This document shows, piece by piece, positions 1 to 64,000 of a stretch of 64,000 bases of DNA (positions are counted from its first letter, which is position 1; every line of letters starts with the position of its first letter). The position numbers were made by a program, and so were the translations under genes. Origin of the DNA: a virus; IMG/VR virus record IMGVR_UViG_3300044641_002513, positions 24,897 to 88,896 of that record. One strand, written 5' to 3'. The notes beneath the pieces are model-generated. The model had not been told where the DNA came from, searched no databases, and worked only from the letters and a program-made list of their open reading frames with translations.

Positions 1-71
1 AATCTTTTTAAATAACTTGACATAACTAAGTTTTTGTGTTAATAAATGAGTAAATTATAGCTTAATGAAGT

Positions 72-94
72 AAACCCTAAATTAATTAGGGTTT
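72..94 (-). terminator. Hairpin with the stop codon of the 82-360 gene in its loop
   Basis: A perfect 9-bp stem (AAACCCTAA, 72-80, with TTAGGGTTT, 86-94) encloses a 5-nt loop at 81-85. The loop contains the TAA stop codon (82-84) of the minus-strand gene. No strong U-tract follows on the minus strand, so it may be a 3'-end stabiliser or processing site instead of a classical intrinsic terminator. Confidence 0.6.
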
Positions 95-360
95 TCTTCT
101 ACTAAGCCGTAATATGTTTCTTCTGTCCATTCTCCTGGGTTCAGGCATATACAAAAGAACACTGTATTGAATAGTTCAAATGACCAAACGCTATCATTAA
201 TAACATTAGTCTTTTGATTAATAACCTTTTTATCCATAAGATGAAAAGCCTCAAGATAATCTTGATAATATCTTTCACTAATTGCAGTGTGATTAGGAAA
301 GAATTTAGTAGCTAAACTAATAGCTGAAGTGGTTTGTTTTAAAGGTTTGATAGTTAACAT
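82..360 (-). CDS. Small hypothetical protein (92 aa)
   Basis: The product is a 92-residue soluble protein that I do not recognise. The N-terminal 25 residues are rich in Thr, Ser and Lys; the C-terminal half has aromatic and hydrophobic patches (SFELFNTVFFCICL) and ends in an acidic tail (EETYYGLVEENPN). No signal peptide or clear transmembrane helix is present. The ATG lies 4 nt after the leader TTTAAAACACAA (365-376), which is identical to that of the gene at 1969-2235. The stop codon is in a hairpin loop. Its minus-strand position among tiny genes suggests an early, host-directed role, but this is inference. Confidence 0.6.
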   Translation of the reverse strand: MLTIKPLKQTTSAISLATKFFPNHTAISERYYQDYLEAFHLMDKKVINQKTNVINDSVWSFELFNTVFFCICLNPGEWTEETYYGLVEENPN

Positions 361-364
361 ATTG

Positions 365-376
365 TTGTGTTTTAAA
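365..376 (-). promoter_or_regulatory. Conserved early-gene leader TTTAAAACACAA
   Basis: This 12-mer sits 4 nt before the start codon of the 82-360 gene. The identical 12-mer precedes the gene at 1969-2235, and one-base or few-base variants precede the genes at 509-742 and 381-467. The A-rich, SD-less character fits a Bacteroidota translation leader; a transcription signal is also possible. Confidence 0.5.
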
Positions 377-380
377 AGAT

Positions 381-467
381 TTAACTTAATTTAATTATTG
401 CAATTACTATACTAATGATAAATACTGTGTAGAAATAGAATAATCCTACTGATGCTTGTCTTTTCAT
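381..467 (-). CDS. Putative 28-aa membrane micropeptide
   Basis: The reading frame starts at ATG 465-467 and stops at TAA 381-383. The product has a basic N-terminus (MKRQ) followed by a strongly hydrophobic stretch (VGLFYFYTVFIISIVIAIIK), which reads as one transmembrane helix with a basic end. It fits exactly between its two neighbours, and its leader (TTTAAAACAAAT, 471-482) resembles those of the neighbouring minus-strand genes, which argues that it is translated. Function is unknown. Small phage membrane peptides can act in superinfection exclusion or lysis control, but nothing in the sequence settles this. Confidence 0.45.
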   Translation of the reverse strand: MKRQASVGLFYFYTVFIISIVIAIIKLS

Positions 468-500
468 ATTATTTGTTTTAAAAATTACTGATTTGGTTAA

Positions 501-526
501 GAGTGGTACTATAAACCGTACCACTC
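501..526 (-). terminator. Hairpin overlapping the stop codon of the 509-742 gene
   Basis: A perfect 9-bp stem (GAGTGGTAC, 501-509, with GTACCACTC, 518-526) encloses an 8-nt loop at 510-517. The TAG stop codon (509-511) lies at the stem-loop border. This is the same arrangement as at 72-94 and 1956-1984. Confidence 0.65.
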
Positions 527-742
527 GTCTAAACTATTGTCTTTTTCATATTCTTTGGCTACCATTTCAAAGAAATTATCTATGAAACCACAACCTTTAT
601 TAACTATTGGTGCTTTGTTAGTAGCAATCAATGTTTCATAATAGTTGATAATGTCTCTTACACTATATCTTGGAAGAATGTCACCGTCTAATAGATTAGT
701 AAATTTGTCTCTTGTTTTCTTTAATGCTTCTTCTTTTGTCAT
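509..742 (-). CDS. Small hypothetical protein (77 aa)
   Basis: I do not recognise this 77-residue protein. It has a lysine-rich, helical N-terminus (MTKEEALKKTRDKF), a central helix-like segment (SVRDIINYYETLIATNK) and a C-terminal segment with NFFEMVAKEYEKDN followed by DEWYGL. There is no membrane segment. The gene is flanked by the leader TTTAAAACATAA (746-757, 3 nt before the ATG) and a stop-overlapping hairpin, so it looks like a self-contained transcription or translation unit. Probably an early accessory protein (inference from position only). Confidence 0.6.
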   Translation of the reverse strand: MTKEEALKKTRDKFTNLLDGDILPRYSVRDIINYYETLIATNKAPIVNKGCGFIDNFFEMVAKEYEKDNSLDEWYGL

Positions 743-777
743 TGTTTATGTTTTAAAGGTTAATAACTAAAATAAAT

Positions 778-891
778 AATACACCACAGTTGTAATAGAA
801 GCATTCCCTGCTTGATTACTTCTACAAGACCTTACGTATACACAGCAGTCCGAAGGTATTACAACTGTCTAACCTAAGTTAGTGGTGTATT
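778..891. ncRNA. Structured intergenic element, multi-branched fold of about 114 nt
   Basis: The outer stem pairs AATACACCAC (778-787) with GTGGTGTATT (882-891). A second long helix pairs AGTTGTAATA (788-797) with TATTACAACT (857-866). A 5-bp hairpin (CTAAC 869-873, GTTAG 878-882) lies at the junction. Inside the long helix are two further hairpins: AAGCA/TGCTT (799-803, 809-813) and ACCTT/AAGGT (829-833, 853-857). The whole gap between the genes ending at 900 and starting at 742 is occupied by this fold. I see no tRNA, hammerhead or other named motif. The strand is not certain; the neighbours are on the minus strand. Confidence 0.55.
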
Positions 892-899
892 AATTCTGA

Positions 900-1202
900 T
901 TATTTTAATACTGGCAATTCTTCATAGTGATAACTACTGCTAGTAGTATCTCTCATAGCATGTAAATAGTTACAATAGTCTAATTCAGGATCAGAACTTA
1001 CATAACCATTATCAATACAATGTGATGTATAGTCTTCATAATTAAGAATTTCTTCTTCTATAGTAGACTCTACTATATCAGCAATTTTTTGTTTAGCAAG
1101 TTCTTCAGTGCTATAAACACCAACTATACTAGTTTCAGATTGACAATAATCATCATCTGTATCACGTATAAATGTCCAAAAAACAATGTATACTTTCTTC
1201 AT
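900..1202 (-). CDS. Hypothetical acidic phage protein (100 aa)
   Basis: The product begins with a beta-strand-like segment (KKVYIVFWTF) and then IVGVYSTEELAKQKIADIVE. This layout, a strand followed by 'G-V-(F/Y)-S-T-E-E' and a helix, is common in short phage proteins that I cannot assign to a function. The middle and C-terminus are acidic and rich in Tyr, Ser and Asp (NYEDYTSHC, SDPELDYCNYL). No membrane segment is visible. The start is ATG at 1200-1202 with an A-rich leader that lacks the TTTAAAACA motif. A structured RNA element follows the stop. Confidence 0.6.
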   Translation of the reverse strand: MKKVYIVFWTFIRDTDDDYCQSETSIVGVYSTEELAKQKIADIVESTIEEEILNYEDYTSHCIDNGYVSSDPELDYCNYLHAMRDTTSSSYHYEELPVLK

Positions 1203-1227
1203 AAGTTTAGGTTTAAGTTTATAAAAT

Positions 1228-1254
1228 AAGCAGTTTATAGTCCTGCTTAGGACT
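1228..1254 (-). promoter_or_regulatory. Two mutually exclusive short hairpins between two minus-strand genes
   Basis: AAGCAG (1228-1233) can pair with CTGCTT (1243-1248), or AGTCCT (1239-1244) can pair with AGGACT (1249-1254). The two stems share bases 1243-1248 and 1239-1244, so only one can form at a time. The site lies after the stop of the 1260-1460 gene and before the start of the 900-1202 gene. It could be a weak terminator or an attenuator-like element. Confidence 0.3.
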
Positions 1255-1259
1255 TTATC

Positions 1260-1460
1260 TTATTCTGGATTCATAAACACTTCATAAGTAGTTTCTGATA
1301 ATCTATCTACTCTATATGGTTTTTTACCATTAAGAATATTATCAGCCCACCACTTATTTTGTTCTCTTATTGACTGTCTTAGTCCAGATTCTCTAAATGA
1401 ATCCATTGATACTTTTAATAAAGCATCTTGTTGTTCTTGAGTTATTGTTATTACTTGCAT
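1260..1460 (-). CDS. Small hypothetical protein (66 aa)
   Basis: I chose the ATG at 1458-1460 (MQVITITQEQQDAL). The open frame runs 29 codons further upstream, but that part overlaps the structured element at 1521-1928. The protein is helical and soluble, with the segments ITQEQQDALLKVSMDSF and SIREQNKWWADNIL, then a basic stretch and the acidic end EVFMNPE. The leader is AT-rich (AAAAATATATTTATT). I do not recognise the family. An A/T-rich region of about 60 nt separates it from the structured element upstream. Confidence 0.5.
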   Translation of the reverse strand: MQVITITQEQQDALLKVSMDSFRESGLRQSIREQNKWWADNILNGKKPYRVDRLSETTYEVFMNPE

Positions 1461-1520
1461 AATAAATATATTTTTAAGTGAATAAATAAAGTTTCTATAA
1501 GTTAATAATCCCTCTGCACT

Positions 1521-1928
1521 CAACTTGTAGTCAGTAGCTTTTGACATTCAGGATTTTAAATCCATCAGTACTACCTTTGCTGTTTTAAACCAAAGAATAA
1601 AACCATCCTGGCCAGATATACTACAAGTTGTCTACCCTTGGGAAGTGAGAATGGTGCATTACAAAAGACTAAAAGTTGTAGAGAGAATGCATCAATATCT
1701 CTACCTTTCCAAATTTTTAAATGCATTTCTTCTAACAACCTCACATGTATCCCTACATGTTACAAAGAAAGCTTTTAGTCTTGGTGGATGGTTTTTTGTA
1801 CTCTCACAAGGTTGCAATCCTTGAAGTATGTGACACATTTGGAATGTACCTAATCGAAAAGGTATTCACATTACCTGCTTGGATGAGAGTAATTAATTAA
1901 GCCATAATATTATTAATATATATGGCTT
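1521..1928. ncRNA. Large structured non-coding element (about 400 nt)
   Basis: The 1461-1968 gap holds no convincing gene but many perfect stems: 1521-1531/1620-1630 (11 bp), 1599-1608/1786-1795 (10 bp, AAAACCATCC), 1665-1675/1772-1782 (11 bp, AAGACTAAAAG), 1678-1684/1698-1704 (7 bp), 1743-1749/1754-1760 (ACATGTA hairpin), 1799-1806/1884-1891 (8 bp, TACTCTCA) and a final hairpin 1899-1906/1921-1928 (AAGCCATA). Several are nested, so the pattern is that of one large folded RNA. The first two stems interleave and would form a pseudoknot or alternatives. It does not match RNase P, tmRNA or a group I or II intron core as I know them. Direction is unproven. Confidence 0.55.
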
Positions 1929-1955
1929 GAGTATATAAGCAAAGAACCCTAAACG

Positions 1956-1984
1956 CAAAGCGGTGGTCTTAGACCACTGCTTTG
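1956..1984 (-). terminator. 13-bp hairpin with the stop codon as its loop
   Basis: CAAAGCGGTGGTC (1956-1968) pairs with GACCACTGCTTTG (1972-1984), with one G-U type mismatch, around a 3-nt loop. The loop 1969-1971 is exactly the TAA stop codon of the minus-strand gene. This is the strongest of three stop-in-loop hairpins in the left arm. Confidence 0.7.
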
Positions 1985-2235
1985 AAGAACCCTAACTCGT
2001 TGGGTTTCACGAACTTAACTACACTTAAGTCAACTTTTGCAAGAGCTAACTGTGCTTGTTCGACTGTGATTCCTTGGTTAAGTATCATTGAGCCAAACTC
2101 GGTGATAGTCTTAATGCCTGCGAAGTCAGCAGTACGCTTGAAACATACCATAGTTCTGGTTTCTTTGTCTCCAGTTGGTGCATTGTCAACCCAAACTGGA
2201 ACTGTAATTTCGATAATTTTGTGAATTGTCATCAT
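1969..2235 (-). CDS. Small hypothetical protein (88 aa)
   Basis: The product starts with beta-strand-like IHKIIEITVPVWVDN, passes through TRTMVCFKRTADFAGIKTITEFG and ends with a helix (VEQAQLALAKVDLSVVKFV) and PNELGFFKAVV. It looks like a small alpha/beta protein; I do not recognise it. Two ATGs lie in tandem (2233-2235 and 2230-2232). The leader TTTAAAACACAA (2240-2251) is 4 nt upstream, and a 6-bp GC-rich hairpin (2254-2271) lies in the 5' untranslated region. It is the first minus-strand gene next to the divergent control region and may be among the earliest expressed (inference). Confidence 0.6.
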   Translation of the reverse strand: MMTIHKIIEITVPVWVDNAPTGDKETRTMVCFKRTADFAGIKTITEFGSMILNQGITVEQAQLALAKVDLSVVKFVKPNELGFFKAVV

Positions 2236-2239
2236 AGCT

Positions 2240-2251
2240 TTGTGTTTTAAA
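2240..2251 (-). promoter_or_regulatory. Conserved early-gene leader TTTAAAACACAA
   Basis: This is the same 12-mer as at 365-376, again 4 nt before the start codon. It lies just inside the 5' untranslated hairpin ACGGGG/CCCCGT (2254-2259, 2266-2271). Confidence 0.5.
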
Positions 2252-2302
2252 GTACGGGGTTCATTCCCCGTCCAAAAATAAGCGGGGGTCGTTGACAGTG
2301 CT

Positions 2303-2444
2303 AGTAACCACTTCTGTACGTTCTACAATAAAAAAATAATATAGTAACCACCTCTATACACTCTTAAATATTTTATATAAAAACAGTAACCACTTCTGTA
2401 TTGTCTGGGGGTATAAAAAATATACTAACCACCTCTGCATACTC
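2303..2444. repeat. Four ~40-bp repeats with core GTAACCACYTCTGYA
   Basis: The core (A)GTAACCAC(T/C)TCTGTA occurs at 2303, 2343, 2385 and 2424, a spacing of 40, 42 and 39 bp, so all copies face the same side of the helix. Each core is followed by an A-rich tail, and copies 3 and 4 share GGGGTATAAAAAA. The array lies between divergent gene blocks and is followed by an A-tract at about 2453-2484. Possible roles are iterons of a replication origin or an operator array. The cores are not palindromic and the intervening DNA is not spacer-like, so this is not a CRISPR. Confidence 0.75.
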
Positions 2445-2646
2445 AAGGGGTATAAAAAAATAAAAAATAAAAAAAAAATAAATATACTGTATTACTAAAT
2501 TTATTTTATCTAATTTTGGCCTTGTATCCATACTCTATAACACTTAAATTATACAGTATGACCACCCTCAAGTTTTTACGTAGGGGTTAGAAGTTGGATT
2601 ATACTTAGTAACGATTAACATTACATATACTAAGTGGTTTTCTCCG

Positions 2647-2831
2647 ATAGATACAAAAAAGGTTTTTATATAAGTAGATACACAGGATAACACATAGCGA
2701 TTAGTGAGCTGGTGAATTAACACAAAAGGGTTATCCTCTGGTTTTATGGGTTTGCACTTGTATCTATGAAGTTAAAAATTAAAGACTCTAAGTCGGCCCA
2801 AGGTAGGGAAACCCTTATGCCTAATTTTTAA
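2647..2831. ncRNA. Two adjacent RNA-like folds upstream of the late operon
   Basis: Fold 1 has an outer stem ATAGATACAA (2647-2656) with TTGTATCTAT (2758-2767) and an inner stem GGATAAC (2685-2691) with GTTATCC (2730-2736). Fold 2 has a 10-bp stem TTAAAAATTA (2772-2781) with TAATTTTTAA (2822-2831). That stem encloses the hairpin GACT-CTA-AGTC (2784-2794) and a GGC/GCC stem (2795-2797, 2819-2821) over GGGAAACCC (2806-2814). Fold 2 is compact enough to be a small ribozyme or a cis-regulatory RNA, but I could not match it to a named class. Confidence 0.4.
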
Positions 2832-2963
2832 TACACTCCTACACACTACAAAACAAGTCTTTAAATGTTGTTTGTTTATACGTATTATATAATACATACA
2901 AATAACGTACTCCCAAAACTATGCCTCACCAACACTACTATTGATACGCTTATTATAAATATT

Positions 2964-2999
2964 TTATAATAACTATTATTTTATTGCTAGTTATTATAA
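2964..2999. promoter_or_regulatory. Inverted repeat, candidate operator
   Basis: TTATAATAACT (2964-2974) and AGTTATTATAA (2989-2999) are perfect 11-bp inverted repeats separated by 14 bp. They end 7 bp before the promoter-like TATATTTG of the first late gene. That gene encodes a winged-helix protein, so autoregulation is a reasonable guess. Confidence 0.45.
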
Positions 3000-3005
3000 T
3001 ATTAT

Positions 3006-3013
3006 TATATTTG
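3006..3013 (+). promoter_or_regulatory. Bacteroidota-type -7 promoter element TATATTTG
   Basis: TATATTTG matches the Bacteroidota -7 consensus TAnnTTTG. It lies only 4 bp before the ATG at 3018, so the transcript would be almost leaderless. The same string with the same offset (TATATTTGC..TATG) occurs before the gene at 23067. No clear -33 TTTG is visible. Confidence 0.45.
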
Positions 3014-3017
3014 CCTT

Positions 3018-3287
3018 ATGATTTTAGTTCATCTAGATACAAATGATAGTATATTACTACTATGTAATGACAAAAGCTTTCATGCTTTATACTACATTAT
3101 TAAACAGATGGACTTAGATACTAATATTTGGTATGCTGATAAGATTAATAAGACTACTATTGCTAATAAGTTAGAAATATCTCTAGCATCACTAGAGAAA
3201 ATGATAGCTTCGTTAAAGAGAAATAATCTTATTAGACCTACATCAAGAGGTGTTTATCAGCTTACAGAATTATTAAGAGACTACTGA
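3018..3287 (+). CDS. Winged-helix DNA-binding protein, first late gene
   Basis: The 89-residue product has an N-terminal segment (LVHLDTNDSILLLC) and then a winged-helix-like core: helix, turn and recognition helix at TTIANKLEISLASLEKMIAS (about residues 49-68), then a wing with RPTSRGVYQL. Small proteins of this kind act as phage regulators or replication accessory proteins. It opens the long plus-strand operon directly behind a promoter-like element and an inverted repeat, which fits an autoregulated transcription factor. Its stop overlaps the next start (ATGA-type junction). The fold call is from pattern recognition; the exact role is inferred. Confidence 0.6.
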   Translation: MILVHLDTNDSILLLCNDKSFHALYYIIKQMDLDTNIWYADKINKTTIANKLEISLASLEKMIASLKRNNLIRPTSRGVYQLTELLRDY

Positions 3288-3478
3288 TGGTTATTGGAGA
3301 AATTAAATCAGTTCCACTAGAACAACTTCTAATTAAGGAACAAACGCTAAAACAAAAGTTTGGGTTTTATTGTAGACAGCGCAATAAGACCCTTACTTTT
3401 AGCTACTCAGTAGCAACACACGGAGAATTATTATTTACTATTAAAGTTAAATTAAATGACAACAACAGAAAGAGTTAA
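3287..3478 (+). CDS. Small hypothetical protein (63 aa)
   Basis: The gene is translationally coupled to its upstream neighbour (start A shared with the TGA stop) and overlaps the next start. The product begins with an acidic and hydrophobic segment (GEIKSVPLEQLLIKEQ), has a basic middle (CRQRNKTLTF) and a strand-like end (ELLFTIKVKLND). No domain is recognised. The overlaps on both sides support that it is translated. Confidence 0.5.
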   Translation: MVIGEIKSVPLEQLLIKEQTLKQKFGFYCRQRNKTLTFSYSVATHGELLFTIKVKLNDNNRKS

Positions 3479-3863
3479 CTTATTAAAAGAAGTATTAGCA
3501 ACTTCATTTATGTTAGCAACAGAAAAATCAACAGCAAGTGGTATTAGCTTTGCATATAAGTCTGAGTCTATAGAAGTACCTGCTACTAAAGACACACCTG
3601 AGTTTAAAGCATGGCACTTTGATATTATAGTTAAAGAGTTAGGTTATGGAGAACATACTATACAACAGTTTAGATTCCCTCGTCCTAATAATATAGATGC
3701 TAAAAATATGGAGTACCACGTATTAGTAGAAGTTATTGCTTCTCTAACACAGACTTCTTTACTTACTTATTACGAAGTAGGTAAGTTACTTAATACAGAC
3801 AAAGAACTTCAAAAAGAAATTATCCATGAAGCAACAGAAAGTAATTTCACTTCCAACAAATGA
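3456..3863 (+). CDS. Hypothetical protein (135 aa)
   Basis: An alpha/beta protein with an N-terminal helix (TERVNLLKEVLATSFMLAT), a strand-rich middle (SGISFAYKSESIEVPAT, AWHFDIIVKELGYGEHTIQQF) and a C-terminal helical region (EYHVLVEVIASLTQTSLLT). I do not recognise the family. It overlaps the genes on both sides by 20-40 nt and sits between two DNA-binding candidates, so a role in DNA metabolism or late gene control is plausible but unproven. Confidence 0.5.
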   Translation: MTTTERVNLLKEVLATSFMLATEKSTASGISFAYKSESIEVPATKDTPEFKAWHFDIIVKELGYGEHTIQQFRFPRPNNIDAKNMEYHVLVEVIASLTQTSLLTYYEVGKLLNTDKELQKEIIHEATESNFTSNK

Positions 3864-4398
3864 ATCTAAAATCTATAAACAAATTTTAGCATTTATGAAT
3901 TTTCTACTAGACCTTACTCCTCAAGAGAGAGGTGTACTAGCAGAAATCATAAGATTAGATAATGAGTATAGTATGTTGCCTAAAGACAAACGTGCTAAAT
4001 TTATCCTATCGACTGAGATTCGTAAAGAGATTAGAGACAATGTTGATTTAAAAGAAAAGCAGTTTAATGTAGTACTGTCAAGACTAAAGACTAAGACTTT
4101 TTTTGGTAAGCTTATACTTGATGATAACAACTATATACATCCAGATTTATCTTTTAAACCTGATAGTGATGGATTCAAGTTTGAAGTTAACTTTGTAATG
4201 ACTGCTGCTAAACCTAAAACTTTTACAGAGACACTAGGCCAAGAAATAGTTAACACACAAGCCCAAGCAGTAGAAGAATTTGTAATGTCTGGAACACCTG
4301 CTGAACCACCTGCTGAATATAAACACGATGCTTCTAAAGCACTTGTTATAGAAGAAGAAGATTTTGGTATAGAAATATTACCTACTACTAATGATTAA
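3826..4398 (+). CDS. Winged-helix-like DNA-binding protein (190 aa)
   Basis: Residues about 15-105 have the layout of a helical, winged-helix-like DNA-binding domain: ILAFMNFLLDLTPQERGVLAEI, a helix with TEIRKEIRDNVDL, then KEKQFNVVLSRLKTKTFFG with a strand-rich wing (GKLILDDNNYIHPDL). The C-terminal third is low-complexity and acidic (EEEDFGIEILPTTND) and may be a partner-binding tail. The pattern 'L-T-P-Q-E-R' followed by a helix-turn-helix is seen in phage and plasmid replication or regulatory proteins. The gene overlaps both neighbours and precedes an IHF-like gene, so a nucleoprotein role is likely. Confidence 0.5.
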   Translation: MKQQKVISLPTNESKIYKQILAFMNFLLDLTPQERGVLAEIIRLDNEYSMLPKDKRAKFILSTEIRKEIRDNVDLKEKQFNVVLSRLKTKTFFGKLILDDNNYIHPDLSFKPDSDGFKFEVNFVMTAAKPKTFTETLGQEIVNTQAQAVEEFVMSGTPAEPPAEYKHDASKALVIEEEDFGIEILPTTND

Positions 4399-4648
4399 CC
4401 AACAGCAAGATAATATACTTAAAGAAACAGCTAAAGACTTTGGTATAACCCAAGGTCAAGCTGAAGAAATATTTAGATTATTTTGCAACAGAGTATCAGA
4501 AGAAATAAGTTCTGATCATAAGACTGATGGATTATTTGACACTGCTAAGTTTAAAGTTATCCATATAGACAACTTTGGAAAGTTTATTCCCAATCAACGT
4601 AAAATAAGACATGCTAACTTTTGCTTAACTAAAAAATTAAAACCTTAA
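4391..4648 (+). CDS. IHF/HU-like DNA-binding protein
   Basis: This 85-residue product has the HU/IHF layout: an N-terminal helix pair (NILKETAKDFGITQGQAEEI, then FRLFCNRVSEEI), and a strand with the core KVIHIDNFGKFIPNQRKI (about residues 57-74). The core corresponds to the 'GxGxF' turn that leads into the DNA-binding arm. The arm is very short, and the protein ends in a basic tail. An IHF subunit-like gene near the terminase is a standard part of crAss-like genomes. It may bend DNA for packaging or at the origin. It overlaps its upstream neighbour by 8 nt. Confidence 0.7.
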   Translation: MINQQQDNILKETAKDFGITQGQAEEIFRLFCNRVSEEISSDHKTDGLFDTAKFKVIHIDNFGKFIPNQRKIRHANFCLTKKLKP

Positions 4649-4650
4649 CA

Positions 4651-4863
4651 ATGAATATTACACTTCCTATTTTCTCTACCAATACTACTATTGACACTAA
4701 GACAAAAGTAAATTGGGACCAAGAAGCTACTCACACAGTTACCTTCTATTCTATAGATGCTATATCTCCTTTTAAGGATACTAGCCACTCTATTATCTAC
4801 TCAGGCGGTAAAGAGTTTATATGTAAATACTCTTACGAAACACTATGGGACAAATTAAAATAA
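4651..4863 (+). CDS. Small hypothetical protein (70 aa)
   Basis: A strand-rich 70-residue protein (ITLPIFSTNTTIDTKTKVNW, HTVTFYSIDAI, HSIIYSGGKEFICKYS) with a short C-terminal helix (YETLWDKLK). It may be a small beta-barrel or SH3-like fold. I do not recognise it. It lies 2 nt after the IHF-like gene and 1 nt before the next start, so it is in the same transcript. Confidence 0.5.
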   Translation: MNITLPIFSTNTTIDTKTKVNWDQEATHTVTFYSIDAISPFKDTSHSIIYSGGKEFICKYSYETLWDKLK

Positions 4864-4864
4864 G

Positions 4865-5386
4865 ATGAAACCTCAACACGAGTTTAGTTTCTGGGATTTA
4901 AACAGAGAGTTGTTGCTTATAGAGCAATTTAACTCTTTGTACACAAAAGATACTACTAAGAATAAAGAAAAAAGTTCTAAGCTGATGTGGGCAATTTACT
5001 TTGCTTACAATCCTGAATCTAAGTTCTTTAACATTCCTGATAAACTTAGTATACTAGCTAAAGACTTGTTAAAAGAACCTAAGTTTAATTGGGAATCTTG
5101 TAAAGATGTAGTAGCTTTATACAAAAGTTCTGTATTAACTGATGCTGAACGAGCGTTAGTTACTTGGGGAGAAATTATAACAATGAGAGACGAGTCACTT
5201 AAAACTTTATACAAAGCTGCTATTCAACAAAATGATACAGATGAGTTAGTTAAGTTAGACAAAATGCTAGCTAATACTCCTAAACTATTTGAAGACTACA
5301 AAAAGATTAAGAAAGATTACGAAGAAGAAAAAGTTACTAAAAAAGGTAAACACAATAAGTCTCTAACTGAGGCTGGAGAAATTTAA
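4865..5386 (+). CDS. Helical protein upstream of the terminase; small terminase candidate
   Basis: The 173-residue product is almost wholly alpha-helical and charged. An N-terminal part with aromatic residues (FSFWDLNRELLLIEQF) precedes helices with a lysine-rich coiled-coil end (DYKKIKKDYEEEKVTKKGKH). Position two genes before the large terminase and the size suggest a small terminase subunit or another packaging factor. This is synteny-based only: I see no clear helix-turn-helix, and crAss-like small terminases are not well defined. Confidence 0.4.
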   Translation: MKPQHEFSFWDLNRELLLIEQFNSLYTKDTTKNKEKSSKLMWAIYFAYNPESKFFNIPDKLSILAKDLLKEPKFNWESCKDVVALYKSSVLTDAERALVTWGEIITMRDESLKTLYKAAIQQNDTDELVKLDKMLANTPKLFEDYKKIKKDYEEEKVTKKGKHNKSLTEAGEI

Positions 5387-5389
5387 TAC

Positions 5390-5397
5390 TTAAGACA
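5390..5397 (+). promoter_or_regulatory. Leader motif TTAAGACA
   Basis: TTAAGACA directly abuts the ATG at 5398. A longer form, TTAAGACAGCAAA, precedes the genes at 10379 and 13153. It may be a translation leader or a late transcription signal. Confidence 0.35.
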
Positions 5398-5658
5398 ATG
5401 GATAGCATTTGGGAAAATAAATCAAAAATTCTAGAAGGTATTAAAAATACCGTAGCTAAAAATAAATTTGTAAAAGAAGTAGCTAAGGAAAGACATCTAA
5501 TATGTCAAGGTTGTATACACTTGTCTACAGATTGTCCTCCTTTAGTTAAAGAATGTTGTGCTGAATGTGGTTGTTCTGTAAAATTTAAGACCCACAGCCT
5601 AGCTTCAAGTTGTCCTATTAATAAATGGCCTGCAATAGAAACAAATGATAATAAATAA
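5398..5658 (+). CDS. Zinc-ribbon protein next to the terminase
   Basis: The 86-residue product has a basic helical N-terminus (KILEGIKNTVAKNKFVKEVA) and a cysteine-rich module: CQGC, a further CPP, CCAECGC and CP near the C-terminus. Spacing is that of a small zinc ribbon ending in 'S-C-P-I-N-K-W'. This type of protein ('C-x-x-C ... C-G-C ... C-P-x-x-K-W') is common in tailed phages near terminase or head genes. Zinc binding is predicted; the function is not known. Its stop overlaps the start of the large terminase gene by 14 nt, suggesting coupled synthesis. Confidence 0.6.
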   Translation: MDSIWENKSKILEGIKNTVAKNKFVKEVAKERHLICQGCIHLSTDCPPLVKECCAECGCSVKFKTHSLASSCPINKWPAIETNDNK

Positions 5659-7819
5659 CTCCAATTTCAGATTACCCGAGATACCTAACTTCCATCCAAT
5701 ACTAGAGTATTACGATAGAATTGGTTTTTGGAAAGACCAAAAAAGAAGATGTATAGAAGGATATTGGGTATCAGGTAAATGGATGCCTGGTCCTTTATAT
5801 TACTATATCAACTTTCACAACATACAATTTGAAGACGACTCTTCTGTATCTCAAGCTTTTGGTTTACCGTTTTTAAGAGATATAGATTGGGAATTGTTTC
5901 TACTATACGAAGAATGTAGAGGTTTTTCAGGTTTTGCTGACGACACACAGTTTACTTGTGATAGAAAATATGGACCTGAAAAAGAACTTTCTATAAAACT
6001 AAAAAGGATTACTGAAGAAGAAACTAAAAAGTTTACTTATATAACTGCTAGAGAATATCTACGTAAAAATCACGGCAAATCTTTAGGAAAACCACTATAC
6101 AAAAACTCTGCTAAGCATTTTATGTCTATACAAGCCCGTGGTTCAGGTAAATCCTACTCCTCTTCAGGCATTGTTAATCATAACTTACTATTTGACGGAG
6201 CTACAGACTACGATGACTACCTTACTAGAAGAAAAGCTAAACAATTCTTTGCATCAGACACAGTTGTAGGAGCAATTGACACTAAGTACACAGTGCCTTT
6301 ACTTAAAAAATCCTCTACTGCACTAGAACTTTTAGCAGGAAGTTATAAATTAGGAGATGAGTTTTTTCCTGCACCACTAATGATTGATTATTCAGGGTCA
6401 ATGGCTCCCAATAGAGACATTACAAGTATGTCTGGTTCAGTACTTAGACATAGAACCTTTAAAGATAACCCACTAGCAGCCAATGGTACTAGACCTAACT
6501 TAGTAGTGCTGGATGAGGTAGGTTTTATGTATAACATTAAAGAGTCTTGGGGAGCAGTAGAAGCAACACAAGCATCTAAACAAAAGAAAAACCTAGTAAT
6601 CTGGGCATTAGGTACAGGAGGACTAGTATCAGGTAAAGCAGCATTGTATGCTGAATCTATATTTCGTAATCCGCAAGATTATAACTGTATAGACTTTGAA
6701 GATGTATGGGAACATAGAGGACAAATAGGTTATTTTGTACCTTATTCTAAAACTCTTAATGAGTTTAAGACTGGTGAAAACAAAATAACTGATGACTTGC
6801 TAGCTAATATGTATATTGAAAACAGACGTAAAGAAGCAAAGAAGTCACCTGATCCAACTGTATACCAAACAGAAATTATCAACGGTCCTATGTTGCCTTC
6901 AGAAGCTTTCCTTGTATTAGAAGGAGCTTTCTTTCCAACACTACTAATTAAAGAACAACTAGCTGAAGTTGAAGGAGGTAAATACAAAAAATACACAGAT
7001 GCTTCTTTTAAAGGTAGACTAGTCTTTACACAAGACGGAGCAGTAGACTTTGAAACAATACAAGATGAGAAACCTATTAGAAAGTTCCCTTTAAACAAGA
7101 ATGATGACAAACGAGGGTGTGTAGAACTATGGGCTAAACCACAAAGAAATCCCGACGGTACTATCAACCGAGGAGTGTACATTGCAGGAATAGACGTTGT
7201 TGATAAAGACAAGGCTACTACTGACTCACTACCTTGTATAGTAGTAATGAATAGATTCACTAGACAAATAGTAGCAGAATACACAGGACGTACAGGTGAA
7301 GCTAAAGATTTTTATGAAATCTGCCGTAAGTTGCTAATGTACTACAATGCTATGGGAATGTATGAAAAAAACCTTATTGGTTTATACAACTACTTTGACC
7401 AAAACAAATGTACTTATCTCCTAGCAGAAACTCCTTACCAATTACGCTCAACTGATACTTATAAAGCAGGTACTAATACTTCTAAAGGTATTAATGCATC
7501 AGGTTCTATTAACTCTGAAGGACGTAATATGGTTAAGTCTTGGTTACAAGAAAGAATATCAACAGTATCAGAGACAAGAGTGTATGAAACTATTTATTCT
7601 CCAGCAATGCTAACAGAGTTAGTGATGTGGAATCCTGATGGTAACTTTGATAGAGTATCAGCACTAATAATGTTAATGTGGTTAGACAGTACTATGTATA
7701 AAGAAGTAACACAAAAAGTCGAACAGATAAAAACATTCTTAGATAATCCTTATTTTGAAAAAATGGGAGTACTAAAAAAGAAGCCAATAGAGACTTTTAA
7801 TTCAAATTATTATTCATAG
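5645..7819 (+). CDS. terL: Terminase large subunit
   Basis: This is the ATPase-nuclease motor that pumps DNA into the prohead. The 724-residue length fits crAss-like TerL. The Walker A motif ARGSGKS is at residues 164-170 and Walker B LVVLDEV is at about 286-292 (D290, E291). The C-terminal RNase H-like nuclease starts with IAGIDVVDKD (first acidic residue D517). The order ATPase then nuclease is complete, with no frameshift. It is followed after 26 bp by the portal gene, the usual crAss-like arrangement. The N-terminal region (about 1-140) is longer than in lambda-like TerL, as usual in this group. Confidence 0.9.
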   Translation: MIINNSNFRLPEIPNFHPILEYYDRIGFWKDQKRRCIEGYWVSGKWMPGPLYYYINFHNIQFEDDSSVSQAFGLPFLRDIDWELFLLYEECRGFSGFADDTQFTCDRKYGPEKELSIKLKRITEEETKKFTYITAREYLRKNHGKSLGKPLYKNSAKHFMSIQARGSGKSYSSSGIVNHNLLFDGATDYDDYLTRRKAKQFFASDTVVGAIDTKYTVPLLKKSSTALELLAGSYKLGDEFFPAPLMIDYSGSMAPNRDITSMSGSVLRHRTFKDNPLAANGTRPNLVVLDEVGFMYNIKESWGAVEATQASKQKKNLVIWALGTGGLVSGKAALYAESIFRNPQDYNCIDFEDVWEHRGQIGYFVPYSKTLNEFKTGENKITDDLLANMYIENRRKEAKKSPDPTVYQTEIINGPMLPSEAFLVLEGAFFPTLLIKEQLAEVEGGKYKKYTDASFKGRLVFTQDGAVDFETIQDEKPIRKFPLNKNDDKRGCVELWAKPQRNPDGTINRGVYIAGIDVVDKDKATTDSLPCIVVMNRFTRQIVAEYTGRTGEAKDFYEICRKLLMYYNAMGMYEKNLIGLYNYFDQNKCTYLLAETPYQLRSTDTYKAGTNTSKGINASGSINSEGRNMVKSWLQERISTVSETRVYETIYSPAMLTELVMWNPDGNFDRVSALIMLMWLDSTMYKEVTQKVEQIKTFLDNPYFEKMGVLKKKPIETFNSNYYS

Positions 7820-7824
7820 ATTTG
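7817..7824 (+). promoter_or_regulatory. Possible -7 promoter element TAGATTTG
   Basis: TAGATTTG fits the Bacteroidota -7 consensus TAnnTTTG, includes the TAG stop of TerL and ends 21 bp before the portal ATG. An internal promoter for the head genes is possible, but a single 8-bp match in AT-rich DNA is weak evidence. Confidence 0.25.
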
Positions 7825-7845
7825 TATTTTAAATAAAATTTTACT

Positions 7846-10290
7846 ATGAGCTCTCCTGTAAAAATCCAAGGTTATATCAGTTTTCCAAGACAAAAGTTAT
7901 CTGATGCAGAAAAAACAGACCACTGGTATAAAAAGAATATAGACTTTGCAGAGCATCTATTAACATCGGACGTTAATCTACGTTCTAACTTTAAAAATAA
8001 AAAAAGCAACTACAACTTAAGAGTTAACATCATCAGCTCTAAAGACTTTGAGAAGTTTATCAACCCTGATAACTTAGATTTAGAATCTTTACCTGCTTCT
8101 TTCCAACACATAGGAATAGAAAACAGTAAAATTAACTTGTTGTTAGGAGAATATGCTAAAAGAAAGAAAGACTTTAAAGCATACATATCATCTAACGATT
8201 CAGAAAGTATATCTCGTAAAGAACAAACTTTAACTGACACTATAAAAGCAGAACTAGATAACATCATACAGACTACTTCTATTAGTGATGAAGAAATACA
8301 AAAAAGATTACAACAACTAGAAAAATATAAAACTTACCAATTCCAAGATATTGCAGAGATTACTGCTAACAAAATTCTAAAGAAAGAATACAAAGAAGGA
8401 GATTTTGATTTTACTTTCTTAAGAACTTTTGAAGACTTGCTTACAGCAGGAGAAGAAATAATGTATTGTGGAGTATTAGGAGGCAACCCTGTAATGAGAC
8501 GAGTTAATCCTATGAACTTATACACAATGGGCGGTAACTCAATGTATATCGAAGATGCCGACATTATTGTAGAATATGGTTATAGGTCAATAGGACAAAT
8601 AATAGATGATTACTGGGACGTACTACGACCTGAAGACATTGACTTCTTAGAAAGAGGAAAAGTAGATGCATCATTAGGTTCAGGTGGTGGTATAGGATTA
8701 AACAGAGATATTTCTGTATACGATTACTACGGAGAACAAGGTGCTCTTAATATCTTTCATCCTAACGAAATGGGAGTACGTACATTTGCAGGTGCTTTTG
8801 ATACTTACGGTAACGTACGTGTGCTAAAAGTATGTTGGAGGTCTAGAAGAAAAATAGGTGAGCTTACTTACTTTGATGAAGACGGTAACGAACAAAAAGA
8901 CTATGTTCCTGAAGACTATAAAGTTAACAAAACATTAGGAGAATCTTTAAAATGGATATGGGTTAATGAGTGGATGGAAGGTACTAAGATAGCTGACCAT
9001 GTATATACAGTAATGAGGCCTGTACCTTATGCTTCTAAATCCCTAGTTAACAAATCAAAAGGTACTCCACCTTATGTAGGTAGCGTAAACTCAACAAATG
9101 ATTACAAGGTTCAATCCTTAATGGATGTGATGAAACCGTTAGCTTATTCTTATGACATTGCTTATTACAAACGTGAATTAGCTATTGCTACCTACAAAGG
9201 TTCTTTTACAGCACTTAACAGTTCTTTAGTGCCATCAGGTTGGGACCCTAAAGAATGGATGAGATATGTAACTATCAATAAATTTGGTTGGTTAGACCCT
9301 ACTAATGAAATACTTAAAGGACCTTCTCAAGGTAAGTCAGCAGGAGCTTTCAATACACTTACAGCTCAACAAATACAAGTAGGTGACCCTAATGAAATAG
9401 GAATGTATACTAACTTAATGTTAGATATAGAAAATACTCTAGGTAAAATAGCAGGTGTTACAGGTGCTAGAGAAGGGCAAATACAAAACAGAGAAGCCGT
9501 TAATAATGTAGAACGTGAGGTAGCACAAACTTCTCACATTACAGAAAAATGGTTTGCAATAGATAACAACTTCCGCAAAAGAGTATTAACTAAGTTCTTA
9601 GAGTGTTGTAAATATGCTTATAAAACTAATCCTAAAAAAGGACAATACTTATTAGATGATATGGGGCAACAACTTATAACTCACTTCGACGAGTTTTGTG
9701 CTACGGAGTATGATTTACACTTGTCTAATTCTTCTAATGACCAACAGTTGTTTAATGACCTTAAAGCATTATCTCAAGCAGCTATTCAAAACGGACAAGC
9801 TACTATATCAGATTTAATTGCTATTAGCCAATCTGAATCTGTACAAGATGTTGCAAGAAAATTAGAAGACTCTGCTAGAAAAATTAGAGAAGAAAATCAG
9901 AAAATACAACAACAACAATTAGCTCAACAAGACGAAGCTAATAAATTAATGATGCAAGACAAGCAAGCTCAACGAGAGTGGGAGATTAAAAAACACGACG
10001 ATGATATTGCAGTAGAAAGAGAAAGAATAGAATCTAATATACTTATTGCAAGTATAAAAGAAGAGAATAACAACTACAGAAACAGCACTAATATGGTAGA
10101 CACTGATAACAATGGTGTGGGAGATTTATTAGACTTACGTCGCACTGAAGTTGATGAGAATTTTAAACAAGAACAGATTAACTTAAAGCAACAACAGTTA
10201 GAAGAAACAGTTAGAGCTAATAAAGCTAAAGAGGAACTACAGAAAAAATCTATTGCTGCTCAAGCTAACAGAGCTAATGGAGCAAAATAG
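7846..10290 (+). CDS. Portal protein
   Basis: The portal forms the dodecameric ring at the capsid vertex through which DNA enters and leaves. Evidence is its position right after TerL, its 814-residue length, and crAss-like portal features: the wing/stem region and the segment GVTGAREGQ followed by QNREAVNNVEREV and a helix with WFAIDNNFRKRV. The C-terminal part (about 670-814) is a Gln- and Lys-rich coiled coil, probably the crown/barrel. The leader AAAATTTTACT directly before ATGA is identical to that of the cargo gene at 35569. A TAGATTTG promoter-like element overlaps the TerL stop (7817-7824). Confidence 0.85.
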   Translation: MSSPVKIQGYISFPRQKLSDAEKTDHWYKKNIDFAEHLLTSDVNLRSNFKNKKSNYNLRVNIISSKDFEKFINPDNLDLESLPASFQHIGIENSKINLLLGEYAKRKKDFKAYISSNDSESISRKEQTLTDTIKAELDNIIQTTSISDEEIQKRLQQLEKYKTYQFQDIAEITANKILKKEYKEGDFDFTFLRTFEDLLTAGEEIMYCGVLGGNPVMRRVNPMNLYTMGGNSMYIEDADIIVEYGYRSIGQIIDDYWDVLRPEDIDFLERGKVDASLGSGGGIGLNRDISVYDYYGEQGALNIFHPNEMGVRTFAGAFDTYGNVRVLKVCWRSRRKIGELTYFDEDGNEQKDYVPEDYKVNKTLGESLKWIWVNEWMEGTKIADHVYTVMRPVPYASKSLVNKSKGTPPYVGSVNSTNDYKVQSLMDVMKPLAYSYDIAYYKRELAIATYKGSFTALNSSLVPSGWDPKEWMRYVTINKFGWLDPTNEILKGPSQGKSAGAFNTLTAQQIQVGDPNEIGMYTNLMLDIENTLGKIAGVTGAREGQIQNREAVNNVEREVAQTSHITEKWFAIDNNFRKRVLTKFLECCKYAYKTNPKKGQYLLDDMGQQLITHFDEFCATEYDLHLSNSSNDQQLFNDLKALSQAAIQNGQATISDLIAISQSESVQDVARKLEDSARKIREENQKIQQQQLAQQDEANKLMMQDKQAQREWEIKKHDDDIAVERERIESNILIASIKEENNNYRNSTNMVDTDNNGVGDLLDLRRTEVDENFKQEQINLKQQQLEETVRANKAKEELQKKSIAAQANRANGAK

Positions 10291-10364
10291 AGCTATAGAA
10301 CTATAAGAGTTTTATAACAATTAATATACCCTATGTATAAAAATAATTTTAATATTGTAACCAA

Positions 10365-10377
10365 TTAAGACAGCAAA
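10365..10377 (+). promoter_or_regulatory. Leader motif TTAAGACAGCAAA (copy 1)
   Basis: An exact 13-base match to 13138-13150. It ends 1 nt before the ATG of the scaffold candidate. The 88-bp gap upstream (10291-10378) otherwise holds only AT-rich sequence with a TAATATTG (one mismatch to the -7 consensus). Confidence 0.4.
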
Positions 10378-10378
10378 T

Positions 10379-11518
10379 ATGAGTACAGAGAATGAAGAGT
10401 TATTTGAAGGACTTCAAATAATGACTCCCTCAGAATTAAATTCAGCAGTAGCTGAATCTAATAAAGAAGAAACTGGAGAAGAAGAAATTGAAGTAGATAA
10501 CCTACAGGAAGTAATAACTCCTGTAGAGAAAACTACTAAACAGAGTAACACTGAATCCTCAGTAGATACTGCTAGTAAAACAGAAGCAGTCTACAAAGGA
10601 TTAATGAAAGAACTTGTTAACGCAGGTATTTTAACAGCAGAAGATGTTGAAAAACTAGATGAGTTGCCAGGTACTTTAGATTCGATTAAATCGTTAGTCG
10701 ATAAAACAGTAAAAACTAATTTTAAAAAGGCAGAAGAGAATTGGAAAAAAAGTATGCCAAGTGTTAAGAAACGATTTTTAGAAATCGAAGACGCATTTGA
10801 CGAAACTGACCAAGCTATCTTAATGGCCCAAAGATTAGAGTTCTTTGATAGTATTGATAATGATGCTTTAGAAAAAGATGTAACCTTGCAAAAACAAGTT
10901 TACTTTGACTTATTAAAGTCTAAAAACTTTTCTGACCAAGATGCAATGGAGGCAATAGAAGATGCAGAGTCTGTAGGTAAGCTAGCAGATAAAGCTCTAA
11001 AAGCTATTCCTGAATTAAAAAACCAAGCTCAAGGTTATGTAAAAGAAGCTAAGGCTTTTAAAGAAGAAAGAACTAAAGCAGAGATTGAAGCTCAAAACAA
11101 AGCGTTTGAAAATTTAATCTCAAACATAGAATCTAGAGATGCTTTTATTGATGGGTTAAGCCTAAATAAAGTAGCAAAGGATAGATTAAAAGGTAATATC
11201 TTAAACCCTGTTTTTAAAGATGATGCAGGCCAAGAGTATAACAGTTTAATGTATAAACAAAAAAGAAACCCAGTAGAGTTTGAAATGCTAATCAACTACT
11301 ACGATACAATTGGGTTATTTAACTTAGATAAGCAAGGTAAGTTTAAACCTGATATTTCTAAATTAAAAAATGTAGCAAAAACAGCTGCGGTAAATGAGTT
11401 AGACAAAATCATTTCCTCAGAAGAACAAAGAGGCGTAGGACGTAATACATCAGTAGAAACATCACAGAAAACTGAAGGATTACTAAGTATGCTAGAAAGT
11501 GCTTTTACTAAAAAATAA
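10379..11518 (+). CDS. Putative capsid scaffolding protein
   Basis: This 379-residue protein sits between portal and major capsid genes, the classic place for a scaffold. It is strongly acidic at the N-terminus (EETGEEEIEVDNLQEV) and helical in the middle, with lysine-rich coiled-coil stretches (about residues 110-245). A small C-terminal helix (GLLSMLESAFTKK) is typical of scaffold domains that bind capsid protein. No enzymatic motif is visible. Scaffold function is inferred from position and composition; a minor capsid role is the main alternative. Confidence 0.6.
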   Translation: MSTENEELFEGLQIMTPSELNSAVAESNKEETGEEEIEVDNLQEVITPVEKTTKQSNTESSVDTASKTEAVYKGLMKELVNAGILTAEDVEKLDELPGTLDSIKSLVDKTVKTNFKKAEENWKKSMPSVKKRFLEIEDAFDETDQAILMAQRLEFFDSIDNDALEKDVTLQKQVYFDLLKSKNFSDQDAMEAIEDAESVGKLADKALKAIPELKNQAQGYVKEAKAFKEERTKAEIEAQNKAFENLISNIESRDAFIDGLSLNKVAKDRLKGNILNPVFKDDAGQEYNSLMYKQKRNPVEFEMLINYYDTIGLFNLDKQGKFKPDISKLKNVAKTAAVNELDKIISSEEQRGVGRNTSVETSQKTEGLLSMLESAFTKK

Positions 11519-11553
11519 TAAATATATACCGTTAACAATTTAAAAAAAACAAA

Positions 11554-13065
11554 ATGGCTCAATTACTTCCATTACAAAGGTATGAAGCGAAAGATTACAA
11601 TGGTCTGGTAACAGATAACCACTTCTATTCTTTATACCAACAAAAACCACAATTGATTAGTAACGTAATCAAAGAAATCTACAAAACTAATTTACAAGGT
11701 AAACTTCGTGAATTTGTTGATAGATTTCCTGTTAAAGAAGTAGAACAAGAAAATGGTTTTTACAACTGGATGCTACAAGGACAACAAGATAAAAACTTGC
11801 CTTTAGTAGACGCTGAAACAATCAATGGTCTTACTATTTCTGCTGGAACTTTCCCTGCTAACGTAGGTGCAAACGGAGAGCGTTTCTATTTAATCTTTGA
11901 CGAACCTTTGTTTGAAGAAACAAACGTACTAAGAGGAGAAGTTGATGATTACCACTTATTAGTTAAAAAAGCTATGGATGCTGGTTCTCGTTACAAAGTA
12001 GAAGTTGAATTAGTTACAGACAATCCTAACAAAACTGTTCCTTCTGAGGAATTAGCTGTTGGAACTCGTTGGTCTAAATACTATTCATTAAGTCCTTCTA
12101 CATTATCTTATCAAGGTGCTAAACCTTACTTTACATCTCCTTGGAGAATGGAAAACCGTCCTACAACAATGAGAATGGAATATGAAGTAGCAGGTAACAC
12201 TATTAATAAAGGTAAAAACGAACCATTAGAATTTGGTTTCAATTACAAAGGACAATCTGAGTCTGTATGGATTAACTACCAAGATTTAGTTGCTCATCAC
12301 CAGTGTGAAGAAATGTTCGCAAGAATGTTAATGTACGGTAAGAAAAACTGGACTGCTGACCACAAATACTTGAACAAAGATGATAAAACGAAATATGCTA
12401 TCGAATCAGGTGCAGGTTTCTTTGAGCAAATTGCTCCATCTAACGTTCATTACTATAATACTTATGACCTTGACTGGCATTTAGAAATGTTGTTAGACAT
12501 GGGTGTTGGTAAATTAGAGCGTGGAAAACGTACTATCCACTTGTTAACAGGTGAGTTTGGTGCTATCGAAATCTCTAAACAAATCAACGCTAAATCAGGT
12601 GCAGGTAAGTTTACAGTAATCTCTGACAAATTCTTAACTTCTAATACTAACCCAGGAAACTTAGGTGGAAAAAACACTAAAGGTTTAATGGAGCCACAAT
12701 GGAATGTTTACGAATGGTACAATGGAGTTACTATTATGGTTGAAATCGTTGATTTCTTCGATGATGATGTATACTTCCCACAACGTCACCCTGATGGTAA
12801 AGGTATCGTAGAATCACACAGAATCCTTGCTTTAGATTATGGAGATAATGCAGGTATCTACCGTATTAAACCAAAAGGAGTTCCTGATTACAATTGGGCT
12901 TATATCCCAGGTATGAGAGACCCATTCTCTCCAGCAGGAAAAGGTTCACCTAAAATGGTAGCTTCACCAGTTGACGGTTACTCTGTACATTTCCAGAAAT
13001 GGGGTGGTATGATGATCGAAGACCCAACTAAAGTTGTAGACTTACGCTTAGTAGTTGAAAGATGA
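11554..13065 (+). CDS. Major capsid protein
   Basis: The 503-residue product has the length, position and N-terminal character (AQLLPLQRYEAKDYNGLVTD, then a Tyr/Gln-rich helix) of crAss-like HK97-fold capsid proteins. The codons are less AT-biased at third positions than in the neighbours (many CGT, GGT, AAC and TTC), as expected for the most highly expressed gene. It has its own A-rich leader (AATTTAAAAAAAACAAA) and is followed by a strong intrinsic terminator, so its transcript can be controlled separately. The reading frame is intact with a TGA stop. Confidence 0.9.
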   Translation: MAQLLPLQRYEAKDYNGLVTDNHFYSLYQQKPQLISNVIKEIYKTNLQGKLREFVDRFPVKEVEQENGFYNWMLQGQQDKNLPLVDAETINGLTISAGTFPANVGANGERFYLIFDEPLFEETNVLRGEVDDYHLLVKKAMDAGSRYKVEVELVTDNPNKTVPSEELAVGTRWSKYYSLSPSTLSYQGAKPYFTSPWRMENRPTTMRMEYEVAGNTINKGKNEPLEFGFNYKGQSESVWINYQDLVAHHQCEEMFARMLMYGKKNWTADHKYLNKDDKTKYAIESGAGFFEQIAPSNVHYYNTYDLDWHLEMLLDMGVGKLERGKRTIHLLTGEFGAIEISKQINAKSGAGKFTVISDKFLTSNTNPGNLGGKNTKGLMEPQWNVYEWYNGVTIMVEIVDFFDDDVYFPQRHPDGKGIVESHRILALDYGDNAGIYRIKPKGVPDYNWAYIPGMRDPFSPAGKGSPKMVASPVDGYSVHFQKWGGMMIEDPTKVVDLRLVVER

Positions 13066-13080
13066 TAAAATTTTAAACGA

Positions 13081-13112
13081 GTTCTCCTCCCTAAAAAGAG
13101 GAGGACTTTTTT
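13081..13112 (+). terminator. Intrinsic terminator after the capsid gene
   Basis: GTTCTCCTC (13081-13089) pairs with GAGGAGGAC (13098-13106) around an A-rich loop, followed by TTTTTT (13107-13112). It lies 15 bp after the capsid stop. Confidence 0.85.
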
Positions 13113-13137
13113 AAAACGGAGAATTTAATATAATAAT

Positions 13138-13150
13138 TTAAGACAGCAAA
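13138..13150 (+). promoter_or_regulatory. Leader motif TTAAGACAGCAAA (copy 2)
   Basis: Identical to 10365-10377. It starts 26 bp after the capsid terminator and ends 2 nt before the next ATG, so it may be part of a restart signal for transcription or translation. Confidence 0.4.
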
Positions 13151-13152
13151 AA

Positions 13153-14091
13153 ATGGAAACAGCAGAAAAACAAAAAACTGTTTACGGTACTTTTCTACAA
13201 AATAGATTAGTTTCTGTAAAAGCAGTAGAGTCTTCAGGCAAATGGAGCACGTTATTAGTAAAAGGTCAAGAAAAACAAAAAGACCCTTTTATGTATAACA
13301 AAGTAAAACGAAGCTATCAAGTACCACTTAATAGCGAATTAAAAGGAGGAGGAGTAAAAGTTATTTTGGACGACCAAAAGAGAGTCAAAATCCAAAAGTA
13401 TATGGAATCATTTCCTAACGGAATGACCCAAAAAGAGTTCTTTGAAAAAGAGTTAGGAGTAGACTTAAACCCTACATCAGAAGCAGATAAAAACTTCTGG
13501 AGAAGTGATCGTAGAGGTAGAGTAGTTATTACTAAAGAAGGGATGACATTAAACTTGAATCAATCTTTAGATATGTTAAAGTATCTAATACTGATTTCTA
13601 ATAGAATGCTTATCGCTCCATCTTACGATGAGAGAACCTTAAAAGCTACTTACGAGTTTATGATTGTAGATGAAAGTAAAGTTACATCTCAAAAACTTGA
13701 AGAAGCTAACGTAAAATCTCAAGCTTATATTAAGTTTGCTGAAGTTACAAACAGTCGTTCTTCTATCATAGGATTTATTAAATCACTAGGTAGAACTATT
13801 CCTGCTACTGCTACTGATGAATGGCTAAAAGGAGAAGTATTAAATGTTGTTGATAACAGCCCTAAATATTTCTTAGAAGTAGTTGACCATCCGCAGTATA
13901 ACGAGCGTATCTTTGTACAAGAAGCTATTGAAGCTGGTGCAATAATTCGTAAAGGAGAAAAAAGATATGTTTTAGATAACGGTGCTGAATTAGGAGACTT
14001 AAATGATACTATCAATTATCTTTTAAATCCTGATAACCAAGAATCTAAAATGAGAATAAAAGGAAAAATTGAACTATTAAAACGTAAATAA
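13153..14091 (+). CDS. Conserved head-region protein (312 aa)
   Basis: A mixed alpha/beta protein with a strand-rich start (TVYGTFLQNRLVSVKAV), a basic middle (SDRRGRVVITKEGMTL) and a helical C-terminus (LNDTINYLLNPDNQESKMRI). It lies directly downstream of the capsid gene, where crAss-like genomes have conserved head or neck proteins. I see no enzyme motif. It may be an auxiliary assembly factor or head-completion protein. Its stop shares one base with the next start (TAATG), showing tight coupling to a ring-protein candidate. Confidence 0.5.
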   Translation: METAEKQKTVYGTFLQNRLVSVKAVESSGKWSTLLVKGQEKQKDPFMYNKVKRSYQVPLNSELKGGGVKVILDDQKRVKIQKYMESFPNGMTQKEFFEKELGVDLNPTSEADKNFWRSDRRGRVVITKEGMTLNLNQSLDMLKYLILISNRMLIAPSYDERTLKATYEFMIVDESKVTSQKLEEANVKSQAYIKFAEVTNSRSSIIGFIKSLGRTIPATATDEWLKGEVLNVVDNSPKYFLEVVDHPQYNERIFVQEAIEAGAIIRKGEKRYVLDNGAELGDLNDTINYLLNPDNQESKMRIKGKIELLKRK

Positions 14092-14855
14092 TGACGGCTA
14101 ACGAAATGGCTAATTTGCTAGATGAGAAAGTAGATAGAGTATCTAGTTTTGGTTCCCCTGGGTACGAAGACTTTGACTACACTTCTGTATTATCTGAAGC
14201 ACAACAGCTATACGTTAAAAAGTTTTTTGATGAAGTAAACAATAGAAAAGGCAAAGGCTTTGAAGAAATTGAAATAAGAAACCAAGGATTAGCTGCTCTA
14301 GTAAAGGACGGTAACAACCTAACGGCTTCTGCTTCTCAAACAGGAATTATTACGAATAATTATGTTATAGGAAAGTTCTTTGATTTACCGCTTGACCACA
14401 TGTATACTATATACGAAGAGTGTACTATAGATAAAAAGATATGTGGAACAGAGGAATTTATTATTGGGTACATAGTAACAATTGCTCACAATGAAATGCA
14501 AAGGTTTAACTGGAGCAAATATAAAAAACCGTTTTACAACATTACGGGAGATTGTAGAGTTTGGCGTTCTGAGTTTTCAAGAAGCACTTCTGGTATTTTA
14601 CCTAGTGCTGCTGCAACTGCTAAACGTCACGAATTGTTTACTGATAAAACTTTTAATATAACTAACTATCATATTAGATATGTTAAAAACCCATTAGACA
14701 TAGTAGTTAATAGAACTACTGTTGCTAATCAAAGAAACTGTGAATTAGATACTTCAACTCACGTAGTTATAGTAGATATTGCAGCAGACTTGTTACTACA
14801 AAGAGTTAAAGAACAAAAAGTTCCTTTAATAGAAGGATTTAAAGATTTAGAATAA
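14091..14855 (+). CDS. Putative neck/ring protein (254 aa)
   Basis: The product begins with a helical segment (TANEMANLLDEKVDRV) and EDFDYTSVLSEAQQLYVKKF, then alternates strands and helices to a C-terminus with DIAADLLLQRVKEQKV. This layout, together with its place after the capsid gene, fits the ring or adaptor proteins that stack below the portal in crAss-like virions. The assignment is by synteny and layout, not by a diagnostic motif. It is coupled to the upstream gene and separated by 31 bp of A-rich leader from the next. Confidence 0.5.
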   Translation: MTANEMANLLDEKVDRVSSFGSPGYEDFDYTSVLSEAQQLYVKKFFDEVNNRKGKGFEEIEIRNQGLAALVKDGNNLTASASQTGIITNNYVIGKFFDLPLDHMYTIYEECTIDKKICGTEEFIIGYIVTIAHNEMQRFNWSKYKKPFYNITGDCRVWRSEFSRSTSGILPSAAATAKRHELFTDKTFNITNYHIRYVKNPLDIVVNRTTVANQRNCELDTSTHVVIVDIAADLLLQRVKEQKVPLIEGFKDLE

Positions 14856-14886
14856 TAAAAGATTAATAATTTAAAAACAAAATAAA

Positions 14887-16182
14887 ATGTTAAGAAAAGC
14901 AAACAATGTGTTTAGCGTAGTGCTAAACGACGTAGATGTAGCTACTACAGCATTACCGTCTGTAGGTACAGTTATTACAAACGCTAACTTACCTGCTGGT
15001 GCAGTCGTACTATGTGACTTAGGTTTACGTAGAATGTCTAACACTGAATATGCAGCGTTAGCAAATGGTGACCAATACTTTGTAGTACAAGGTAAAGGAG
15101 CTACTGAGCCATTAATGAAATCTCCAGTTATTACTAAAGGAACTGCTAAGTTTACTATTGCTAAACACAAACCTGCTGTTCAGCAAGTTACAACTGTTGG
15201 TTATAATGGTACAACTGGTGCTCTTCCTGTAGCTAGCAACTCTGATTTCTTTATTAAAGTTCGTAAGCACGATAACGATGCAGCTAACCGTTCTCAACCT
15301 ATGAGTTTATTTGCTGGTCCAGTTCGTACTGATGCTTCAGGTACTCAAGAAGAATTGGCTTTTGCATTAGTTGCAAATGGTTTAAAAAACTTTGCACAAG
15401 AGCCTGCTAATGGTTACTTGAAATTTGAAGCATTAGTTGCTGGAACTCAAGCTGACTGGGTAGGAACTGCAACACACTTATCTTTTACTAAAGGTTCAAG
15501 AGTAGCTTTGTTTACTGATAGTGCAGGTGCAGCTTCTACAGCTACAGCTCCAACTGTAGGTGGTATCTTACGTTCATTAGGAGTAGCTTATAAAATTACA
15601 GCTTCTTCTACTACGTCTGTTACATTAAACTATGCTTACCAAGGTGATACAGGTTTAGTAGCAGGTGGTACTACAGCAGCTTCTCAAGTAGGTATTGTAG
15701 GAACTCCAGGTGACTACGGTGTACGTTTGACAGGTGTTGCTGCTCCATTTAATGTTAACACATTTAGAGATTACTACGCTAACCGTTTCAATGTAACTTT
15801 CTCAGATACGTCTACTTTAGTTACTTTGCTTACAGGTGCTCGTAATGGTAATGGTGTATGGCAACAAGTTGCTATGGACGAATATATGAACTACGGTTTT
15901 GAAGGAGAAAATAACCAATTGGCTACTCCTTCTGTACCTCGTGACCAAGTTGTTAAAATCCCAGGAGTAAACAGCAACACTGCTGCTACTTCTAAATACT
16001 CTGCTCTTAACATTGCTTGGGAAGAGAATATTGGCGGATTAGTTTCAGCTTCAACTGCAAGAGGTAACGTAGTAGTATATCTTAATTTAGATTCTTCAGG
16101 AGACTTAGACACAGCTACATCTAACAATGGTGAAGCATTTGTAGTAGCTTTAGGTCTTACTGCGGCAGATTTTGACGAGTAA
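14887..16182 (+). CDS. Abundant beta-rich virion protein, possible auxiliary capsid or head protein
   Basis: The 431-residue product is rich in Ala, Gly, Thr, Val and Asn and poor in charged residues, with repeated strand-turn patterns (AGAASTATAPTVGG, VAGGTTAASQVGIVG), as in capsid decoration, tail tube or head-fibre base proteins. The codon choice resembles the capsid gene, the leader is A-rich (TAAAAACAAAATAAA), and a strong terminator follows, all pointing to high expression. I cannot tell an auxiliary capsid protein from another major structural protein by sequence reading alone. Confidence 0.55.
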   Translation: MLRKANNVFSVVLNDVDVATTALPSVGTVITNANLPAGAVVLCDLGLRRMSNTEYAALANGDQYFVVQGKGATEPLMKSPVITKGTAKFTIAKHKPAVQQVTTVGYNGTTGALPVASNSDFFIKVRKHDNDAANRSQPMSLFAGPVRTDASGTQEELAFALVANGLKNFAQEPANGYLKFEALVAGTQADWVGTATHLSFTKGSRVALFTDSAGAASTATAPTVGGILRSLGVAYKITASSTTSVTLNYAYQGDTGLVAGGTTAASQVGIVGTPGDYGVRLTGVAAPFNVNTFRDYYANRFNVTFSDTSTLVTLLTGARNGNGVWQQVAMDEYMNYGFEGENNQLATPSVPRDQVVKIPGVNSNTAATSKYSALNIAWEENIGGLVSASTARGNVVVYLNLDSSGDLDTATSNNGEAFVVALGLTAADFDE

Positions 16183-16196
16183 ATTCTCCAACCCCC

Positions 16197-16252
16197 AGTA
16201 GTCCCACCACAGAAATTTTGCTGTCTATGTGGTGGGTACTACTATTTTTTTG
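16197..16252 (+). terminator. Intrinsic terminator after the 14887-16182 gene
   Basis: CCCACCACA (16203-16211) pairs with TGTGGTGGG (16228-16236), extended by AGTAG/TACTACT flanks (16197-16201, 16237-16243), and is followed by a T7 tract (16245-16251). Confidence 0.85.
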
Positions 16253-16278
16253 TTTACTTTTGAATATATAAAATTGTT

Positions 16279-17121
16279 ATGGCTCTACTCCCTAAAATTT
16301 CTAGTAGTTTATCAGGTAAATGCAACTTAATTTCTTTTACAGAGCAAACTAATCCCTATGTAATAACTACTAACACAGGAGGCTGGGGTTCGCCTAACAT
16401 AGATACAGACGAAGTACAATACGCAAGCGTAGCGTTCTATAACTTAGAACAGACTCCTGCAATACTAGCATCAGGAAACGGAACCATTGTTGGTAACGTT
16501 TTTACAGATGTTATACATTTAACAGGAACTTTTGCTATTGGTCAAGCACTAATAGCTCCAGGAATAGCTCCTGGTACAGTAATCACAGCATTTCTTACAG
16601 GTAATGGTACTAATAACGGAGGTACTTATCAAGTTAATATAGCTCAACCTATTTCTTTAACTGTTATTAACGGAGTTTCTTTAGTTTCTCAATACATACT
16701 TAAAGACACTACTACAGGTCTAGACTTATATGCAAATGCAGTCTCTGCTCCTACACCTGGGAGTTTTCCTATTTTAACTGAAGCTACTTGGTCTAACCCT
16801 GATGGAATTTACCAATTAGTTTACATTGTTATAGGACCAGAAGACGAAGTATATACTAATGAAACTCAACACGTACTGTTCTTATGCAATTTATGTAATT
16901 GTAAAGATGCTTTAGTACTAAAACTAATTAATGCTTGTAACACGCCAACAGTAGCCAAGTTAAAAGAGCAAGTTGACCAAATGGAAATATTTATCTATGG
17001 AATCAAAACTGCTTTTGCTTGTGCCGACTTTGATACTGCTGATAACATACTAAACGCTGCTTCAACTTATTGTGAAACCATTGTAGGTTGTGCAAGTTGT
17101 GGGTGTTCAGGTAATTGCTAA
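16279..17121 (+). CDS. Beta-rich virion protein with a cysteine-rich C-terminus (280 aa)
   Basis: Residues 1-190 are strand-rich, with Gly/Thr/Asn turns (GNGTIVGNVF, GNGTNNGGTYQV). Residues about 200-280 are cysteine-rich: CNLCNC, a Cys in a helix, and a final CASCGCSGNC. The C-terminal region alternates Cys with helices (VDQMEIFIYGIKTAFAC), suggesting a disulphide- or metal-stabilised tip. It is the first of three adjacent Cys-rich proteins, with 17144 and 17673. It is probably a fibre or fibre-attachment protein; the exact place in the virion is unknown. Confidence 0.5.
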   Translation: MALLPKISSSLSGKCNLISFTEQTNPYVITTNTGGWGSPNIDTDEVQYASVAFYNLEQTPAILASGNGTIVGNVFTDVIHLTGTFAIGQALIAPGIAPGTVITAFLTGNGTNNGGTYQVNIAQPISLTVINGVSLVSQYILKDTTTGLDLYANAVSAPTPGSFPILTEATWSNPDGIYQLVYIVIGPEDEVYTNETQHVLFLCNLCNCKDALVLKLINACNTPTVAKLKEQVDQMEIFIYGIKTAFACADFDTADNILNAASTYCETIVGCASCGCSGNC

Positions 17122-17143
17122 TAAATAAATAATACAACTAACT

Positions 17144-17662
17144 ATGTGTACTTGTAATAAATGCAATGAAATAACTTTGTTTAAAGGAACAAACGGAGTA
17201 GGAGTAAGCTCAACAGTAGACAATGAGGACGGTACTTTTACTATCTATTATACTGATGGCTCTAGTTTTACTAGTGAAGATTTAACGGGCCCAACAGGTG
17301 CAACTGGATCTACTGGAGCTACAGGTGCAGCAGGTACTAATGGTACAAACGCTTTTAAGTTTGTTAAAGATTTTACTTCTAATTTAGATGGGGGTACTTG
17401 TACTATTTCTCGTGCAGATTTAACTACTTGTTCTGCTGTTCCTAATGGTTGTTTATTTGGAAGTGTTGCCGCAGGTTTTACTAATTTACAAGTACAAGTA
17501 TGGTTAAGAAATAACAGTCCTTCTCCTTCAGGAAATTGGTCTTTAGCTTTACACGGAGATACTTTAACATCTATTGTTATAGATAATTCTACAGGTTTAA
17601 TTACTGTAACATTAGGAGGAGGTTCTACTAATGTATTAGTAAGAGTTGTTGTCATAGCTTAA
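17144..17662 (+). CDS. Collagen-like fibre protein
   Basis: The N-terminus is MCTCNKC, followed by a beta hairpin region (VGVSSTVDNEDGTFTIYYTD). Then comes a short collagen-like Gly-X-Y tract at about residues 49-68 (GPTGATGSTGATGAAGTNG). The C-terminal 100 residues are strand-rich (SLALHGDTLTSIVIDN, GLITVTLGGGSTNVLVRV), probably a trimeric head domain. Collagen-like tracts make trimeric stalks in phage fibres and capsid-decorating head fibres. The N-terminal CxCxxC may anchor it to the Cys-rich neighbours. Short length (172 aa) favours a small head or tail fibre. Confidence 0.65.
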   Translation: MCTCNKCNEITLFKGTNGVGVSSTVDNEDGTFTIYYTDGSSFTSEDLTGPTGATGSTGATGAAGTNGTNAFKFVKDFTSNLDGGTCTISRADLTTCSAVPNGCLFGSVAAGFTNLQVQVWLRNNSPSPSGNWSLALHGDTLTSIVIDNSTGLITVTLGGGSTNVLVRVVVIA

Positions 17663-17672
17663 CAATAAAAAA

Positions 17673-18221
17673 ATGTCTACTGAAAGTTGTCAATGTATTA
17701 GAATCGTTTACACTCCAACATCAACAGGTGTTGAAATTACAACTGAACTAAGTGTTACAGGAATACTTAATAGTAGAAATTATTATGATTTTTTGTTAGC
17801 AGAAGAAATAAGTAATTTATATTATTCTATTTATTGGGACGAAGAAACGTGGATATTTAGGGATGAAAATGCTGTTATAGATTCTTTTACTACATTAACA
17901 AATTGTCCATTTGCAGAATTAGGAGAAGTAGGAATTTTTGATAAATTTTCAATTTTACCTTGCGTTGTAGTTACTACAGAAGAAGTACAATGTTATAAAT
18001 TAGAAGTTTGGAATAAACAGTGTGAATATTCTAAATGTGTACTAGAGTACGTTAATAATCTAATTTTTGGAATAGACGTATGTAAACTTGAAGAGTCTTT
18101 AAAAGAACAAAGAAGAGTATTAGAAATATTAAATTGTTACGACCCTAGAGATATACCTAACAATACTGTTATTTATAACACTATTCCATACGGAACAATA
18201 AAAAAACTATTATACAAATAA
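17673..18221 (+). CDS. Cysteine-rich virion-associated protein (182 aa)
   Basis: The product starts with STESCQC and a strand-rich half (IRIVYTPTSTGVEITTEL). Its second half has spaced cysteines (CPF, PCVVV, VQCYKLEVWNKQCEYSKC) and ends with a helix (CKLEESLKEQRRVLEILNC) and a basic tail. Eleven residues separate it from the previous gene, and it lies inside the fibre module. The odd cysteine content parallels its two upstream neighbours, so it may form part of a joint attachment structure. No family recognised. Confidence 0.45.
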   Translation: MSTESCQCIRIVYTPTSTGVEITTELSVTGILNSRNYYDFLLAEEISNLYYSIYWDEETWIFRDENAVIDSFTTLTNCPFAELGEVGIFDKFSILPCVVVTTEEVQCYKLEVWNKQCEYSKCVLEYVNNLIFGIDVCKLEESLKEQRRVLEILNCYDPRDIPNNTVIYNTIPYGTIKKLLYK

Positions 18222-18236
18222 TTAAAAAAATACAAC

Positions 18237-18656
18237 ATGTCACAAAGAGAAGTCTCTATCACAGGAAACAATAATACTAAAGTAAAAGTAACAGGGCAGG
18301 AAGAACTGTTAGTAAGAGTTAATTCTGTCGATTTAACAGCTACAGGTTTAGCTAAAGAAAGTACTTTACAAACTGTAAACACTTCTTTAAATAATATAGA
18401 ATCTGCTTTAACAGGTACATTTATTGCTGGAGCTATATTAGGTAGAACTTTAACATTTCCTTACAACCTTCCTGCTAATAAATACACAGGAGTTACATTA
18501 ATAGTGCCTACAGGTCAAACTATTGATTTTGCAGGAGCTACTTTACCAAGTGGTACTTATAACTTTTCAGGAGAAGGAAACAAAACTTGTAATACATTTA
18601 CTTTATCTAATCCTTCTGCTACTCCTTCAGATATTATATTGTTAACTGTAGAATAA
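18237..18656 (+). CDS. Small beta-rich fibre-module protein (139 aa)
   Basis: A strand-rich protein: an N-terminal segment (REVSITGNNNTKVKVTGQ), a linker helix (KESTLQTVNTSLNNIESAL) and a C-terminal beta domain (GVTLIVPTGQTIDFAGATL) that may be a jelly-roll or small beta-sandwich. The helix followed by a beta domain is typical of trimeric fibre tips and baseplate-associated adaptors. Its stop overlaps the start of the next gene by 1 base. Function is inferred from composition and neighbours. Confidence 0.45.
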   Translation: MSQREVSITGNNNTKVKVTGQEELLVRVNSVDLTATGLAKESTLQTVNTSLNNIESALTGTFIAGAILGRTLTFPYNLPANKYTGVTLIVPTGQTIDFAGATLPSGTYNFSGEGNKTCNTFTLSNPSATPSDIILLTVE

Positions 18657-19603
18657 TGAAAATATTTGCTTTTCTAACGACTGCTGGCGGTGGCGGTGGC
18701 ACAGAAATAACTGTAGTAGACAATTATGCTGCTTTATTAGCTTACCCTCCAACGGCAGATACTTTTTATTGGTGTCAAAATTCTCAAGGTACAGCTTGGT
18801 TACCTGGCTCTTTAGGGGGTACTTTTTACCCTAAAGGAATATACTATTGTTTTACCACAAGTCCTTTAGTAATACAATTTATAGAAACACCTTATCAAGC
18901 TACTCAAGCAGATGTTGATGCAGGAACAATTACTGACCAATTTGTATCTCCTAAAACACTTACTGATAGTGCTCAATTATCTGGTAAAGTTCCATACACT
19001 GGTGCTACAGCTGATGTTAACTTAGGCACGTTTCATTTAGATGCTGGTAAAGGTACATTCACTCACAATGGTAGCACAGACACTCTTACAGCTAATCACA
19101 CAAGCGGTAGTGGAATAGGTTTGTTAATTACTAAAGGTGGAAACAATGAAGGGCTGAAAGTTAATAAGACATCAGGTAGTGGTAATGCTGCAACAATTAT
19201 TGGTACATTAGAGGCTACTACATTGGTAAAGACTGGTGGAACGTCTAGTCAATTCTTAATGGCTGATGGCTCAGTAAGTACATCTATGATTCCTAGAGTT
19301 CAAACAGTTGCGTCTAATGCTACAGTTACAGCTACAAGTACAAATGACTTAGTAACTATTACAGCGCAAGCGGTTGGTTTAACGTTAGCAAATCCAACTG
19401 GCACATTTACAGAAGGTCAATCTTTAATATTTAGAATCAAAGACAACGGAACTGCAAGAACAATTGGTTACGGTGCTAATTTTAGAGCAATTGGAGTAGT
19501 TGCACCAACAACAACAGTTGCAAGTAAAACAACTTATATTGGTTGTATTTATAATTCAACAGATACAAAATTTGATATAATTGGAGTATGTACAGAAGCC
19601 TAA
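18656..19603 (+). CDS. Tail-fibre protein with Bacteroidota-phage fibre repeats (315 aa)
   Basis: After a glycine stretch (AGGGGGTE), residues about 20-80 form a small strand-rich domain. Residues about 85-105 (QADVDAGTITDQFVSPKTL) match a motif often found before fibre shafts. The segment VPYTGATADVNLGTFHLDAG (about 117-136) is typical of fibres of phages of Bacteroidota. The C-terminal part is a strand-rich domain (GQSLIFRIKDNGTARTIGYG), similar to terminal domains of phage fibres. It probably forms the shaft that holds the lectin-like protein encoded next. The mosaic nature suggests exchange with other phages. Confidence 0.65.
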   Translation: MKIFAFLTTAGGGGGTEITVVDNYAALLAYPPTADTFYWCQNSQGTAWLPGSLGGTFYPKGIYYCFTTSPLVIQFIETPYQATQADVDAGTITDQFVSPKTLTDSAQLSGKVPYTGATADVNLGTFHLDAGKGTFTHNGSTDTLTANHTSGSGIGLLITKGGNNEGLKVNKTSGSGNAATIIGTLEATTLVKTGGTSSQFLMADGSVSTSMIPRVQTVASNATVTATSTNDLVTITAQAVGLTLANPTGTFTEGQSLIFRIKDNGTARTIGYGANFRAIGVVAPTTTVASKTTYIGCIYNSTDTKFDIIGVCTEA

Positions 19604-19611
19604 TTTCTTTA

Positions 19612-20994
19612 ATGCCAAAAATACAGTTTCAGTTTTTGATTGATTCATTTCCAAGTATTACGATGGGTTTCGATTTCAGAAAGTTAAGGAGTGCTTATAG
19701 TGGCAATGCTATAAGAGTACTTAGAACATCCGACAATACAGAACAAGATTTTGGCTTTGTATCAAATGAAGTTGTTGGGAGTGATATTGTTGATTTTGTT
19801 GGATGGAATCTTTTAGCTTATTCTGAAGATATAAGTCAGACTACTTATCAGAAAGTTAATTTAGTAGCTACTGGTACACCTCCTTATATAGATGTTGAAA
19901 CAGCCCCAAATGGGACATTAACTGCTGATAAATTAATTGAAAACACTTCATTCACAAACCATTTTTTAACACAAACGTTAGGTATTACAGTTGTTGGTTT
20001 AGATTATAATTTTTCTGTTTATCTAAAAGCTGGTGAAAGAACTAAAACTGATATACAAGCTGGTGGTGTGGGACAAGCAAGAATAAATCTATTGACTGGT
20101 GCAATTGAAACATCTACATTTCCTATTACTCCAATTGTTACTGATGCTGGTAACGGATGGTGGAGATTTTCTGTTACTTTTAATGCTAATTCAACACTTA
20201 TAAATCCATTATATAGAATTTTCACTGTAAACAACTTAAACCAATCTTCTTATGTAGGTGATGGGGTTAGCGGTGTATATGTTTGGGGCTTTCAATTAAC
20301 ACAGAGTTCGACTTTATTAGCCTATGATAAAACAGGGGCAACAGCGAGGGGATATGGTTCGATTTCTAAAAGATATGACCAAGCAACTGGAGGAGATGAT
20401 GTTATAAATGCAACAATAATTCGACAACCTATAATTGTAAATGGTGGAAATATAATCACAGATGGTGGTAAATTAGCTTTGCAAGGTGGTGCAACATTAG
20501 GTTTACGCAGTACTAACACACTTTCTTTAAGCGCATACAGCGATTTATTAATGACTTTCGGATTGAATGTCACCAATGTCACGACTCAACAATACTTATT
20601 TGAAAGTTCTACAGCTTATACATCTAATAATGGTGCTTTAGGAATTTTTATACAAGGAAACATATTGTATGTAACTCAAAGAATAAGTAGTACAATATCT
20701 TCAAGAAAAACATACCCAATAAGTACAGGTAGGCAACTGATAACTATAAGATTTAGAACTGGACAAGTAGCTTCGGATGCTTCTCAAGTTTGGATAAATG
20801 GAATAGAAATAAGTGGAACTGTAACTCTCAATAATAATTCAACAACTTTAAGTAATCAGGTTATATATCTTTTTGCTAGAGGAGGAAATTCAATTGGATT
20901 CTTAGGAAAATATCAAAATTTTACAATGTTTACAGATTCAACACAAAGAGCAGGAATTGAAAACAACATAAACAACTATTATGGCTATTATTAG
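19612..20994 (+). CDS. Putative receptor-binding protein with two lectin-like domains
   Basis: I chose ATG 19612 over 19588 because the first start would overlap the upstream stop; 460 residues result. The N-terminal region (to about 60) resembles phage minor-protein starts. Residues about 65-230 fit a carbohydrate-binding module-like domain (NLLAYSEDISQ, ADKLIENTSFTNHFLTQT, DAGNGWWRFSVTF). Residues about 250-460 look like a concanavalin A/LamG-type jelly roll ending in IENNINNYYGYY, a frequent C-terminal signature in proteins of Bacteroidota and their phages. It probably binds surface glycans. It is the most likely host-range determinant in the window. Confidence 0.65.
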   Translation: MPKIQFQFLIDSFPSITMGFDFRKLRSAYSGNAIRVLRTSDNTEQDFGFVSNEVVGSDIVDFVGWNLLAYSEDISQTTYQKVNLVATGTPPYIDVETAPNGTLTADKLIENTSFTNHFLTQTLGITVVGLDYNFSVYLKAGERTKTDIQAGGVGQARINLLTGAIETSTFPITPIVTDAGNGWWRFSVTFNANSTLINPLYRIFTVNNLNQSSYVGDGVSGVYVWGFQLTQSSTLLAYDKTGATARGYGSISKRYDQATGGDDVINATIIRQPIIVNGGNIITDGGKLALQGGATLGLRSTNTLSLSAYSDLLMTFGLNVTNVTTQQYLFESSTAYTSNNGALGIFIQGNILYVTQRISSTISSRKTYPISTGRQLITIRFRTGQVASDASQVWINGIEISGTVTLNNNSTTLSNQVIYLFARGGNSIGFLGKYQNFTMFTDSTQRAGIENNINNYYGYY

Positions 20995-21217
20995 AAAAGA
21001 GTTTGACACTACTGAACAAGCTCAAACATTCATTGATGCTATTAACTTACAATTAGGTATTCCAAGTAGTGAAAACTCAGTTACTCAATCTTATACTGAT
21101 TGCGTTGAAGAAGATGGAAAGTTTTATGTCGAATATGATAATGAAATTATTATTTTTGATGAAAGTATAAGAGATATATTAGGAGGATTAACTAACTTTG
21201 AAATAAATGAAAACTAG
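20981..21217 (+). CDS. Small acidic protein after the receptor-binding gene (78 aa)
   Basis: The start overlaps the preceding stop by 14 nt, so the two are made together. The product is acidic, with a helix (DTTEQAQTFIDAINLQLG) and two strands (DGKFYVEYDNEIIIFD). Small proteins encoded right after a receptor-binding gene are often fibre-assembly chaperones; this is a guess from position. It overlaps the start of the lipoprotein gene by 11 nt. Confidence 0.45.
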   Translation: MAIIRKEFDTTEQAQTFIDAINLQLGIPSSENSVTQSYTDCVEEDGKFYVEYDNEIIIFDESIRDILGGLTNFEINEN

Positions 21218-21695
21218 ACTGTTAATAATATTACTATTGCTATCATCTTGTTCTTTAGAACGTAGATTAGAGAAGTATTGTCCTTTGTGTGTTCAGGAAA
21301 CTAAAATAGAAACAATTATTGAGTATAGAGATACTACTATTGAGATACCTGGTGAAACAGTTACTATAGTAGACTCATTGTATTGCGATAGCTTAGGCAA
21401 CGTTGTGTCTAGGTTTGGGGATATATTAAAAGATAAGAACGGAAAGATATTAAGTCTAGAAACAAGATTAAGAAACAACGTTTACTATTCGAGAGCTAAG
21501 GTAGATACTGTTTACAGAACGATAAAAGGTAATACTATTATAAAAGATAAAGTAGTATATAAAAAAGGAAGAGAGATTAAAGTAAAATATATACCTTCTT
21601 GGGTTGTATTTTTTGCTTATTTAGGAGGAATATCATTAATAATTATACTTATATATTTAACTTTTAAAATAATCAAAAAATACCTTAAACCATGA
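21207..21695 (+). CDS. Putative unimolecular spanin (u-spanin)
   Basis: The 162-residue product has a lipoprotein signal: basic start (MKTR), hydrophobic core (LLIILLLLSSC) and a cysteine at residue 15 as the lipidation site. A periplasmic region of about 110 residues with strand- and coil-forming segments (EIPGETVTIVDSL) follows. A single C-terminal transmembrane helix (WVVFFAYLGGISLIIILIYL) ends in a basic tail (KIIKKYLKP). An outer-membrane lipid anchor plus an inner-membrane helix in one chain is the definition of a u-spanin, which fuses the two membranes in the last step of lysis. The next genes encode a holin and a hydrolase. The topology is clear; the family is not recognised. Confidence 0.65.
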   Translation: MKTRLLIILLLLSSCSLERRLEKYCPLCVQETKIETIIEYRDTTIEIPGETVTIVDSLYCDSLGNVVSRFGDILKDKNGKILSLETRLRNNVYYSRAKVDTVYRTIKGNTIIKDKVVYKKGREIKVKYIPSWVVFFAYLGGISLIIILIYLTFKIIKKYLKP

Positions 21696-22153
21696 AACAG
21701 GAAGTCGTCAACATTTTAATAGGATTAAAAACATCAATAATTAAATACTTAATATTAGGAATAACTTTACTTGCTCCTATTAAAGTGTTTATAGTATTAG
21801 TAGGGTTATTTATATTCTTAGATACTTGTTTTGGGGTGTGGGCGGCTAAACAACAAAAACAACCTTTAAAAAGTAATAAATTAGCTAGGTTTATTTCTAA
21901 ATTATTTGTTTATAATACAGTAGTAATTACTGCTTATGTACTAGACATTAATTTATTAGGAGAGTTCTTTTTATTATTTTTATCTATACCTTTAGCTATT
22001 ACTAAAATTACTGTTATTGCTTTAGTAGTTAACGAAGTATATTCAATAGATGAGAAAGTAGTTAACGTAAAAGGTTACGGTTTATGGGCTATGTTTAAAC
22101 GTTTACTAGGTGTAGCAAAGTTTATTAAAAAACAAAAAGACGAAATATTATAA
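21692..22153 (+). CDS. Holin (phage holin 4-like family)
   Basis: The holin makes the hole in the inner membrane that starts lysis. The 153-residue product has at least three hydrophobic segments: YLILGITLLAPIKVFIVLVG, then FLDTCFGVW, VYNTVVITAYVLDI and FFLLFLSIPLAITKITVIA. The motif 'F-L-D-T-x-F-G-V-W-A-A' and the C-terminal basic, soluble tail (KRLLGVAKFIKKQKDEI) match holins found in phages and prophages of Bacteroidota. It overlaps the spanin by 4 nt and is followed 2 nt later by the hydrolase gene, forming a compact lysis cassette. Confidence 0.7.
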   Translation: MKQEVVNILIGLKTSIIKYLILGITLLAPIKVFIVLVGLFIFLDTCFGVWAAKQQKQPLKSNKLARFISKLFVYNTVVITAYVLDINLLGEFFLLFLSIPLAITKITVIALVVNEVYSIDEKVVNVKGYGLWAMFKRLLGVAKFIKKQKDEIL

Positions 22154-22155
22154 TT

Positions 22156-22737
22156 ATGAAAACTTATACAGACAGTCAACTATTAGATAGAGTAAAAAGT
22201 TTACCTGATTATAAAGGTATTCCTCAAGGACATTGGATATTAGGAGTACGTTCAACAGAGGATAAACCTGATGCTTTTGATGATAAGTTTTATCATTTTA
22301 TTGGAGAGACTTTTAGACAAGTAATTAAAGGTACTACTAATCCAGGAGTAACTGTTTTAAAAAACTTTGGTAAATTTAATCCTAATGGAGCAGCGGTAGT
22401 TAAATCTGATGAGTGGTACTACGATCTTTGGAAGTTTGGCAAACATCACGGTAAAGTAGATGCTTTACTACAATTAGGTTCTAAAATCAAAGTGCATAGA
22501 GACGGAGATAAAGATAATAAATCAGAAGAACAAGGTTTGTTGCAAGAAGGTTTCTTTGGTATTAACTATCATTCTAATGGCTACGACATTGATGCAAAGG
22601 CTACAGGTACGGTTGTAGGAGGCTGGTCAGCAGGTTGCCAAGTACCTTGTGAAATACAAAAATATAAAAAGCAAATGCAAGAGTTTAAGTTATCTAAACA
22701 ACCTACATTTACTTATTGTTTACTAAAAGAATTTTAA
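22156..22737 (+). CDS. Putative cell-wall hydrolase / endolysin
   Basis: The 193-residue product follows the holin by 2 nt. Near the C-terminus it has a His segment (GINYHSNGYDIDA) followed by GWSAGCQVPC, that is H-x(n)-S-x-G-C, the active-site signature of L,D-transpeptidase (YkuD)-like folds. Related short phage proteins act on cell-wall peptides. The N-terminal half (LDRVKSLPDYKGIPQGHWIL) is strand-rich without a signal peptide, so release to the periplasm would need the holin. An endolysin role is inferred from position plus motif. A zinc peptidase is less likely because no second metal-ligand set is obvious. Confidence 0.55.
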   Translation: MKTYTDSQLLDRVKSLPDYKGIPQGHWILGVRSTEDKPDAFDDKFYHFIGETFRQVIKGTTNPGVTVLKNFGKFNPNGAAVVKSDEWYYDLWKFGKHHGKVDALLQLGSKIKVHRDGDKDNKSEEQGLLQEGFFGINYHSNGYDIDAKATGTVVGGWSAGCQVPCEIQKYKKQMQEFKLSKQPTFTYCLLKEF

Positions 22738-22739
22738 TT

Positions 22740-22898
22740 ATGAAAATTAGAAACGGTTGGAAATCCCACGCAAGACAATGGGATAAATTAAGAATATCAA
22801 TAAGAATATCTTATGTGGACATATTAACAATAGAAGCAGATATATCAAGAGAGTTTTATTTGTTTACTATCTTAAACTTTACTTTTAAAAACAGATAG
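22740..22898 (+). CDS. Small basic hypothetical protein (52 aa)
   Basis: I chose ATG 22740, 2 nt after the hydrolase stop, over an upstream in-frame ATG inside that gene. The product is basic at the start (KIRNGWKSHARQWDKLRISI) and strand-rich and hydrophobic later (YVDILTIEADIS, EFYLFTILNFTF). No family is recognised. It lies in a run of tiny genes between lysis and neck genes. Confidence 0.4.
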   Translation: MKIRNGWKSHARQWDKLRISIRISYVDILTIEADISREFYLFTILNFTFKNR

Positions 22899-22900
22899 CT

Positions 22901-23038
22901 ATGGCTAAAGTACAAACAACAGGTGGAGCTAAAACAAGAATAAAAGTATCTAGACCTGGGATACATTCAAAAACTAAAACTTCTAAATTAAAGACTTCTA
23001 GAAAATATAAGAAGTTATATAGAGGTCAAGGTAAGTAA
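22901..23038 (+). CDS. Small, very basic conserved phage protein (45 aa)
   Basis: The frame from ATG 22901 to TAA 23036-23038 encodes 45 residues, nearly a third Lys or Arg. The core RIKVSRPGIHSKTKTSKL and the end KKLYRGQGK are of a type I have seen in many tailed phages as an unannotated small gene ('KVSRxGxHxKxKxSKL ... YRGQG'). It may bind nucleic acid or act as a virion-internal peptide. Function unknown. The gene is short but the spacing (2 nt after its neighbour, 28 nt before the next) supports it. Confidence 0.55.
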   Translation: MAKVQTTGGAKTRIKVSRPGIHSKTKTSKLKTSRKYKKLYRGQGK

Positions 23039-23054
23039 TTTAAAAATAAACTTA

Positions 23055-23062
23055 TATATTTG
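23055..23062 (+). promoter_or_regulatory. Promoter-like TATATTTG before the neck/cargo gene block
   Basis: TATATTTGC followed by TATG, with the ATG 4 bp downstream, repeats the arrangement before 3018. It may mark the start of a separate transcript for the neck and cargo genes. Confidence 0.4.
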
Positions 23063-23066
23063 CTAT

Positions 23067-23780
23067 ATGTTATCATTAGACGACCTTCACGCACAGTTAG
23101 ACGAATCTTTAGCAATTAACTCTATAGAATCTTCATTCTCTTATGAATTTTTTACAGATTTAATTAATGGACAACGTGCTCTATGGTTGCGTAATGAGTA
23201 TAACAAAAATAGAAGTATTGACCCTTACGTATTACAAGATTTATCTTGTTTAGAATTAGAGTTAGTTAATCCTATTGATTGTTGTATAGATGTTCCAGCA
23301 AAATGTAAAGTGCTACGAACTAAAGTACAGATACCTAATACTATAGAATTTTATTTTACTAAAGGTATTGCAACAATTGGTCCTGCTGATATAATGATGC
23401 CTAGATTCGTTCTAATAGACTATTCTAGAGTTCCTTACGTAGGACACGGAAGAACAACTCAAAGAGCTATATACGCATTTCTTTATAACAATTACTTGTA
23501 TATAACTAGTAAAAATCCTAGTGTAAATTTGACTAAGTACATTACTGTTAGGGGAATATTTGAAGACCCTACTACATTAAAACAATTTGTAAGTTGTGTT
23601 AGTGGCAAACCTTGTTATTCTAGTTCTGAGCCTTATCCATTAAACTTATGGATGTGGGAATATATGAAACCACAAATACTTAATCAGTTAATGCAAAAAG
23701 GAGCTAATCAGCAAGATGATTCTAATAATGCAGAAGACGGTAAAACAGAACCAACAATGGCAAGCAATGCAGGACAATAG
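23067..23780 (+). CDS. Putative neck/ring protein (237 aa)
   Basis: The product has an N-terminal helical segment (SLDDLHAQLDESLAINSI, then YEFFTDLINGQRALWLRNEY), a beta-rich middle (CKVLRTKVQIPNTIEFYF, AIYAFLYNNYLYITS) and an acidic C-terminal tail. This order is that of the ring or adaptor proteins in the crAss-like neck; the start 'helix-D-L-I-N-x-x-R' is also typical of head-tail connectors. Four or five cysteines (DCCIDVPAKC) are present. The gene opens a second structural block behind a promoter-like element. Assigned by layout and neighbours. Confidence 0.55.
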   Translation: MLSLDDLHAQLDESLAINSIESSFSYEFFTDLINGQRALWLRNEYNKNRSIDPYVLQDLSCLELELVNPIDCCIDVPAKCKVLRTKVQIPNTIEFYFTKGIATIGPADIMMPRFVLIDYSRVPYVGHGRTTQRAIYAFLYNNYLYITSKNPSVNLTKYITVRGIFEDPTTLKQFVSCVSGKPCYSSSEPYPLNLWMWEYMKPQILNQLMQKGANQQDDSNNAEDGKTEPTMASNAGQ

Positions 23781-24294
23781 TAGTAAAGAAAGAAAAGTAG
23801 GAGAAGTAAAAAAGAAAGACTTTTACAACCACTACTTAAAACATAAACAAGAACGAGAAGTAGACAAAAGTGTTTATAACAAGTTTTTAAAAGTATTACT
23901 CGATAAGTTTAGTACGGCAATAGTAGAAACAGGATTAGAGTTAAAGCTAACGGGAATAGGTAAACTAAGAGTTAGAAGTAAGAAACTAAACTATTTTACT
24001 AAAGAAGGCAAGAGAGCTAAGAGTGTAAGACCTAATTGGAAAGCTACACTAGAGTACTGGAAAGTAAAGTATCCAGACCAAACATTAAAAGAATTAAAAG
24101 GAGTGCCAAATAAACCAATACTGTATCACGAGAACGATCATACATCAGGAGAGTTTTACGAACATCATTGGGATAACAACACTACTAGTTTAAAATATAA
24201 AAGCTTTTATGGCTTTAAAGCGTCAAGACAATATTCAAGATTGATTGCTAAAGTTGTAAAAGACCCTAACCGTAAAACATTTTATTATGGATGA
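23767..24294 (+). CDS. HU/IHF-like protein (175 aa)
   Basis: The open frame begins at 23716, but I prefer ATG 23767, which overlaps the upstream gene by only 14 nt. After a lysine-rich start, residues about 35-80 show the HU/IHF pattern: helix VYNKFLKVLLDKFSTAI, then LELKLTGIGKLRVRSKK, with 'G-I-G-K-L-R-V' at the turn into the DNA-binding arm. A C-terminal extension with conserved aromatics (YGFKASRQYSRLIAKVV, NRKTFYYG) is added. Related proteins occur among neck genes in crAss-like phages. It may contact DNA leaving the capsid or be structural. This is the second HU-like protein in the window, with 4391. Confidence 0.55.
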   Translation: MQDNSSKERKVGEVKKKDFYNHYLKHKQEREVDKSVYNKFLKVLLDKFSTAIVETGLELKLTGIGKLRVRSKKLNYFTKEGKRAKSVRPNWKATLEYWKVKYPDQTLKELKGVPNKPILYHENDHTSGEFYEHHWDNNTTSLKYKSFYGFKASRQYSRLIAKVVKDPNRKTFYYG

Positions 24295-24562
24295 TGAATC
24301 AGTAAACAACGAAAACTCTTCAACTGACGTAGAATCAGTTGTAAAAATTACTCGCAAAGAATTTGAAGATGGTAGTTATGAAGAAACAAGAGTAGAACAA
24401 GTAGAAGGAGGTTTTATTACTACCCTATGTACTCGTAAAAAAGTAAACGGAGAATGGGTTTACAAAGATGAAAAATCTGTAAGCACAGAAGACCCTAGTA
24501 AAGATAAATCAACTGAAGGTATTGCTAATAGATTAGAGTCTATATTTAAAAACTTAATGTAA
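24287..24562 (+). CDS. Small acidic protein (91 aa)
   Basis: An acidic N-terminus (DDESVNNENSSTDVESVV) precedes a strand-rich region (DGSYEETRVEQVEGGFITTL) and a C-terminal helix (TEGIANRLESIFKNLM). It overlaps genes on both sides by 8 and 1 nt. No family is recognised. Between neck genes it could be a chaperone or minor structural component. Confidence 0.45.
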   Translation: MDDESVNNENSSTDVESVVKITRKEFEDGSYEETRVEQVEGGFITTLCTRKKVNGEWVYKDEKSVSTEDPSKDKSTEGIANRLESIFKNLM

Positions 24563-25383
24563 TGTTTGCAGGAAGAACCGTATCATACAAAGCTATTATA
24601 GACAAAGTACTAAGAGACTTTGCTTTTAACTACGACATTAAACAAGAAGAAGGTCTAGAGTGGTTAGCTGAGTTTATGGCTCATACTAACGTAGGTATGG
24701 TTATGAGTAACGACATTGCTTATATTGAGATTTGCGATGGTTTAGGAGAACTTCCTTTTGACTTACATAAAATTAATCAAACAGCTTACTTAGAAGGAGT
24801 TGACTCAATAGAAGAAGCTGAATGTGGACACGGAAGACCTTTTCCAATGCGTTGGGCTACAGACAACTTCCACAAAAGATACCACAAAGACGATAGAGAT
24901 TATACTACTGAGTCGAGAGAAACTTACACTGTAGAAAACAATTATATCTTTCCTAGTTTTAGTAAAGGATTTATAATGATGAGCTACGTAGCTATTCCAA
25001 CAGATGATTGTGGTTATCCAGTAGTACCAGCTGAACAACAATGGTTAGAAGCTGCTGCTTTTTACATTGGCCACAAAATTGCTAGAAAACTTTGGTATAT
25101 GGGACAACTAAGAGATGCTATATTCCAAAAAATAGAAACAGACAGAGATTGGTATTTTGCTCAAGCAGTTAATCACGCTAAACAATGGAACGGTGTTGAC
25201 GAAGCTGAATCAGTTAAAAATGCTACTATTAGAACAATACCTGATATACAAGCACATGCTTCTTTCTTTGCTAATATGCAGTTACCAGAACAACGTAAAT
25301 TTAGACCTAAAGCAGGAAGTGCTTTAGTGTCTACTATTAATACTATTAGTGCTAGTGTACAAGGACCTAATCCAGCAATATAA
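24562..25383 (+). CDS. Putative neck/tail ring protein (273 aa)
   Basis: The product starts with a helical domain (SYKAIIDKVLRDFAFNYD, EGLEWLAEFMAH), followed by a beta-rich middle (YTVENNYIFPSFSKGFIMMS) and long C-terminal helices (EQQWLEAAAFYIGHKIARKL). This fits the tail-adaptor layout (podovirus gp11-like) seen in crAss-like ring proteins just upstream of the muzzle gene. The stop shares one base with the next start (TAATG). Assignment is by layout and synteny. Confidence 0.6.
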   Translation: MFAGRTVSYKAIIDKVLRDFAFNYDIKQEEGLEWLAEFMAHTNVGMVMSNDIAYIEICDGLGELPFDLHKINQTAYLEGVDSIEEAECGHGRPFPMRWATDNFHKRYHKDDRDYTTESRETYTVENNYIFPSFSKGFIMMSYVAIPTDDCGYPVVPAEQQWLEAAAFYIGHKIARKLWYMGQLRDAIFQKIETDRDWYFAQAVNHAKQWNGVDEAESVKNATIRTIPDIQAHASFFANMQLPEQRKFRPKAGSALVSTINTISASVQGPNPAI

Positions 25384-28300
25384 TGAACCCACACGTTAAT
25401 ACTTATACAGGACTTAATCAAGATACTGCTTACGATAGTATCCCACCTAATTTATATATTGACGCACTAGATATTAGAATTACTACTACTTCAGGTGAAT
25501 CTACAGGAGCCTTTACTAATATGAAAGGTACGGTAGAATCTTTTACTATTCCTTTTGATTCAGAAGAAGCAAATCCTTCAGGAGAACCTTTTGGTGTTTG
25601 GACTGCATCTAACCCTAAAATCATTGGCTACACTACTATTAGAAATCGAATTATAGTATTTGTAGCAGATGACTCAGGAACTAAAAGTTGGATTTACGAT
25701 ATACAATATAATACATCTACTAGAGAAATACTTAGTGGCTTTCCTGCATTAAAGTATTACAGCCCTTTACTTAACTTTAGTAAAGATTGGCCTATAGAAG
25801 CATTGGGACGATATGAGTCTGATTGTACTCAAAGAGTTTATTGGACAGATTATAATAACTTCTTTAGAACTATTAACTTAGAAGACCCTAATCTAACTAC
25901 ACTAGACCCAGGATTAGTAGACATCTATCCTAATGTAGAATTTACTCAACCTTTACTAACATCTATTACAGGAGGAGGAGCATTAATGTCAGGTGAGTAT
26001 CAAGTTGCTTATAGACTTATTACTTTTGACGGAAAACAAACATTAGTATCTCCACCCTCTAACTTAATACATATTGTATCAGATTCTGAATTAACTAATT
26101 CAGCTGATTATAACGGAGACCCTATTGCAATAAACACAGGCAAATCTCTTTCTGTTACTGTTGACACTTCTAACTACAGCATTTTTGATAAGATAGAATT
26201 TTTAGTTCTTTATTACGAAAATGGTATAGCTACTCCATCTGCAAAAAGTGTAGAGACAGTGGGAATTGGTCTTAACACTTCAATAGTATTTACTTATACT
26301 GGTTCTGAAGGAAGCCAAACTACCGAAGAGTTATTTACATTTGCTACTAAAAACTTTGCTTTTAAAACACCTAAAAGTATTACTCAAAAAGATAATAGTT
26401 TAGTAGTTGCTAATATTAAAGGTTCTCAAGTTAACCTTGCTAGTTTACTAGGGCCTAACGAAACTTTTTATGCTAAAACTAGACGATACAGAAACTTAGG
26501 AGGAACTATCACACCACCATTTACTCCAGGCTCAGGTAACGATGATAACGATTTACAAAACGCTTTTAATCTTGCTCTAAATAAAGATGCTCATTGGGAT
26601 TCTAATTGGCAAACTAATCAGCAATATAGATACCAGTCTGACGGAGCAAGACTAGGAGGAGAAGGTCCCAACATCAGTTATACTTTTCACTTAGAACCTT
26701 ACACTGTTGACGGAGACGTACAAGCAGGTATAGCTTCATTAGCACCTGTTCCTTTTGGATTTCCAAGAGATTCTCACGATTTAAACGACGGTTACGGTGT
26801 AAGACCTAATACTACTTTTGCTAATGCTGCATCTCCGTTTATATCAGGCTTACTACGTGGTTACAAACGAGGAGAAACTTATAGATTTGGTATTATCTTT
26901 TACACTACAAAAGGAGAAGCTACATTTGTAGAATACATTGGAGATATTAAGTTTCCTGATATTTCAGAAGAAGATAGCGTTAATAACCTATCGGGTACTC
27001 CTTACTTTCCTTTATCTCAAGCTGACCCTGATACACCTCAGTTTACTATTGCTTACAACTTAGGTATTCAATTTAGTATTGACTTTAGTACTTGTCCAGA
27101 TTTATTATCTAATATTACTGGCTATCAAATAGTTAGAGTACAAAGAACTGATACAGACAAACGTAGAATAACTCAAGGTACTGTTAAAGTTTTTAAAAGG
27201 TTTACAATGGGTCCTGGTTCTAGTCGTTTTAATTTAGAAATAGATGGAAGTGATGAAGTAGTACATATAAATCACTTACAGTTATTTGACGAATTTGGAT
27301 TCGTAGACCCAAATTCTACCCCTACTCATTTAGCTTTCTTTTCTCCTGAAATATCTTTTAAACATAACACAACTATAGAAAATGCTACATCAGGTAATAC
27401 TGCTTTATTGGTAACAGGAGGTTATACTATACAAGATGTTGTTTTAAGTAGTTCAACATCTGATAAATCTCCTATTGATTTAGGTAAAAAAACTGTTGAT
27501 TATAGAATAAAATTAAAAAATACAATACCTTCTACTTTTAATAATATTGAAAATCTTAAACGTTGGGAAAATAATATGTATATGAATATGTTAGACGATT
27601 CTACTTATACAGATAAAGTAACTCCTTTGTTTAACGGTTTTTATATGCGTAATTATTGGGCATACAATGAAAGTTCTCTAAACGATTTAAATAATCCTGC
27701 TAATCAAAATAGTATACCTCCAGGAGATAGTTATTTTAGTAGGTCAGGTAGTAATATCATAGGAAATACAGCAAAATATACCGTAGACCCTTTAACACAG
27801 TCTGCTGTACCTACTGTTTCTTCTTATAATTATCTTAGACCTGGTTCTATTACTTTCTTAGGAGGTTTTGGAACAGATGAAGTTTTTCCTATTGTAGATT
27901 TAATACAACCTAAAGTAGAAGTTTATGGAGGTTATACAACATCTGCTTTAGAATCAAATGTTTTTATTACTGCTTCTCCTATCATTGATACTTCTGAAAC
28001 TAATCCTATTGTATTTGGTGGAGATATATTTATGAATATGTTTACTCTTCAAACAGCTATGACAGATTTTGATACAAATTTGTATAAAACAAGTCTCACA
28101 GCACCTTTTTTTCAAGGTACTTTTGTAAGAACGGAGTTGTTTGTAACAGAGTCACAAATTAATCAAGACCTTGCTTACGGTGCTACGTTACGTACTCTAG
28201 TAGAATATACTTTTGACGGAGATGAATCTCCTGTACTAAGACAAGAAAATAATAATACAAAAGCTCCTACTGCTAAAGATGTAAGTAATATGTATGCTTA

Positions 28301-29633
28301 CAACCCAGTTAACTCTAGAGAAAACATAGATGTAGCATTTTTTGTAGAACCTACTACAAGTAGTAGTGGATGTGTTATTAACGATGTTAGAGGTTACTTG
28401 TCTAATGTTAAAATTAACAATGAACAATTAGATTCTTGGACTCAATTTGGAGTTAATAATTATTATGATATAGATGACTACGGTCCTATTAATAAAGTAC
28501 TTAACTTTAAAGATAACATCTTCTTTATTCAAGATAGAGCTGTAGGTATTTATGCTATTAATAGAGCTGCTATTACCACAGCAACTGATGGAGTGCCTAC
28601 ACAATTAGGAACAGGTTTAGGATTTGGTAAACACCAATACTACACTAAAGAACATGGTTCTATTCATCAATGGGCTGTAAAACAAACTGACTCAGGTATT
28701 TACTTTTTTGATGCTATTCACAGAAAGATATTCTTATTAGGAGAAGGCAACTCGCCTTTATCTGAAGTAAAAGGAATGCACTCTTTTTTACAAAACTTAG
28801 GTGCAGGAAATTATTTAAGAAAAGAATACGGAGGAGATAATCCTATTTTAGGTAAAGGAGTGCATATAGGAAAAGACTTAATCAACAATGAGATTATTTT
28901 TACTTTCCTTACAAGTGGAATGATTAGGGCTGTAACAAGAGAAACTACTTATAATGTTTCTGATATTATACTAATTAGTAGTACTGTTAATTATTATGTA
29001 GTAATCACCTCTACCTTTACTACTAGTGACGGGAGTCCTGCTGAGCTTATACTAGAAGTACTAGAACATGCAAACGTATTAGAAGACTTAAAACAAGTTA
29101 CAGACTTCTCTTTAGTCTACGATGAACTAAGTGCTTCTTTTTCTTCAAGACTTTCTCAAACTCCTCCAATATGGATTGAAAACGGAGACACATTAATAAC
29201 AACTAAAAAAGTTGGTAATGCTGAAAAAGGATTTGTTCACAACATAGGAAACTATGGAGAGTTTTATAACAATATAGAAGAATGTTTTATTTCTCTAGTT
29301 GTAAATCCTCAAGCAGATTTAAACAAGATATTAAGAACTTTAGAATACAATTCAATAGTAAGAGATAATAATAAAATAGTTGATAGAACTCAAACAATAA
29401 CAGCGTTTAGAATCTATAACGAATATCAAGATACAGGAAAAGTTTCTTACTCAACTGATAGAATTAAAAGAAGATTTGATAAGTGGAGAGTTAAAATTCC
29501 TAGAGATATTAATAATCAACGTGCTCGTTTGCGTAGTTCTTATTTTATTGTAAATTTATACTTTGATAACTCTGAAAATAAAGAGTTGATAATGAATAGA
29601 TTAATTTCATACTTTGATGTTCAAATGTTTTAA
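25383..29633 (+). CDS. Tail muzzle / nozzle protein (1,416 aa)
   Basis: This very long, beta-rich protein follows a ring protein, as the muzzle protein does in crAss-like genomes; podovirus tail nozzle proteins are analogous. Residues about 1-300 carry strand repeats that read like a beta-propeller (IIGYTTIRNRIIVFVADDSG, SWIYDIQYNTS). Near the C-terminus, at about 1030-1150, a second propeller-like region occurs (NFKDNIFFIQDRAVGIYAIN, DSGIYFFDAIHRKIFLLG). There is no enzyme motif and no signal peptide. It probably forms the gate that keeps DNA and cargo inside the virion and opens on adsorption. Length and place make this one of the firmer structural calls. Confidence 0.7.
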   Translation: MNPHVNTYTGLNQDTAYDSIPPNLYIDALDIRITTTSGESTGAFTNMKGTVESFTIPFDSEEANPSGEPFGVWTASNPKIIGYTTIRNRIIVFVADDSGTKSWIYDIQYNTSTREILSGFPALKYYSPLLNFSKDWPIEALGRYESDCTQRVYWTDYNNFFRTINLEDPNLTTLDPGLVDIYPNVEFTQPLLTSITGGGALMSGEYQVAYRLITFDGKQTLVSPPSNLIHIVSDSELTNSADYNGDPIAINTGKSLSVTVDTSNYSIFDKIEFLVLYYENGIATPSAKSVETVGIGLNTSIVFTYTGSEGSQTTEELFTFATKNFAFKTPKSITQKDNSLVVANIKGSQVNLASLLGPNETFYAKTRRYRNLGGTITPPFTPGSGNDDNDLQNAFNLALNKDAHWDSNWQTNQQYRYQSDGARLGGEGPNISYTFHLEPYTVDGDVQAGIASLAPVPFGFPRDSHDLNDGYGVRPNTTFANAASPFISGLLRGYKRGETYRFGIIFYTTKGEATFVEYIGDIKFPDISEEDSVNNLSGTPYFPLSQADPDTPQFTIAYNLGIQFSIDFSTCPDLLSNITGYQIVRVQRTDTDKRRITQGTVKVFKRFTMGPGSSRFNLEIDGSDEVVHINHLQLFDEFGFVDPNSTPTHLAFFSPEISFKHNTTIENATSGNTALLVTGGYTIQDVVLSSSTSDKSPIDLGKKTVDYRIKLKNTIPSTFNNIENLKRWENNMYMNMLDDSTYTDKVTPLFNGFYMRNYWAYNESSLNDLNNPANQNSIPPGDSYFSRSGSNIIGNTAKYTVDPLTQSAVPTVSSYNYLRPGSITFLGGFGTDEVFPIVDLIQPKVEVYGGYTTSALESNVFITASPIIDTSETNPIVFGGDIFMNMFTLQTAMTDFDTNLYKTSLTAPFFQGTFVRTELFVTESQINQDLAYGATLRTLVEYTFDGDESPVLRQENNNTKAPTAKDVSNMYAYNPVNSRENIDVAFFVEPTTSSSGCVINDVRGYLSNVKINNEQLDSWTQFGVNNYYDIDDYGPINKVLNFKDNIFFIQDRAVGIYAINRAAITTATDGVPTQLGTGLGFGKHQYYTKEHGSIHQWAVKQTDSGIYFFDAIHRKIFLLGEGNSPLSEVKGMHSFLQNLGAGNYLRKEYGGDNPILGKGVHIGKDLINNEIIFTFLTSGMIRAVTRETTYNVSDIILISSTVNYYVVITSTFTTSDGSPAELILEVLEHANVLEDLKQVTDFSLVYDELSASFSSRLSQTPPIWIENGDTLITTKKVGNAEKGFVHNIGNYGEFYNNIEECFISLVVNPQADLNKILRTLEYNSIVRDNNKIVDRTQTITAFRIYNEYQDTGKVSYSTDRIKRRFDKWRVKIPRDINNQRARLRSSYFIVNLYFDNSENKELIMNRLISYFDVQMF

Positions 29634-29635
29634 CA

Positions 29636-32600
29636 ATGGATATACCTAAAAAACTTAAACCCAAAAATCCTTTCTTAACCTTACAACCTCTTTACACTAA
29701 TCCTACTACAGGGTTAGGATTTAAAGCTGCAAGTATGGAATTAGGTTTAGAAGGAAACTATGGTAAAAAGAAAGAATGGACTTTAAAACCTCACATCGGT
29801 TATAGTTATAATGCACCGCAAGGAACAAGTCCTTTAAGTGGTGGTATAGATGCAAGTTATAAAGGTATGGCTAATCCTAGTCACACAGCAAATGCTGTTG
29901 TTAATATGGGATTAGGGTACAATAATGCTGGAGGATGGAAAGGTTTAACAGGTGGTTTTGATGCAGGCTATCAATTTAATTTTGGAGCTAAGAACAGACG
30001 TAAAGGAGAAATAAAACCTGGAAAATTTGCAGGTAGTTTAATACCTTATGCAGGAGCTAATGCTACAGATGGTCTTATTTACGGTGGAAGAGGGAATTTT
30101 GAATGGAGACCTAAGTTTGGAAACAAAGCACCATTTACTGTATTTGGTGGAGCTAATTTAAATTTTGCACCAACAACAGGTAAAGCAAAAGAAGTACAAG
30201 ATACTGGAACTGTCTATACCGAGGGCGAAGTGGGAACTGGAGGTATAACTACAACCCCAGGAGCGTTTAAAGACAACTCTTCAGAAGGTGTAAGATTTAA
30301 ACCTACTTTTGGAGCACATTTAGGAGTAAAAATTCCTTTACATAGAATAGCAGAGCATCTACCTTCTTTTAACCGTAACCCTATACCTTATCCTGAAGAC
30401 CCACTACCTTTACAAGGAGATTTTACTTATGCACAAAGAGAGCCTGAGTTATCTGATAGAGGAAAAGATTTATTAGGTACTTACGATGAAACTCCTCAAC
30501 AATTTAAACAACGTTTAGATGAAAGAAGTATAGGTAATTTAAAAGTTGACCCTAGATACATTAATCAAGATATACGTGCTGATGAACTACAAGAATTTTC
30601 TTGGCAAAATAAATCTTATATTCCTTCAGAAGATAGTGATGATGGTTATGCTTTAGGAGGTACTATAAGAACAATGGATAAAGGCGGTAGTGGTTGTCCT
30701 GAAGGATATGTTTGGGATGGTGCTAATTGTATAAAAGATGTTAATTTACCAGAACAATCAGTTTATGGTAATGAAGCTAAAAGAAAACTACAAGGTTCTT
30801 TAATTGATAAATACAATCAAGCTAAAGGAGCATATCAAGATTATAGAGAAAATGCTGGTTTAACTAAACAAAGATTAAAAAATGAAGGAGCTTCTTCTAT
30901 TGGTGTTTTACAAGGACAAATTAAAGAATATAAAAATCAACTAGAAGAAGAAAAGAAAACTTATGATAGAGCACAAAAAGCTTTAAATGTTTTACAGAAA
31001 AAAGATTCTGCTAACTGGAAAGATAAAAAACTTAAAGATGTAATGTCTGCACAAGGTGTAGATGCACTAAGAGATTTATATAGTAAAGGAGAAATGTCTG
31101 AAGCTACTTACAGAGATTTTTATAACAATTTTGGACAAGCTTATGATACTAACGTAAAAAAAGGCACAGGTTCAGGAGCAGAGTATTCTGCAAAAGAAGC
31201 AAAAGATAAATGGGGGGAAAGTAAAGATTGGCAAGATTTTACAGGTATGGTAAATAAAGCTGCTATAGCTGCTCCTTTATTTGGTGGAGCTGGAGCTTTA
31301 ACTGCAAGCATACCTGCTATGGGAGGTGCTAGTAGTGGCTTTATACCTGCGGCCCAAACAGCTTTTAATACAAGTATGTTAGGTGTACCTGGTCTTACTG
31401 CTAATAATTTATTATGGGGAGCGGGAGCTTACCTAAGTGCCGACCAAATTATTGACCCTAAATCAGCCACAAGAACTTCAATTAATACAGCAATTAAAGA
31501 CCCTTCTTTATATAATGTAGTAGATGCTGCTGGAAATGTAGGTATGACTGGTTTAGGTTTTGCTGGACTACCTGTTAAAGCTGGATTAGCTTCTTTAGCT
31601 GACGATGTTTCTGGAGCAGGTAATTATTTACAAAAAAGCTATAATCAAGTAGCTACAGGTAATTCCGCTTTACCTATAGCTTGGAAAGTAGAAAAACCTT
31701 TAGTTAATGCAGAAGCTATTAAAAATTCAAGAGCATTAACAAATGAAGAAGCCGAAGTATTAAAAAAATATTTAAATACTCCGTACTCTGTTAATAGTAA
31801 TCGTGAATATCGTAAAATACTAGATAATATTGTTAAAACAAGTTCTGCTGATTTAAGTCAGGTCAATCAACCTTTAACAAGAATTAATAATTATTATGTA
31901 GCAAAAGGGGCAAATCCTAAATTACCCACAAGATATGGGCAAAAAATTACATATCCTAGTCAAAGGTCTTGGAGTTTAGGCGATGGTGCTACAATAGGAT
32001 TTGAAAATAGAGGAAGACAAAGAGTGATTATTCCTAGTAAATATGTTAAAGAAGCCGAAGGCTTTCACGCTATTGATTACACAGACCCAAGATTAGTTAC
32101 AGACGGTATAAATAGAAGTGTAGAAAAAGAAATATTTGGTAATGTACCCGAAGGATATAAAGTAATAGGTAAAAGTAATGAAGGAGGTTTTGAAAACATT
32201 ATTGTAAAACCTATTAAAACGAAGCCAATTGTAAACTCTTCTGTAGATGATGTTGGTAAAGGTGTAACAAATACAAATGAATTACCTCTTCCACCAAATC
32301 AAATTTTTATAGATAATAATGCAAGTCTCAATTTACAACGTGCTGGTAATAAATCTAAAAAAAACATATATAAAAAAACAGAAACTATTAATGAAAATGG
32401 TTTTGATATAAAAACAAGATACAGAGGAGATGAAAATATACCTGCTGATATAACTATAGAAGGTAAATCAGGTTACTGGCAATTAAAGCCTAATAAAGCA
32501 GCAGGAGACAATACATGGGCTTTTTCTGCAAATATGGACAATCAGTTAGAGTCAGGGAAAGCAATGTTAAAAATGAATGAAAAATTTCCTTTTCCTAAGC

Positions 32601-34657
32601 CGAGTATTTTAGAACCTAATAATCTTAGTTTAGACTCTTATAATACTTTACTTAATATGGGTAAAAGAAAAGATTGGTCTATGCAATTTGAAAATTATAT
32701 ACCTTTAAATCATAGTGCTAAACACAGTACCGTACTAAAAGAGTTGGACTTGCCCAACACTCCTAACACATCTATTTTTAAATCAGAAGCAGAAGCACAA
32801 CGAGCTTTAGAAAAAGTAGATGAATTTTTGATTAAAAAAGGTATTAATGAAAAAGCAAAAATTTATTCTACAGGAGATTCTTTTGGGATAGAAATTCCTA
32901 ATTTTAGATTAACAAGAAATTATGCTAACGGAGGAAGTCTAGCACCTAATATACCTACTTACTATCAATCTAAAGGTACTCCTATTTACAGAGATACTAC
33001 AGCTTTACCATTTGCTACAGGAGGAGATTTAGATGGAGGAGGCGACCCAATGCCAGACAGACCTAAACTACCTAAGTTAAGTACTAATGATATGACTGCT
33101 TATATCTATGACACAGTTGTTAAACTAATAGAAGAAGCTAAAGCATCAGGTAAGATTAAAGAAGGAGAAGATTTAAATGCAATGGGTGTAACTGCTCAGA
33201 TACTATTAGAATCAGGTAACGGTAAATCAGGTTTAACTCAAAAGTATAATAACTTTGGTGGAATAAAAGCAAACGACTCATACATTAAACGAGGAGGTAA
33301 GTATGTAGGAATGAATGCTTCTGGTGAAAATGTAAAATCTAAATGGAGAATATACGATACTCCCGAAGAAGGTTTAAGAGACCAAATTAGTTTTTATTTA
33401 GACAATCCTAGATACAGAAAAGCAGGAGTACTTAATGCAAAGACTGCACAAGAACATGCACAACGAGTACAAAATGCTGGATATGCTGGTAACGAAAAGA
33501 AATATGCAAGACAAGTAATGCAAATGGCTAACTCTATTCCTAATAGGTTAAAGAAAGCTGACCCTGCTAAACTACAAACATTTGTTAGTTCTTACGCACC
33601 TGTACAACCAGCTGTTAATCCTATAATGCCTGTACAACCAGTACAGCCTATAGTTCCTGTTGCTCCACCTATGACTATTGCAAATGCTCCTATTAACACA
33701 CAAGTAGTTTCTACTCCTGTAGTTGCTACAGCTCCAGGTGGTGTACTAACTAATTCAGCTTTACAAGCACAAACAGCTGCTAACAATGCAATAATGACGA
33801 GTGCATTAAACAATGTTGCAAACTCTAATATCAATAGTAATGTAGCTAGCCAGCAAAATCCTTCTTACCCTATTACTATTGATGAAAGTAGTATGGAACA
33901 AGAAGAAGTTCAATATCCTAGTTACAGTCCTGAATATCCACAATGGCCAGGTATAAATGTAGATTTTGATATGGCTCGTTCTAAAAGTTTTAATCTACCT
34001 AAGATGAATAAGCCTTCTAGATGGGGTTATCAGCCTATGTTTAAAAAAGGTAGAAGTACTCAACTAGCTTTTCCTGTAATAAGTGATATAGAGGCTACTC
34101 AATATCCTAGTCCTATATCTAAAATAGTACAAGGTGTTACTGGCTACAATCCTAACTACTATGAGAATACTTTTGACGAAGAAGGTAACTTAGTACAAGG
34201 AGAATTAGAAAGAGCAAAAGAAGAAGGAAGACCTGTAGAGTTCCAAAAAGGTTATAGTTCTATACAAGATATATTTAACAGAAGAGCCTATAACAAACAG
34301 TTAGAACAAATGCAACCTGCTATGTCTCTTGAAGCTACAATAGAAAAAGCAGGTGGAGGATTCTTAGCAAGTGGATACGGTTCTAGCTTAGATGAGTACT
34401 ACGCTAACGGAGGACAAATGAAATACACTATGTATGATGTATTTGAAAACGGTACTTACTACGGTAAAGGAGGGCAAATGATTAAACGTGCAGACGGTTC
34501 TTATTCTCAACGTGGTCTATGGGACAACATCAGAGCTAATGCAGGTTCAGGTAAAGCTCCTACTAAAGAAATGCTAGCACAAGAACGTAAGATTAACCAA
34601 AAGAAATACGGAGGTCCTTTAACTAGATTCTATCCTTCTAACATTCAAGAATATTAA
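29636..34657 (+). CDS. Giant cargo protein: beta-barrel-like start plus glucosaminidase domain (1,673 aa)
   Basis: Residues about 15-230 read as an outer-membrane beta-barrel: amphipathic strands separated by Gly/Asn turns (GLEGNYGKKKEWTLKPHIGY, GGFDAGYQFNFGA, PFTVFGGANLNFAPT). A helical and hydrophobic part follows (GGAGALTASIPAMGGASSG). Residues about 1140-1310 form a glucosaminidase-like domain with the likely catalytic Glu at 1192 (TAQILLESGNGKSG) and KYNNFGGIKA; it would cut peptidoglycan. Short 'YxxGG' motifs recur (YANGGSL, FATGGDLDGGG, YYANGGQMKY, YYGKGGQM, KKYGGPL). It is probably packaged and ejected to open the envelope. The next gene repeats the glucosaminidase domain. Confidence 0.6.
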   Translation: MDIPKKLKPKNPFLTLQPLYTNPTTGLGFKAASMELGLEGNYGKKKEWTLKPHIGYSYNAPQGTSPLSGGIDASYKGMANPSHTANAVVNMGLGYNNAGGWKGLTGGFDAGYQFNFGAKNRRKGEIKPGKFAGSLIPYAGANATDGLIYGGRGNFEWRPKFGNKAPFTVFGGANLNFAPTTGKAKEVQDTGTVYTEGEVGTGGITTTPGAFKDNSSEGVRFKPTFGAHLGVKIPLHRIAEHLPSFNRNPIPYPEDPLPLQGDFTYAQREPELSDRGKDLLGTYDETPQQFKQRLDERSIGNLKVDPRYINQDIRADELQEFSWQNKSYIPSEDSDDGYALGGTIRTMDKGGSGCPEGYVWDGANCIKDVNLPEQSVYGNEAKRKLQGSLIDKYNQAKGAYQDYRENAGLTKQRLKNEGASSIGVLQGQIKEYKNQLEEEKKTYDRAQKALNVLQKKDSANWKDKKLKDVMSAQGVDALRDLYSKGEMSEATYRDFYNNFGQAYDTNVKKGTGSGAEYSAKEAKDKWGESKDWQDFTGMVNKAAIAAPLFGGAGALTASIPAMGGASSGFIPAAQTAFNTSMLGVPGLTANNLLWGAGAYLSADQIIDPKSATRTSINTAIKDPSLYNVVDAAGNVGMTGLGFAGLPVKAGLASLADDVSGAGNYLQKSYNQVATGNSALPIAWKVEKPLVNAEAIKNSRALTNEEAEVLKKYLNTPYSVNSNREYRKILDNIVKTSSADLSQVNQPLTRINNYYVAKGANPKLPTRYGQKITYPSQRSWSLGDGATIGFENRGRQRVIIPSKYVKEAEGFHAIDYTDPRLVTDGINRSVEKEIFGNVPEGYKVIGKSNEGGFENIIVKPIKTKPIVNSSVDDVGKGVTNTNELPLPPNQIFIDNNASLNLQRAGNKSKKNIYKKTETINENGFDIKTRYRGDENIPADITIEGKSGYWQLKPNKAAGDNTWAFSANMDNQLESGKAMLKMNEKFPFPKPSILEPNNLSLDSYNTLLNMGKRKDWSMQFENYIPLNHSAKHSTVLKELDLPNTPNTSIFKSEAEAQRALEKVDEFLIKKGINEKAKIYSTGDSFGIEIPNFRLTRNYANGGSLAPNIPTYYQSKGTPIYRDTTALPFATGGDLDGGGDPMPDRPKLPKLSTNDMTAYIYDTVVKLIEEAKASGKIKEGEDLNAMGVTAQILLESGNGKSGLTQKYNNFGGIKANDSYIKRGGKYVGMNASGENVKSKWRIYDTPEEGLRDQISFYLDNPRYRKAGVLNAKTAQEHAQRVQNAGYAGNEKKYARQVMQMANSIPNRLKKADPAKLQTFVSSYAPVQPAVNPIMPVQPVQPIVPVAPPMTIANAPINTQVVSTPVVATAPGGVLTNSALQAQTAANNAIMTSALNNVANSNINSNVASQQNPSYPITIDESSMEQEEVQYPSYSPEYPQWPGINVDFDMARSKSFNLPKMNKPSRWGYQPMFKKGRSTQLAFPVISDIEATQYPSPISKIVQGVTGYNPNYYENTFDEEGNLVQGELERAKEEGRPVEFQKGYSSIQDIFNRRAYNKQLEQMQPAMSLEATIEKAGGGFLASGYGSSLDEYYANGGQMKYTMYDVFENGTYYGKGGQMIKRADGSYSQRGLWDNIRANAGSGKAPTKEMLAQERKINQKKYGGPLTRFYPSNIQEY

Positions 34658-34668
34658 ATTGACTACTA

Positions 34669-35526
34669 ATGAGATTAGCTGAACTATACGCAAACAAATT
34701 ACAAGAATTACAGGCACAAGACCCACCTGACGGAGGACTAAAATCGTTAAGTGTTGAAGACCGTACTAAACTAGTTTACGATTATGTAGCTAAGAGTATA
34801 GCAAAAGCAAAAGAGTCGGGTGCTATAGCTCCAGGAGAAAACTTAGATGCTTTAGGAATCACTGCTCAAATAATGTTTGAGAGTGGTAACTTAGATTCAG
34901 AATTATCATCTAAGTACAACAATTTTGGAGGATTAAAAGCAAGTTCAAATTGGGGAGGAAAAACTGTAGCAATGAAAGCAGGCGACGGTAAAGTAGCTAA
35001 TTGGAGAGCTTACGATACACCTGAAGAAGGACTAGCAGCACAAGTAAACTTTTACATAGAAAATCCTAGGTATAAAAAGAACGGAGTGTTTAATGCTAAA
35101 AATCCTAAAGAACATTTAGAAGCTGTTGCTAGAGCAGGTTACGCAGGTAACGAATCTAATTATGTTAGTAGTGTAATGACAATGGTTAATAGTATTCCAC
35201 AAAGATTAAAAAAGAGTAATCCTGAATTATTAGCACAGTGGACTGCTCAAAAATCTACTATGGGAATGCAAGGAGTAGAACCTCAAGTAATACAACAGTC
35301 TACACCTGTACCTGTTGATGCTTATAACAAATTAAATATTTATCCAGAAATAAATAAATCTCCATATCAAAGTACTAGTATAGTAGGTATGGATAATATA
35401 AAACTATCTAAGCAACAACAAGGAATTGAAGACCAATTAACAGAAACAATGATTACTCCTGAAAAGATGACTGCACCTAAAGGTTGGTTTGGTTCAGGTA
35501 AATCAATGTTCTTTGGAAATAAATAA
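34669..35526 (+). CDS. Glucosaminidase-like hydrolase, paralogue of the upstream domain (285 aa)
   Basis: Residues about 25-185 align with the glucosaminidase domain of the preceding giant protein. Shared features are TAQIMFESGN (Glu 71 as the likely catalytic residue), KYNNFGGLKA, WRAYDTPEEGL, NPRY, AGYAGNE and NSIPQRLKK. The family cleaves N-acetylglucosamine bonds in peptidoglycan. No signal peptide is present, so it is likely a virion-associated enzyme. The Gln-rich C-terminal 90 residues have no recognised domain. The gene starts 11 bp after its paralogue, a clear tandem duplication followed by divergence. Confidence 0.65.
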   Translation: MRLAELYANKLQELQAQDPPDGGLKSLSVEDRTKLVYDYVAKSIAKAKESGAIAPGENLDALGITAQIMFESGNLDSELSSKYNNFGGLKASSNWGGKTVAMKAGDGKVANWRAYDTPEEGLAAQVNFYIENPRYKKNGVFNAKNPKEHLEAVARAGYAGNESNYVSSVMTMVNSIPQRLKKSNPELLAQWTAQKSTMGMQGVEPQVIQQSTPVPVDAYNKLNIYPEINKSPYQSTSIVGMDNIKLSKQQQGIEDQLTETMITPEKMTAPKGWFGSGKSMFFGNK

Positions 35527-35568
35527 GATTAATTGAATAAAAAATTATAATTTTATAAAAATTTTACT

Positions 35569-38121
35569 ATGAACAGAGGAATTAACAATCCAGGATTTAG
35601 AGCATTACCACAAAGTGTACAATCTAAAATTATTTCTAATATGAAATACGGAGGAAAAATCTATGCTGAAGGAGGTAACTTAGACCAACTAACAGAGTTT
35701 ACTGAAGGTGGTACTCACGAAGAAAATCCAATAGGAGGCATTCCTCAAGGCACAGCTCCTAACGGACAAATAAACTTAGTAGAACAAAATGAAACTAAAT
35801 TAAATAACCAAAATTATATATTTTCTAACCAATTAAAGGTTAACAGTAAAATTGTATCGCAGTTTAACTTACTTAAAAGTTTTATAGGTAAAACATTTGC
35901 TGAAGTTTCTAAGAAAATGGATAAACCAAATTCTAGAAGAGAAAACGATACAATTGAAATGGCTGACACAGAACGTAACTTAAATAAGTTAAAAGAAGCT
36001 CAAGAGTTTCATAAACAACAAGAAGTACAAAAAAAGATTGACGAAATTATGGCTTTAGACCCAAATGCTTTAGCTAGCATGATGGGACAAGGTCAACAAG
36101 GTCAGCCTTCTATGGAACCACCTATGGACCCTAGTATGATGGCTCCAACTTCTCCTGAACAAATGAGTCCAGAAGAAATGGCGATGATGGAGCAACAAGC
36201 TATGCAACAACAAGGTGCTGCTACTGGAGACGCTGCTATGATGCAACAAATGGGTATGATGCGTAACGGTGGAATGATGTATGCCAACGGTGGTAACATG
36301 ATGGCGAATGGAGGTTTTGATGATGAGCCTCAGTTTTCTTTCCAAGTTACTAATCCTTATGGTGTACCTACTGAACCTACACCTGAACAAAAGAAATACA
36401 TGAGTCCTGCTTCTGCAATAGACCCACGTTACGGTGCTCTTTCTCATTTTGAAACTAAAAAAGAAGCAAAAGAATCTTTATTAAGTGGCAGAAATAGTAC
36501 TTCAAGAGCTTATTATAATAATCCTTTAACTGGTGAAGTAGGAGAGTTAATAGGAGATAATGATTACTTTGCTACTACTGGTGATACAGACCTTTCTGAT
36601 GAGAGACCTACTAGAATAACTAAAGAAAATATTACAAATATTTATCCTCAACCTGGAGACAATGGAGAAATAGGTCCTTATTATACACAAAACCAAGCTA
36701 CTAATTTTCAATCTGCTGGTGCAGGAAGACCTTATGCTAATCAATTTGGCAAACCTTACGATTGGCAAAATTATCCTTATAGTGGTTATGCCTATGAAAA
36801 ACAGTATAGTAAAGACGCACCTAACAAGTTTTTTACTAATCCAAATAATGAAGCTTCTCTTATTAATTTAGAAATTGAAGATTATAAATCAGATACACCT
36901 TATTACGCAAGACCGAAAACAAATGAAAAAGATTTAGGAGGATTTATAAAAGACAACAAGCAAGGTATCTTAGGTGGCTTACAAGCTGCTGCTGGTATCG
37001 GTGCTATGTTTATTCCTGGTGCTCAAGGTTTAGGTACTAACTTAATTGGTGGAGGTATTGGAAATATCACTGGAGAAATTCAAGGAGATAAACAAGCTGA
37101 AATGCAAAAGAAAGCTATGAATCAACAACAGTTGTTAGCTAAACAGCAAGCAAATATGTTACCACAACAAGGATTAGACCCTTACGGAAACCCTATGGCT
37201 CCACAAGGAATGTATAGTCGTTACGGGGGTAAGATGTATAATGTAGGTGGTTATATGAATGGTGGTTATGTAAACAACCTTCCTGATGAAAACAATATGA
37301 TAGACCCTAGCGATATAGCTAGTACAGGTGGTTTTTTAGAAACTCGTCCTAATACTACTTTTGGCAAAGGAGGTAATATGTATGACGACGGAGGACTTTT
37401 AAAATTAAGACAACAAGCAGAACAAGCTGGCCAATGGAATTTTGATCCAGGAGCTCCTACATTAGCAGAAGAGGAGAAAAAAGGAAACTACGCTGACGTA
37501 GGAGATTTAAGTGATACTACTATGGATTTAAGCATTAATCAAAGTCCTTTAGATTTTGGATTACAGTTAGCTCCAATTGCTTGGAACTTAGCTAAAGGTT
37601 TACAAAAACCAATGGAGTTTAAAGGAGAAGATTTTTATACTAAGATAGACCCTGCTTATGTTGATTATACTAATGCAGAAAACATTGCAAAAGAAACAGG
37701 AGCAGGAGTAATGAAAGGCATTAAAAACACAGTGCCAGGTGGAGGTTCTTATGCTTCTTCTATGTTAGCTTCTCAACAAAACTTAAACAAAGCGTTATCT
37801 GAAATAGGCTCATTAGAAGAAAACACTAATAAGAAAATCAAGGGAGATGCTGATAAGTTAAATATTACTAGAAAAGATGCTGCTAATATGCAAGCTCTAC
37901 AAATGAACTTAGCTGCTCAACAAGCTAAAGAGTTGTTACTACAAGAAGCATTAACACAAGGTAAAGGTATGAGTGAGCAAGGAACTGCTAATGATTTAGC
38001 ACAGAAATATGCTGTAATGTCTGCACCTGATATTAGTAGATTTAAAAAAGTAGGATACAATCCTTACTACCAACAAATATTAGAAAGTATTAAAAATAGA
38101 AAAACAACACCAAAAATATAA
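35569..38121 (+). CDS. Cargo protein with many Gly-Gly motifs (850 aa)
   Basis: The product combines helical, Gln/Met-rich stretches (about 190-230) with a repeated short motif: MKYGGKIYAEGGNL, MRNGGMMYANGGNMMANGG, YSRYGGKMYNVGGYMNGG and FGKGGNMYDDGGLL. A glycine-rich hydrophobic segment (ILGGLQAAAGIGAMFIPGA, about 465-485) could insert in a membrane. The same 'GGxxYxxGG' motif occurs in the 29636 protein, linking the two. It is probably an internal virion protein ejected with DNA. The leader AAAATTTTACT-ATGA is identical to that of the portal gene. No enzyme domain is recognised. Confidence 0.5.
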   Translation: MNRGINNPGFRALPQSVQSKIISNMKYGGKIYAEGGNLDQLTEFTEGGTHEENPIGGIPQGTAPNGQINLVEQNETKLNNQNYIFSNQLKVNSKIVSQFNLLKSFIGKTFAEVSKKMDKPNSRRENDTIEMADTERNLNKLKEAQEFHKQQEVQKKIDEIMALDPNALASMMGQGQQGQPSMEPPMDPSMMAPTSPEQMSPEEMAMMEQQAMQQQGAATGDAAMMQQMGMMRNGGMMYANGGNMMANGGFDDEPQFSFQVTNPYGVPTEPTPEQKKYMSPASAIDPRYGALSHFETKKEAKESLLSGRNSTSRAYYNNPLTGEVGELIGDNDYFATTGDTDLSDERPTRITKENITNIYPQPGDNGEIGPYYTQNQATNFQSAGAGRPYANQFGKPYDWQNYPYSGYAYEKQYSKDAPNKFFTNPNNEASLINLEIEDYKSDTPYYARPKTNEKDLGGFIKDNKQGILGGLQAAAGIGAMFIPGAQGLGTNLIGGGIGNITGEIQGDKQAEMQKKAMNQQQLLAKQQANMLPQQGLDPYGNPMAPQGMYSRYGGKMYNVGGYMNGGYVNNLPDENNMIDPSDIASTGGFLETRPNTTFGKGGNMYDDGGLLKLRQQAEQAGQWNFDPGAPTLAEEEKKGNYADVGDLSDTTMDLSINQSPLDFGLQLAPIAWNLAKGLQKPMEFKGEDFYTKIDPAYVDYTNAENIAKETGAGVMKGIKNTVPGGGSYASSMLASQQNLNKALSEIGSLEENTNKKIKGDADKLNITRKDAANMQALQMNLAAQQAKELLLQEALTQGKGMSEQGTANDLAQKYAVMSAPDISRFKKVGYNPYYQQILESIKNRKTTPKI

Positions 38122-38124
38122 CCG

Positions 38125-41112
38125 ATGCCAGTTAGTCCACTTTCTACGCCTTTAAAAACTGAATATAAACCTCTAGGTTTAGAAATGTTTGCACAGCCTC
38201 TTTCGGATATGCAAGCTAAGTACGATACTGCTAAAGCTGCTATCAACGACACTACTTATGAAATCAGTAGATTGTCCCAAGATGATGCAAGGGGAGCAGA
38301 ATTAATTAAAGAGTTAGATGAAAAAACTTCTAAGTTAGCTCAAGAACTAATTGCTACAGGAAACTATAGACAAGCTGCTGAACAGTTAAAAAAACTAAAC
38401 AAATCTTTTAGTCAAGACCCTGAAACTAAAGCTGTTATAAGTAACTATGAAGCTTATAAAAAAGCAGTAGAAGAACAAAAGAAACAATTAGAAAAAGGAA
38501 AGATATATCAAACAGATTTTGATACTTGGGATTTTATGGTTAGAAATCAGTTTAAAGGAACTGGTTTTGACCCTGCTACAGGTAATTACACTTCTATTAA
38601 CACTAGACCTCCTGAAGAAAATAGAGAGAAAGAAATAGAAGATTTGAGTTTAAAAGTAGCAGGAATGATGCCTGCTCAAGGTTATGAAACTTTACAAAAC
38701 TTAGGTGTTGAAGGAGTAGATAGAGCAATGTTAGAGCGAGTACATCAATATAGAGATTTAGGACAATCACAAAAAGAGATTTTTAATTTCTTATCTACTT
38801 CAGATAGATTTAGAGAATTTATTGATGATAGAGGAAAAAGAGATTTTTACTATAGCAATGAAAATGCTAAGATGCGTGGTAAAGGACAAGAGTTCCAAGA
38901 CGGTTTAGTAAATAGTGTAGTAGGAAACTTAGATAATAATATTAGAAACATTGCAGAAGCTAAAAAGAAGGACAAATCAAGAGCAAAAGAATACGATGTA
39001 ATTTTAGACAACTTAAATACACAAAAAAATAATATTATAACTGGGTACAACCAAGCTAAGCAATTAGGCACAACTGATGGGTTTGCTGAAAAGTTATTTA
39101 TAGAAGATAAAAGAAAACACTTTGATAGAATATCCTTAGCTGCTGCTGATGTAGTAGATTTTAAAAATGATTCTATAAATTTAAGTTATCAAGCTGATGC
39201 AGGATTAACAGCTAAACGTGACGGAGCTAAAAAGAAATTTGAAGAAATAGGAGATATTACTACTAATATAACAAGTGCTGACCCTAACTTTAAAATATTT
39301 ACAGGAGGTAGTACATTTACTCAATCTGAGAATAAAAATGCTAAAGTATTAGCTAAGACTGGTGGAGATATAATGAAAGCTATTTGGGAAACAGAAAAAG
39401 AGATTATACCTGAAAAAATGCAACAACTTGTTGGCAATAATAATTTAGCTCAGGTTAGTAAAAATTTAGCTACTACTAAAGTATTAGGAATATTTCAAAA
39501 AGAATACACCGATGTTATAACTAAAACTGATAATCAGATTGCAGATTTAAGTAATAAGATGGCTTCTGCTTCTAATCAAGCAGAAAGAGATATGTACAAA
39601 GCAGAAGGAGACGTTTTAGCTGAACAAAATTTAGAGGCAAGAAGAGCTTTAGGTTATCAAGAAATACAAATACAAAATGCTGTAGAATCTCAAATAGCTA
39701 AAACTAATGACCCTAAGATAAAACAGTTATATGAACAATACCAAGGCAATCCTATTGGGTTCATACAAGCTTTAAACAAAGCAGACAAAGAAGCAGTAGA
39801 AAAAACAAATGTTTTTTACGAAGAACAAAATAAAAAAAATAGATTACAAGCAGAAGCAATAGTAAATAAATGGGAAGATGAAAATAGAGGAGATTTAGCA
39901 TTGTTAAGTTACGATAGAGAAGATTTAATAAAAAAAGAAATTGCAAAATTAGAAAGTTCTTCTAGCATTGCTACTAGTGCCATAGCTCCTATATTAGCAG
40001 CAACTAACTCTGAAGAATCTAAATTACTTACAAATATTACTAATGCTTACAGACAAGGTATAGCTTTTAAAGATGGTTATATGGTTACACCTTTAGAAAC
40101 TGTAGTAAACAAATCTTCTATTGCGTTTAGTAAACAAGGTTTAGAACTAGCTAACAAATGGGTATTAGAAAACAGTACAGGTAAAGACCCTGCTAAAAAA
40201 GTAGAAACGTTTAATCCAATTACAGGAACAACTAAAATAGCTGGTAACTTTAGAGCTTACGATATAACTGGATACAAAACAGACCAACCACATTATGCAG
40301 GAATAGACCAAAATGGTAATGTTATTTTAAGATATACTATAAAAGATAATTTAGCTGGAGATAAAAGTAAAGTAGGTTCAGCTGTAGCTAGTCATATTAA
40401 AACAGGCAGACAAGGACAAGCTGACCCAAATAGTTTACCTGACAGTCAAATACCTATAACTCAAGCTGAAATTACAGCGTGGAAAAATGATAACCCTGAT
40501 GATTTATATGTAAGAGTTGAAGGCACTAACATAGGCTCACAGATTACTAACAATATAAAAGAAAGTTACGAAGAGTTAATGACGGCTGCTGAACTTGTTC
40601 CAGGAAACGAAGGAAAAGAAATGATGTTAAAAACTATTAACAATTTTGCTCCTATGTATCTAGTTAGCGATAACTCAAGAAGAGAAGCTTATACTAGATA
40701 TGCTGCAACTTTACAGGATGCTGTAGATAATAATAAATCTATATCACTACCGCCAGAAGGACCCGCTAGTTGGAAAGACAACGGTAACGGAACTTATACA
40801 GGACACATACTACAATACAGTGTTGAAAAAGGAGAAATAAAAGTAGTTCCTTACGAAATTACTAGAGATAGTAAAGGTAATGAAAGTGAGCCTAAAATGA
40901 TACCAGGTGCTGCATCAACTTTAAACTATTCAGGACAAAACTTACCAGTTGCTTTATTAAAAATGAATTTAATATACGGTACAGGTAGAGAAGAAGATTT
41001 AGTAGTAGTAAAACAAGGAACCGATAATGTTCCTTTTGTTCCTGCTTTTACTCAAACTTTTAAAGGCATTCCTACAAATAGTGCGTTTGCACCAGGAACA
41101 GTTATCAGATAA
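38125..41112 (+). CDS. Helical internal virion protein (995 aa)
   Basis: This is a long, mainly helical and charged protein. Residues about 25-130 form coiled-coil-like helices (MQAKYDTAKAAINDTTYEIS, EELIKELDEKTSKLAQELI-type), and more helices run to about 680. The C-terminal 250 residues are strand-rich (GNGTYTGHILQYSVEKG). It resembles podovirus ejection-protein layout (T7 gp15-like) in composition only. It starts 3 bp after the upstream stop, in the cargo cluster. Inferred to be packaged in the capsid and ejected; no catalytic motif is visible. Confidence 0.5.
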   Translation: MPVSPLSTPLKTEYKPLGLEMFAQPLSDMQAKYDTAKAAINDTTYEISRLSQDDARGAELIKELDEKTSKLAQELIATGNYRQAAEQLKKLNKSFSQDPETKAVISNYEAYKKAVEEQKKQLEKGKIYQTDFDTWDFMVRNQFKGTGFDPATGNYTSINTRPPEENREKEIEDLSLKVAGMMPAQGYETLQNLGVEGVDRAMLERVHQYRDLGQSQKEIFNFLSTSDRFREFIDDRGKRDFYYSNENAKMRGKGQEFQDGLVNSVVGNLDNNIRNIAEAKKKDKSRAKEYDVILDNLNTQKNNIITGYNQAKQLGTTDGFAEKLFIEDKRKHFDRISLAAADVVDFKNDSINLSYQADAGLTAKRDGAKKKFEEIGDITTNITSADPNFKIFTGGSTFTQSENKNAKVLAKTGGDIMKAIWETEKEIIPEKMQQLVGNNNLAQVSKNLATTKVLGIFQKEYTDVITKTDNQIADLSNKMASASNQAERDMYKAEGDVLAEQNLEARRALGYQEIQIQNAVESQIAKTNDPKIKQLYEQYQGNPIGFIQALNKADKEAVEKTNVFYEEQNKKNRLQAEAIVNKWEDENRGDLALLSYDREDLIKKEIAKLESSSSIATSAIAPILAATNSEESKLLTNITNAYRQGIAFKDGYMVTPLETVVNKSSIAFSKQGLELANKWVLENSTGKDPAKKVETFNPITGTTKIAGNFRAYDITGYKTDQPHYAGIDQNGNVILRYTIKDNLAGDKSKVGSAVASHIKTGRQGQADPNSLPDSQIPITQAEITAWKNDNPDDLYVRVEGTNIGSQITNNIKESYEELMTAAELVPGNEGKEMMLKTINNFAPMYLVSDNSRREAYTRYAATLQDAVDNNKSISLPPEGPASWKDNGNGTYTGHILQYSVEKGEIKVVPYEITRDSKGNESEPKMIPGAASTLNYSGQNLPVALLKMNLIYGTGREEDLVVVKQGTDNVPFVPAFTQTFKGIPTNSAFAPGTVIR

Positions 41113-41140
41113 TGCTTACCTTTATTTAAAATTTTAAATT

Positions 41141-44100
41141 ATGCCAGAAGAAGACAAACCTGTAAAACCCAAAGGAGTAAAAGGCGTTTCTACTGTTGGA
41201 GGACCTTCTATAACAATTCCTGATTATCAGCCGTATTACGAATACTTAAAGCCTACTACGGATAAAGAGAAATTCTTAGCAGGAACTACTGGTAGTATAA
41301 CGTCTGGCATGACTGATGCTACTATTAAAACTACTGGTTTAGTAGATGCTAGATTAGCTAGTTTATATACTCCTATAAACTTAGCTAAAGCTATTCCTGA
41401 CCAATTTGAAAGAGAAAAATACATAGCAGAGCACGGGTCTAAAATGGTGCAACTATTAGACCCTAATAAATATGGTATTAAGTTTAACAATGATGCATTA
41501 GATTACAGCATATTTAAAGCTAAGAACTACGATATACAATTAAAAAAGTTCTTAGATGATTTAGATGAGAACCAAGGATTTTTAGCAGCATTAGGTAACA
41601 CAGGTGCTAAGTTAGTAGGTAAAACTGCTACAGCTGTAGGAGGATTAATACCTTTAACTTACGGTGTTGGTGCTGCTTTATTTAGTTGGGATTCTAAAAA
41701 ACTATTTGACAATACATTATTTGATGCTTGGGAATCAGCTGACCACTACTTAGATAGAAAGTTTGCCGTATACGGAGGAGCTGACTATTCAAAAGGAGAT
41801 AAATCTTTCTTTGGAAGATTTGCTGACAACCCAATGAAAAGTATCAATGCTGATATTATTCCAGCAGCTGCATTTGTTGCAGGAGCTGTCTTAACAGAAT
41901 TTGCAGCAGGTGCAATTACAGCTGCTACAGGTGGAGCCGCTGGAGGAGTGTTTGCAGCTAATACTGCTAGACTAGCAGCACAATCTGTTAATGTTTTTTC
42001 TAAAGGAGTTAGAATAGCTAGAGGACTAGATACTTTATCTGACTTTAACAATATGAGAAAAATAGTTGACCTAACTCAAAAGATAAGAACAGGTATAGGC
42101 ACAGCTACTACTATGGTTCGTACAGCTGGTTACGAGTCAAGTTTAATTGCTAGAGATACTCAAAAAAGAACAGAGCTACAAGGTAGACTAAACTATATAC
42201 AAAGCAATCCTGAGTTACACGAACAAGCAAAAGTATTAGCTGAACAAGGTTATACTGAAGATGAGATTAGCGAAAGATTATCCGAAAAAATTGACCCATC
42301 TGTATTATCAAGAATAGATTATGCTGCTGAACAAGCAGGTGAATTAGCCTGGTTTTCTAACGTGCCACTAGTAGGGTTTTCTAATATTATTCAGTTTGGT
42401 AAAAGTTTAAACTTTAGTTACCGTTTAGGGAACTCTTTAAGCAAAGCTTCTAGAATTAATCCATTAAGAGGAACAGTTATCAATGAAGCTGGAGAAATGG
42501 TTTCTAAAGCATCTGTTGCTACTAGAGGACAAAAAGTATTAGGCTACGGAATGACTGCGGCTAAAGGAGGTTTAACAGAATCTTTTGAAGAGTTTTCTCA
42601 AGGAGCAATGGAACAAGGTTACTCTGATTTCTACGCTTCTCAGTTTAAATCTTCTAACATAAACAATACTGTAAGCTTTATAGACTCAATGACTAAAGCT
42701 ACTAGAAACTATTGGAACTCTACAGAAGGTAAAGACTCAATGACTATCGGTGCTTTAATGGGTATGTTAGGTATTCCTTTACCTATTTCTATTGACGCAC
42801 AGACTGGTAAAGGTAAACTAGGAATGCAGTGGTACGGAGGAGTTTACGGAGAATTTAAAGACCTTAAAAAAGATATAGCAAGAGATAAAGAAATAGCAGA
42901 CTTAAGAAATAAAAATAGTATTAATCCTGTCTTAAAAAACAATTTTGAAAATGCCATTAAGAATATGGACATTCAAGATGATATGGATGAAGCTATCAAA
43001 AAGCAAGACGTATTTACTTTCAAGAACAAAGAGTTTGAACAATACCATACTTTTGTTAATACTAGACATAAAAACGGTGTATCTGATACTATCTATCAAG
43101 ACTTAGATGCATTAGACCAAATGGACTTAAAAACTTTTAATGACCAATACGCATTTAAAGGATTTGAGTTTACAGCTGAAACTAAAAAAGAAGCTATTGA
43201 GAAAACTAGAAAACAAACTAAAGATATTTTAGCTTCTCACAAAGAAGTAGAAACTTTATTTAATGATTCTAGACTAGCTGTTGACAGATTGTTTAACAAG
43301 AAGTATAGAGATGCTGACGGTAAACTAATGTTTGCTCTTAAAAAAGCTAATGGAGATATAATAGATACACAGACTGCTTATGAGTTTATGGACGTACTCC
43401 AAAACGAATTAGTTTATCTACATAGTACTAACAAAAACTTAAATAAAAGAGAAAAAGAATTAAAAGAACAAATAGGTAATTTAACTGGTAACAGTTTTAA
43501 TACTTCTCTTTCTAATAAAATAGTAGCTAAAACAGCAGGTGTATCAGAGAAAGACTCAGATATATCTATTGAGTATGCTACAACTGCTAGAGAAATGTAC
43601 AAAGCTCAGTTAGCTGAGTTAAAAGAAAGTGATCCTATACTTTACGATTTAGTAGAAGCTCAGTTAAAACCCTTAGTACAAGATTTAATTAAGCTTAACA
43701 ATAACAAAGCTAAAAACGCTTCTCTTTACAATACATTGTTTACTGAAAAAGGAGCTAGAGATTTTATTAATCTACATGCTGAGTACACTGCTAAAAAAGG
43801 CGAAATAATTAAAGAAGCTATTCTTAAGAAACGAGAAGAAGAAACTGCAAAAGCAAGAACTTCTGAAACTGTAAAAAAGGCTAGCGTAGACGAACAAGCT
43901 CTTAACGGCACTAATACCATTGCTTCCAACAAAGCTAAAGCTGAAATGGATGCAATGAATGAAGCTCTTTCTAACATAGCTGCTGAAGAATCAAGTGGTA
44001 GTACGGGAGACCTTTCAGAATTAATTAATTCAGTTAGTGGAGATGTTATTGTTGAACAACTTCAAAAATCACCTGCACTTTTTATACAGGTACTAGAATA

Positions 44101-45265
44101 CTTAGAAAAACAAGGAACTCCTTTAATAGGCATTAGCAACATTGATCAACTATCTGAGACAATGGCTGCTGACCCTTCTATCATAGGAACACTAAGCAAT
44201 GCTTTAATGGCTCTTAGAGAACAGTATAACAAAGCTACTGTAGTTCCTCCTGTTACACTAGAGTACGCTGATACTACTGACGAGAATGATGTAACTCCTT
44301 CTAACAATGCTTCTTTAGCTGACCTTTACAAAGGTAAACTAGAAGAACTAAATGCATTAAGTATATTCCAATCAGGTTCTAACGTTAGTGAGCAAGCTAT
44401 TATTCCTGTAACTCACGATAAGAAAATTACTAACGGTGAAGTAGAAAGAGACGAAGCAAATGGTAAGTTTAAACCTTGGTACTTTGTTAGTCAAGGACAA
44501 GTACTTACTTCAGACCAACCTGTTGATGCAGCGTTACTTAACTCTCCTGAGTTCCTAAACAATGAGGAGTTAGGTTCTAAAGTTGTTAATGCTACTTTTA
44601 AAATTGCGGACAACGACTACAACAAAACAGATAGAGCTGCTGAAGATATTGCTATTGACATTTATCACAACGATGTATTTATAGGAAGATTACCTGCTTT
44701 TAAAGAAGGTATGGCTAGTCATCTATTAGCTTTACGTCAAGCTGTTGTAGCTCAAGAAACAGTTGCTCCTATAACTACTAATCAAATGTCTGTTGGTAGA
44801 CAATTATCTACAACTGCTGTTCAAAAATTAAATAAATTAGGTTTTACAAATGATGTAATTACTTCTATGTCTGATAAAGATGTAGAAACAGCTAAAACAT
44901 TTTCTTCAAAAGAAGATGCTAAAGAAATGCTTGATAAGTATGTTAAACCTGCTGTAAATACTAATCAACAAGAAGTAGAGGTATTAAGAGCTAAGGAGCA
45001 AGAAGAAATAAAAGCTAAGTTTCCTGATGCTGAATATAAAGCTGATGGTAAGATTGATGTAACTAAGTTGTCTGCTAAAGATAAAAAAGTTTATAAAGAT
45101 ATTTATAAAAGATATGATGCATTAATTACACCTCGATTAGAACAAGCTAAAAAAGATGCTAAAGAAATAGTAGATAAAAACTTTGAAGACATTGCTATAC
45201 AGCTTGCCAATAGTAAAGATGAAAGATTCTTTAATGAGAATAATGAATTTAAAAAATGTAAATAA
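41141..45265 (+). CDS. Large internal virion protein with membrane-active segments (1,374 aa)
   Basis: A strand-poor N-terminal part precedes two hydrophobic clusters: VGGLIPLTYGVGAALFSW (about 165-182) and AAAFVAGAVLTEFAAGAITA with a Gly/Ala-rich extension (about 240-285). A third lies at about 535-552 (IGALMGMLGIPLPISI). The rest is helical and coiled-coil-rich, with a Lys/Glu-rich end (about 1230-1374). Hydrophobic hairpins inside a giant cargo protein suggest a trans-envelope channel during ejection, as for podovirus internal-core proteins. Function is inferred. The gene lies just before the ferritin-like gene. Confidence 0.5.
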   Translation: MPEEDKPVKPKGVKGVSTVGGPSITIPDYQPYYEYLKPTTDKEKFLAGTTGSITSGMTDATIKTTGLVDARLASLYTPINLAKAIPDQFEREKYIAEHGSKMVQLLDPNKYGIKFNNDALDYSIFKAKNYDIQLKKFLDDLDENQGFLAALGNTGAKLVGKTATAVGGLIPLTYGVGAALFSWDSKKLFDNTLFDAWESADHYLDRKFAVYGGADYSKGDKSFFGRFADNPMKSINADIIPAAAFVAGAVLTEFAAGAITAATGGAAGGVFAANTARLAAQSVNVFSKGVRIARGLDTLSDFNNMRKIVDLTQKIRTGIGTATTMVRTAGYESSLIARDTQKRTELQGRLNYIQSNPELHEQAKVLAEQGYTEDEISERLSEKIDPSVLSRIDYAAEQAGELAWFSNVPLVGFSNIIQFGKSLNFSYRLGNSLSKASRINPLRGTVINEAGEMVSKASVATRGQKVLGYGMTAAKGGLTESFEEFSQGAMEQGYSDFYASQFKSSNINNTVSFIDSMTKATRNYWNSTEGKDSMTIGALMGMLGIPLPISIDAQTGKGKLGMQWYGGVYGEFKDLKKDIARDKEIADLRNKNSINPVLKNNFENAIKNMDIQDDMDEAIKKQDVFTFKNKEFEQYHTFVNTRHKNGVSDTIYQDLDALDQMDLKTFNDQYAFKGFEFTAETKKEAIEKTRKQTKDILASHKEVETLFNDSRLAVDRLFNKKYRDADGKLMFALKKANGDIIDTQTAYEFMDVLQNELVYLHSTNKNLNKREKELKEQIGNLTGNSFNTSLSNKIVAKTAGVSEKDSDISIEYATTAREMYKAQLAELKESDPILYDLVEAQLKPLVQDLIKLNNNKAKNASLYNTLFTEKGARDFINLHAEYTAKKGEIIKEAILKKREEETAKARTSETVKKASVDEQALNGTNTIASNKAKAEMDAMNEALSNIAAEESSGSTGDLSELINSVSGDVIVEQLQKSPALFIQVLEYLEKQGTPLIGISNIDQLSETMAADPSIIGTLSNALMALREQYNKATVVPPVTLEYADTTDENDVTPSNNASLADLYKGKLEELNALSIFQSGSNVSEQAIIPVTHDKKITNGEVERDEANGKFKPWYFVSQGQVLTSDQPVDAALLNSPEFLNNEELGSKVVNATFKIADNDYNKTDRAAEDIAIDIYHNDVFIGRLPAFKEGMASHLLALRQAVVAQETVAPITTNQMSVGRQLSTTAVQKLNKLGFTNDVITSMSDKDVETAKTFSSKEDAKEMLDKYVKPAVNTNQQEVEVLRAKEQEEIKAKFPDAEYKADGKIDVTKLSAKDKKVYKDIYKRYDALITPRLEQAKKDAKEIVDKNFEDIAIQLANSKDERFFNENNEFKKCK

Positions 45266-45276
45266 ATAATAAAACA

Positions 45277-45750
45277 ATGGAAAAATTACTTACTGACCTA
45301 GAACAAAAAGAATTAAATAAGTTTGGTAAACTAGAATTAACAGCTTCTCAAGCTTACTTACATCTATCTAATAGAATGAAAATTTTCGGTTACTTTGGAG
45401 CTGAAAAGTTTTTTTTGAGTGAGTCTAACAGTGAAAGAAAGCACTACGTTAAAATTGCAAAGTTTGCTAATAATTTAGGGTGTGAGCTATCTGTAGAAGC
45501 ACTTATAGCAGTGCAGTGTGATTGTACAGATATAAAAAGTAGTTTAGAGATGGCTTACCAAATGGAAAAAGATTTGCTGATGGAATACGAAAAGTCTGCT
45601 AAAAACCCAGAACTTTCGTTAAAAGTTGTACTTTTGTTACAAGACTTTACCACACATCAGGTAAGAGCTGTAGGGGAGTATGGAGACTTACTTGCACGAT
45701 TAGCACTTACTGATAATATGTTATTGTTCGATCAAGAACTAGGTAATTAA
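45277..45750 (+). CDS. Ferritin-like protein with a conserved di-iron ferroxidase centre (157 aa)
   Basis: Length and sequence match bacterial non-haem ferritins (about 165 aa, four-helix bundle plus a short fifth helix). Compared from memory with E. coli FtnA without gaps in the first half, ligands align: E20 (FtnA E17) in KLELTASQAYLHL, E53 and H56 (E50, H53) in SERKHYVKIA, E97 (E94) in AYQMEKDL, and Q128 (Q127) in TTHQVRAVGEY. The third-site residues E49, E126, E129 and E130 are replaced by Ser, His, Arg and Ala. The C-terminus LLFDQELG fits FtnA YFIDKEL. It probably oxidises and stores Fe(II). It lies 11 bp after one cargo gene and 11 bp before the giant polymerase gene, so it is co-expressed with virion proteins. 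A phage ferritin there is unusual. Confidence 0.75.
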   Translation: MEKLLTDLEQKELNKFGKLELTASQAYLHLSNRMKIFGYFGAEKFFLSESNSERKHYVKIAKFANNLGCELSVEALIAVQCDCTDIKSSLEMAYQMEKDLLMEYEKSAKNPELSLKVVLLLQDFTTHQVRAVGEYGDLLARLALTDNMLLFDQELGN

Positions 45751-45761
45751 AAAATTAGATT

Positions 45762-48700
45762 ATGGCTTGTAAATATTGGTATGACGGTAAGTGGCGTACG
45801 GAAACGGAGTTTAAAAAAATCTTATCTGAAGGTTTACTTAATAACTTATTAGCTGACAATACTGTTAGCTTAGAACAGTTAATGCCTAGTGAGGCTACAC
45901 AACAAACCTTAGTAGAAGAAGGAGCTACCAAAGCTCCAGTTACTCTAAGAATACGACACAAAGCTCAAACCAAGATTAACAACGGCCGAGAACCAGGAAA
46001 ACCTAACATTCCTCTTGCAAGAAATCCAAAAGACGTAATAGAAGAATTTGTAGCTCAAGGTGGTAAACCTTTTGAATTAAAGTTTGTAATAAAAGTTAAA
46101 GGAGAATTAAGAACAGGTAAAGGTTCTGCAAACGAAAAACTTAAACAAAACTTATTAAGTTCCCCAGTTGGGAACAAAATAGTAAGCCAGCTACAAGAAG
46201 GTATTGTATATATGCTAGTACCTTCTGTTTACGGAATGTATCCTATTAGAGTCTTTAACAACTTCCTTACTAATACTAAAAGTTTTGGTACAGTTAAACA
46301 AGCACTAGAAGATTTAAAAAAATCTACTAAAGTAGAAGACATAGCTAAGCATAGAAAGACTATAGAGTCTTTACTCTATCGTACTACTGTAACTTACGAC
46401 AATACTAAAAAGACTTTTACAGTCAAACAAATTGATGGTAAGAATAACATTCTTGCTCAGACTTTTCCTACTACTAAAGATGTTGCAGATTTCTTAGGTA
46501 AACAATTACAAAGAGTTGCTTACAATAATATAAATAGTGGTAACTATAACGAAGTACTAGCATCTAACGGAGTTATTACTACAGACTTATTTTCTGATAG
46601 TGCTAGCTTTTTTAACTCATCTTCTTTTGTCTTAGAAGCTTTTAGAATGTCTGAAAAAGACCAAGAGGCTTTAGACACTGTATTTGATTTTACTTTTGAT
46701 GAAGAATCAATAGCTGCTGCTACGGTTACTACTGAAAAGAATGAAGAACCTATTACACCGTCTCAAAACAAGACTGCCGAAAGCCCTATCTATTCTGCTA
46801 CTATTGACGAACTGATACCTGAGATAAAAGAAGAACCAGGTCCCTCCATAACTATTAAATTAGATGCATTAGCTAATGACGCATCTAAGTTTGTTACTAT
46901 AGAATCTGTTGTTAAAGGAGGTAAAATCTTAGTAAGTAGAGTAACTAAAAAACAAAAAGTAGTTAAAAAAAATGAAACAGATACTTTTGAACCTATATAT
47001 GATATTACATCAGGTAATGCTTATAAAGAAGCTGTATTAAAGTTCTTTGATAGTAAAGAAGTTAAAGCTAAAAAAGATGAGTTAGCAGGTAAACCGACAC
47101 CTGTTGCTAAACCTATAGAAGCAGTTAATGCTAAAAAAGCAGAGATTAAAGAATTAGAAAAAGAAAAAGCTGGTTTATTAGCACAAAGTAAAAGTTTTGA
47201 AAAAATTACAGCTAAAACACCTAAAACTGTTTCTGTATACTTAAGTTCTGCTAATACTGACGGTAGTTTTAATAAATCTTCTGAAAAAAAATCTTTTGTT
47301 GATGGTGCTTCTATACTTGCTTTTGAGCCATTAGGTAATAATAGATTTGCTGTTTACATAGATAGTAAAAATCCAAGTGCAGTAAAAATGGCTTTGCAGT
47401 ATCCTGATAAAAGAATAGACCCAACTTTTGATAGAATATCTGCATATAATCCTAAAGCTACTTCTATACAAACAGTAAAACCTAGTATTGTAGAATTACA
47501 GGGCGACAAGTATATATTAATAGAAAAAGGAACAGTTGACTTTGACAATGTAGGAATAAATAGAGAAAATGCTAAAACTACTGATGTAGATACTACAAAA
47601 ATAGATGATAGCATTAATAAAGCTAAACAAGAACTACAAGCTATAGAAAGCCCACCTACAGTAACATTAATAGCTGAAGAAGTTGGATCTAATAAAGTTA
47701 ATATAATACAAACAAATAAGCCTACTATCCAAACAATTGGTAATGTAACTTTTGGTACAGCTAATAAACAAGATACTAATGAAAATAACGAAGATGCTGT
47801 CTATGTAGATACAGTAAATGGAATATTTATTCTAGCAGACGGTATGGGTGGAGAGTATGCAGCTTTTGGGGTAGCTAGAAACTTTTCTAAAGACACTATT
47901 AATTACTTACTTACAGGTAATTTTTCAAGTTCTCTTACAAAAATAGTAGAGTATATAAATAGTAAAAAAGGTGCAACAAAAAATATAAATGAGTTACATA
48001 AAGAAATTGAAAATATATTAGGTTATAAACTTAGTTCTCAAAGTGCGGAAAAAATAAATGAATTTATAATTTCTGTTTGGAACAAAGAGACGGTTAGTAC
48101 TCAAGGAAATAGATTAGGAGCAACAGCTTTAAAAGCAGAAAAAATAAGTAGTAATACTTATAAAATTCAAAAAGTAGGAGATACTGTATTTTTTGTAGTA
48201 GATAAGAATGGCAAAGTTGTTCAAAAACACGGACTTTCAGATAATGCTTCAACACAAGGTTATTTAACTTATTTGAAAGATGGAAAAGCTTTTACAAATT
48301 CCCCTAAACTAGATGAGTTTACAGTTACTTTAAATGAAGGAGAAACTTTAGTTTTATCAACGGATTTTATAGAAACAGATAAAGCTATCCAAGATTTTAT
48401 TGATTCTAAGTTTGGTAAAAATTTAGATTTTGCTAAGTTTCAAGAAAATAATAAAGATGATGATTCTACATTTATTACTATTGAATATGATACAGATGTA
48501 GTTGCTCCAAAACAATCTACTGCTGAAGAAGTTGCTCCTGCTGCACCTAAAAGTTTTATGGGTGACGTATTAGCTTCTATGATTGATGTAACTGCTACAA
48601 TGGAATCAGCTCCTATAGATATTAAACCTGAAGAAGGTACAGAGCAAAGTCTAGAATCTTTAGTAGCTGCACAAAGTAATAGAGAAATAGTGCCTGAACA

Positions 48701-51700
48701 AGATATTAGTTTTGAGGATGTATTTGGAGATGATTTAGATACAGAAGGATTTGACGGAGCTACTAACAGAGGAACTCCTAATGTCAAACTAAAAGCAACT
48801 GAAACTGTTGATGGAACTTCTTGGAGTCAAGCAGAAGAAATACAATACTTAAAAGATACAATTGGAGTACAGTTTGAAGAAGCAGAAAAAACTAATACTC
48901 TAAAACTATTTAACACATTAGAAGATTTAGAAGCATACTTGCCTAAAGAAACTTACGAAATGTTATTAGAAACAAGACGTAACGGTAAGTTTGTCCACGG
49001 TTTATTTACGACAGCTGCTGTGTTTATGGCAAGTACAGCTGAAGCTGGTACTAGTTATCACGAAGCTTTTCACGTTGTATTTAACTTAGCTTTACCACTA
49101 GAAAAACGTATAGCCTTAATTAACGAAGCGTATGTAAAATATAGAGCAGAGTTACTTGTAACTAAATATACTAACTCTAAAGGAGAAACTAAATTTAAGT
49201 ATCCTACTTATTTAGAAGTAGAAGAGTTACTTGCGGATAAGTTTATGGAGTTTGTACTTAACAAAGAAGTACTACCTAAAGAAGAAGCAGTTGAAGAAGG
49301 TCCTAGAAAAAGAATACCTATACTACCTAAGTTTACTAGCTATACTACAGAAGAAGGCTACGTAACTGTTCCTAGTGTAGAAAAAGAATTTAAAGAAATA
49401 GGAAAGTTTTTCAAAGGACTTTCTAGAATGTTGACTGTTTTCTATAAAAAGAATAGAGTAATTAATATTGATAATTTATTTGAAAACATTGACTTAGGAG
49501 TTTATAAAGACAAAATTAACTTTAGTAAAACATCTATTCCTAACTTAGCTAGATTACACGCTACTGACGTACAACATAGATACGTTAACCCAATTGAAGA
49601 AGCACATGCTTTTGAATACCTAAGTTCATTAAAAGATGAAATATTAGAGCAATACCGAGCTAAAGTAGACCCTAGTTACAAATTAAATCCTAAAGAGTTA
49701 ATTGCAAAAATGGGAGTACACACAATGTACTCATCTATGCTTAGTAAGCTAAAAGCCGAGGCTATTTACAACAAGAAAAGTGGTAACACAGAAATGGCTC
49801 AACGCCTTGCTAAACTTTATTTCATTTTTACTAATGGCAAAAAGAATATAAAAGATACAGTAATTGAAGGCAAAGGAATTGAAGTAACTGAATTTACTGA
49901 AGCAAGTGACTTGTTATTACGTTTCAATAGTAGTCTTAGAAAAGAAGGATTGTATATTACTTACAATGGATTAAAAGATGCTAAAGTAAAAGAAAAAGGT
50001 GTAGAAGAAAACGAAGAAGACAGTTTTAAAGCATACGAAGAAGGAGAAGATACCTACGAAGAATCTTGGATGCGTTCTCACATTGAAACTAATCCGATGG
50101 AGTCTACTAGTCAACGACTAAAAAGTTTCTTTGCAAAGATTCCTAAGTACAAATCTACTAGAAAGAACAGTGCTACAATGGTTAATTCTTTTGGAGTAAC
50201 AATGAAAGAAGACCCAGGAGTTGTATTTAAAACATTAGCTACTAAAATATCTAACAGCTATTCAGTTAGTGATATGTTAACTAAGTTATCTAAGATAAAC
50301 CGTCCTTATATTAAAGACGTATTAAACGAGATAACTAAAGATGAAAAACTCTTAACAGACTTATGGATAGCTATAGGACAAAAAAGCTTTACTACTTTCT
50401 CATTTGTTTGGGAAACTAATAACGAGATGAGAGTAGTTACTTCTAACAGAAAAACATTAGACAATGTTATTAAAGAAGAACTAATAGCTAATTTTTTAGT
50501 ACCTAGTAATCCACTACTTAATACTAAAAACAATGTATTTGATGTAGAGCGTGTTAACACAGACGAAGCTGCTAATTTCTTAGAAGATTTAAATACTATT
50601 TTGCCTATTTTAAATAATACAGCATTTTGGAATAATAAGAAAGAAGTAATAGACATGTTCAACAATGTTGCTAAAACTTTTCAAAAATATAAAATAGAAT
50701 TAACTGCTGATGATTTAGTTAATGTTTGGGAAAAAGGAGGAAAGCAAGAATCTTATAAAAATGTAGTTGAAGTAATTGAAACTATTCAAAATATTGCTGT
50801 AGAGCTAGTTAAAGGCAACAATCCTTTTACTTCTTCTTATCCTACTGAAGAAGAGATTAGTAGAGAAGTAAAAAAAGAAGGAAGAACTTTATTAGAAAAA
50901 CTTGCTAAACAAATAATGCCAGTAGTAGAAAAGGATATAATTCTTGCTTCTAGAAACATTAATAACAAGACAGTATACAGTCTTATTCAGTCTGGGTTTA
51001 TTAATAAACAGATGGAAACTTATAAGAACCGCCAAAAGCTAACAGAATACTACGAAAGTATAAAGAACGATGCTTTTGTATCTGAGTTACCCTTACTAAA
51101 AGATTTACTAGACGATACTAATAACACTCAAGATATTCTTAGTGTAATCTTTTTAGACGGATTTACTCGTCAAAACAAGAATAAAGCTGTTACCTATACA
51201 GATATGTCTGATATAGAAATGGAAGCTACGTCAATGGCAATGTTCTATAACAATGGAGCTAACGATGCTTCATTCTTTAAAATGCCAATACCTTCCGATG
51301 CTCCTACTTTACCTTATATCAAAAGTAATAAGTTAGAAAGAGAAGAGATAATAGACAAGTTAGTCCTAACAGCTAAAGCAGAGTATAACAGAATTAGAAA
51401 AGTTAAGACTGCTGATGATAATGTACTAGACTTAATCCCTAACTATAAAAAAAGAGGAGAAAAGTTTATACTACTTAGTTTCCTTAACGGAAAAGTTAAC
51501 ACTAATCAAAATTTTGATGAAGCTCTAGTAAGAGCTGAAATAGATAAGTTCTTTAGCTACGACATCAACATAAGTCCTTTTTTCCAAACAGAAATGGCTA
51601 AGTATAAAAAAGAAGGTATTATAACTTCTTACAACGCAGAAACAGGTGCTATTAATTTTGCTCCAGAGATAATGGATAAGACTATTAAAGACGGTACTAC

Positions 51701-54700
51701 TTTCTTTAAAAACTATCTACTTAACACTTATTACTTTAACACTCAAATAAGTACTCTCTTAGCAGGTGACCCTGCTTTTTATAAAAGTACAGGTGACTTA
51801 CAAAAAAGATTTAAACAAGTAATAAGTCCAGGAACTTACGCTAACACTAGTCAGCTACCTACTTATTACAAAGCAATAATTCTTAATGATGAAATAGTAC
51901 CTACAGAAAAAGCAACTTTTGACCACATCGAATCTATTATATCTAAGTCTAACTTAACTCCATCAGAAAAAAATTCTTTAATTGCTTTTTGGACTGCTAA
52001 GACTACTGCTAAAGACGGTAACAATACTTCTGATGCTGCTACTTACTTATCTCCTGAATTAAGAAAACAAAGATTAGAGGCTTTAGGTAGATGGACACCT
52101 GAACATGATAAAGCGTACGAAAGAGTATTAGCAGGAACAGAGACTATAGAAGATTTGATGTTAATGGATCCACCATTTAAACCTGAAAAACCTTTTGTAT
52201 TTACTCAAAGAGTTGTAGAAAACGGTGATGGTACTACTACGGTAGTTCCTATTCAAATCAAAAACGCAGAAACAGTTTTAACTAAATCTTTTGCTCAAAA
52301 GAAAGACCAGGATGGTAACTTCTTGTATCCTAAATTAGCAGCTATCTATGAAGATATGGTTGTTAATCAGTTATATGACACTGCTATATTTGAATCAGCT
52401 GTTAAAGTAGGAGGTATAGGAAACACTGTTGAAGGGGGTAAAGTAAGATTTACAGATTACACTGAAACTGATGGTAAGTATTCAATGCCTGAAGGAGCTA
52501 AAATACTAGACTTAAGACACGAAGACTGGAGATTACAGCAAGAAACTCCTCCTCACTACATTGATGACAAAACTAACTTTGCTACACAGTTAAGAAACCT
52601 TATCATAGCTGACTTAGATATGAGTGGCGGTTATACTATTGGTGGCAAAACTTTTAAAGGTGCTGAGTTAGCTCTAATGTATCAAAAAATAGTAGTTGAA
52701 GATTTAAAATCTTCTTTTGAAGAAGTATCAGAAGAGTTCTTAAACAGTAATGGAGATATAGACTACACCAAATTAGTAGAAATATTAAAAGAAGAAATAC
52801 TAGACAGAGACTTAGGACAAGATTACTTAGATGCTATTGCTTTAGTACCTGAAGTATTAGTTGACGGAAGTCAAACTATGACTACTACTCTTCCTTTATA
52901 CCACCCAATGATTATGTATAAGATGGAGTCTGTACTAAACTCTTTCTTTAAAAACAGAGTTACTAAGCAAAAGATACGAGGAGGCTCACTAGTCAACACT
53001 ACTTCTTTTGGCGTAAGTGACAAATTAAAAATAGAAGTAAGTGCTGATGGTACTATTACTTATCAAGCATTAATGCCTCATACTTCTAAAAAATATTTCC
53101 CTACTAACGAAAATGGAGAAGTAGATATAGAGTTTGTTCAAAAACACGCAAAAGAACTACTTAAAATTATCGGTATCCGTATTCCAACAGAGGATAAATA
53201 CTCAATGTTTAATATTAGAATAGTTGGATTTACTCCTCCTGCTATGGGACCTGCTATTATTCTTCCTAGAGAAGCTACTACTATGGCTGGGCTTGACTTT
53301 GATATTGATAAATTGTATTTTATGTCTAGGGCTTTTACTGTTAACAAAAAAGGTATCCCAAAAATAGTTAAATACATCAAGGCTCCTAAAAACAAAACAG
53401 AAGCATTAGAATCAGCTTCTAATATTTATGCTGATTTTAAAAGCTTTAAAAAGTTTGCAGAGAAATATATCAAAGACCCTAAACAACGAGAAGCTGTATT
53501 AGAAGCTCGTAGAGCTCTTACTGATAAGCAAGCAAGCAATACACTTAGTTCTAAAGAAATAGAAGAGTTTAAGGCTACTATAACAGCAGAAAAAAAAGAT
53601 AGAGATGCTGCTAAAAAGTTGTACGGTAAAAACTCAGAAGTGTATAACAAACATCAAGATAATATTGACAACTTGTATGCAATTTTTAACGAAGAAATGG
53701 AAGTCTTTGATGAACGTAAAGCTGAAATAGGAGACCAAGCAAACGAAATACTTGATACTATAGCTGATGTATTGCTAGATGTGAAGTTTAACTCTGTAGA
53801 GTTTAATACTAAACAAGCTAGAGATAATATGAAGTTAGATATAATGGAGGGTGTACTAGAAAACAGTCACACAGCTCCTAGTATTCTTAACGTAGGTAAC
53901 TTTGATATATTAAAAGAACGTGCTGCTAAAATTAGATTACTACAAGAAGGTGTAGACCCAGCTACAGTAAACAGTTATAGTGGAGAAACACTAATGAAAG
54001 AATCAGAAAAACTAGATGATGCAGAAGGATTTAATTTCTTTTATCCTAGTGTGCAGTTAGAGTTGTTTAAGAGAAATATGATGGGTAAAAAGCTTATTGG
54101 TATTTTTGCTAACCACAACACCCACCACGCCAAAGCACAGTTTACTAATCTTCAACTTAAAAACGAACTTATACTAAACGAGCAATCGTATATAATGTTG
54201 AACAAACAGTACGATAATGACGGCAATAGAATATCTAGAAAGCTAGCTACCAACTTAGCAGCTGTAGTGGATAATGCTAAAGACCCAGTAGCTTCTTTTA
54301 TCAATATGAACACGTTTACTGCTAACACTATTGCTCTACTAGAGCGTTTAGGTGTTAGTGATGATTACATCTATGCACTTGTTAATCAGCCTGTTGTACT
54401 AGAGTTAACTAGAGAATACTTTAATAACCAAGGTTCTTTAGTAACAGAAAAGAATTTTGCTAACATTAAAAATAAGTGGCAAACAATACTTACTAAAAAA
54501 CTTAAAGAAGCTCCTGAAGAAGAGTTAGCTATAAGTATAACAACAGATACACTAGAAGATAACTTAAAAGGAGATGGCTCTACTCAATACTATAAAGTAC
54601 AGTTAGAAGCTTTAAAACTATTTGAAAAGTTGTATGGTATTGGAGAAGAGTTAGCTGTAGGTATTCAAGCTGCTAAAGTTGATACTACAGGTGTAGGACC

Positions 54701-56795
54701 TACAAGTGCAGATAACTATGTTACTATACATAAACAAGAAAAGATACTACAAAACGTAGCTAACGATACCAATAGTATAGTTGGACTAGAAGAAGTCTTT
54801 TGGAAAGGTTCTGCTAATCAGCTGATGATGCCTGGTTTTAATAAGTATGGTATTCTTTCTCCCATCAATATATTAGAGAAAATATTTCCTTCTATTGGTA
54901 CAGTTGATACTAACACTTTTAAAATTACATACTCACTACTAGGAGACATCAAAAATCAATTTGCTTCTTTCAAAGCTAACGGCCTATTAAAAGAAAAAGA
55001 AGCAAGAATGCTTAACACTCACTTTATGAGTTTTATAGCAAGTGGTTTTCCTTTCTTTAACTACTCTCAAAGTAAAGAAATTATTAAAGAACTTCCTGCT
55101 AAAGTAGCTGCGTTTAACAAAACTATTGATAGCTCTTCTCCTTACAAATATCTTTTTAACAACATTAATGTAGTTAAGCCTGATGGGTATGCTGCTCTTA
55201 CTCGATTAGAGTTTTACAGCACAGGTAAAAGTGATTTAGAACTAAGTAGATTAAAAGCATCTTGGGAAAGAATGTTAGTAGACACTAATCCAACTGTTAG
55301 ACAATTAGGACTCGACTTAATTAAATATACCTTCTTTACTAATGGATACGGTTACGGGCCTAATACCTTTGCTCACTTGATTCCTATTAAGTTTTGGACG
55401 GATGCTTACCAATTAGAAAATAACATTACTGATTCTAAAGGAAACACGTTTAATCAATATCTTAAAAAGGCTCTATTCTCTGATAAAATAATAAAAAGAG
55501 AAGATACTTATAGACAAAGATTTGTTGACCAATTTATTAGAAATAACTTTGAAAAAGAAAAGTTTGTTCAATCTGTTAAAGTAGAAAAAGTACTTAATGC
55601 TAACGATGAGAAAATAGACAGTTTAACTGAAGGAGCCGCTGTTTCAACTTTAGCTGCTCAAGTAGCATCAGGTGTAGTGCTAACTTCTAAAGGTTATTTA
55701 GTAGTTAACAAAAAGAAAAACAAAGCTACTCTTTACCCTAACAGTGCTAGAAATCCTATCAAGTATTTAAAGATTTATGTTAACGGTAAACCTCGTTTAT
55801 ACGAATATGTACAAACTGAATTTGAACAACAAAATCCTAGTGATTACCAAGTTAGTAGCCCTGATAGAATTACTTATAAACCTGTATCTAAATTAGGTTT
55901 ACCAAACTATATTTTAGAATACAACTATGGTGCTAACATAGAAAACTCTGTATTAGTTAATGCTAAAAATACTCCTAACCCTAAAGTAGCTCCTAAAGCT
56001 GCTACTATGGACGATGTTTCTAACTCTTACTTAGCTTCTTTCCAAGCAGAAGAAGCAGCTGCTGCTATGCAAGGAGATAGTCAAGATTTATCTACACTAT
56101 TACCTCCGTCTTCTACTCCACTATCTGCTGGAATGGATTTCTTACAAAATGCTATGGATAGGTCTGCTACTATGCAAGAAACTATGAACAGTGAGGAAGG
56201 CGTTACCCAAACTAATACAGTCAAAAAAGGAATAGAAATAAGTTCTAATGCTAAAGGATTAGCAGCAGCTCTTACTAATCCTACAGAACTTGCTAAATCT
56301 AAAGGCAATTTAACTGAATCTTATCCTGTTGAATTTAGAGGTAAAACTTATAAAGACGCAGAAGCAGCATATCAAGCATTAAAATCTACAGCTACTAAAG
56401 ATGAAGGTCCTAACAATACGTATAACTTAATGGTAAATATTATTAAGGCTAAGTTAGAACAATATCCTAGATTAGTTAATGAAATAACTAAACAAGGAGG
56501 TTCTACTTGGATACTTTCTTCTACACATCAACCTACTAGACAAAATAGTGTTTGGGAAACTGGAGGTAAAAATTGGTTTATTAAATCACTTAATGATGCT
56601 TATTTATCTACTCAACCATCTACTAGTAGCCAAACTCAAACTAATACTTGGGACGAATATAAAGCATTAATAAAAGAACTAATTAAGGTTGATAAAGATG
56701 CAGCTTTAGAAATAGGTGTATTAACTGAAGAAGAATTTTTATCTTTACCTGAAAAAGAAAAGAAAATGGCCATTTGGCAAATTAAAAACTGTTAA
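45762..56795 (+). CDS. Giant virion protein: PP2C-like phosphatase, zincin motif, virion RNA polymerase, YbiA/NADAR-like tail (3,677 aa)
   Basis: Residues 1-130 (start CKYWYDGKWRTETEFKKIL) are typical of giant crAss-like proteins. At about 655-910 lies a PP2C-like phosphatase: NEDA (D678), LADGMGG (D693-G697), LGATAL, VGDTVFFV, LSTDF (D868) and DDDSTFITI match its metal and core motifs. HEAFH at 1100-1104 is a zincin-type metallopeptidase motif. At 2512-2516, TMAGLDFDIDKLYF is the catalytic metal motif of crAss-like virion RNA polymerases. At about 3490-3625 is a YbiA/NADAR-like region (VEFRGKTYKDAEAAYQALKS, then WETGGKNWFI). The protein is probably packaged, injected and processed, with the polymerase transcribing early genes. 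The phosphatase and NADAR-like calls are mine, by motif. Confidence 0.75.
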   Translation: MACKYWYDGKWRTETEFKKILSEGLLNNLLADNTVSLEQLMPSEATQQTLVEEGATKAPVTLRIRHKAQTKINNGREPGKPNIPLARNPKDVIEEFVAQGGKPFELKFVIKVKGELRTGKGSANEKLKQNLLSSPVGNKIVSQLQEGIVYMLVPSVYGMYPIRVFNNFLTNTKSFGTVKQALEDLKKSTKVEDIAKHRKTIESLLYRTTVTYDNTKKTFTVKQIDGKNNILAQTFPTTKDVADFLGKQLQRVAYNNINSGNYNEVLASNGVITTDLFSDSASFFNSSSFVLEAFRMSEKDQEALDTVFDFTFDEESIAAATVTTEKNEEPITPSQNKTAESPIYSATIDELIPEIKEEPGPSITIKLDALANDASKFVTIESVVKGGKILVSRVTKKQKVVKKNETDTFEPIYDITSGNAYKEAVLKFFDSKEVKAKKDELAGKPTPVAKPIEAVNAKKAEIKELEKEKAGLLAQSKSFEKITAKTPKTVSVYLSSANTDGSFNKSSEKKSFVDGASILAFEPLGNNRFAVYIDSKNPSAVKMALQYPDKRIDPTFDRISAYNPKATSIQTVKPSIVELQGDKYILIEKGTVDFDNVGINRENAKTTDVDTTKIDDSINKAKQELQAIESPPTVTLIAEEVGSNKVNIIQTNKPTIQTIGNVTFGTANKQDTNENNEDAVYVDTVNGIFILADGMGGEYAAFGVARNFSKDTINYLLTGNFSSSLTKIVEYINSKKGATKNINELHKEIENILGYKLSSQSAEKINEFIISVWNKETVSTQGNRLGATALKAEKISSNTYKIQKVGDTVFFVVDKNGKVVQKHGLSDNASTQGYLTYLKDGKAFTNSPKLDEFTVTLNEGETLVLSTDFIETDKAIQDFIDSKFGKNLDFAKFQENNKDDDSTFITIEYDTDVVAPKQSTAEEVAPAAPKSFMGDVLASMIDVTATMESAPIDIKPEEGTEQSLESLVAAQSNREIVPEQDISFEDVFGDDLDTEGFDGATNRGTPNVKLKATETVDGTSWSQAEEIQYLKDTIGVQFEEAEKTNTLKLFNTLEDLEAYLPKETYEMLLETRRNGKFVHGLFTTAAVFMASTAEAGTSYHEAFHVVFNLALPLEKRIALINEAYVKYRAELLVTKYTNSKGETKFKYPTYLEVEELLADKFMEFVLNKEVLPKEEAVEEGPRKRIPILPKFTSYTTEEGYVTVPSVEKEFKEIGKFFKGLSRMLTVFYKKNRVINIDNLFENIDLGVYKDKINFSKTSIPNLARLHATDVQHRYVNPIEEAHAFEYLSSLKDEILEQYRAKVDPSYKLNPKELIAKMGVHTMYSSMLSKLKAEAIYNKKSGNTEMAQRLAKLYFIFTNGKKNIKDTVIEGKGIEVTEFTEASDLLLRFNSSLRKEGLYITYNGLKDAKVKEKGVEENEEDSFKAYEEGEDTYEESWMRSHIETNPMESTSQRLKSFFAKIPKYKSTRKNSATMVNSFGVTMKEDPGVVFKTLATKISNSYSVSDMLTKLSKINRPYIKDVLNEITKDEKLLTDLWIAIGQKSFTTFSFVWETNNEMRVVTSNRKTLDNVIKEELIANFLVPSNPLLNTKNNVFDVERVNTDEAANFLEDLNTILPILNNTAFWNNKKEVIDMFNNVAKTFQKYKIELTADDLVNVWEKGGKQESYKNVVEVIETIQNIAVELVKGNNPFTSSYPTEEEISREVKKEGRTLLEKLAKQIMPVVEKDIILASRNINNKTVYSLIQSGFINKQMETYKNRQKLTEYYESIKNDAFVSELPLLKDLLDDTNNTQDILSVIFLDGFTRQNKNKAVTYTDMSDIEMEATSMAMFYNNGANDASFFKMPIPSDAPTLPYIKSNKLEREEIIDKLVLTAKAEYNRIRKVKTADDNVLDLIPNYKKRGEKFILLSFLNGKVNTNQNFDEALVRAEIDKFFSYDINISPFFQTEMAKYKKEGIITSYNAETGAINFAPEIMDKTIKDGTTFFKNYLLNTYYFNTQISTLLAGDPAFYKSTGDLQKRFKQVISPGTYANTSQLPTYYKAIILNDEIVPTEKATFDHIESIISKSNLTPSEKNSLIAFWTAKTTAKDGNNTSDAATYLSPELRKQRLEALGRWTPEHDKAYERVLAGTETIEDLMLMDPPFKPEKPFVFTQRVVENGDGTTTVVPIQIKNAETVLTKSFAQKKDQDGNFLYPKLAAIYEDMVVNQLYDTAIFESAVKVGGIGNTVEGGKVRFTDYTETDGKYSMPEGAKILDLRHEDWRLQQETPPHYIDDKTNFATQLRNLIIADLDMSGGYTIGGKTFKGAELALMYQKIVVEDLKSSFEEVSEEFLNSNGDIDYTKLVEILKEEILDRDLGQDYLDAIALVPEVLVDGSQTMTTTLPLYHPMIMYKMESVLNSFFKNRVTKQKIRGGSLVNTTSFGVSDKLKIEVSADGTITYQALMPHTSKKYFPTNENGEVDIEFVQKHAKELLKIIGIRIPTEDKYSMFNIRIVGFTPPAMGPAIILPREATTMAGLDFDIDKLYFMSRAFTVNKKGIPKIVKYIKAPKNKTEALESASNIYADFKSFKKFAEKYIKDPKQREAVLEARRALTDKQASNTLSSKEIEEFKATITAEKKDRDAAKKLYGKNSEVYNKHQDNIDNLYAIFNEEMEVFDERKAEIGDQANEILDTIADVLLDVKFNSVEFNTKQARDNMKLDIMEGVLENSHTAPSILNVGNFDILKERAAKIRLLQEGVDPATVNSYSGETLMKESEKLDDAEGFNFFYPSVQLELFKRNMMGKKLIGIFANHNTHHAKAQFTNLQLKNELILNEQSYIMLNKQYDNDGNRISRKLATNLAAVVDNAKDPVASFINMNTFTANTIALLERLGVSDDYIYALVNQPVVLELTREYFNNQGSLVTEKNFANIKNKWQTILTKKLKEAPEEELAISITTDTLEDNLKGDGSTQYYKVQLEALKLFEKLYGIGEELAVGIQAAKVDTTGVGPTSADNYVTIHKQEKILQNVANDTNSIVGLEEVFWKGSANQLMMPGFNKYGILSPINILEKIFPSIGTVDTNTFKITYSLLGDIKNQFASFKANGLLKEKEARMLNTHFMSFIASGFPFFNYSQSKEIIKELPAKVAAFNKTIDSSSPYKYLFNNINVVKPDGYAALTRLEFYSTGKSDLELSRLKASWERMLVDTNPTVRQLGLDLIKYTFFTNGYGYGPNTFAHLIPIKFWTDAYQLENNITDSKGNTFNQYLKKALFSDKIIKREDTYRQRFVDQFIRNNFEKEKFVQSVKVEKVLNANDEKIDSLTEGAAVSTLAAQVASGVVLTSKGYLVVNKKKNKATLYPNSARNPIKYLKIYVNGKPRLYEYVQTEFEQQNPSDYQVSSPDRITYKPVSKLGLPNYILEYNYGANIENSVLVNAKNTPNPKVAPKAATMDDVSNSYLASFQAEEAAAAMQGDSQDLSTLLPPSSTPLSAGMDFLQNAMDRSATMQETMNSEEGVTQTNTVKKGIEISSNAKGLAAALTNPTELAKSKGNLTESYPVEFRGKTYKDAEAAYQALKSTATKDEGPNNTYNLMVNIIKAKLEQYPRLVNEITKQGGSTWILSSTHQPTRQNSVWETGGKNWFIKSLNDAYLSTQPSTSSQTQTNTWDEYKALIKELIKVDKDAALEIGVLTEEEFLSLPEKEKKMAIWQIKNC

Positions 56796-56797
56796 TT

Positions 56798-59700
56798 ATG
56801 TCTTACTGTATCAATATAAATCATCCTGAATACATACAATTATTACAAAATTCTAACCTAAAACCAGCTGTATTAAAAGCTAAAATAGGTGTGTGGATGG
56901 AAGAGAATAATAGTACGGATTTTCCTACTTTAGAAGAGTTAAATGTAACTTCTGGGACTGTTAATGCTACTTTAAAAATTATTGATGCTTTAGAAAAAAT
57001 ACAGCGTAATGTATTTAGTCAAGATAAGTTACAAGGTTGGGTTAACGATTTGCAAAAACAAGGTGCTTCTAGTCAACAAATAGGGCTTTTTAAAGAAGTT
57101 GCTAAACCAGGAATGACTAAAGACCAAATAGCTACTAGTATTGCTGCTAGTTATAGTTATACTGTTGAAATTAATACTGCTATTAAAGATGTTACAAAAG
57201 AACTTAATCAAAGATTAGATTCTTCAGAAGAAGAATATAATTCTATTAAAACTAAGGAAGTTGAATCGACATCTAATCCTTCTAGTATTACTAAAACTTT
57301 TTATAAAACTTTTGGAAATAATACATACACTAAAACTATTACAACAAATCCTATAACAGGAAAAGAAGAAAAACCAAAATATTTTATTGCTTCTAAAACA
57401 GTAAACCAAACTGATTACTACTCTAACCTAACAGTTCCAGGTGGTACTAACTATACAGAAAACGAAATAGCTACTCCTGAAATTATACCTAGTATAAAAG
57501 GACATGCTCAGTTTGCTACAGATAAAGGTATTGGTTGGTTTAGAAGTGATGAACAAGCTAAAACATATTATGATTCAGAAGTAGGAGAATATTTAGTTGA
57601 AACTGAAAGTACTGGAGATTTATTTGAAGATGTTTTTGGTACTAATAAAAAAGTAATACCAACTACTACTAAAACCCGTAGAATACTAGAAGTACAATCT
57701 GATTTATTTCAGAAATGGAGAAATAATTTTGAATTTGAAGGTAATAAATATACTGCTAAAAAAGATAATAATAATGTATGGCATTATTATAAAAATGGTA
57801 GTGAAATAAATTCTAATGAATATACTAAAATTTGGGATACATTTTTAGAAACTTATTTAGATAATGCAGATGCTTTTACTAAGTTGTTACAAAAAGACAA
57901 TAACTGGGTAAACTTCTTTGTTAAATCTGTTATACAAGATAGTGCTAAGAAAGGATATGAGAAAGTGTTATTTCCTAGTGGTGATACAGCTAGTAAAGTA
58001 GAAGGTCATACTACTTTAGAAGAGTTTAAGAAACAGAAAGAAGATAGGATTAAAGAACTTGAAGAAAAAGAAGTTAATAAAGCAAAAGATATTGGAAAAA
58101 ATATAGATTTACCATTTCCTGATGCTAAAGGTATTACTTCTTATATATATACACAAAGAGAGTATGAAACTTGGAAAGAGCTTAATCGTAGGGAAATAAC
58201 TCAACTTAAACAAGAACTTGAAAGAGTAGAAGGTCCAGAAGGATTTGGTGCTTTAAAACCTATCTACAACTTCTATGAGAACACTGTAAAAAACATTCTT
58301 AATAAACAATATGGTAAAGAGAATGTAAAACAAATTACAGACGAATACGGTAATACTTGGAATGAGGTTAGTGTAGAAGTACAACCTGCTAAAGATACTA
58401 TCTTATATCAAACAGATAGAGCTAAATCTTACCAACAAAAAGCTAAGACTATTTACTTTAATGAAGTAAGAGGCAAGCAATTAAGTAATTCAGATATATC
58501 AAATATTAATGCAAAACTAAGAAAGCTATCTGATGAAATAGGAGATGTTAATTGGAATTTAAGACAAAGCAGTAATACTAATAATTACTACATAGCTGGT
58601 TACAAAAATGCTCCTGTAACAATGGACGACTACTATTCTCCGTATGCAGGAGGAATGTTTAGACAATTAACTACACAAAGTTTAGAGTCAAGAGTAGAAG
58701 AGTTAGATAAAAAGTTAATGAGTTGGGCAAGAAAGCACGGTATTTCTGTAGAAGCCTTAAAAGCAGTAATGGAGAAGTTTCCTGATAGATATGATGGAAC
58801 AGCTTTAGGTATTGCTGATTTTGCTAAGAAGTTAATTGCTGTTGCTGATGGAGCTCGTATAGACACTTTACCTGAAGAGATAGCACATTTTGCTATCGAA
58901 TTACTAATCAAAGACCCTACTGTTGTACAAGCATTAGAAGAAGTTGTTAATACACCTGAATACGCAGAAGTTAAAGAAGATTACAAAGATATTTACGAAG
59001 AGGAAATAGACTTTAGAAAAGAAGCTCTAGGTAAAATACTAGCTCAAGAGATAGTTACTAACTTTAAGAAGTCTCAAGAAAACCCTAATAACGGTTTTTG
59101 GAGTAAGATACTTGATATTGCTAACAAGTTCTTTAACTGGGTAGGTACTAACTTTTCTAAAAAATCTGCACCTAGAACTGCTATTGAGGCTGTTGTAATA
59201 CCTCTAGCTAATAGTATTTTAAATCAAGAATATTTAGGTACTCTAGATAATATAGATTTAAATATAGAAGAAGAACCACAAATACTTTACCAAACAAATC
59301 CTAATGCTCAACCTGTTACTAATAGTAATGTTGAACAAAAGAAAAAGTTCTTAGAAGGAGTAGTAGTACAATTAAATAATAGAGTAAAAAGATTTAAGAA
59401 CTCTGCTAAATCTCAAACAGAGATTGTTGCTCTAAACATAGAGATAACTAAGCTACAAAAATTAATAGCTCAATCTGAGTTTGATTTAGGTATTAGTAGT
59501 TTTGCTCAATTAGCTAGTAAAGAACTAGATGCTATTTTATCTTATTTAAATAAAGCTCTAAAGAATAAAAACCTTAATGGAGATAAATTAGCTTTAGCTC
59601 AAGAATTTGAAGAAACATATACTTCTTTATTCTTAGAATTAAAACAAAGTATGTACGAATACGAGTTTGAAGAAACTGAAATTGATGCTTTATTAGCTAT

Positions 59701-62425
59701 TATTGATAACGTAGAAAACAAACTTAAACAAGCAGAAGCGATAACGAAAGTTATGAGAAAGATGCTTGCAGAAAAAGTGATGGAGGCAGGTAATTTAAAT
59801 GCTTACGGAGAAAAGATTGACGCTGATTTTAATGCGAAGGAAGTAGCCGAAGCTACAGACGAAGATATGGGTTGGTGGAGACTATGGTTAGGTAATTACA
59901 AATTTTCTAACTCTGGTATTATTAGAACTGCTCATAAAATAATCTTCGATTCTATTGCTGTAGTAAAAAGATTTACTGTACAAACAGGTAACGAAATACT
60001 AGCAGCTCAAGAAAAGTTTATAAAAGCTGGATACAAAGTAGAAGATATTATACAAAAAGATAAAGACGGCAAACTTACACAATACTTTGTAAGAGAACAT
60101 AACTACCACAGCTATTACAATGCTATACAAGAAACAAAGAATAACATAGCTAAAGCACTAGGCAGAGACGACTATAGTTTAGTACAGGCATCTTTGTTAG
60201 AACCTGCTGATAAAGCTATTTACAATAAGTTTTGGAATGATTTTTTTAAAAACAACACAAAAACTGTTTTAGAAAAAAGAGCTGATGGCACTGATGTTGA
60301 GATGAAGATTCCTGCTGATAAGTATTTAGAAAAAGACTTTCTAAAGAAAATGGAAGACCCTAATTTTAGTGCTTACTACAACTTAATAATTGAAAAGAAA
60401 AGAGAAGCTGTTAACAAGTTACCTGTTCAATACAGAACAGAGAATTTAGTATACAGTTTACCTGCAATAAGAAAAAGTTTCTTAGAACGTATTACAAGTA
60501 AAGACCAAAGTTACTTATCTAAGATAAAAGGAATTACTAAAGAGTCTTTCTTTGTAGACGAAGATGATACTATTTTTGGAGATTTAGATTCTCTAAACAA
60601 TAAAATGGTTCCTATCCACTTTACTAGAAAGTTTGATAATATTGCTGACCAATCTTTTGATGTAGCTAGAACAGTTACTTTGTTTGCTGAAATGGCTGAG
60701 AATTACAGAGAAATGAATCGTATCTCTGGAGATTTAACAGCTGTGCAAAGTACTTTAGCTGAACGTAGATACGGAAAGAAAAAAGGTATTCAAAGTTCTG
60801 ATTACCAAGCATTAGAAACAATGCTAGACACTCACGTATTTGGTATAGAAAAGAAAAATGTAAACTTTAAAATACCTGAGAACGACTTTACTAAAAAAAT
60901 AGGAATAGATAATAAACAATTTTCTTGGACAAAGGCATCACAAAGACTAACTTCTTTTATTCGTACTAACAACTTAGCTTTCAACGTTGCTACTAGTATA
61001 TCAGGTTGGTTAAAAGGTTCAGGAGATAGTATTATAGAAGACCAAATAGGTATCTATACTACTAATGAAAGCAAGAACTGGTCTAGAATGGAGTTTATGA
61101 CTAACCTCGGTCACGTAATGGGTGAAATAGGCAAACCTAAGCAGACTAATAAAATGCATCTTATTCTTCAAGAAAATGAAATAGTCGACATCAACAGAAT
61201 GTTATTTGAAACTACTAAAAACAGAGTAACAAGAAAAACCTTAAACAGAGATATTTTCTATGTAACTTTTGCTACGGGAGATTACGGATTAAAAGGTAGA
61301 GCTACTTTAGCAGTTTACGATAACCACAGACTTTACAACAATCAGTTTATTACTAGAGCTAAGTTCTATGAAAAAACTGCAAAAGAAAAAGGTGTAACTA
61401 ATGATAAAGCTCATCAAAAAGAAGTAGGTAAAGAATGGGAAGCACTAAGAGAAAAAAGTTTATACAATGCTTACGAAGTAGTAGACGGACAACTAAAAAT
61501 TAAAACTGAGTTTGCTCCATTTATTCCTGATGCTTTAGTCAATAGTATAAAAGGTAAAGTAGAGCACTTAACTAATTACTTAGACGGTACGTTATCTCCA
61601 ACAGATAAAGGTAAATTAGCTAGAGGTATAGCAGGCGATTTCTTGTTAATGCACAGAGGTTGGTTTATTGGAATGATGGATACTAGATTCAAAAGAAATG
61701 ATATTAATATGATTTCTGAAGAAGAAGAAGTAGGTACTTATAGAGCAACAGGTGCTTTTTTAGTAGATGCTTTTAGCCAAAGTTTAATAAAAGATAAAAA
61801 TTTAAAAGGTGCTATGGTAGCTTGGAACAATCTAAGTGACCCTTACAAAAGAGGAGTAATGAAAACTGCTTTAGACTTATTATATCTAAACATAGTTGCT
61901 ATAGTAGCTGCTCTATTTAACGCAGCAGCTGACGATGATGATGATAATTTAACTTTACAATACACAGCTTATCAGTTAAACAGATTACTATTAGAACAAG
62001 GAGCTGCTTGGTCTCCAGCAGAGCTATTACAAATGATTGATGAGCCTGTAGTAGGAGCTAGATTTATTAAAGATGTAGTTGATTTAAAAGAAGCTGTGAA
62101 CTTTGGAGAAGTCTATAAATCAGGTATGTACGAAGATAAATCCCACGCTCAAAAATGGTGGTTAAAGAAACTTCCTACAAGAAACCTTTATGAATTAAGA
62201 TTTCCTGAACTTAAAAATAAGTTTATTAAAAATCTAGTAGATTCTCAATATTACGAATACCTTTCTGATGAACAAAAACATTCTATTGTATCTAAAAAAT
62301 CTTTCTTTGATTGGTTAATTCCTTTTAATGAAGGTTATAGTGAAGAGCTACAACAGAATAACGTACGTCAAGTAGTAAACTATTTAGAAGCAGACGACCA
62401 AGGCGAATACAATGAATTTAACTAA
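56798..62425 (+). CDS. Giant cargo protein downstream of the polymerase (1,875 aa)
   Basis: It follows the polymerase gene by 2 bp. Residues about 235-315 and 365-500 resemble a domain of large polyvalent phage proteins (GIGWFRSDEQ, RRILEVQSDLFQKW, GYEKVLFPSGDTA, then LKPIYNFYENTV). At 693-697, EEIAHF with a following Glu looks like a degenerate zincin helix (no first His). Coiled-coil helices fill about 860-1020. Near the C-terminus, LYLNIVAIVAALFNAA (about 1694-1709) is a likely membrane segment followed by an Asp tract. It is probably a packaged companion of the RNA polymerase. No activity can be assigned with confidence. Confidence 0.5.
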   Translation: MSYCININHPEYIQLLQNSNLKPAVLKAKIGVWMEENNSTDFPTLEELNVTSGTVNATLKIIDALEKIQRNVFSQDKLQGWVNDLQKQGASSQQIGLFKEVAKPGMTKDQIATSIAASYSYTVEINTAIKDVTKELNQRLDSSEEEYNSIKTKEVESTSNPSSITKTFYKTFGNNTYTKTITTNPITGKEEKPKYFIASKTVNQTDYYSNLTVPGGTNYTENEIATPEIIPSIKGHAQFATDKGIGWFRSDEQAKTYYDSEVGEYLVETESTGDLFEDVFGTNKKVIPTTTKTRRILEVQSDLFQKWRNNFEFEGNKYTAKKDNNNVWHYYKNGSEINSNEYTKIWDTFLETYLDNADAFTKLLQKDNNWVNFFVKSVIQDSAKKGYEKVLFPSGDTASKVEGHTTLEEFKKQKEDRIKELEEKEVNKAKDIGKNIDLPFPDAKGITSYIYTQREYETWKELNRREITQLKQELERVEGPEGFGALKPIYNFYENTVKNILNKQYGKENVKQITDEYGNTWNEVSVEVQPAKDTILYQTDRAKSYQQKAKTIYFNEVRGKQLSNSDISNINAKLRKLSDEIGDVNWNLRQSSNTNNYYIAGYKNAPVTMDDYYSPYAGGMFRQLTTQSLESRVEELDKKLMSWARKHGISVEALKAVMEKFPDRYDGTALGIADFAKKLIAVADGARIDTLPEEIAHFAIELLIKDPTVVQALEEVVNTPEYAEVKEDYKDIYEEEIDFRKEALGKILAQEIVTNFKKSQENPNNGFWSKILDIANKFFNWVGTNFSKKSAPRTAIEAVVIPLANSILNQEYLGTLDNIDLNIEEEPQILYQTNPNAQPVTNSNVEQKKKFLEGVVVQLNNRVKRFKNSAKSQTEIVALNIEITKLQKLIAQSEFDLGISSFAQLASKELDAILSYLNKALKNKNLNGDKLALAQEFEETYTSLFLELKQSMYEYEFEETEIDALLAIIDNVENKLKQAEAITKVMRKMLAEKVMEAGNLNAYGEKIDADFNAKEVAEATDEDMGWWRLWLGNYKFSNSGIIRTAHKIIFDSIAVVKRFTVQTGNEILAAQEKFIKAGYKVEDIIQKDKDGKLTQYFVREHNYHSYYNAIQETKNNIAKALGRDDYSLVQASLLEPADKAIYNKFWNDFFKNNTKTVLEKRADGTDVEMKIPADKYLEKDFLKKMEDPNFSAYYNLIIEKKREAVNKLPVQYRTENLVYSLPAIRKSFLERITSKDQSYLSKIKGITKESFFVDEDDTIFGDLDSLNNKMVPIHFTRKFDNIADQSFDVARTVTLFAEMAENYREMNRISGDLTAVQSTLAERRYGKKKGIQSSDYQALETMLDTHVFGIEKKNVNFKIPENDFTKKIGIDNKQFSWTKASQRLTSFIRTNNLAFNVATSISGWLKGSGDSIIEDQIGIYTTNESKNWSRMEFMTNLGHVMGEIGKPKQTNKMHLILQENEIVDINRMLFETTKNRVTRKTLNRDIFYVTFATGDYGLKGRATLAVYDNHRLYNNQFITRAKFYEKTAKEKGVTNDKAHQKEVGKEWEALREKSLYNAYEVVDGQLKIKTEFAPFIPDALVNSIKGKVEHLTNYLDGTLSPTDKGKLARGIAGDFLLMHRGWFIGMMDTRFKRNDINMISEEEEVGTYRATGAFLVDAFSQSLIKDKNLKGAMVAWNNLSDPYKRGVMKTALDLLYLNIVAIVAALFNAAADDDDDNLTLQYTAYQLNRLLLEQGAAWSPAELLQMIDEPVVGARFIKDVVDLKEAVNFGEVYKSGMYEDKSHAQKWWLKKLPTRNLYELRFPELKNKFIKNLVDSQYYEYLSDEQKHSIVSKKSFFDWLIPFNEGYSEELQQNNVRQVVNYLEADDQGEYNEFN

Positions 62426-62563
62426 TGCCGTCAAATTTTTTTCTAAGGATGACTTTTTTTTAAATTTTTTTATATATTTTTACATTACCTTATTTTTCAT
62501 ATTGTTTGTTGATTAAAACTGAAGACTGCCTTATCTCTCACTTCTTTCTTATCTCAGTTTTAA

Positions 62564-62596
62564 AAAATACCCGTAGAGCCATGCTACGGGTATTTT
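62564..62596. terminator. Bidirectional terminator between convergent gene blocks
   Basis: AAAATACCCGTAG (62564-62576) pairs perfectly with CTACGGGTATTTT (62584-62596) around a 7-nt loop. A- and T-tracts on both sides make it work in either direction. It separates the plus-strand late operon from the minus-strand genes. T-rich stretches at about 62430-62470 lie between it and the last late gene; the 62426-62600 gap holds no gene. Confidence 0.85.
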
Positions 62597-62599
62597 GTT

Positions 62600-62938
62600 T
62601 TAATAAGCTAATGGATCTAAAATAAACTCTTCTTTTTGCAACAAAGACTCTAATTCATCTTCTTCTTCTGCGGTTAACTCACTAGCTTCTAGCGGTCTAA
62701 ACCTTGAAATACGAAATGCAGGCTCTTGTTCTCTGCCTAATAAGTATATGTAAATAATAGGATTAACTAGTTCTTCTAGTAAGATTCCTGGAACTATATC
62801 ATCATTAGGTAGTATTTCTCTAACTGTATAGACTGTATCCTTCTTAATCCAATTAGGATAAGCGTATCCTACAAAACTTAGTTTACCTGGTTTTATAGCA
62901 TCATCTATACATACAACTTTGTCTCCTACGCTAATCAT
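62600..62938 (-). CDS. Conserved small protein with an SH3/KOW-like start (112 aa)
   Basis: The start VGDKVVCIDDAIKPG, the strand KDTVYTVREI, then ILLEELVNP and FRISRFRPLE form a pattern common in unannotated proteins of phages and Bacteroidota ('K-V-V-C-I-D-D ... Y-T-V-R-E-I ... R-F-R-P'). It reads as a small SH3-like barrel with an acidic C-terminal helix (TAEEEDELESLLQKEEF). Function is unknown. It overlaps its upstream neighbour by 4 nt and ends beside the terminator. Confidence 0.55.
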   Translation of the reverse strand: MISVGDKVVCIDDAIKPGKLSFVGYAYPNWIKKDTVYTVREILPNDDIVPGILLEELVNPIIYIYLLGREQEPAFRISRFRPLEASELTAEEEDELESLLQKEEFILDPLAY

Positions 62939-63162
62939 ACTACTTCTTTTATTGTTTTATAACTAAATTCTGCTTTGTAAGAATAAAGTTCTTTAAATTT
63001 TTCTTCAGCCATTTTAGCATCACCTATTATTCTTTCATCAGCTTTTGTAAAAATATCATTTTTAGTTATAATAAGTACAACCCAGCCATTAAAAAAATCT
63101 TGATAATCTTTTAGTAATAAATAGTATGTACTATCGCTTTTTATACAAGGTAACTTTTTCAT
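62935..63162 (-). CDS. Small hypothetical protein (75 aa)
   Basis: A strand-rich, basic start (KLPCIKSDSTYYLLLKDY) precedes VVLIITKNDIFTKADERIIG and a helical end (KMAEEKFKELYSYKAEFSYK). No family is recognised. It is one base pair from the MazG-like gene upstream and overlaps the next, so it belongs to the same transcript. Confidence 0.5.
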   Translation of the reverse strand: MKKLPCIKSDSTYYLLLKDYQDFFNGWVVLIITKNDIFTKADERIIGDAKMAEEKFKELYSYKAEFSYKTIKEVV

Positions 63163-63163
63163 A

Positions 63164-63607
63164 CTATTTAAAATTAGGTTTTCTAAATCTAATACTTTTT
63201 AATACTTTATTATCAAATTTTCTATAAGTGATGTAGTAACTACCTACTAGTTTCTGATAAGTTTCTATACCTAAAGTAGTATAATAAGCTTGAGTAGCAC
63301 TAGCATCTTCTTCTGTATCATCTGCTTTAGACATATTACTATTGTATATTTCTTTAATAGTGCTGTGTGGGTCTATTCCAAACTCCATCATTGCTCTAAC
63401 AGTAACCCATAGTAAATCTCCTAGTCCATCTTTAATCTCTACACTATCTTTTTTAGCAATAGCTTCAATAGTTTCGTATAGCTCTTCTTGGATTAAGTTT
63501 ATTGCTAAGCTTGCTCTGTCTTCTGGTGGGTAAGATTCTTCTTTTAGAACAGGCAGCCCAAAGACTGTACTCCAATGTTCTATGTAATCTATAATTTTGT
63601 TTTCCAT
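63164..63607 (-). CDS. MazG-like nucleotide pyrophosphohydrolase (147 aa)
   Basis: The all-alpha fold carries the MazG/phosphoribosyl-ATP pyrophosphohydrolase-like metal motifs: EELYETIEA (E-E-x-x-E, at about residues 36-40) and KDGLGDLLWVT (D-x-x-x-D, about 60-64), followed by the frequent SNMSKAD. Such enzymes hydrolyse nucleotides (or ppGpp-like alarmones) to the monophosphate plus pyrophosphate. In phages they may clean up the dNTP pool or dampen the stringent response. The extra C-terminal 40 residues are basic. Assignment to the superfamily is firm; the substrate is unknown. Confidence 0.75.
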   Translation of the reverse strand: MENKIIDYIEHWSTVFGLPVLKEESYPPEDRASLAINLIQEELYETIEAIAKKDSVEIKDGLGDLLWVTVRAMMEFGIDPHSTIKEIYNSNMSKADDTEEDASATQAYYTTLGIETYQKLVGSYYITYRKFDNKVLKSIRFRKPNFK

Positions 63608-63611
63608 ATTT

Positions 63612-63989
63612 TTATTTTCTTAAATAAATTAAATTACTTTTTCTAAGGATTCTTCCTTTCTCATATTCTTCATAAAACCTTACCTCATAAGGAGTTAATT
63701 CTTCCCATTTATACTGAGGATATAATTCGTTCCAAATGTTTTCTTTTTTCTTTGTAGGTATATTAAACCGATTAATAGGTTTATTAGATGCAAAAGCTGT
63801 TCCCTTACCTTTAATTAATATTAAAGCGTATCTTCTCATACTACTACTACCTAATTTCCATTTTTTACCAATTTCAGGTAGAGGAACACCTTTTCTAAAA
63901 TCTTCATAAATCAACTGTTTGTCTTCTTCTGTAAAAGGTAAACAACTAATAGGTATTAATCTACCGTCGTATTTTATTTTATCTTCCAA
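63612..63989 (-). CDS. Helix-turn-helix protein with a TTG start (125 aa)
   Basis: The frame begins with TTG (63987-63989), with an in-frame TAG immediately before it, so TTG is the only plausible start near the 5' end. An A-tract precedes it, as in the other leaders. The product has a helix-turn-helix-like segment (IYEDFRKGVPLPEIGKKW, then KLGSSSMRRYALILIKG), and a basic C-terminus (EKGRILRKSNLIYLRK). It could bind DNA in early gene control. It is separated by 4 nt from the MazG-like gene. Confidence 0.5.
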   Translation of the reverse strand: MEDKIKYDGRLIPISCLPFTEEDKQLIYEDFRKGVPLPEIGKKWKLGSSSMRRYALILIKGKGTAFASNKPINRFNIPTKKKENIWNELYPQYKWEELTPYEVRFYEEYEKGRILRKSNLIYLRK

Positions 63990-64000
63990 CTACTTTTTTT

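Follow-up and report, generated by a model that had tools for sequence, protein, structure and literature searches.

Why would a phage encode a ferritin amid the genes for its virion cargo and RNA polymerase? The question is raised by a gene with an ATG start at positions 45277-45750, on the plus strand of the window, i.e. the whole 64,000-nucleotide stretch analysed here (positions 24897-88896 of an IMG/VR virus record of 88,896 bases). Its product has 157 residues, a mass of 17.9 kDa and a pI of 5.1. A preliminary description of the window had called it ferritin-like from the sequence and proposed a profile search and a structure prediction as a 24-mer. The profile search upholds the assignment: the protein matches Pfam PF00210 (Ferritin) with 42.1 bits (E=1e-10), above the curated cut-off of 24.5, and it also scores just above the cut-off of the Rubrerythrin family. 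It is the only PF00210 match in the entire record. Eight diverse viral relatives exceed the PF00210 cut-off as well, as does one sequence, L053, later placed among bacterial ferritins. As for the structure, the prediction concerned the monomer only, and to that extent it agrees with the proposal. The AlphaFold2 model, computed with 13 relatives (pLDDT 94.1, pTM 0.88), is a four-helix bundle followed by a short C-terminal helix E (A 7-36, B 40-66, C 86-108, D 115-144, E 148-156). Its top Foldseek matches are the bacterial FtnA-type ferritins 3qz3, 4ztt and 1eum, at a TMq of about 0.9 and 17-21% identity, and its TMq to ferritins ranges from 0.90 to 0.94. The identification of the 45277-45750 ORF as a genuine ferritin is thus secure.

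The residues that make a ferritin a ferroxidase are in place. With the annotated Edwardsiella FtnA (L055) as the reference for residue matching, E20, Y27, E53, H56, E97 and Q128 of the window protein align with E17, Y24, E50, H53, E94 and Q127. The five ferroxidase ligands, whose retention had been noticed at the outset, are E20 (codon 45334-45336), the bridging E53 (45433-45435), H56 (45442-45444), E97 (45565-45567) and Q128 (45658-45660), all encoded on the plus strand; each is invariant in the 97 distinct viral relatives that we collected from IMG/VR (97/97). The tyrosine next to the di-iron site, Y27 (codon 45355-45357, plus strand), is Tyr in 89 of the 97 and Trp in the other 8. As the identity of these relatives to the window protein drops to approximately 31%, and as the median pairwise dN/dS in the crAss-like group is 0.147 (about 0.15), indicative of purifying selection, the ligand pattern is not a matter of chance.

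The third iron site, site C, has a different fate. Its FtnA residues E49, E126, E129 and E130 correspond to S52, H127, R130 and A131 in the window ferritin, so that the early remark that all four are replaced holds, and the protein does not belong to the bacterial FtnA subtype defined by this site. In the bacterial references, Glu occupies nearly all four positions (43/43 sequences). Other subtypes do not fit either. Bacterioferritins take the ligands of the second half of their site from an E and an H on helix D; these would replace Q127 and E130 of FtnA, and the window protein has Q128 and A131 there. Dps proteins have an inter-subunit ferroxidase site and no helix E, as opposed to the intra-subunit ligands and the helix E found here. 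Q128 opens a phage-type signature, Q-x-x-(A/S)-V-G-E-Y, whose variable position is Ala in our 16-row alignment and Ser in other members. E134 and D137 are invariant in all 32 members of the window family included in our tree. Judging from these residues, the window ferritin is apparently an active, iron-oxidising enzyme, which would use O2 or H2O2 as the oxidant of Fe(II). In animal H-ferritins, which release peroxide, the stoichiometry is about two Fe(II) per O2. Since the loss of site C makes the phage protein resemble them, its chemistry may differ from that of Escherichia coli FtnA.

The ferritin gene is embedded in a long run of genes on the plus strand. It starts 11 bp after the stop codon of a 1374-residue ORF (41141-45265; phrog_32390, annotated as of unknown function), and another 11 bp separate its stop codon from the start of a 3677-residue ORF (45762-56795), exactly the spacing from two giant genes given in the preliminary description. 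The latter ORF was identified as the virion RNA polymerase through a family alignment and the sequence GLDFDIDK, with DFDID at residue 2512, which we take to be the catalytic motif of crAss-like virion RNA polymerases. A probe drawn from window positions 51300-52500 of this ORF yielded no matches, because the conserved motif lies outside the probe. Upstream, it holds homologues of the crassvirus tail ring protein 1 (24562-25383; PF24228, 151.8 bits) and muzzle protein (25383-29633; PF25731, 456.6 bits). Further on, it encodes a homologue of cargo protein 1 of 850 residues (35569-38121; PF25725, 94.8 bits, with tblastn matches to Bacteroides crAss-like phages) and a 995-residue ORF without known domain (38125-41112), conserved in eight related loci (L001-L006, L018 and L019). 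A 1875-residue ORF (56798-62425) closes the cargo/RNA polymerase block. The ferritin gene therefore lies inside the cargo block, as had been claimed, with the ring-1, muzzle and cargo-1 homologues upstream, the DFDID ORF directly downstream and a like arrangement in its relatives.

Several other features of the block deserve mention. Between the muzzle and cargo-1 genes, two adjoining plus-strand genes carry glucosaminidase domains, namely a 1673-residue ORF (29636-34657; PF01832, 74.8 bits) and a 285-residue lysin (34669-35526; PF01832, 68 bits). Domain searches of the giant neighbours of the ferritin gene were mostly empty. Within the RNA polymerase ORF, the stretch encoded by window positions 47700-48698 resembles PP2C phosphatases (PF13672, E=1.9e-4, 21.5 bits for a cut-off of 24). 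Inspection by eye of the same ORF pointed to a metalloprotease-like HEAFH motif and a NADAR-like C-terminus, neither of which was confirmed by Pfam.

How widespread is this arrangement? A tblastn search with the window protein against 50,697 phage records found no PF00210-type relative, and other family members retrieved only doubtful fragments from phage records, with no clear phage isolate harbouring the gene. In IMG/VR, successive rounds yielded 16, 51 and then 125 matching stretches, from which the 97 distinct complete proteins were taken. The search in related crAss-like genomes that had been advised recovered the gene in the same block (L001-L024): in every locus long enough to include the DFDxD RNA polymerase ORF, the ferritin gene directly precedes it on the 5' side, often with overlapping start and stop codons between the two. 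Two arrangements occur in these loci, with an upstream ORF of either 1300-1700 or 2700-3000 residues; in the latter, the motif is found only some 270 residues into the next ORF.

Other phages place the gene differently. In a more distantly related group (L025-L033 and others), its neighbours on both sides are giant ORFs to which no function is assigned; some of these loci have weak matches to the muzzle protein, and one protein weakly matches Cellulophaga phi38:1-type phages in tblastn. A comparison with phi38:1 virion proteins gave no match for the giant neighbours of non-crAss ferritins, only for more remote genes. One of the neighbours, a 1284-residue ORF (L030, 6139-9993), combines ParB-like and methyltransferase-like PHROG matches in a single chain. 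In L034 and L036, which represent a fourth lineage, the ferritin gene is found between minor-head-like and neck-1-like genes, and the capsid protein of this phage resembles that of Bacteroides phages. Finally, another podovirus lineage (L041-L051) has it immediately behind the portal gene (phrog_6547, E=2e-64), and portals akin to this one occur in phages of Flavobacterium and Cellulophaga. The portal-adjacent ferritins correspond to phrog_16594, a PHROG annotated as of unknown function rather than as ferritin. Their match to it is clear (E=1e-9 for L043), whereas that of the window protein is weak (E=0.012).

We also quantified the proximity to large genes. A same-strand ORF of at least 700 residues is present within 150 bp of 76 of 84 ferritin genes of the window family (clade I) and of all 10 genes of a second viral clade (clade II), as against 14 of 125 controls (other ORFs of 120-220 residues in the same loci); because the loci are related, these counts are not independent. 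In four of the eight clade I exceptions (L017, L041, L042 and L044), the stretch ends within the neighbouring ORF. The ferritin is an accessory gene, given that it occurs in the fetched stretch of only 32 of 160 crAss-like RNA polymerase loci and is missing from the other 128. Among 17 records without a ferritin gene near the RNA polymerase gene, one (G243) has it elsewhere: in this crAss-like record (L409, 5981-6993), a ferritin gene far from that of the RNA polymerase adjoins a Clp-protease-like gene, with a beta-helix gene nearby.

To place the phage proteins, we built trees with 43 bacterial ferritins, mostly of Bacteroidota, picked for their best match to the phage profile. The comparison with host-type ferritins, also called for in the preliminary description, sets the phage family apart: clade I has a branch support of 98/93, which becomes 100/99 after the addition of the Helicobacter pylori and three animal H-ferritin sequences and the omission of L263. 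Clade I is a phage-specific ferritin clade. A first scan of genome contigs with the window family brought up no close bacterial donor; the best Bacteroidota ferritins by profile reach E-values of approximately 1e-21 only and fall outside the clade. A kinship with animal H-ferritins was hinted at by sequence matches in the PDB, but the tree does not join them. MT838721.1 (L053), a gut record named 'Bacteriophage sp.', was discarded as a source of phage ferritin; its ferritin clusters with those of Phocaeicola, and the record probably represents a piece of bacterial DNA in the phage collection.

Clade II was found via the crAss-like RNA polymerase ORF. It comprises nine members (support 100/100): L155 13941-14459, L157 14866-15378, L158 14723-15220, L164 13824-14318, L173 9019-9513, L234 2843-3328, L249 10447-10929, L251 13040-13531 and L256 13009-13506. 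Their genes are mostly 3', and some 5', of the RNA polymerase ORF, they keep site C, and their predicted fold is that of a ferritin (pLDDT 92.7). A joint clade of I and II is not rejected by the AU test (p=0.59, with the long-branched L263 left out of the tree), and the two may go back to a single capture or to two independent ones.

What is this ferritin for? The recurrent placement beside head, ejection and RNA polymerase genes makes packaging more likely, and virion cargo is our leading reading, to which we hold without great assurance. Its broader form, that several phage lineages including crAss-like phages package a ferroxidase ferritin with their ejection proteins and RNA polymerase, and deliver it for the handling of iron or peroxide at entry, is more tentative. 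The main competitor is that the protein is made late together with the structural proteins and stays in the dying host, where it would store or oxidise Fe(II) and protect DNA, both replicating and packaged, against Fenton damage, with the position in the cargo block setting only timing and dosage. Late operons can indeed include genes whose products function solely inside the cell. The full ferroxidase centre and helix E are as in cellular cages, and the patchy presence is that of auxiliary genes. Furthermore, none of the 97 proteins has a packaging extension or domain or is fused to a giant ORF, and the G243 ferritin is far from the RNA polymerase, two observations that count against cargo. 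Such an intracellular role also has parallels in the Dps and Mn-catalase genes of other Bacteroidetes phages, the Gratiaviridae, interpreted in terms of stress tolerance (PMC8008677), and in giant-virus ferritins, read as regulators of iron availability during virion production (PMC7136201). By itself, however, it leaves unexplained why unrelated phages have repeatedly placed the gene by those for the portal, minor head, ejection and RNA polymerase proteins. We regard it as a real possibility and rank it behind virion cargo, as unrelated phages share this neighbourhood.

The remaining explanations are less probable. That the fold has been repurposed to serve the cargo/RNA polymerase assembly structurally or as a chaperone, its iron chemistry being incidental or lost, would suit the loss of site C, the new invariant residues E134 and D137 and the isolation of clade I from cellular ferritins. 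It is nonetheless unlikely in view of five di-iron ligands that persist unchanged across the family. Slightly more doubtful is a 'Ferrojan horse' variant, in which a mineral core in the virion aids attachment or supplies iron to the new infection. The ferroxidase centre is compatible with it, and a ferritin-like protein seen by mass spectrometry in virions of the kuttervirus Sajous1, gp217, assigned by Phyre2, was interpreted in this manner (PMC10892097). Yet gp217 has only 117 residues and belongs to DUF5856 rather than PF00210 in Pfam, so that we rejected it as a relative, and its authors observed that the pathway was not required in the single host they examined (PMC10892097). Moreover, a loaded cage would not fit through the tail channel (PMC10172136). 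Nothing was found in favour of an artefact of assembly or the capture of a bacterial contig, extremely improbable readings that the relatives already refute: the same gene recurs at the corresponding position in many separate IMG/VR contigs, and a phage-only clade, distinct from the 43 bacterial ferritins and set in a conserved phage context, rules out bacterial contamination.

If virion cargo is the right reading, the ferritin would be translated from one late-gene run together with the cargo proteins and the virion RNA polymerase, co-assembled with the cargo and carried in the particle. The cargo zone of the capsid might hold it in the form of monomeric subunits, of dimers or of a small number of cages, and it would then either be delivered with the RNA polymerase or stay behind. 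An assembled ferritin 24-mer measures about 12 nm. This is wider than the tail constrictions of less than 50 Å (PMC10172136), and delivery would therefore require disassembly or unfolding of the cage, unless it remains in the particle. By removing Fe(II) and peroxide, the protein could prevent damage to the DNA and to cargo that is refolding, from assembly and storage through to the opening minutes of infection. Whereas the family, fold, ligands, purifying selection, gene position and its recurrence are established, we infer the enzymatic activity, the joint expression with the cargo, the packaging, the delivery and any benefit to the phage; the same holds for detoxification of iron or peroxide at entry and for the loading of virions with iron.

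Since ferritin relatives adjoin particle-building or giant genes in several lineages, an enzyme for handling iron may be among the proteins that phages carry or deliver. Its presence in virions would make it the first phage-cargo ferritin of which we are aware, and would put on a concrete, testable footing a notion discussed for a long time, that of phage particles as carriers or handlers of iron. Should its action be confined to the cell, a ferritin clade exclusive to phages, devoid of the bacterial site C and located next to head and ejection genes in several lineages, still shows that phage biology selects for iron oxidation. In addition, phrog_16594 acquires an identity as a ferritin.

The ferritin family itself is well known, but it has not previously been linked with Crassvirales in the open-licence literature that we searched; a description elsewhere is possible, and the preliminary description similarly knew of none in the crAss cargo cluster. 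Compared with FtnA of E. coli (1eum) and Vibrio cholerae (3qz3), the window ferritin has the same fold with helix E, the same five ligands and Tyr, and a similar length. It differs in its site C, in the signature Q-x-x-(A/S)-V-G-E-Y-x-D and in an identity of about 17-21%. Eukaryotic H-chain ferritins provide its best sequence matches in the PDB and share with it the lack of a bacterial-type site C, similar ligands and a helix D of the type Q-x-x-A-x-x-E-x-x-D; they are apart in the tree, however, and from our reading of the alignment their acidic pore positions are not conserved in the phage protein. The giant-virus ferritins are likewise virus-encoded, but they belong to eukaryotic viruses, have been read as metabolic and lack a cargo context (PMC7136201). 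Phage Dps and Mn-catalase are enzymes of the ferritin superfamily from other families (PMC8008677, PMC6669764), and the Dps gene of Lactobacillus phages is near replication genes rather than in a cargo block (PMC6669764). The closest parallel for the locus is phi-crAss001, in whose virions cargo-1, cargo-2 and RNA polymerase proteins were identified by mass spectrometry and whose capsid cargo zone was measured at approximately 5 MDa (PMC10172136). Although no ferritin has been described in it (PMC10172136), its gp45-gp50 genes form the same block, with homologues of the cargo-1 domain and of the RNA polymerase between which the window phage has its ferritin.
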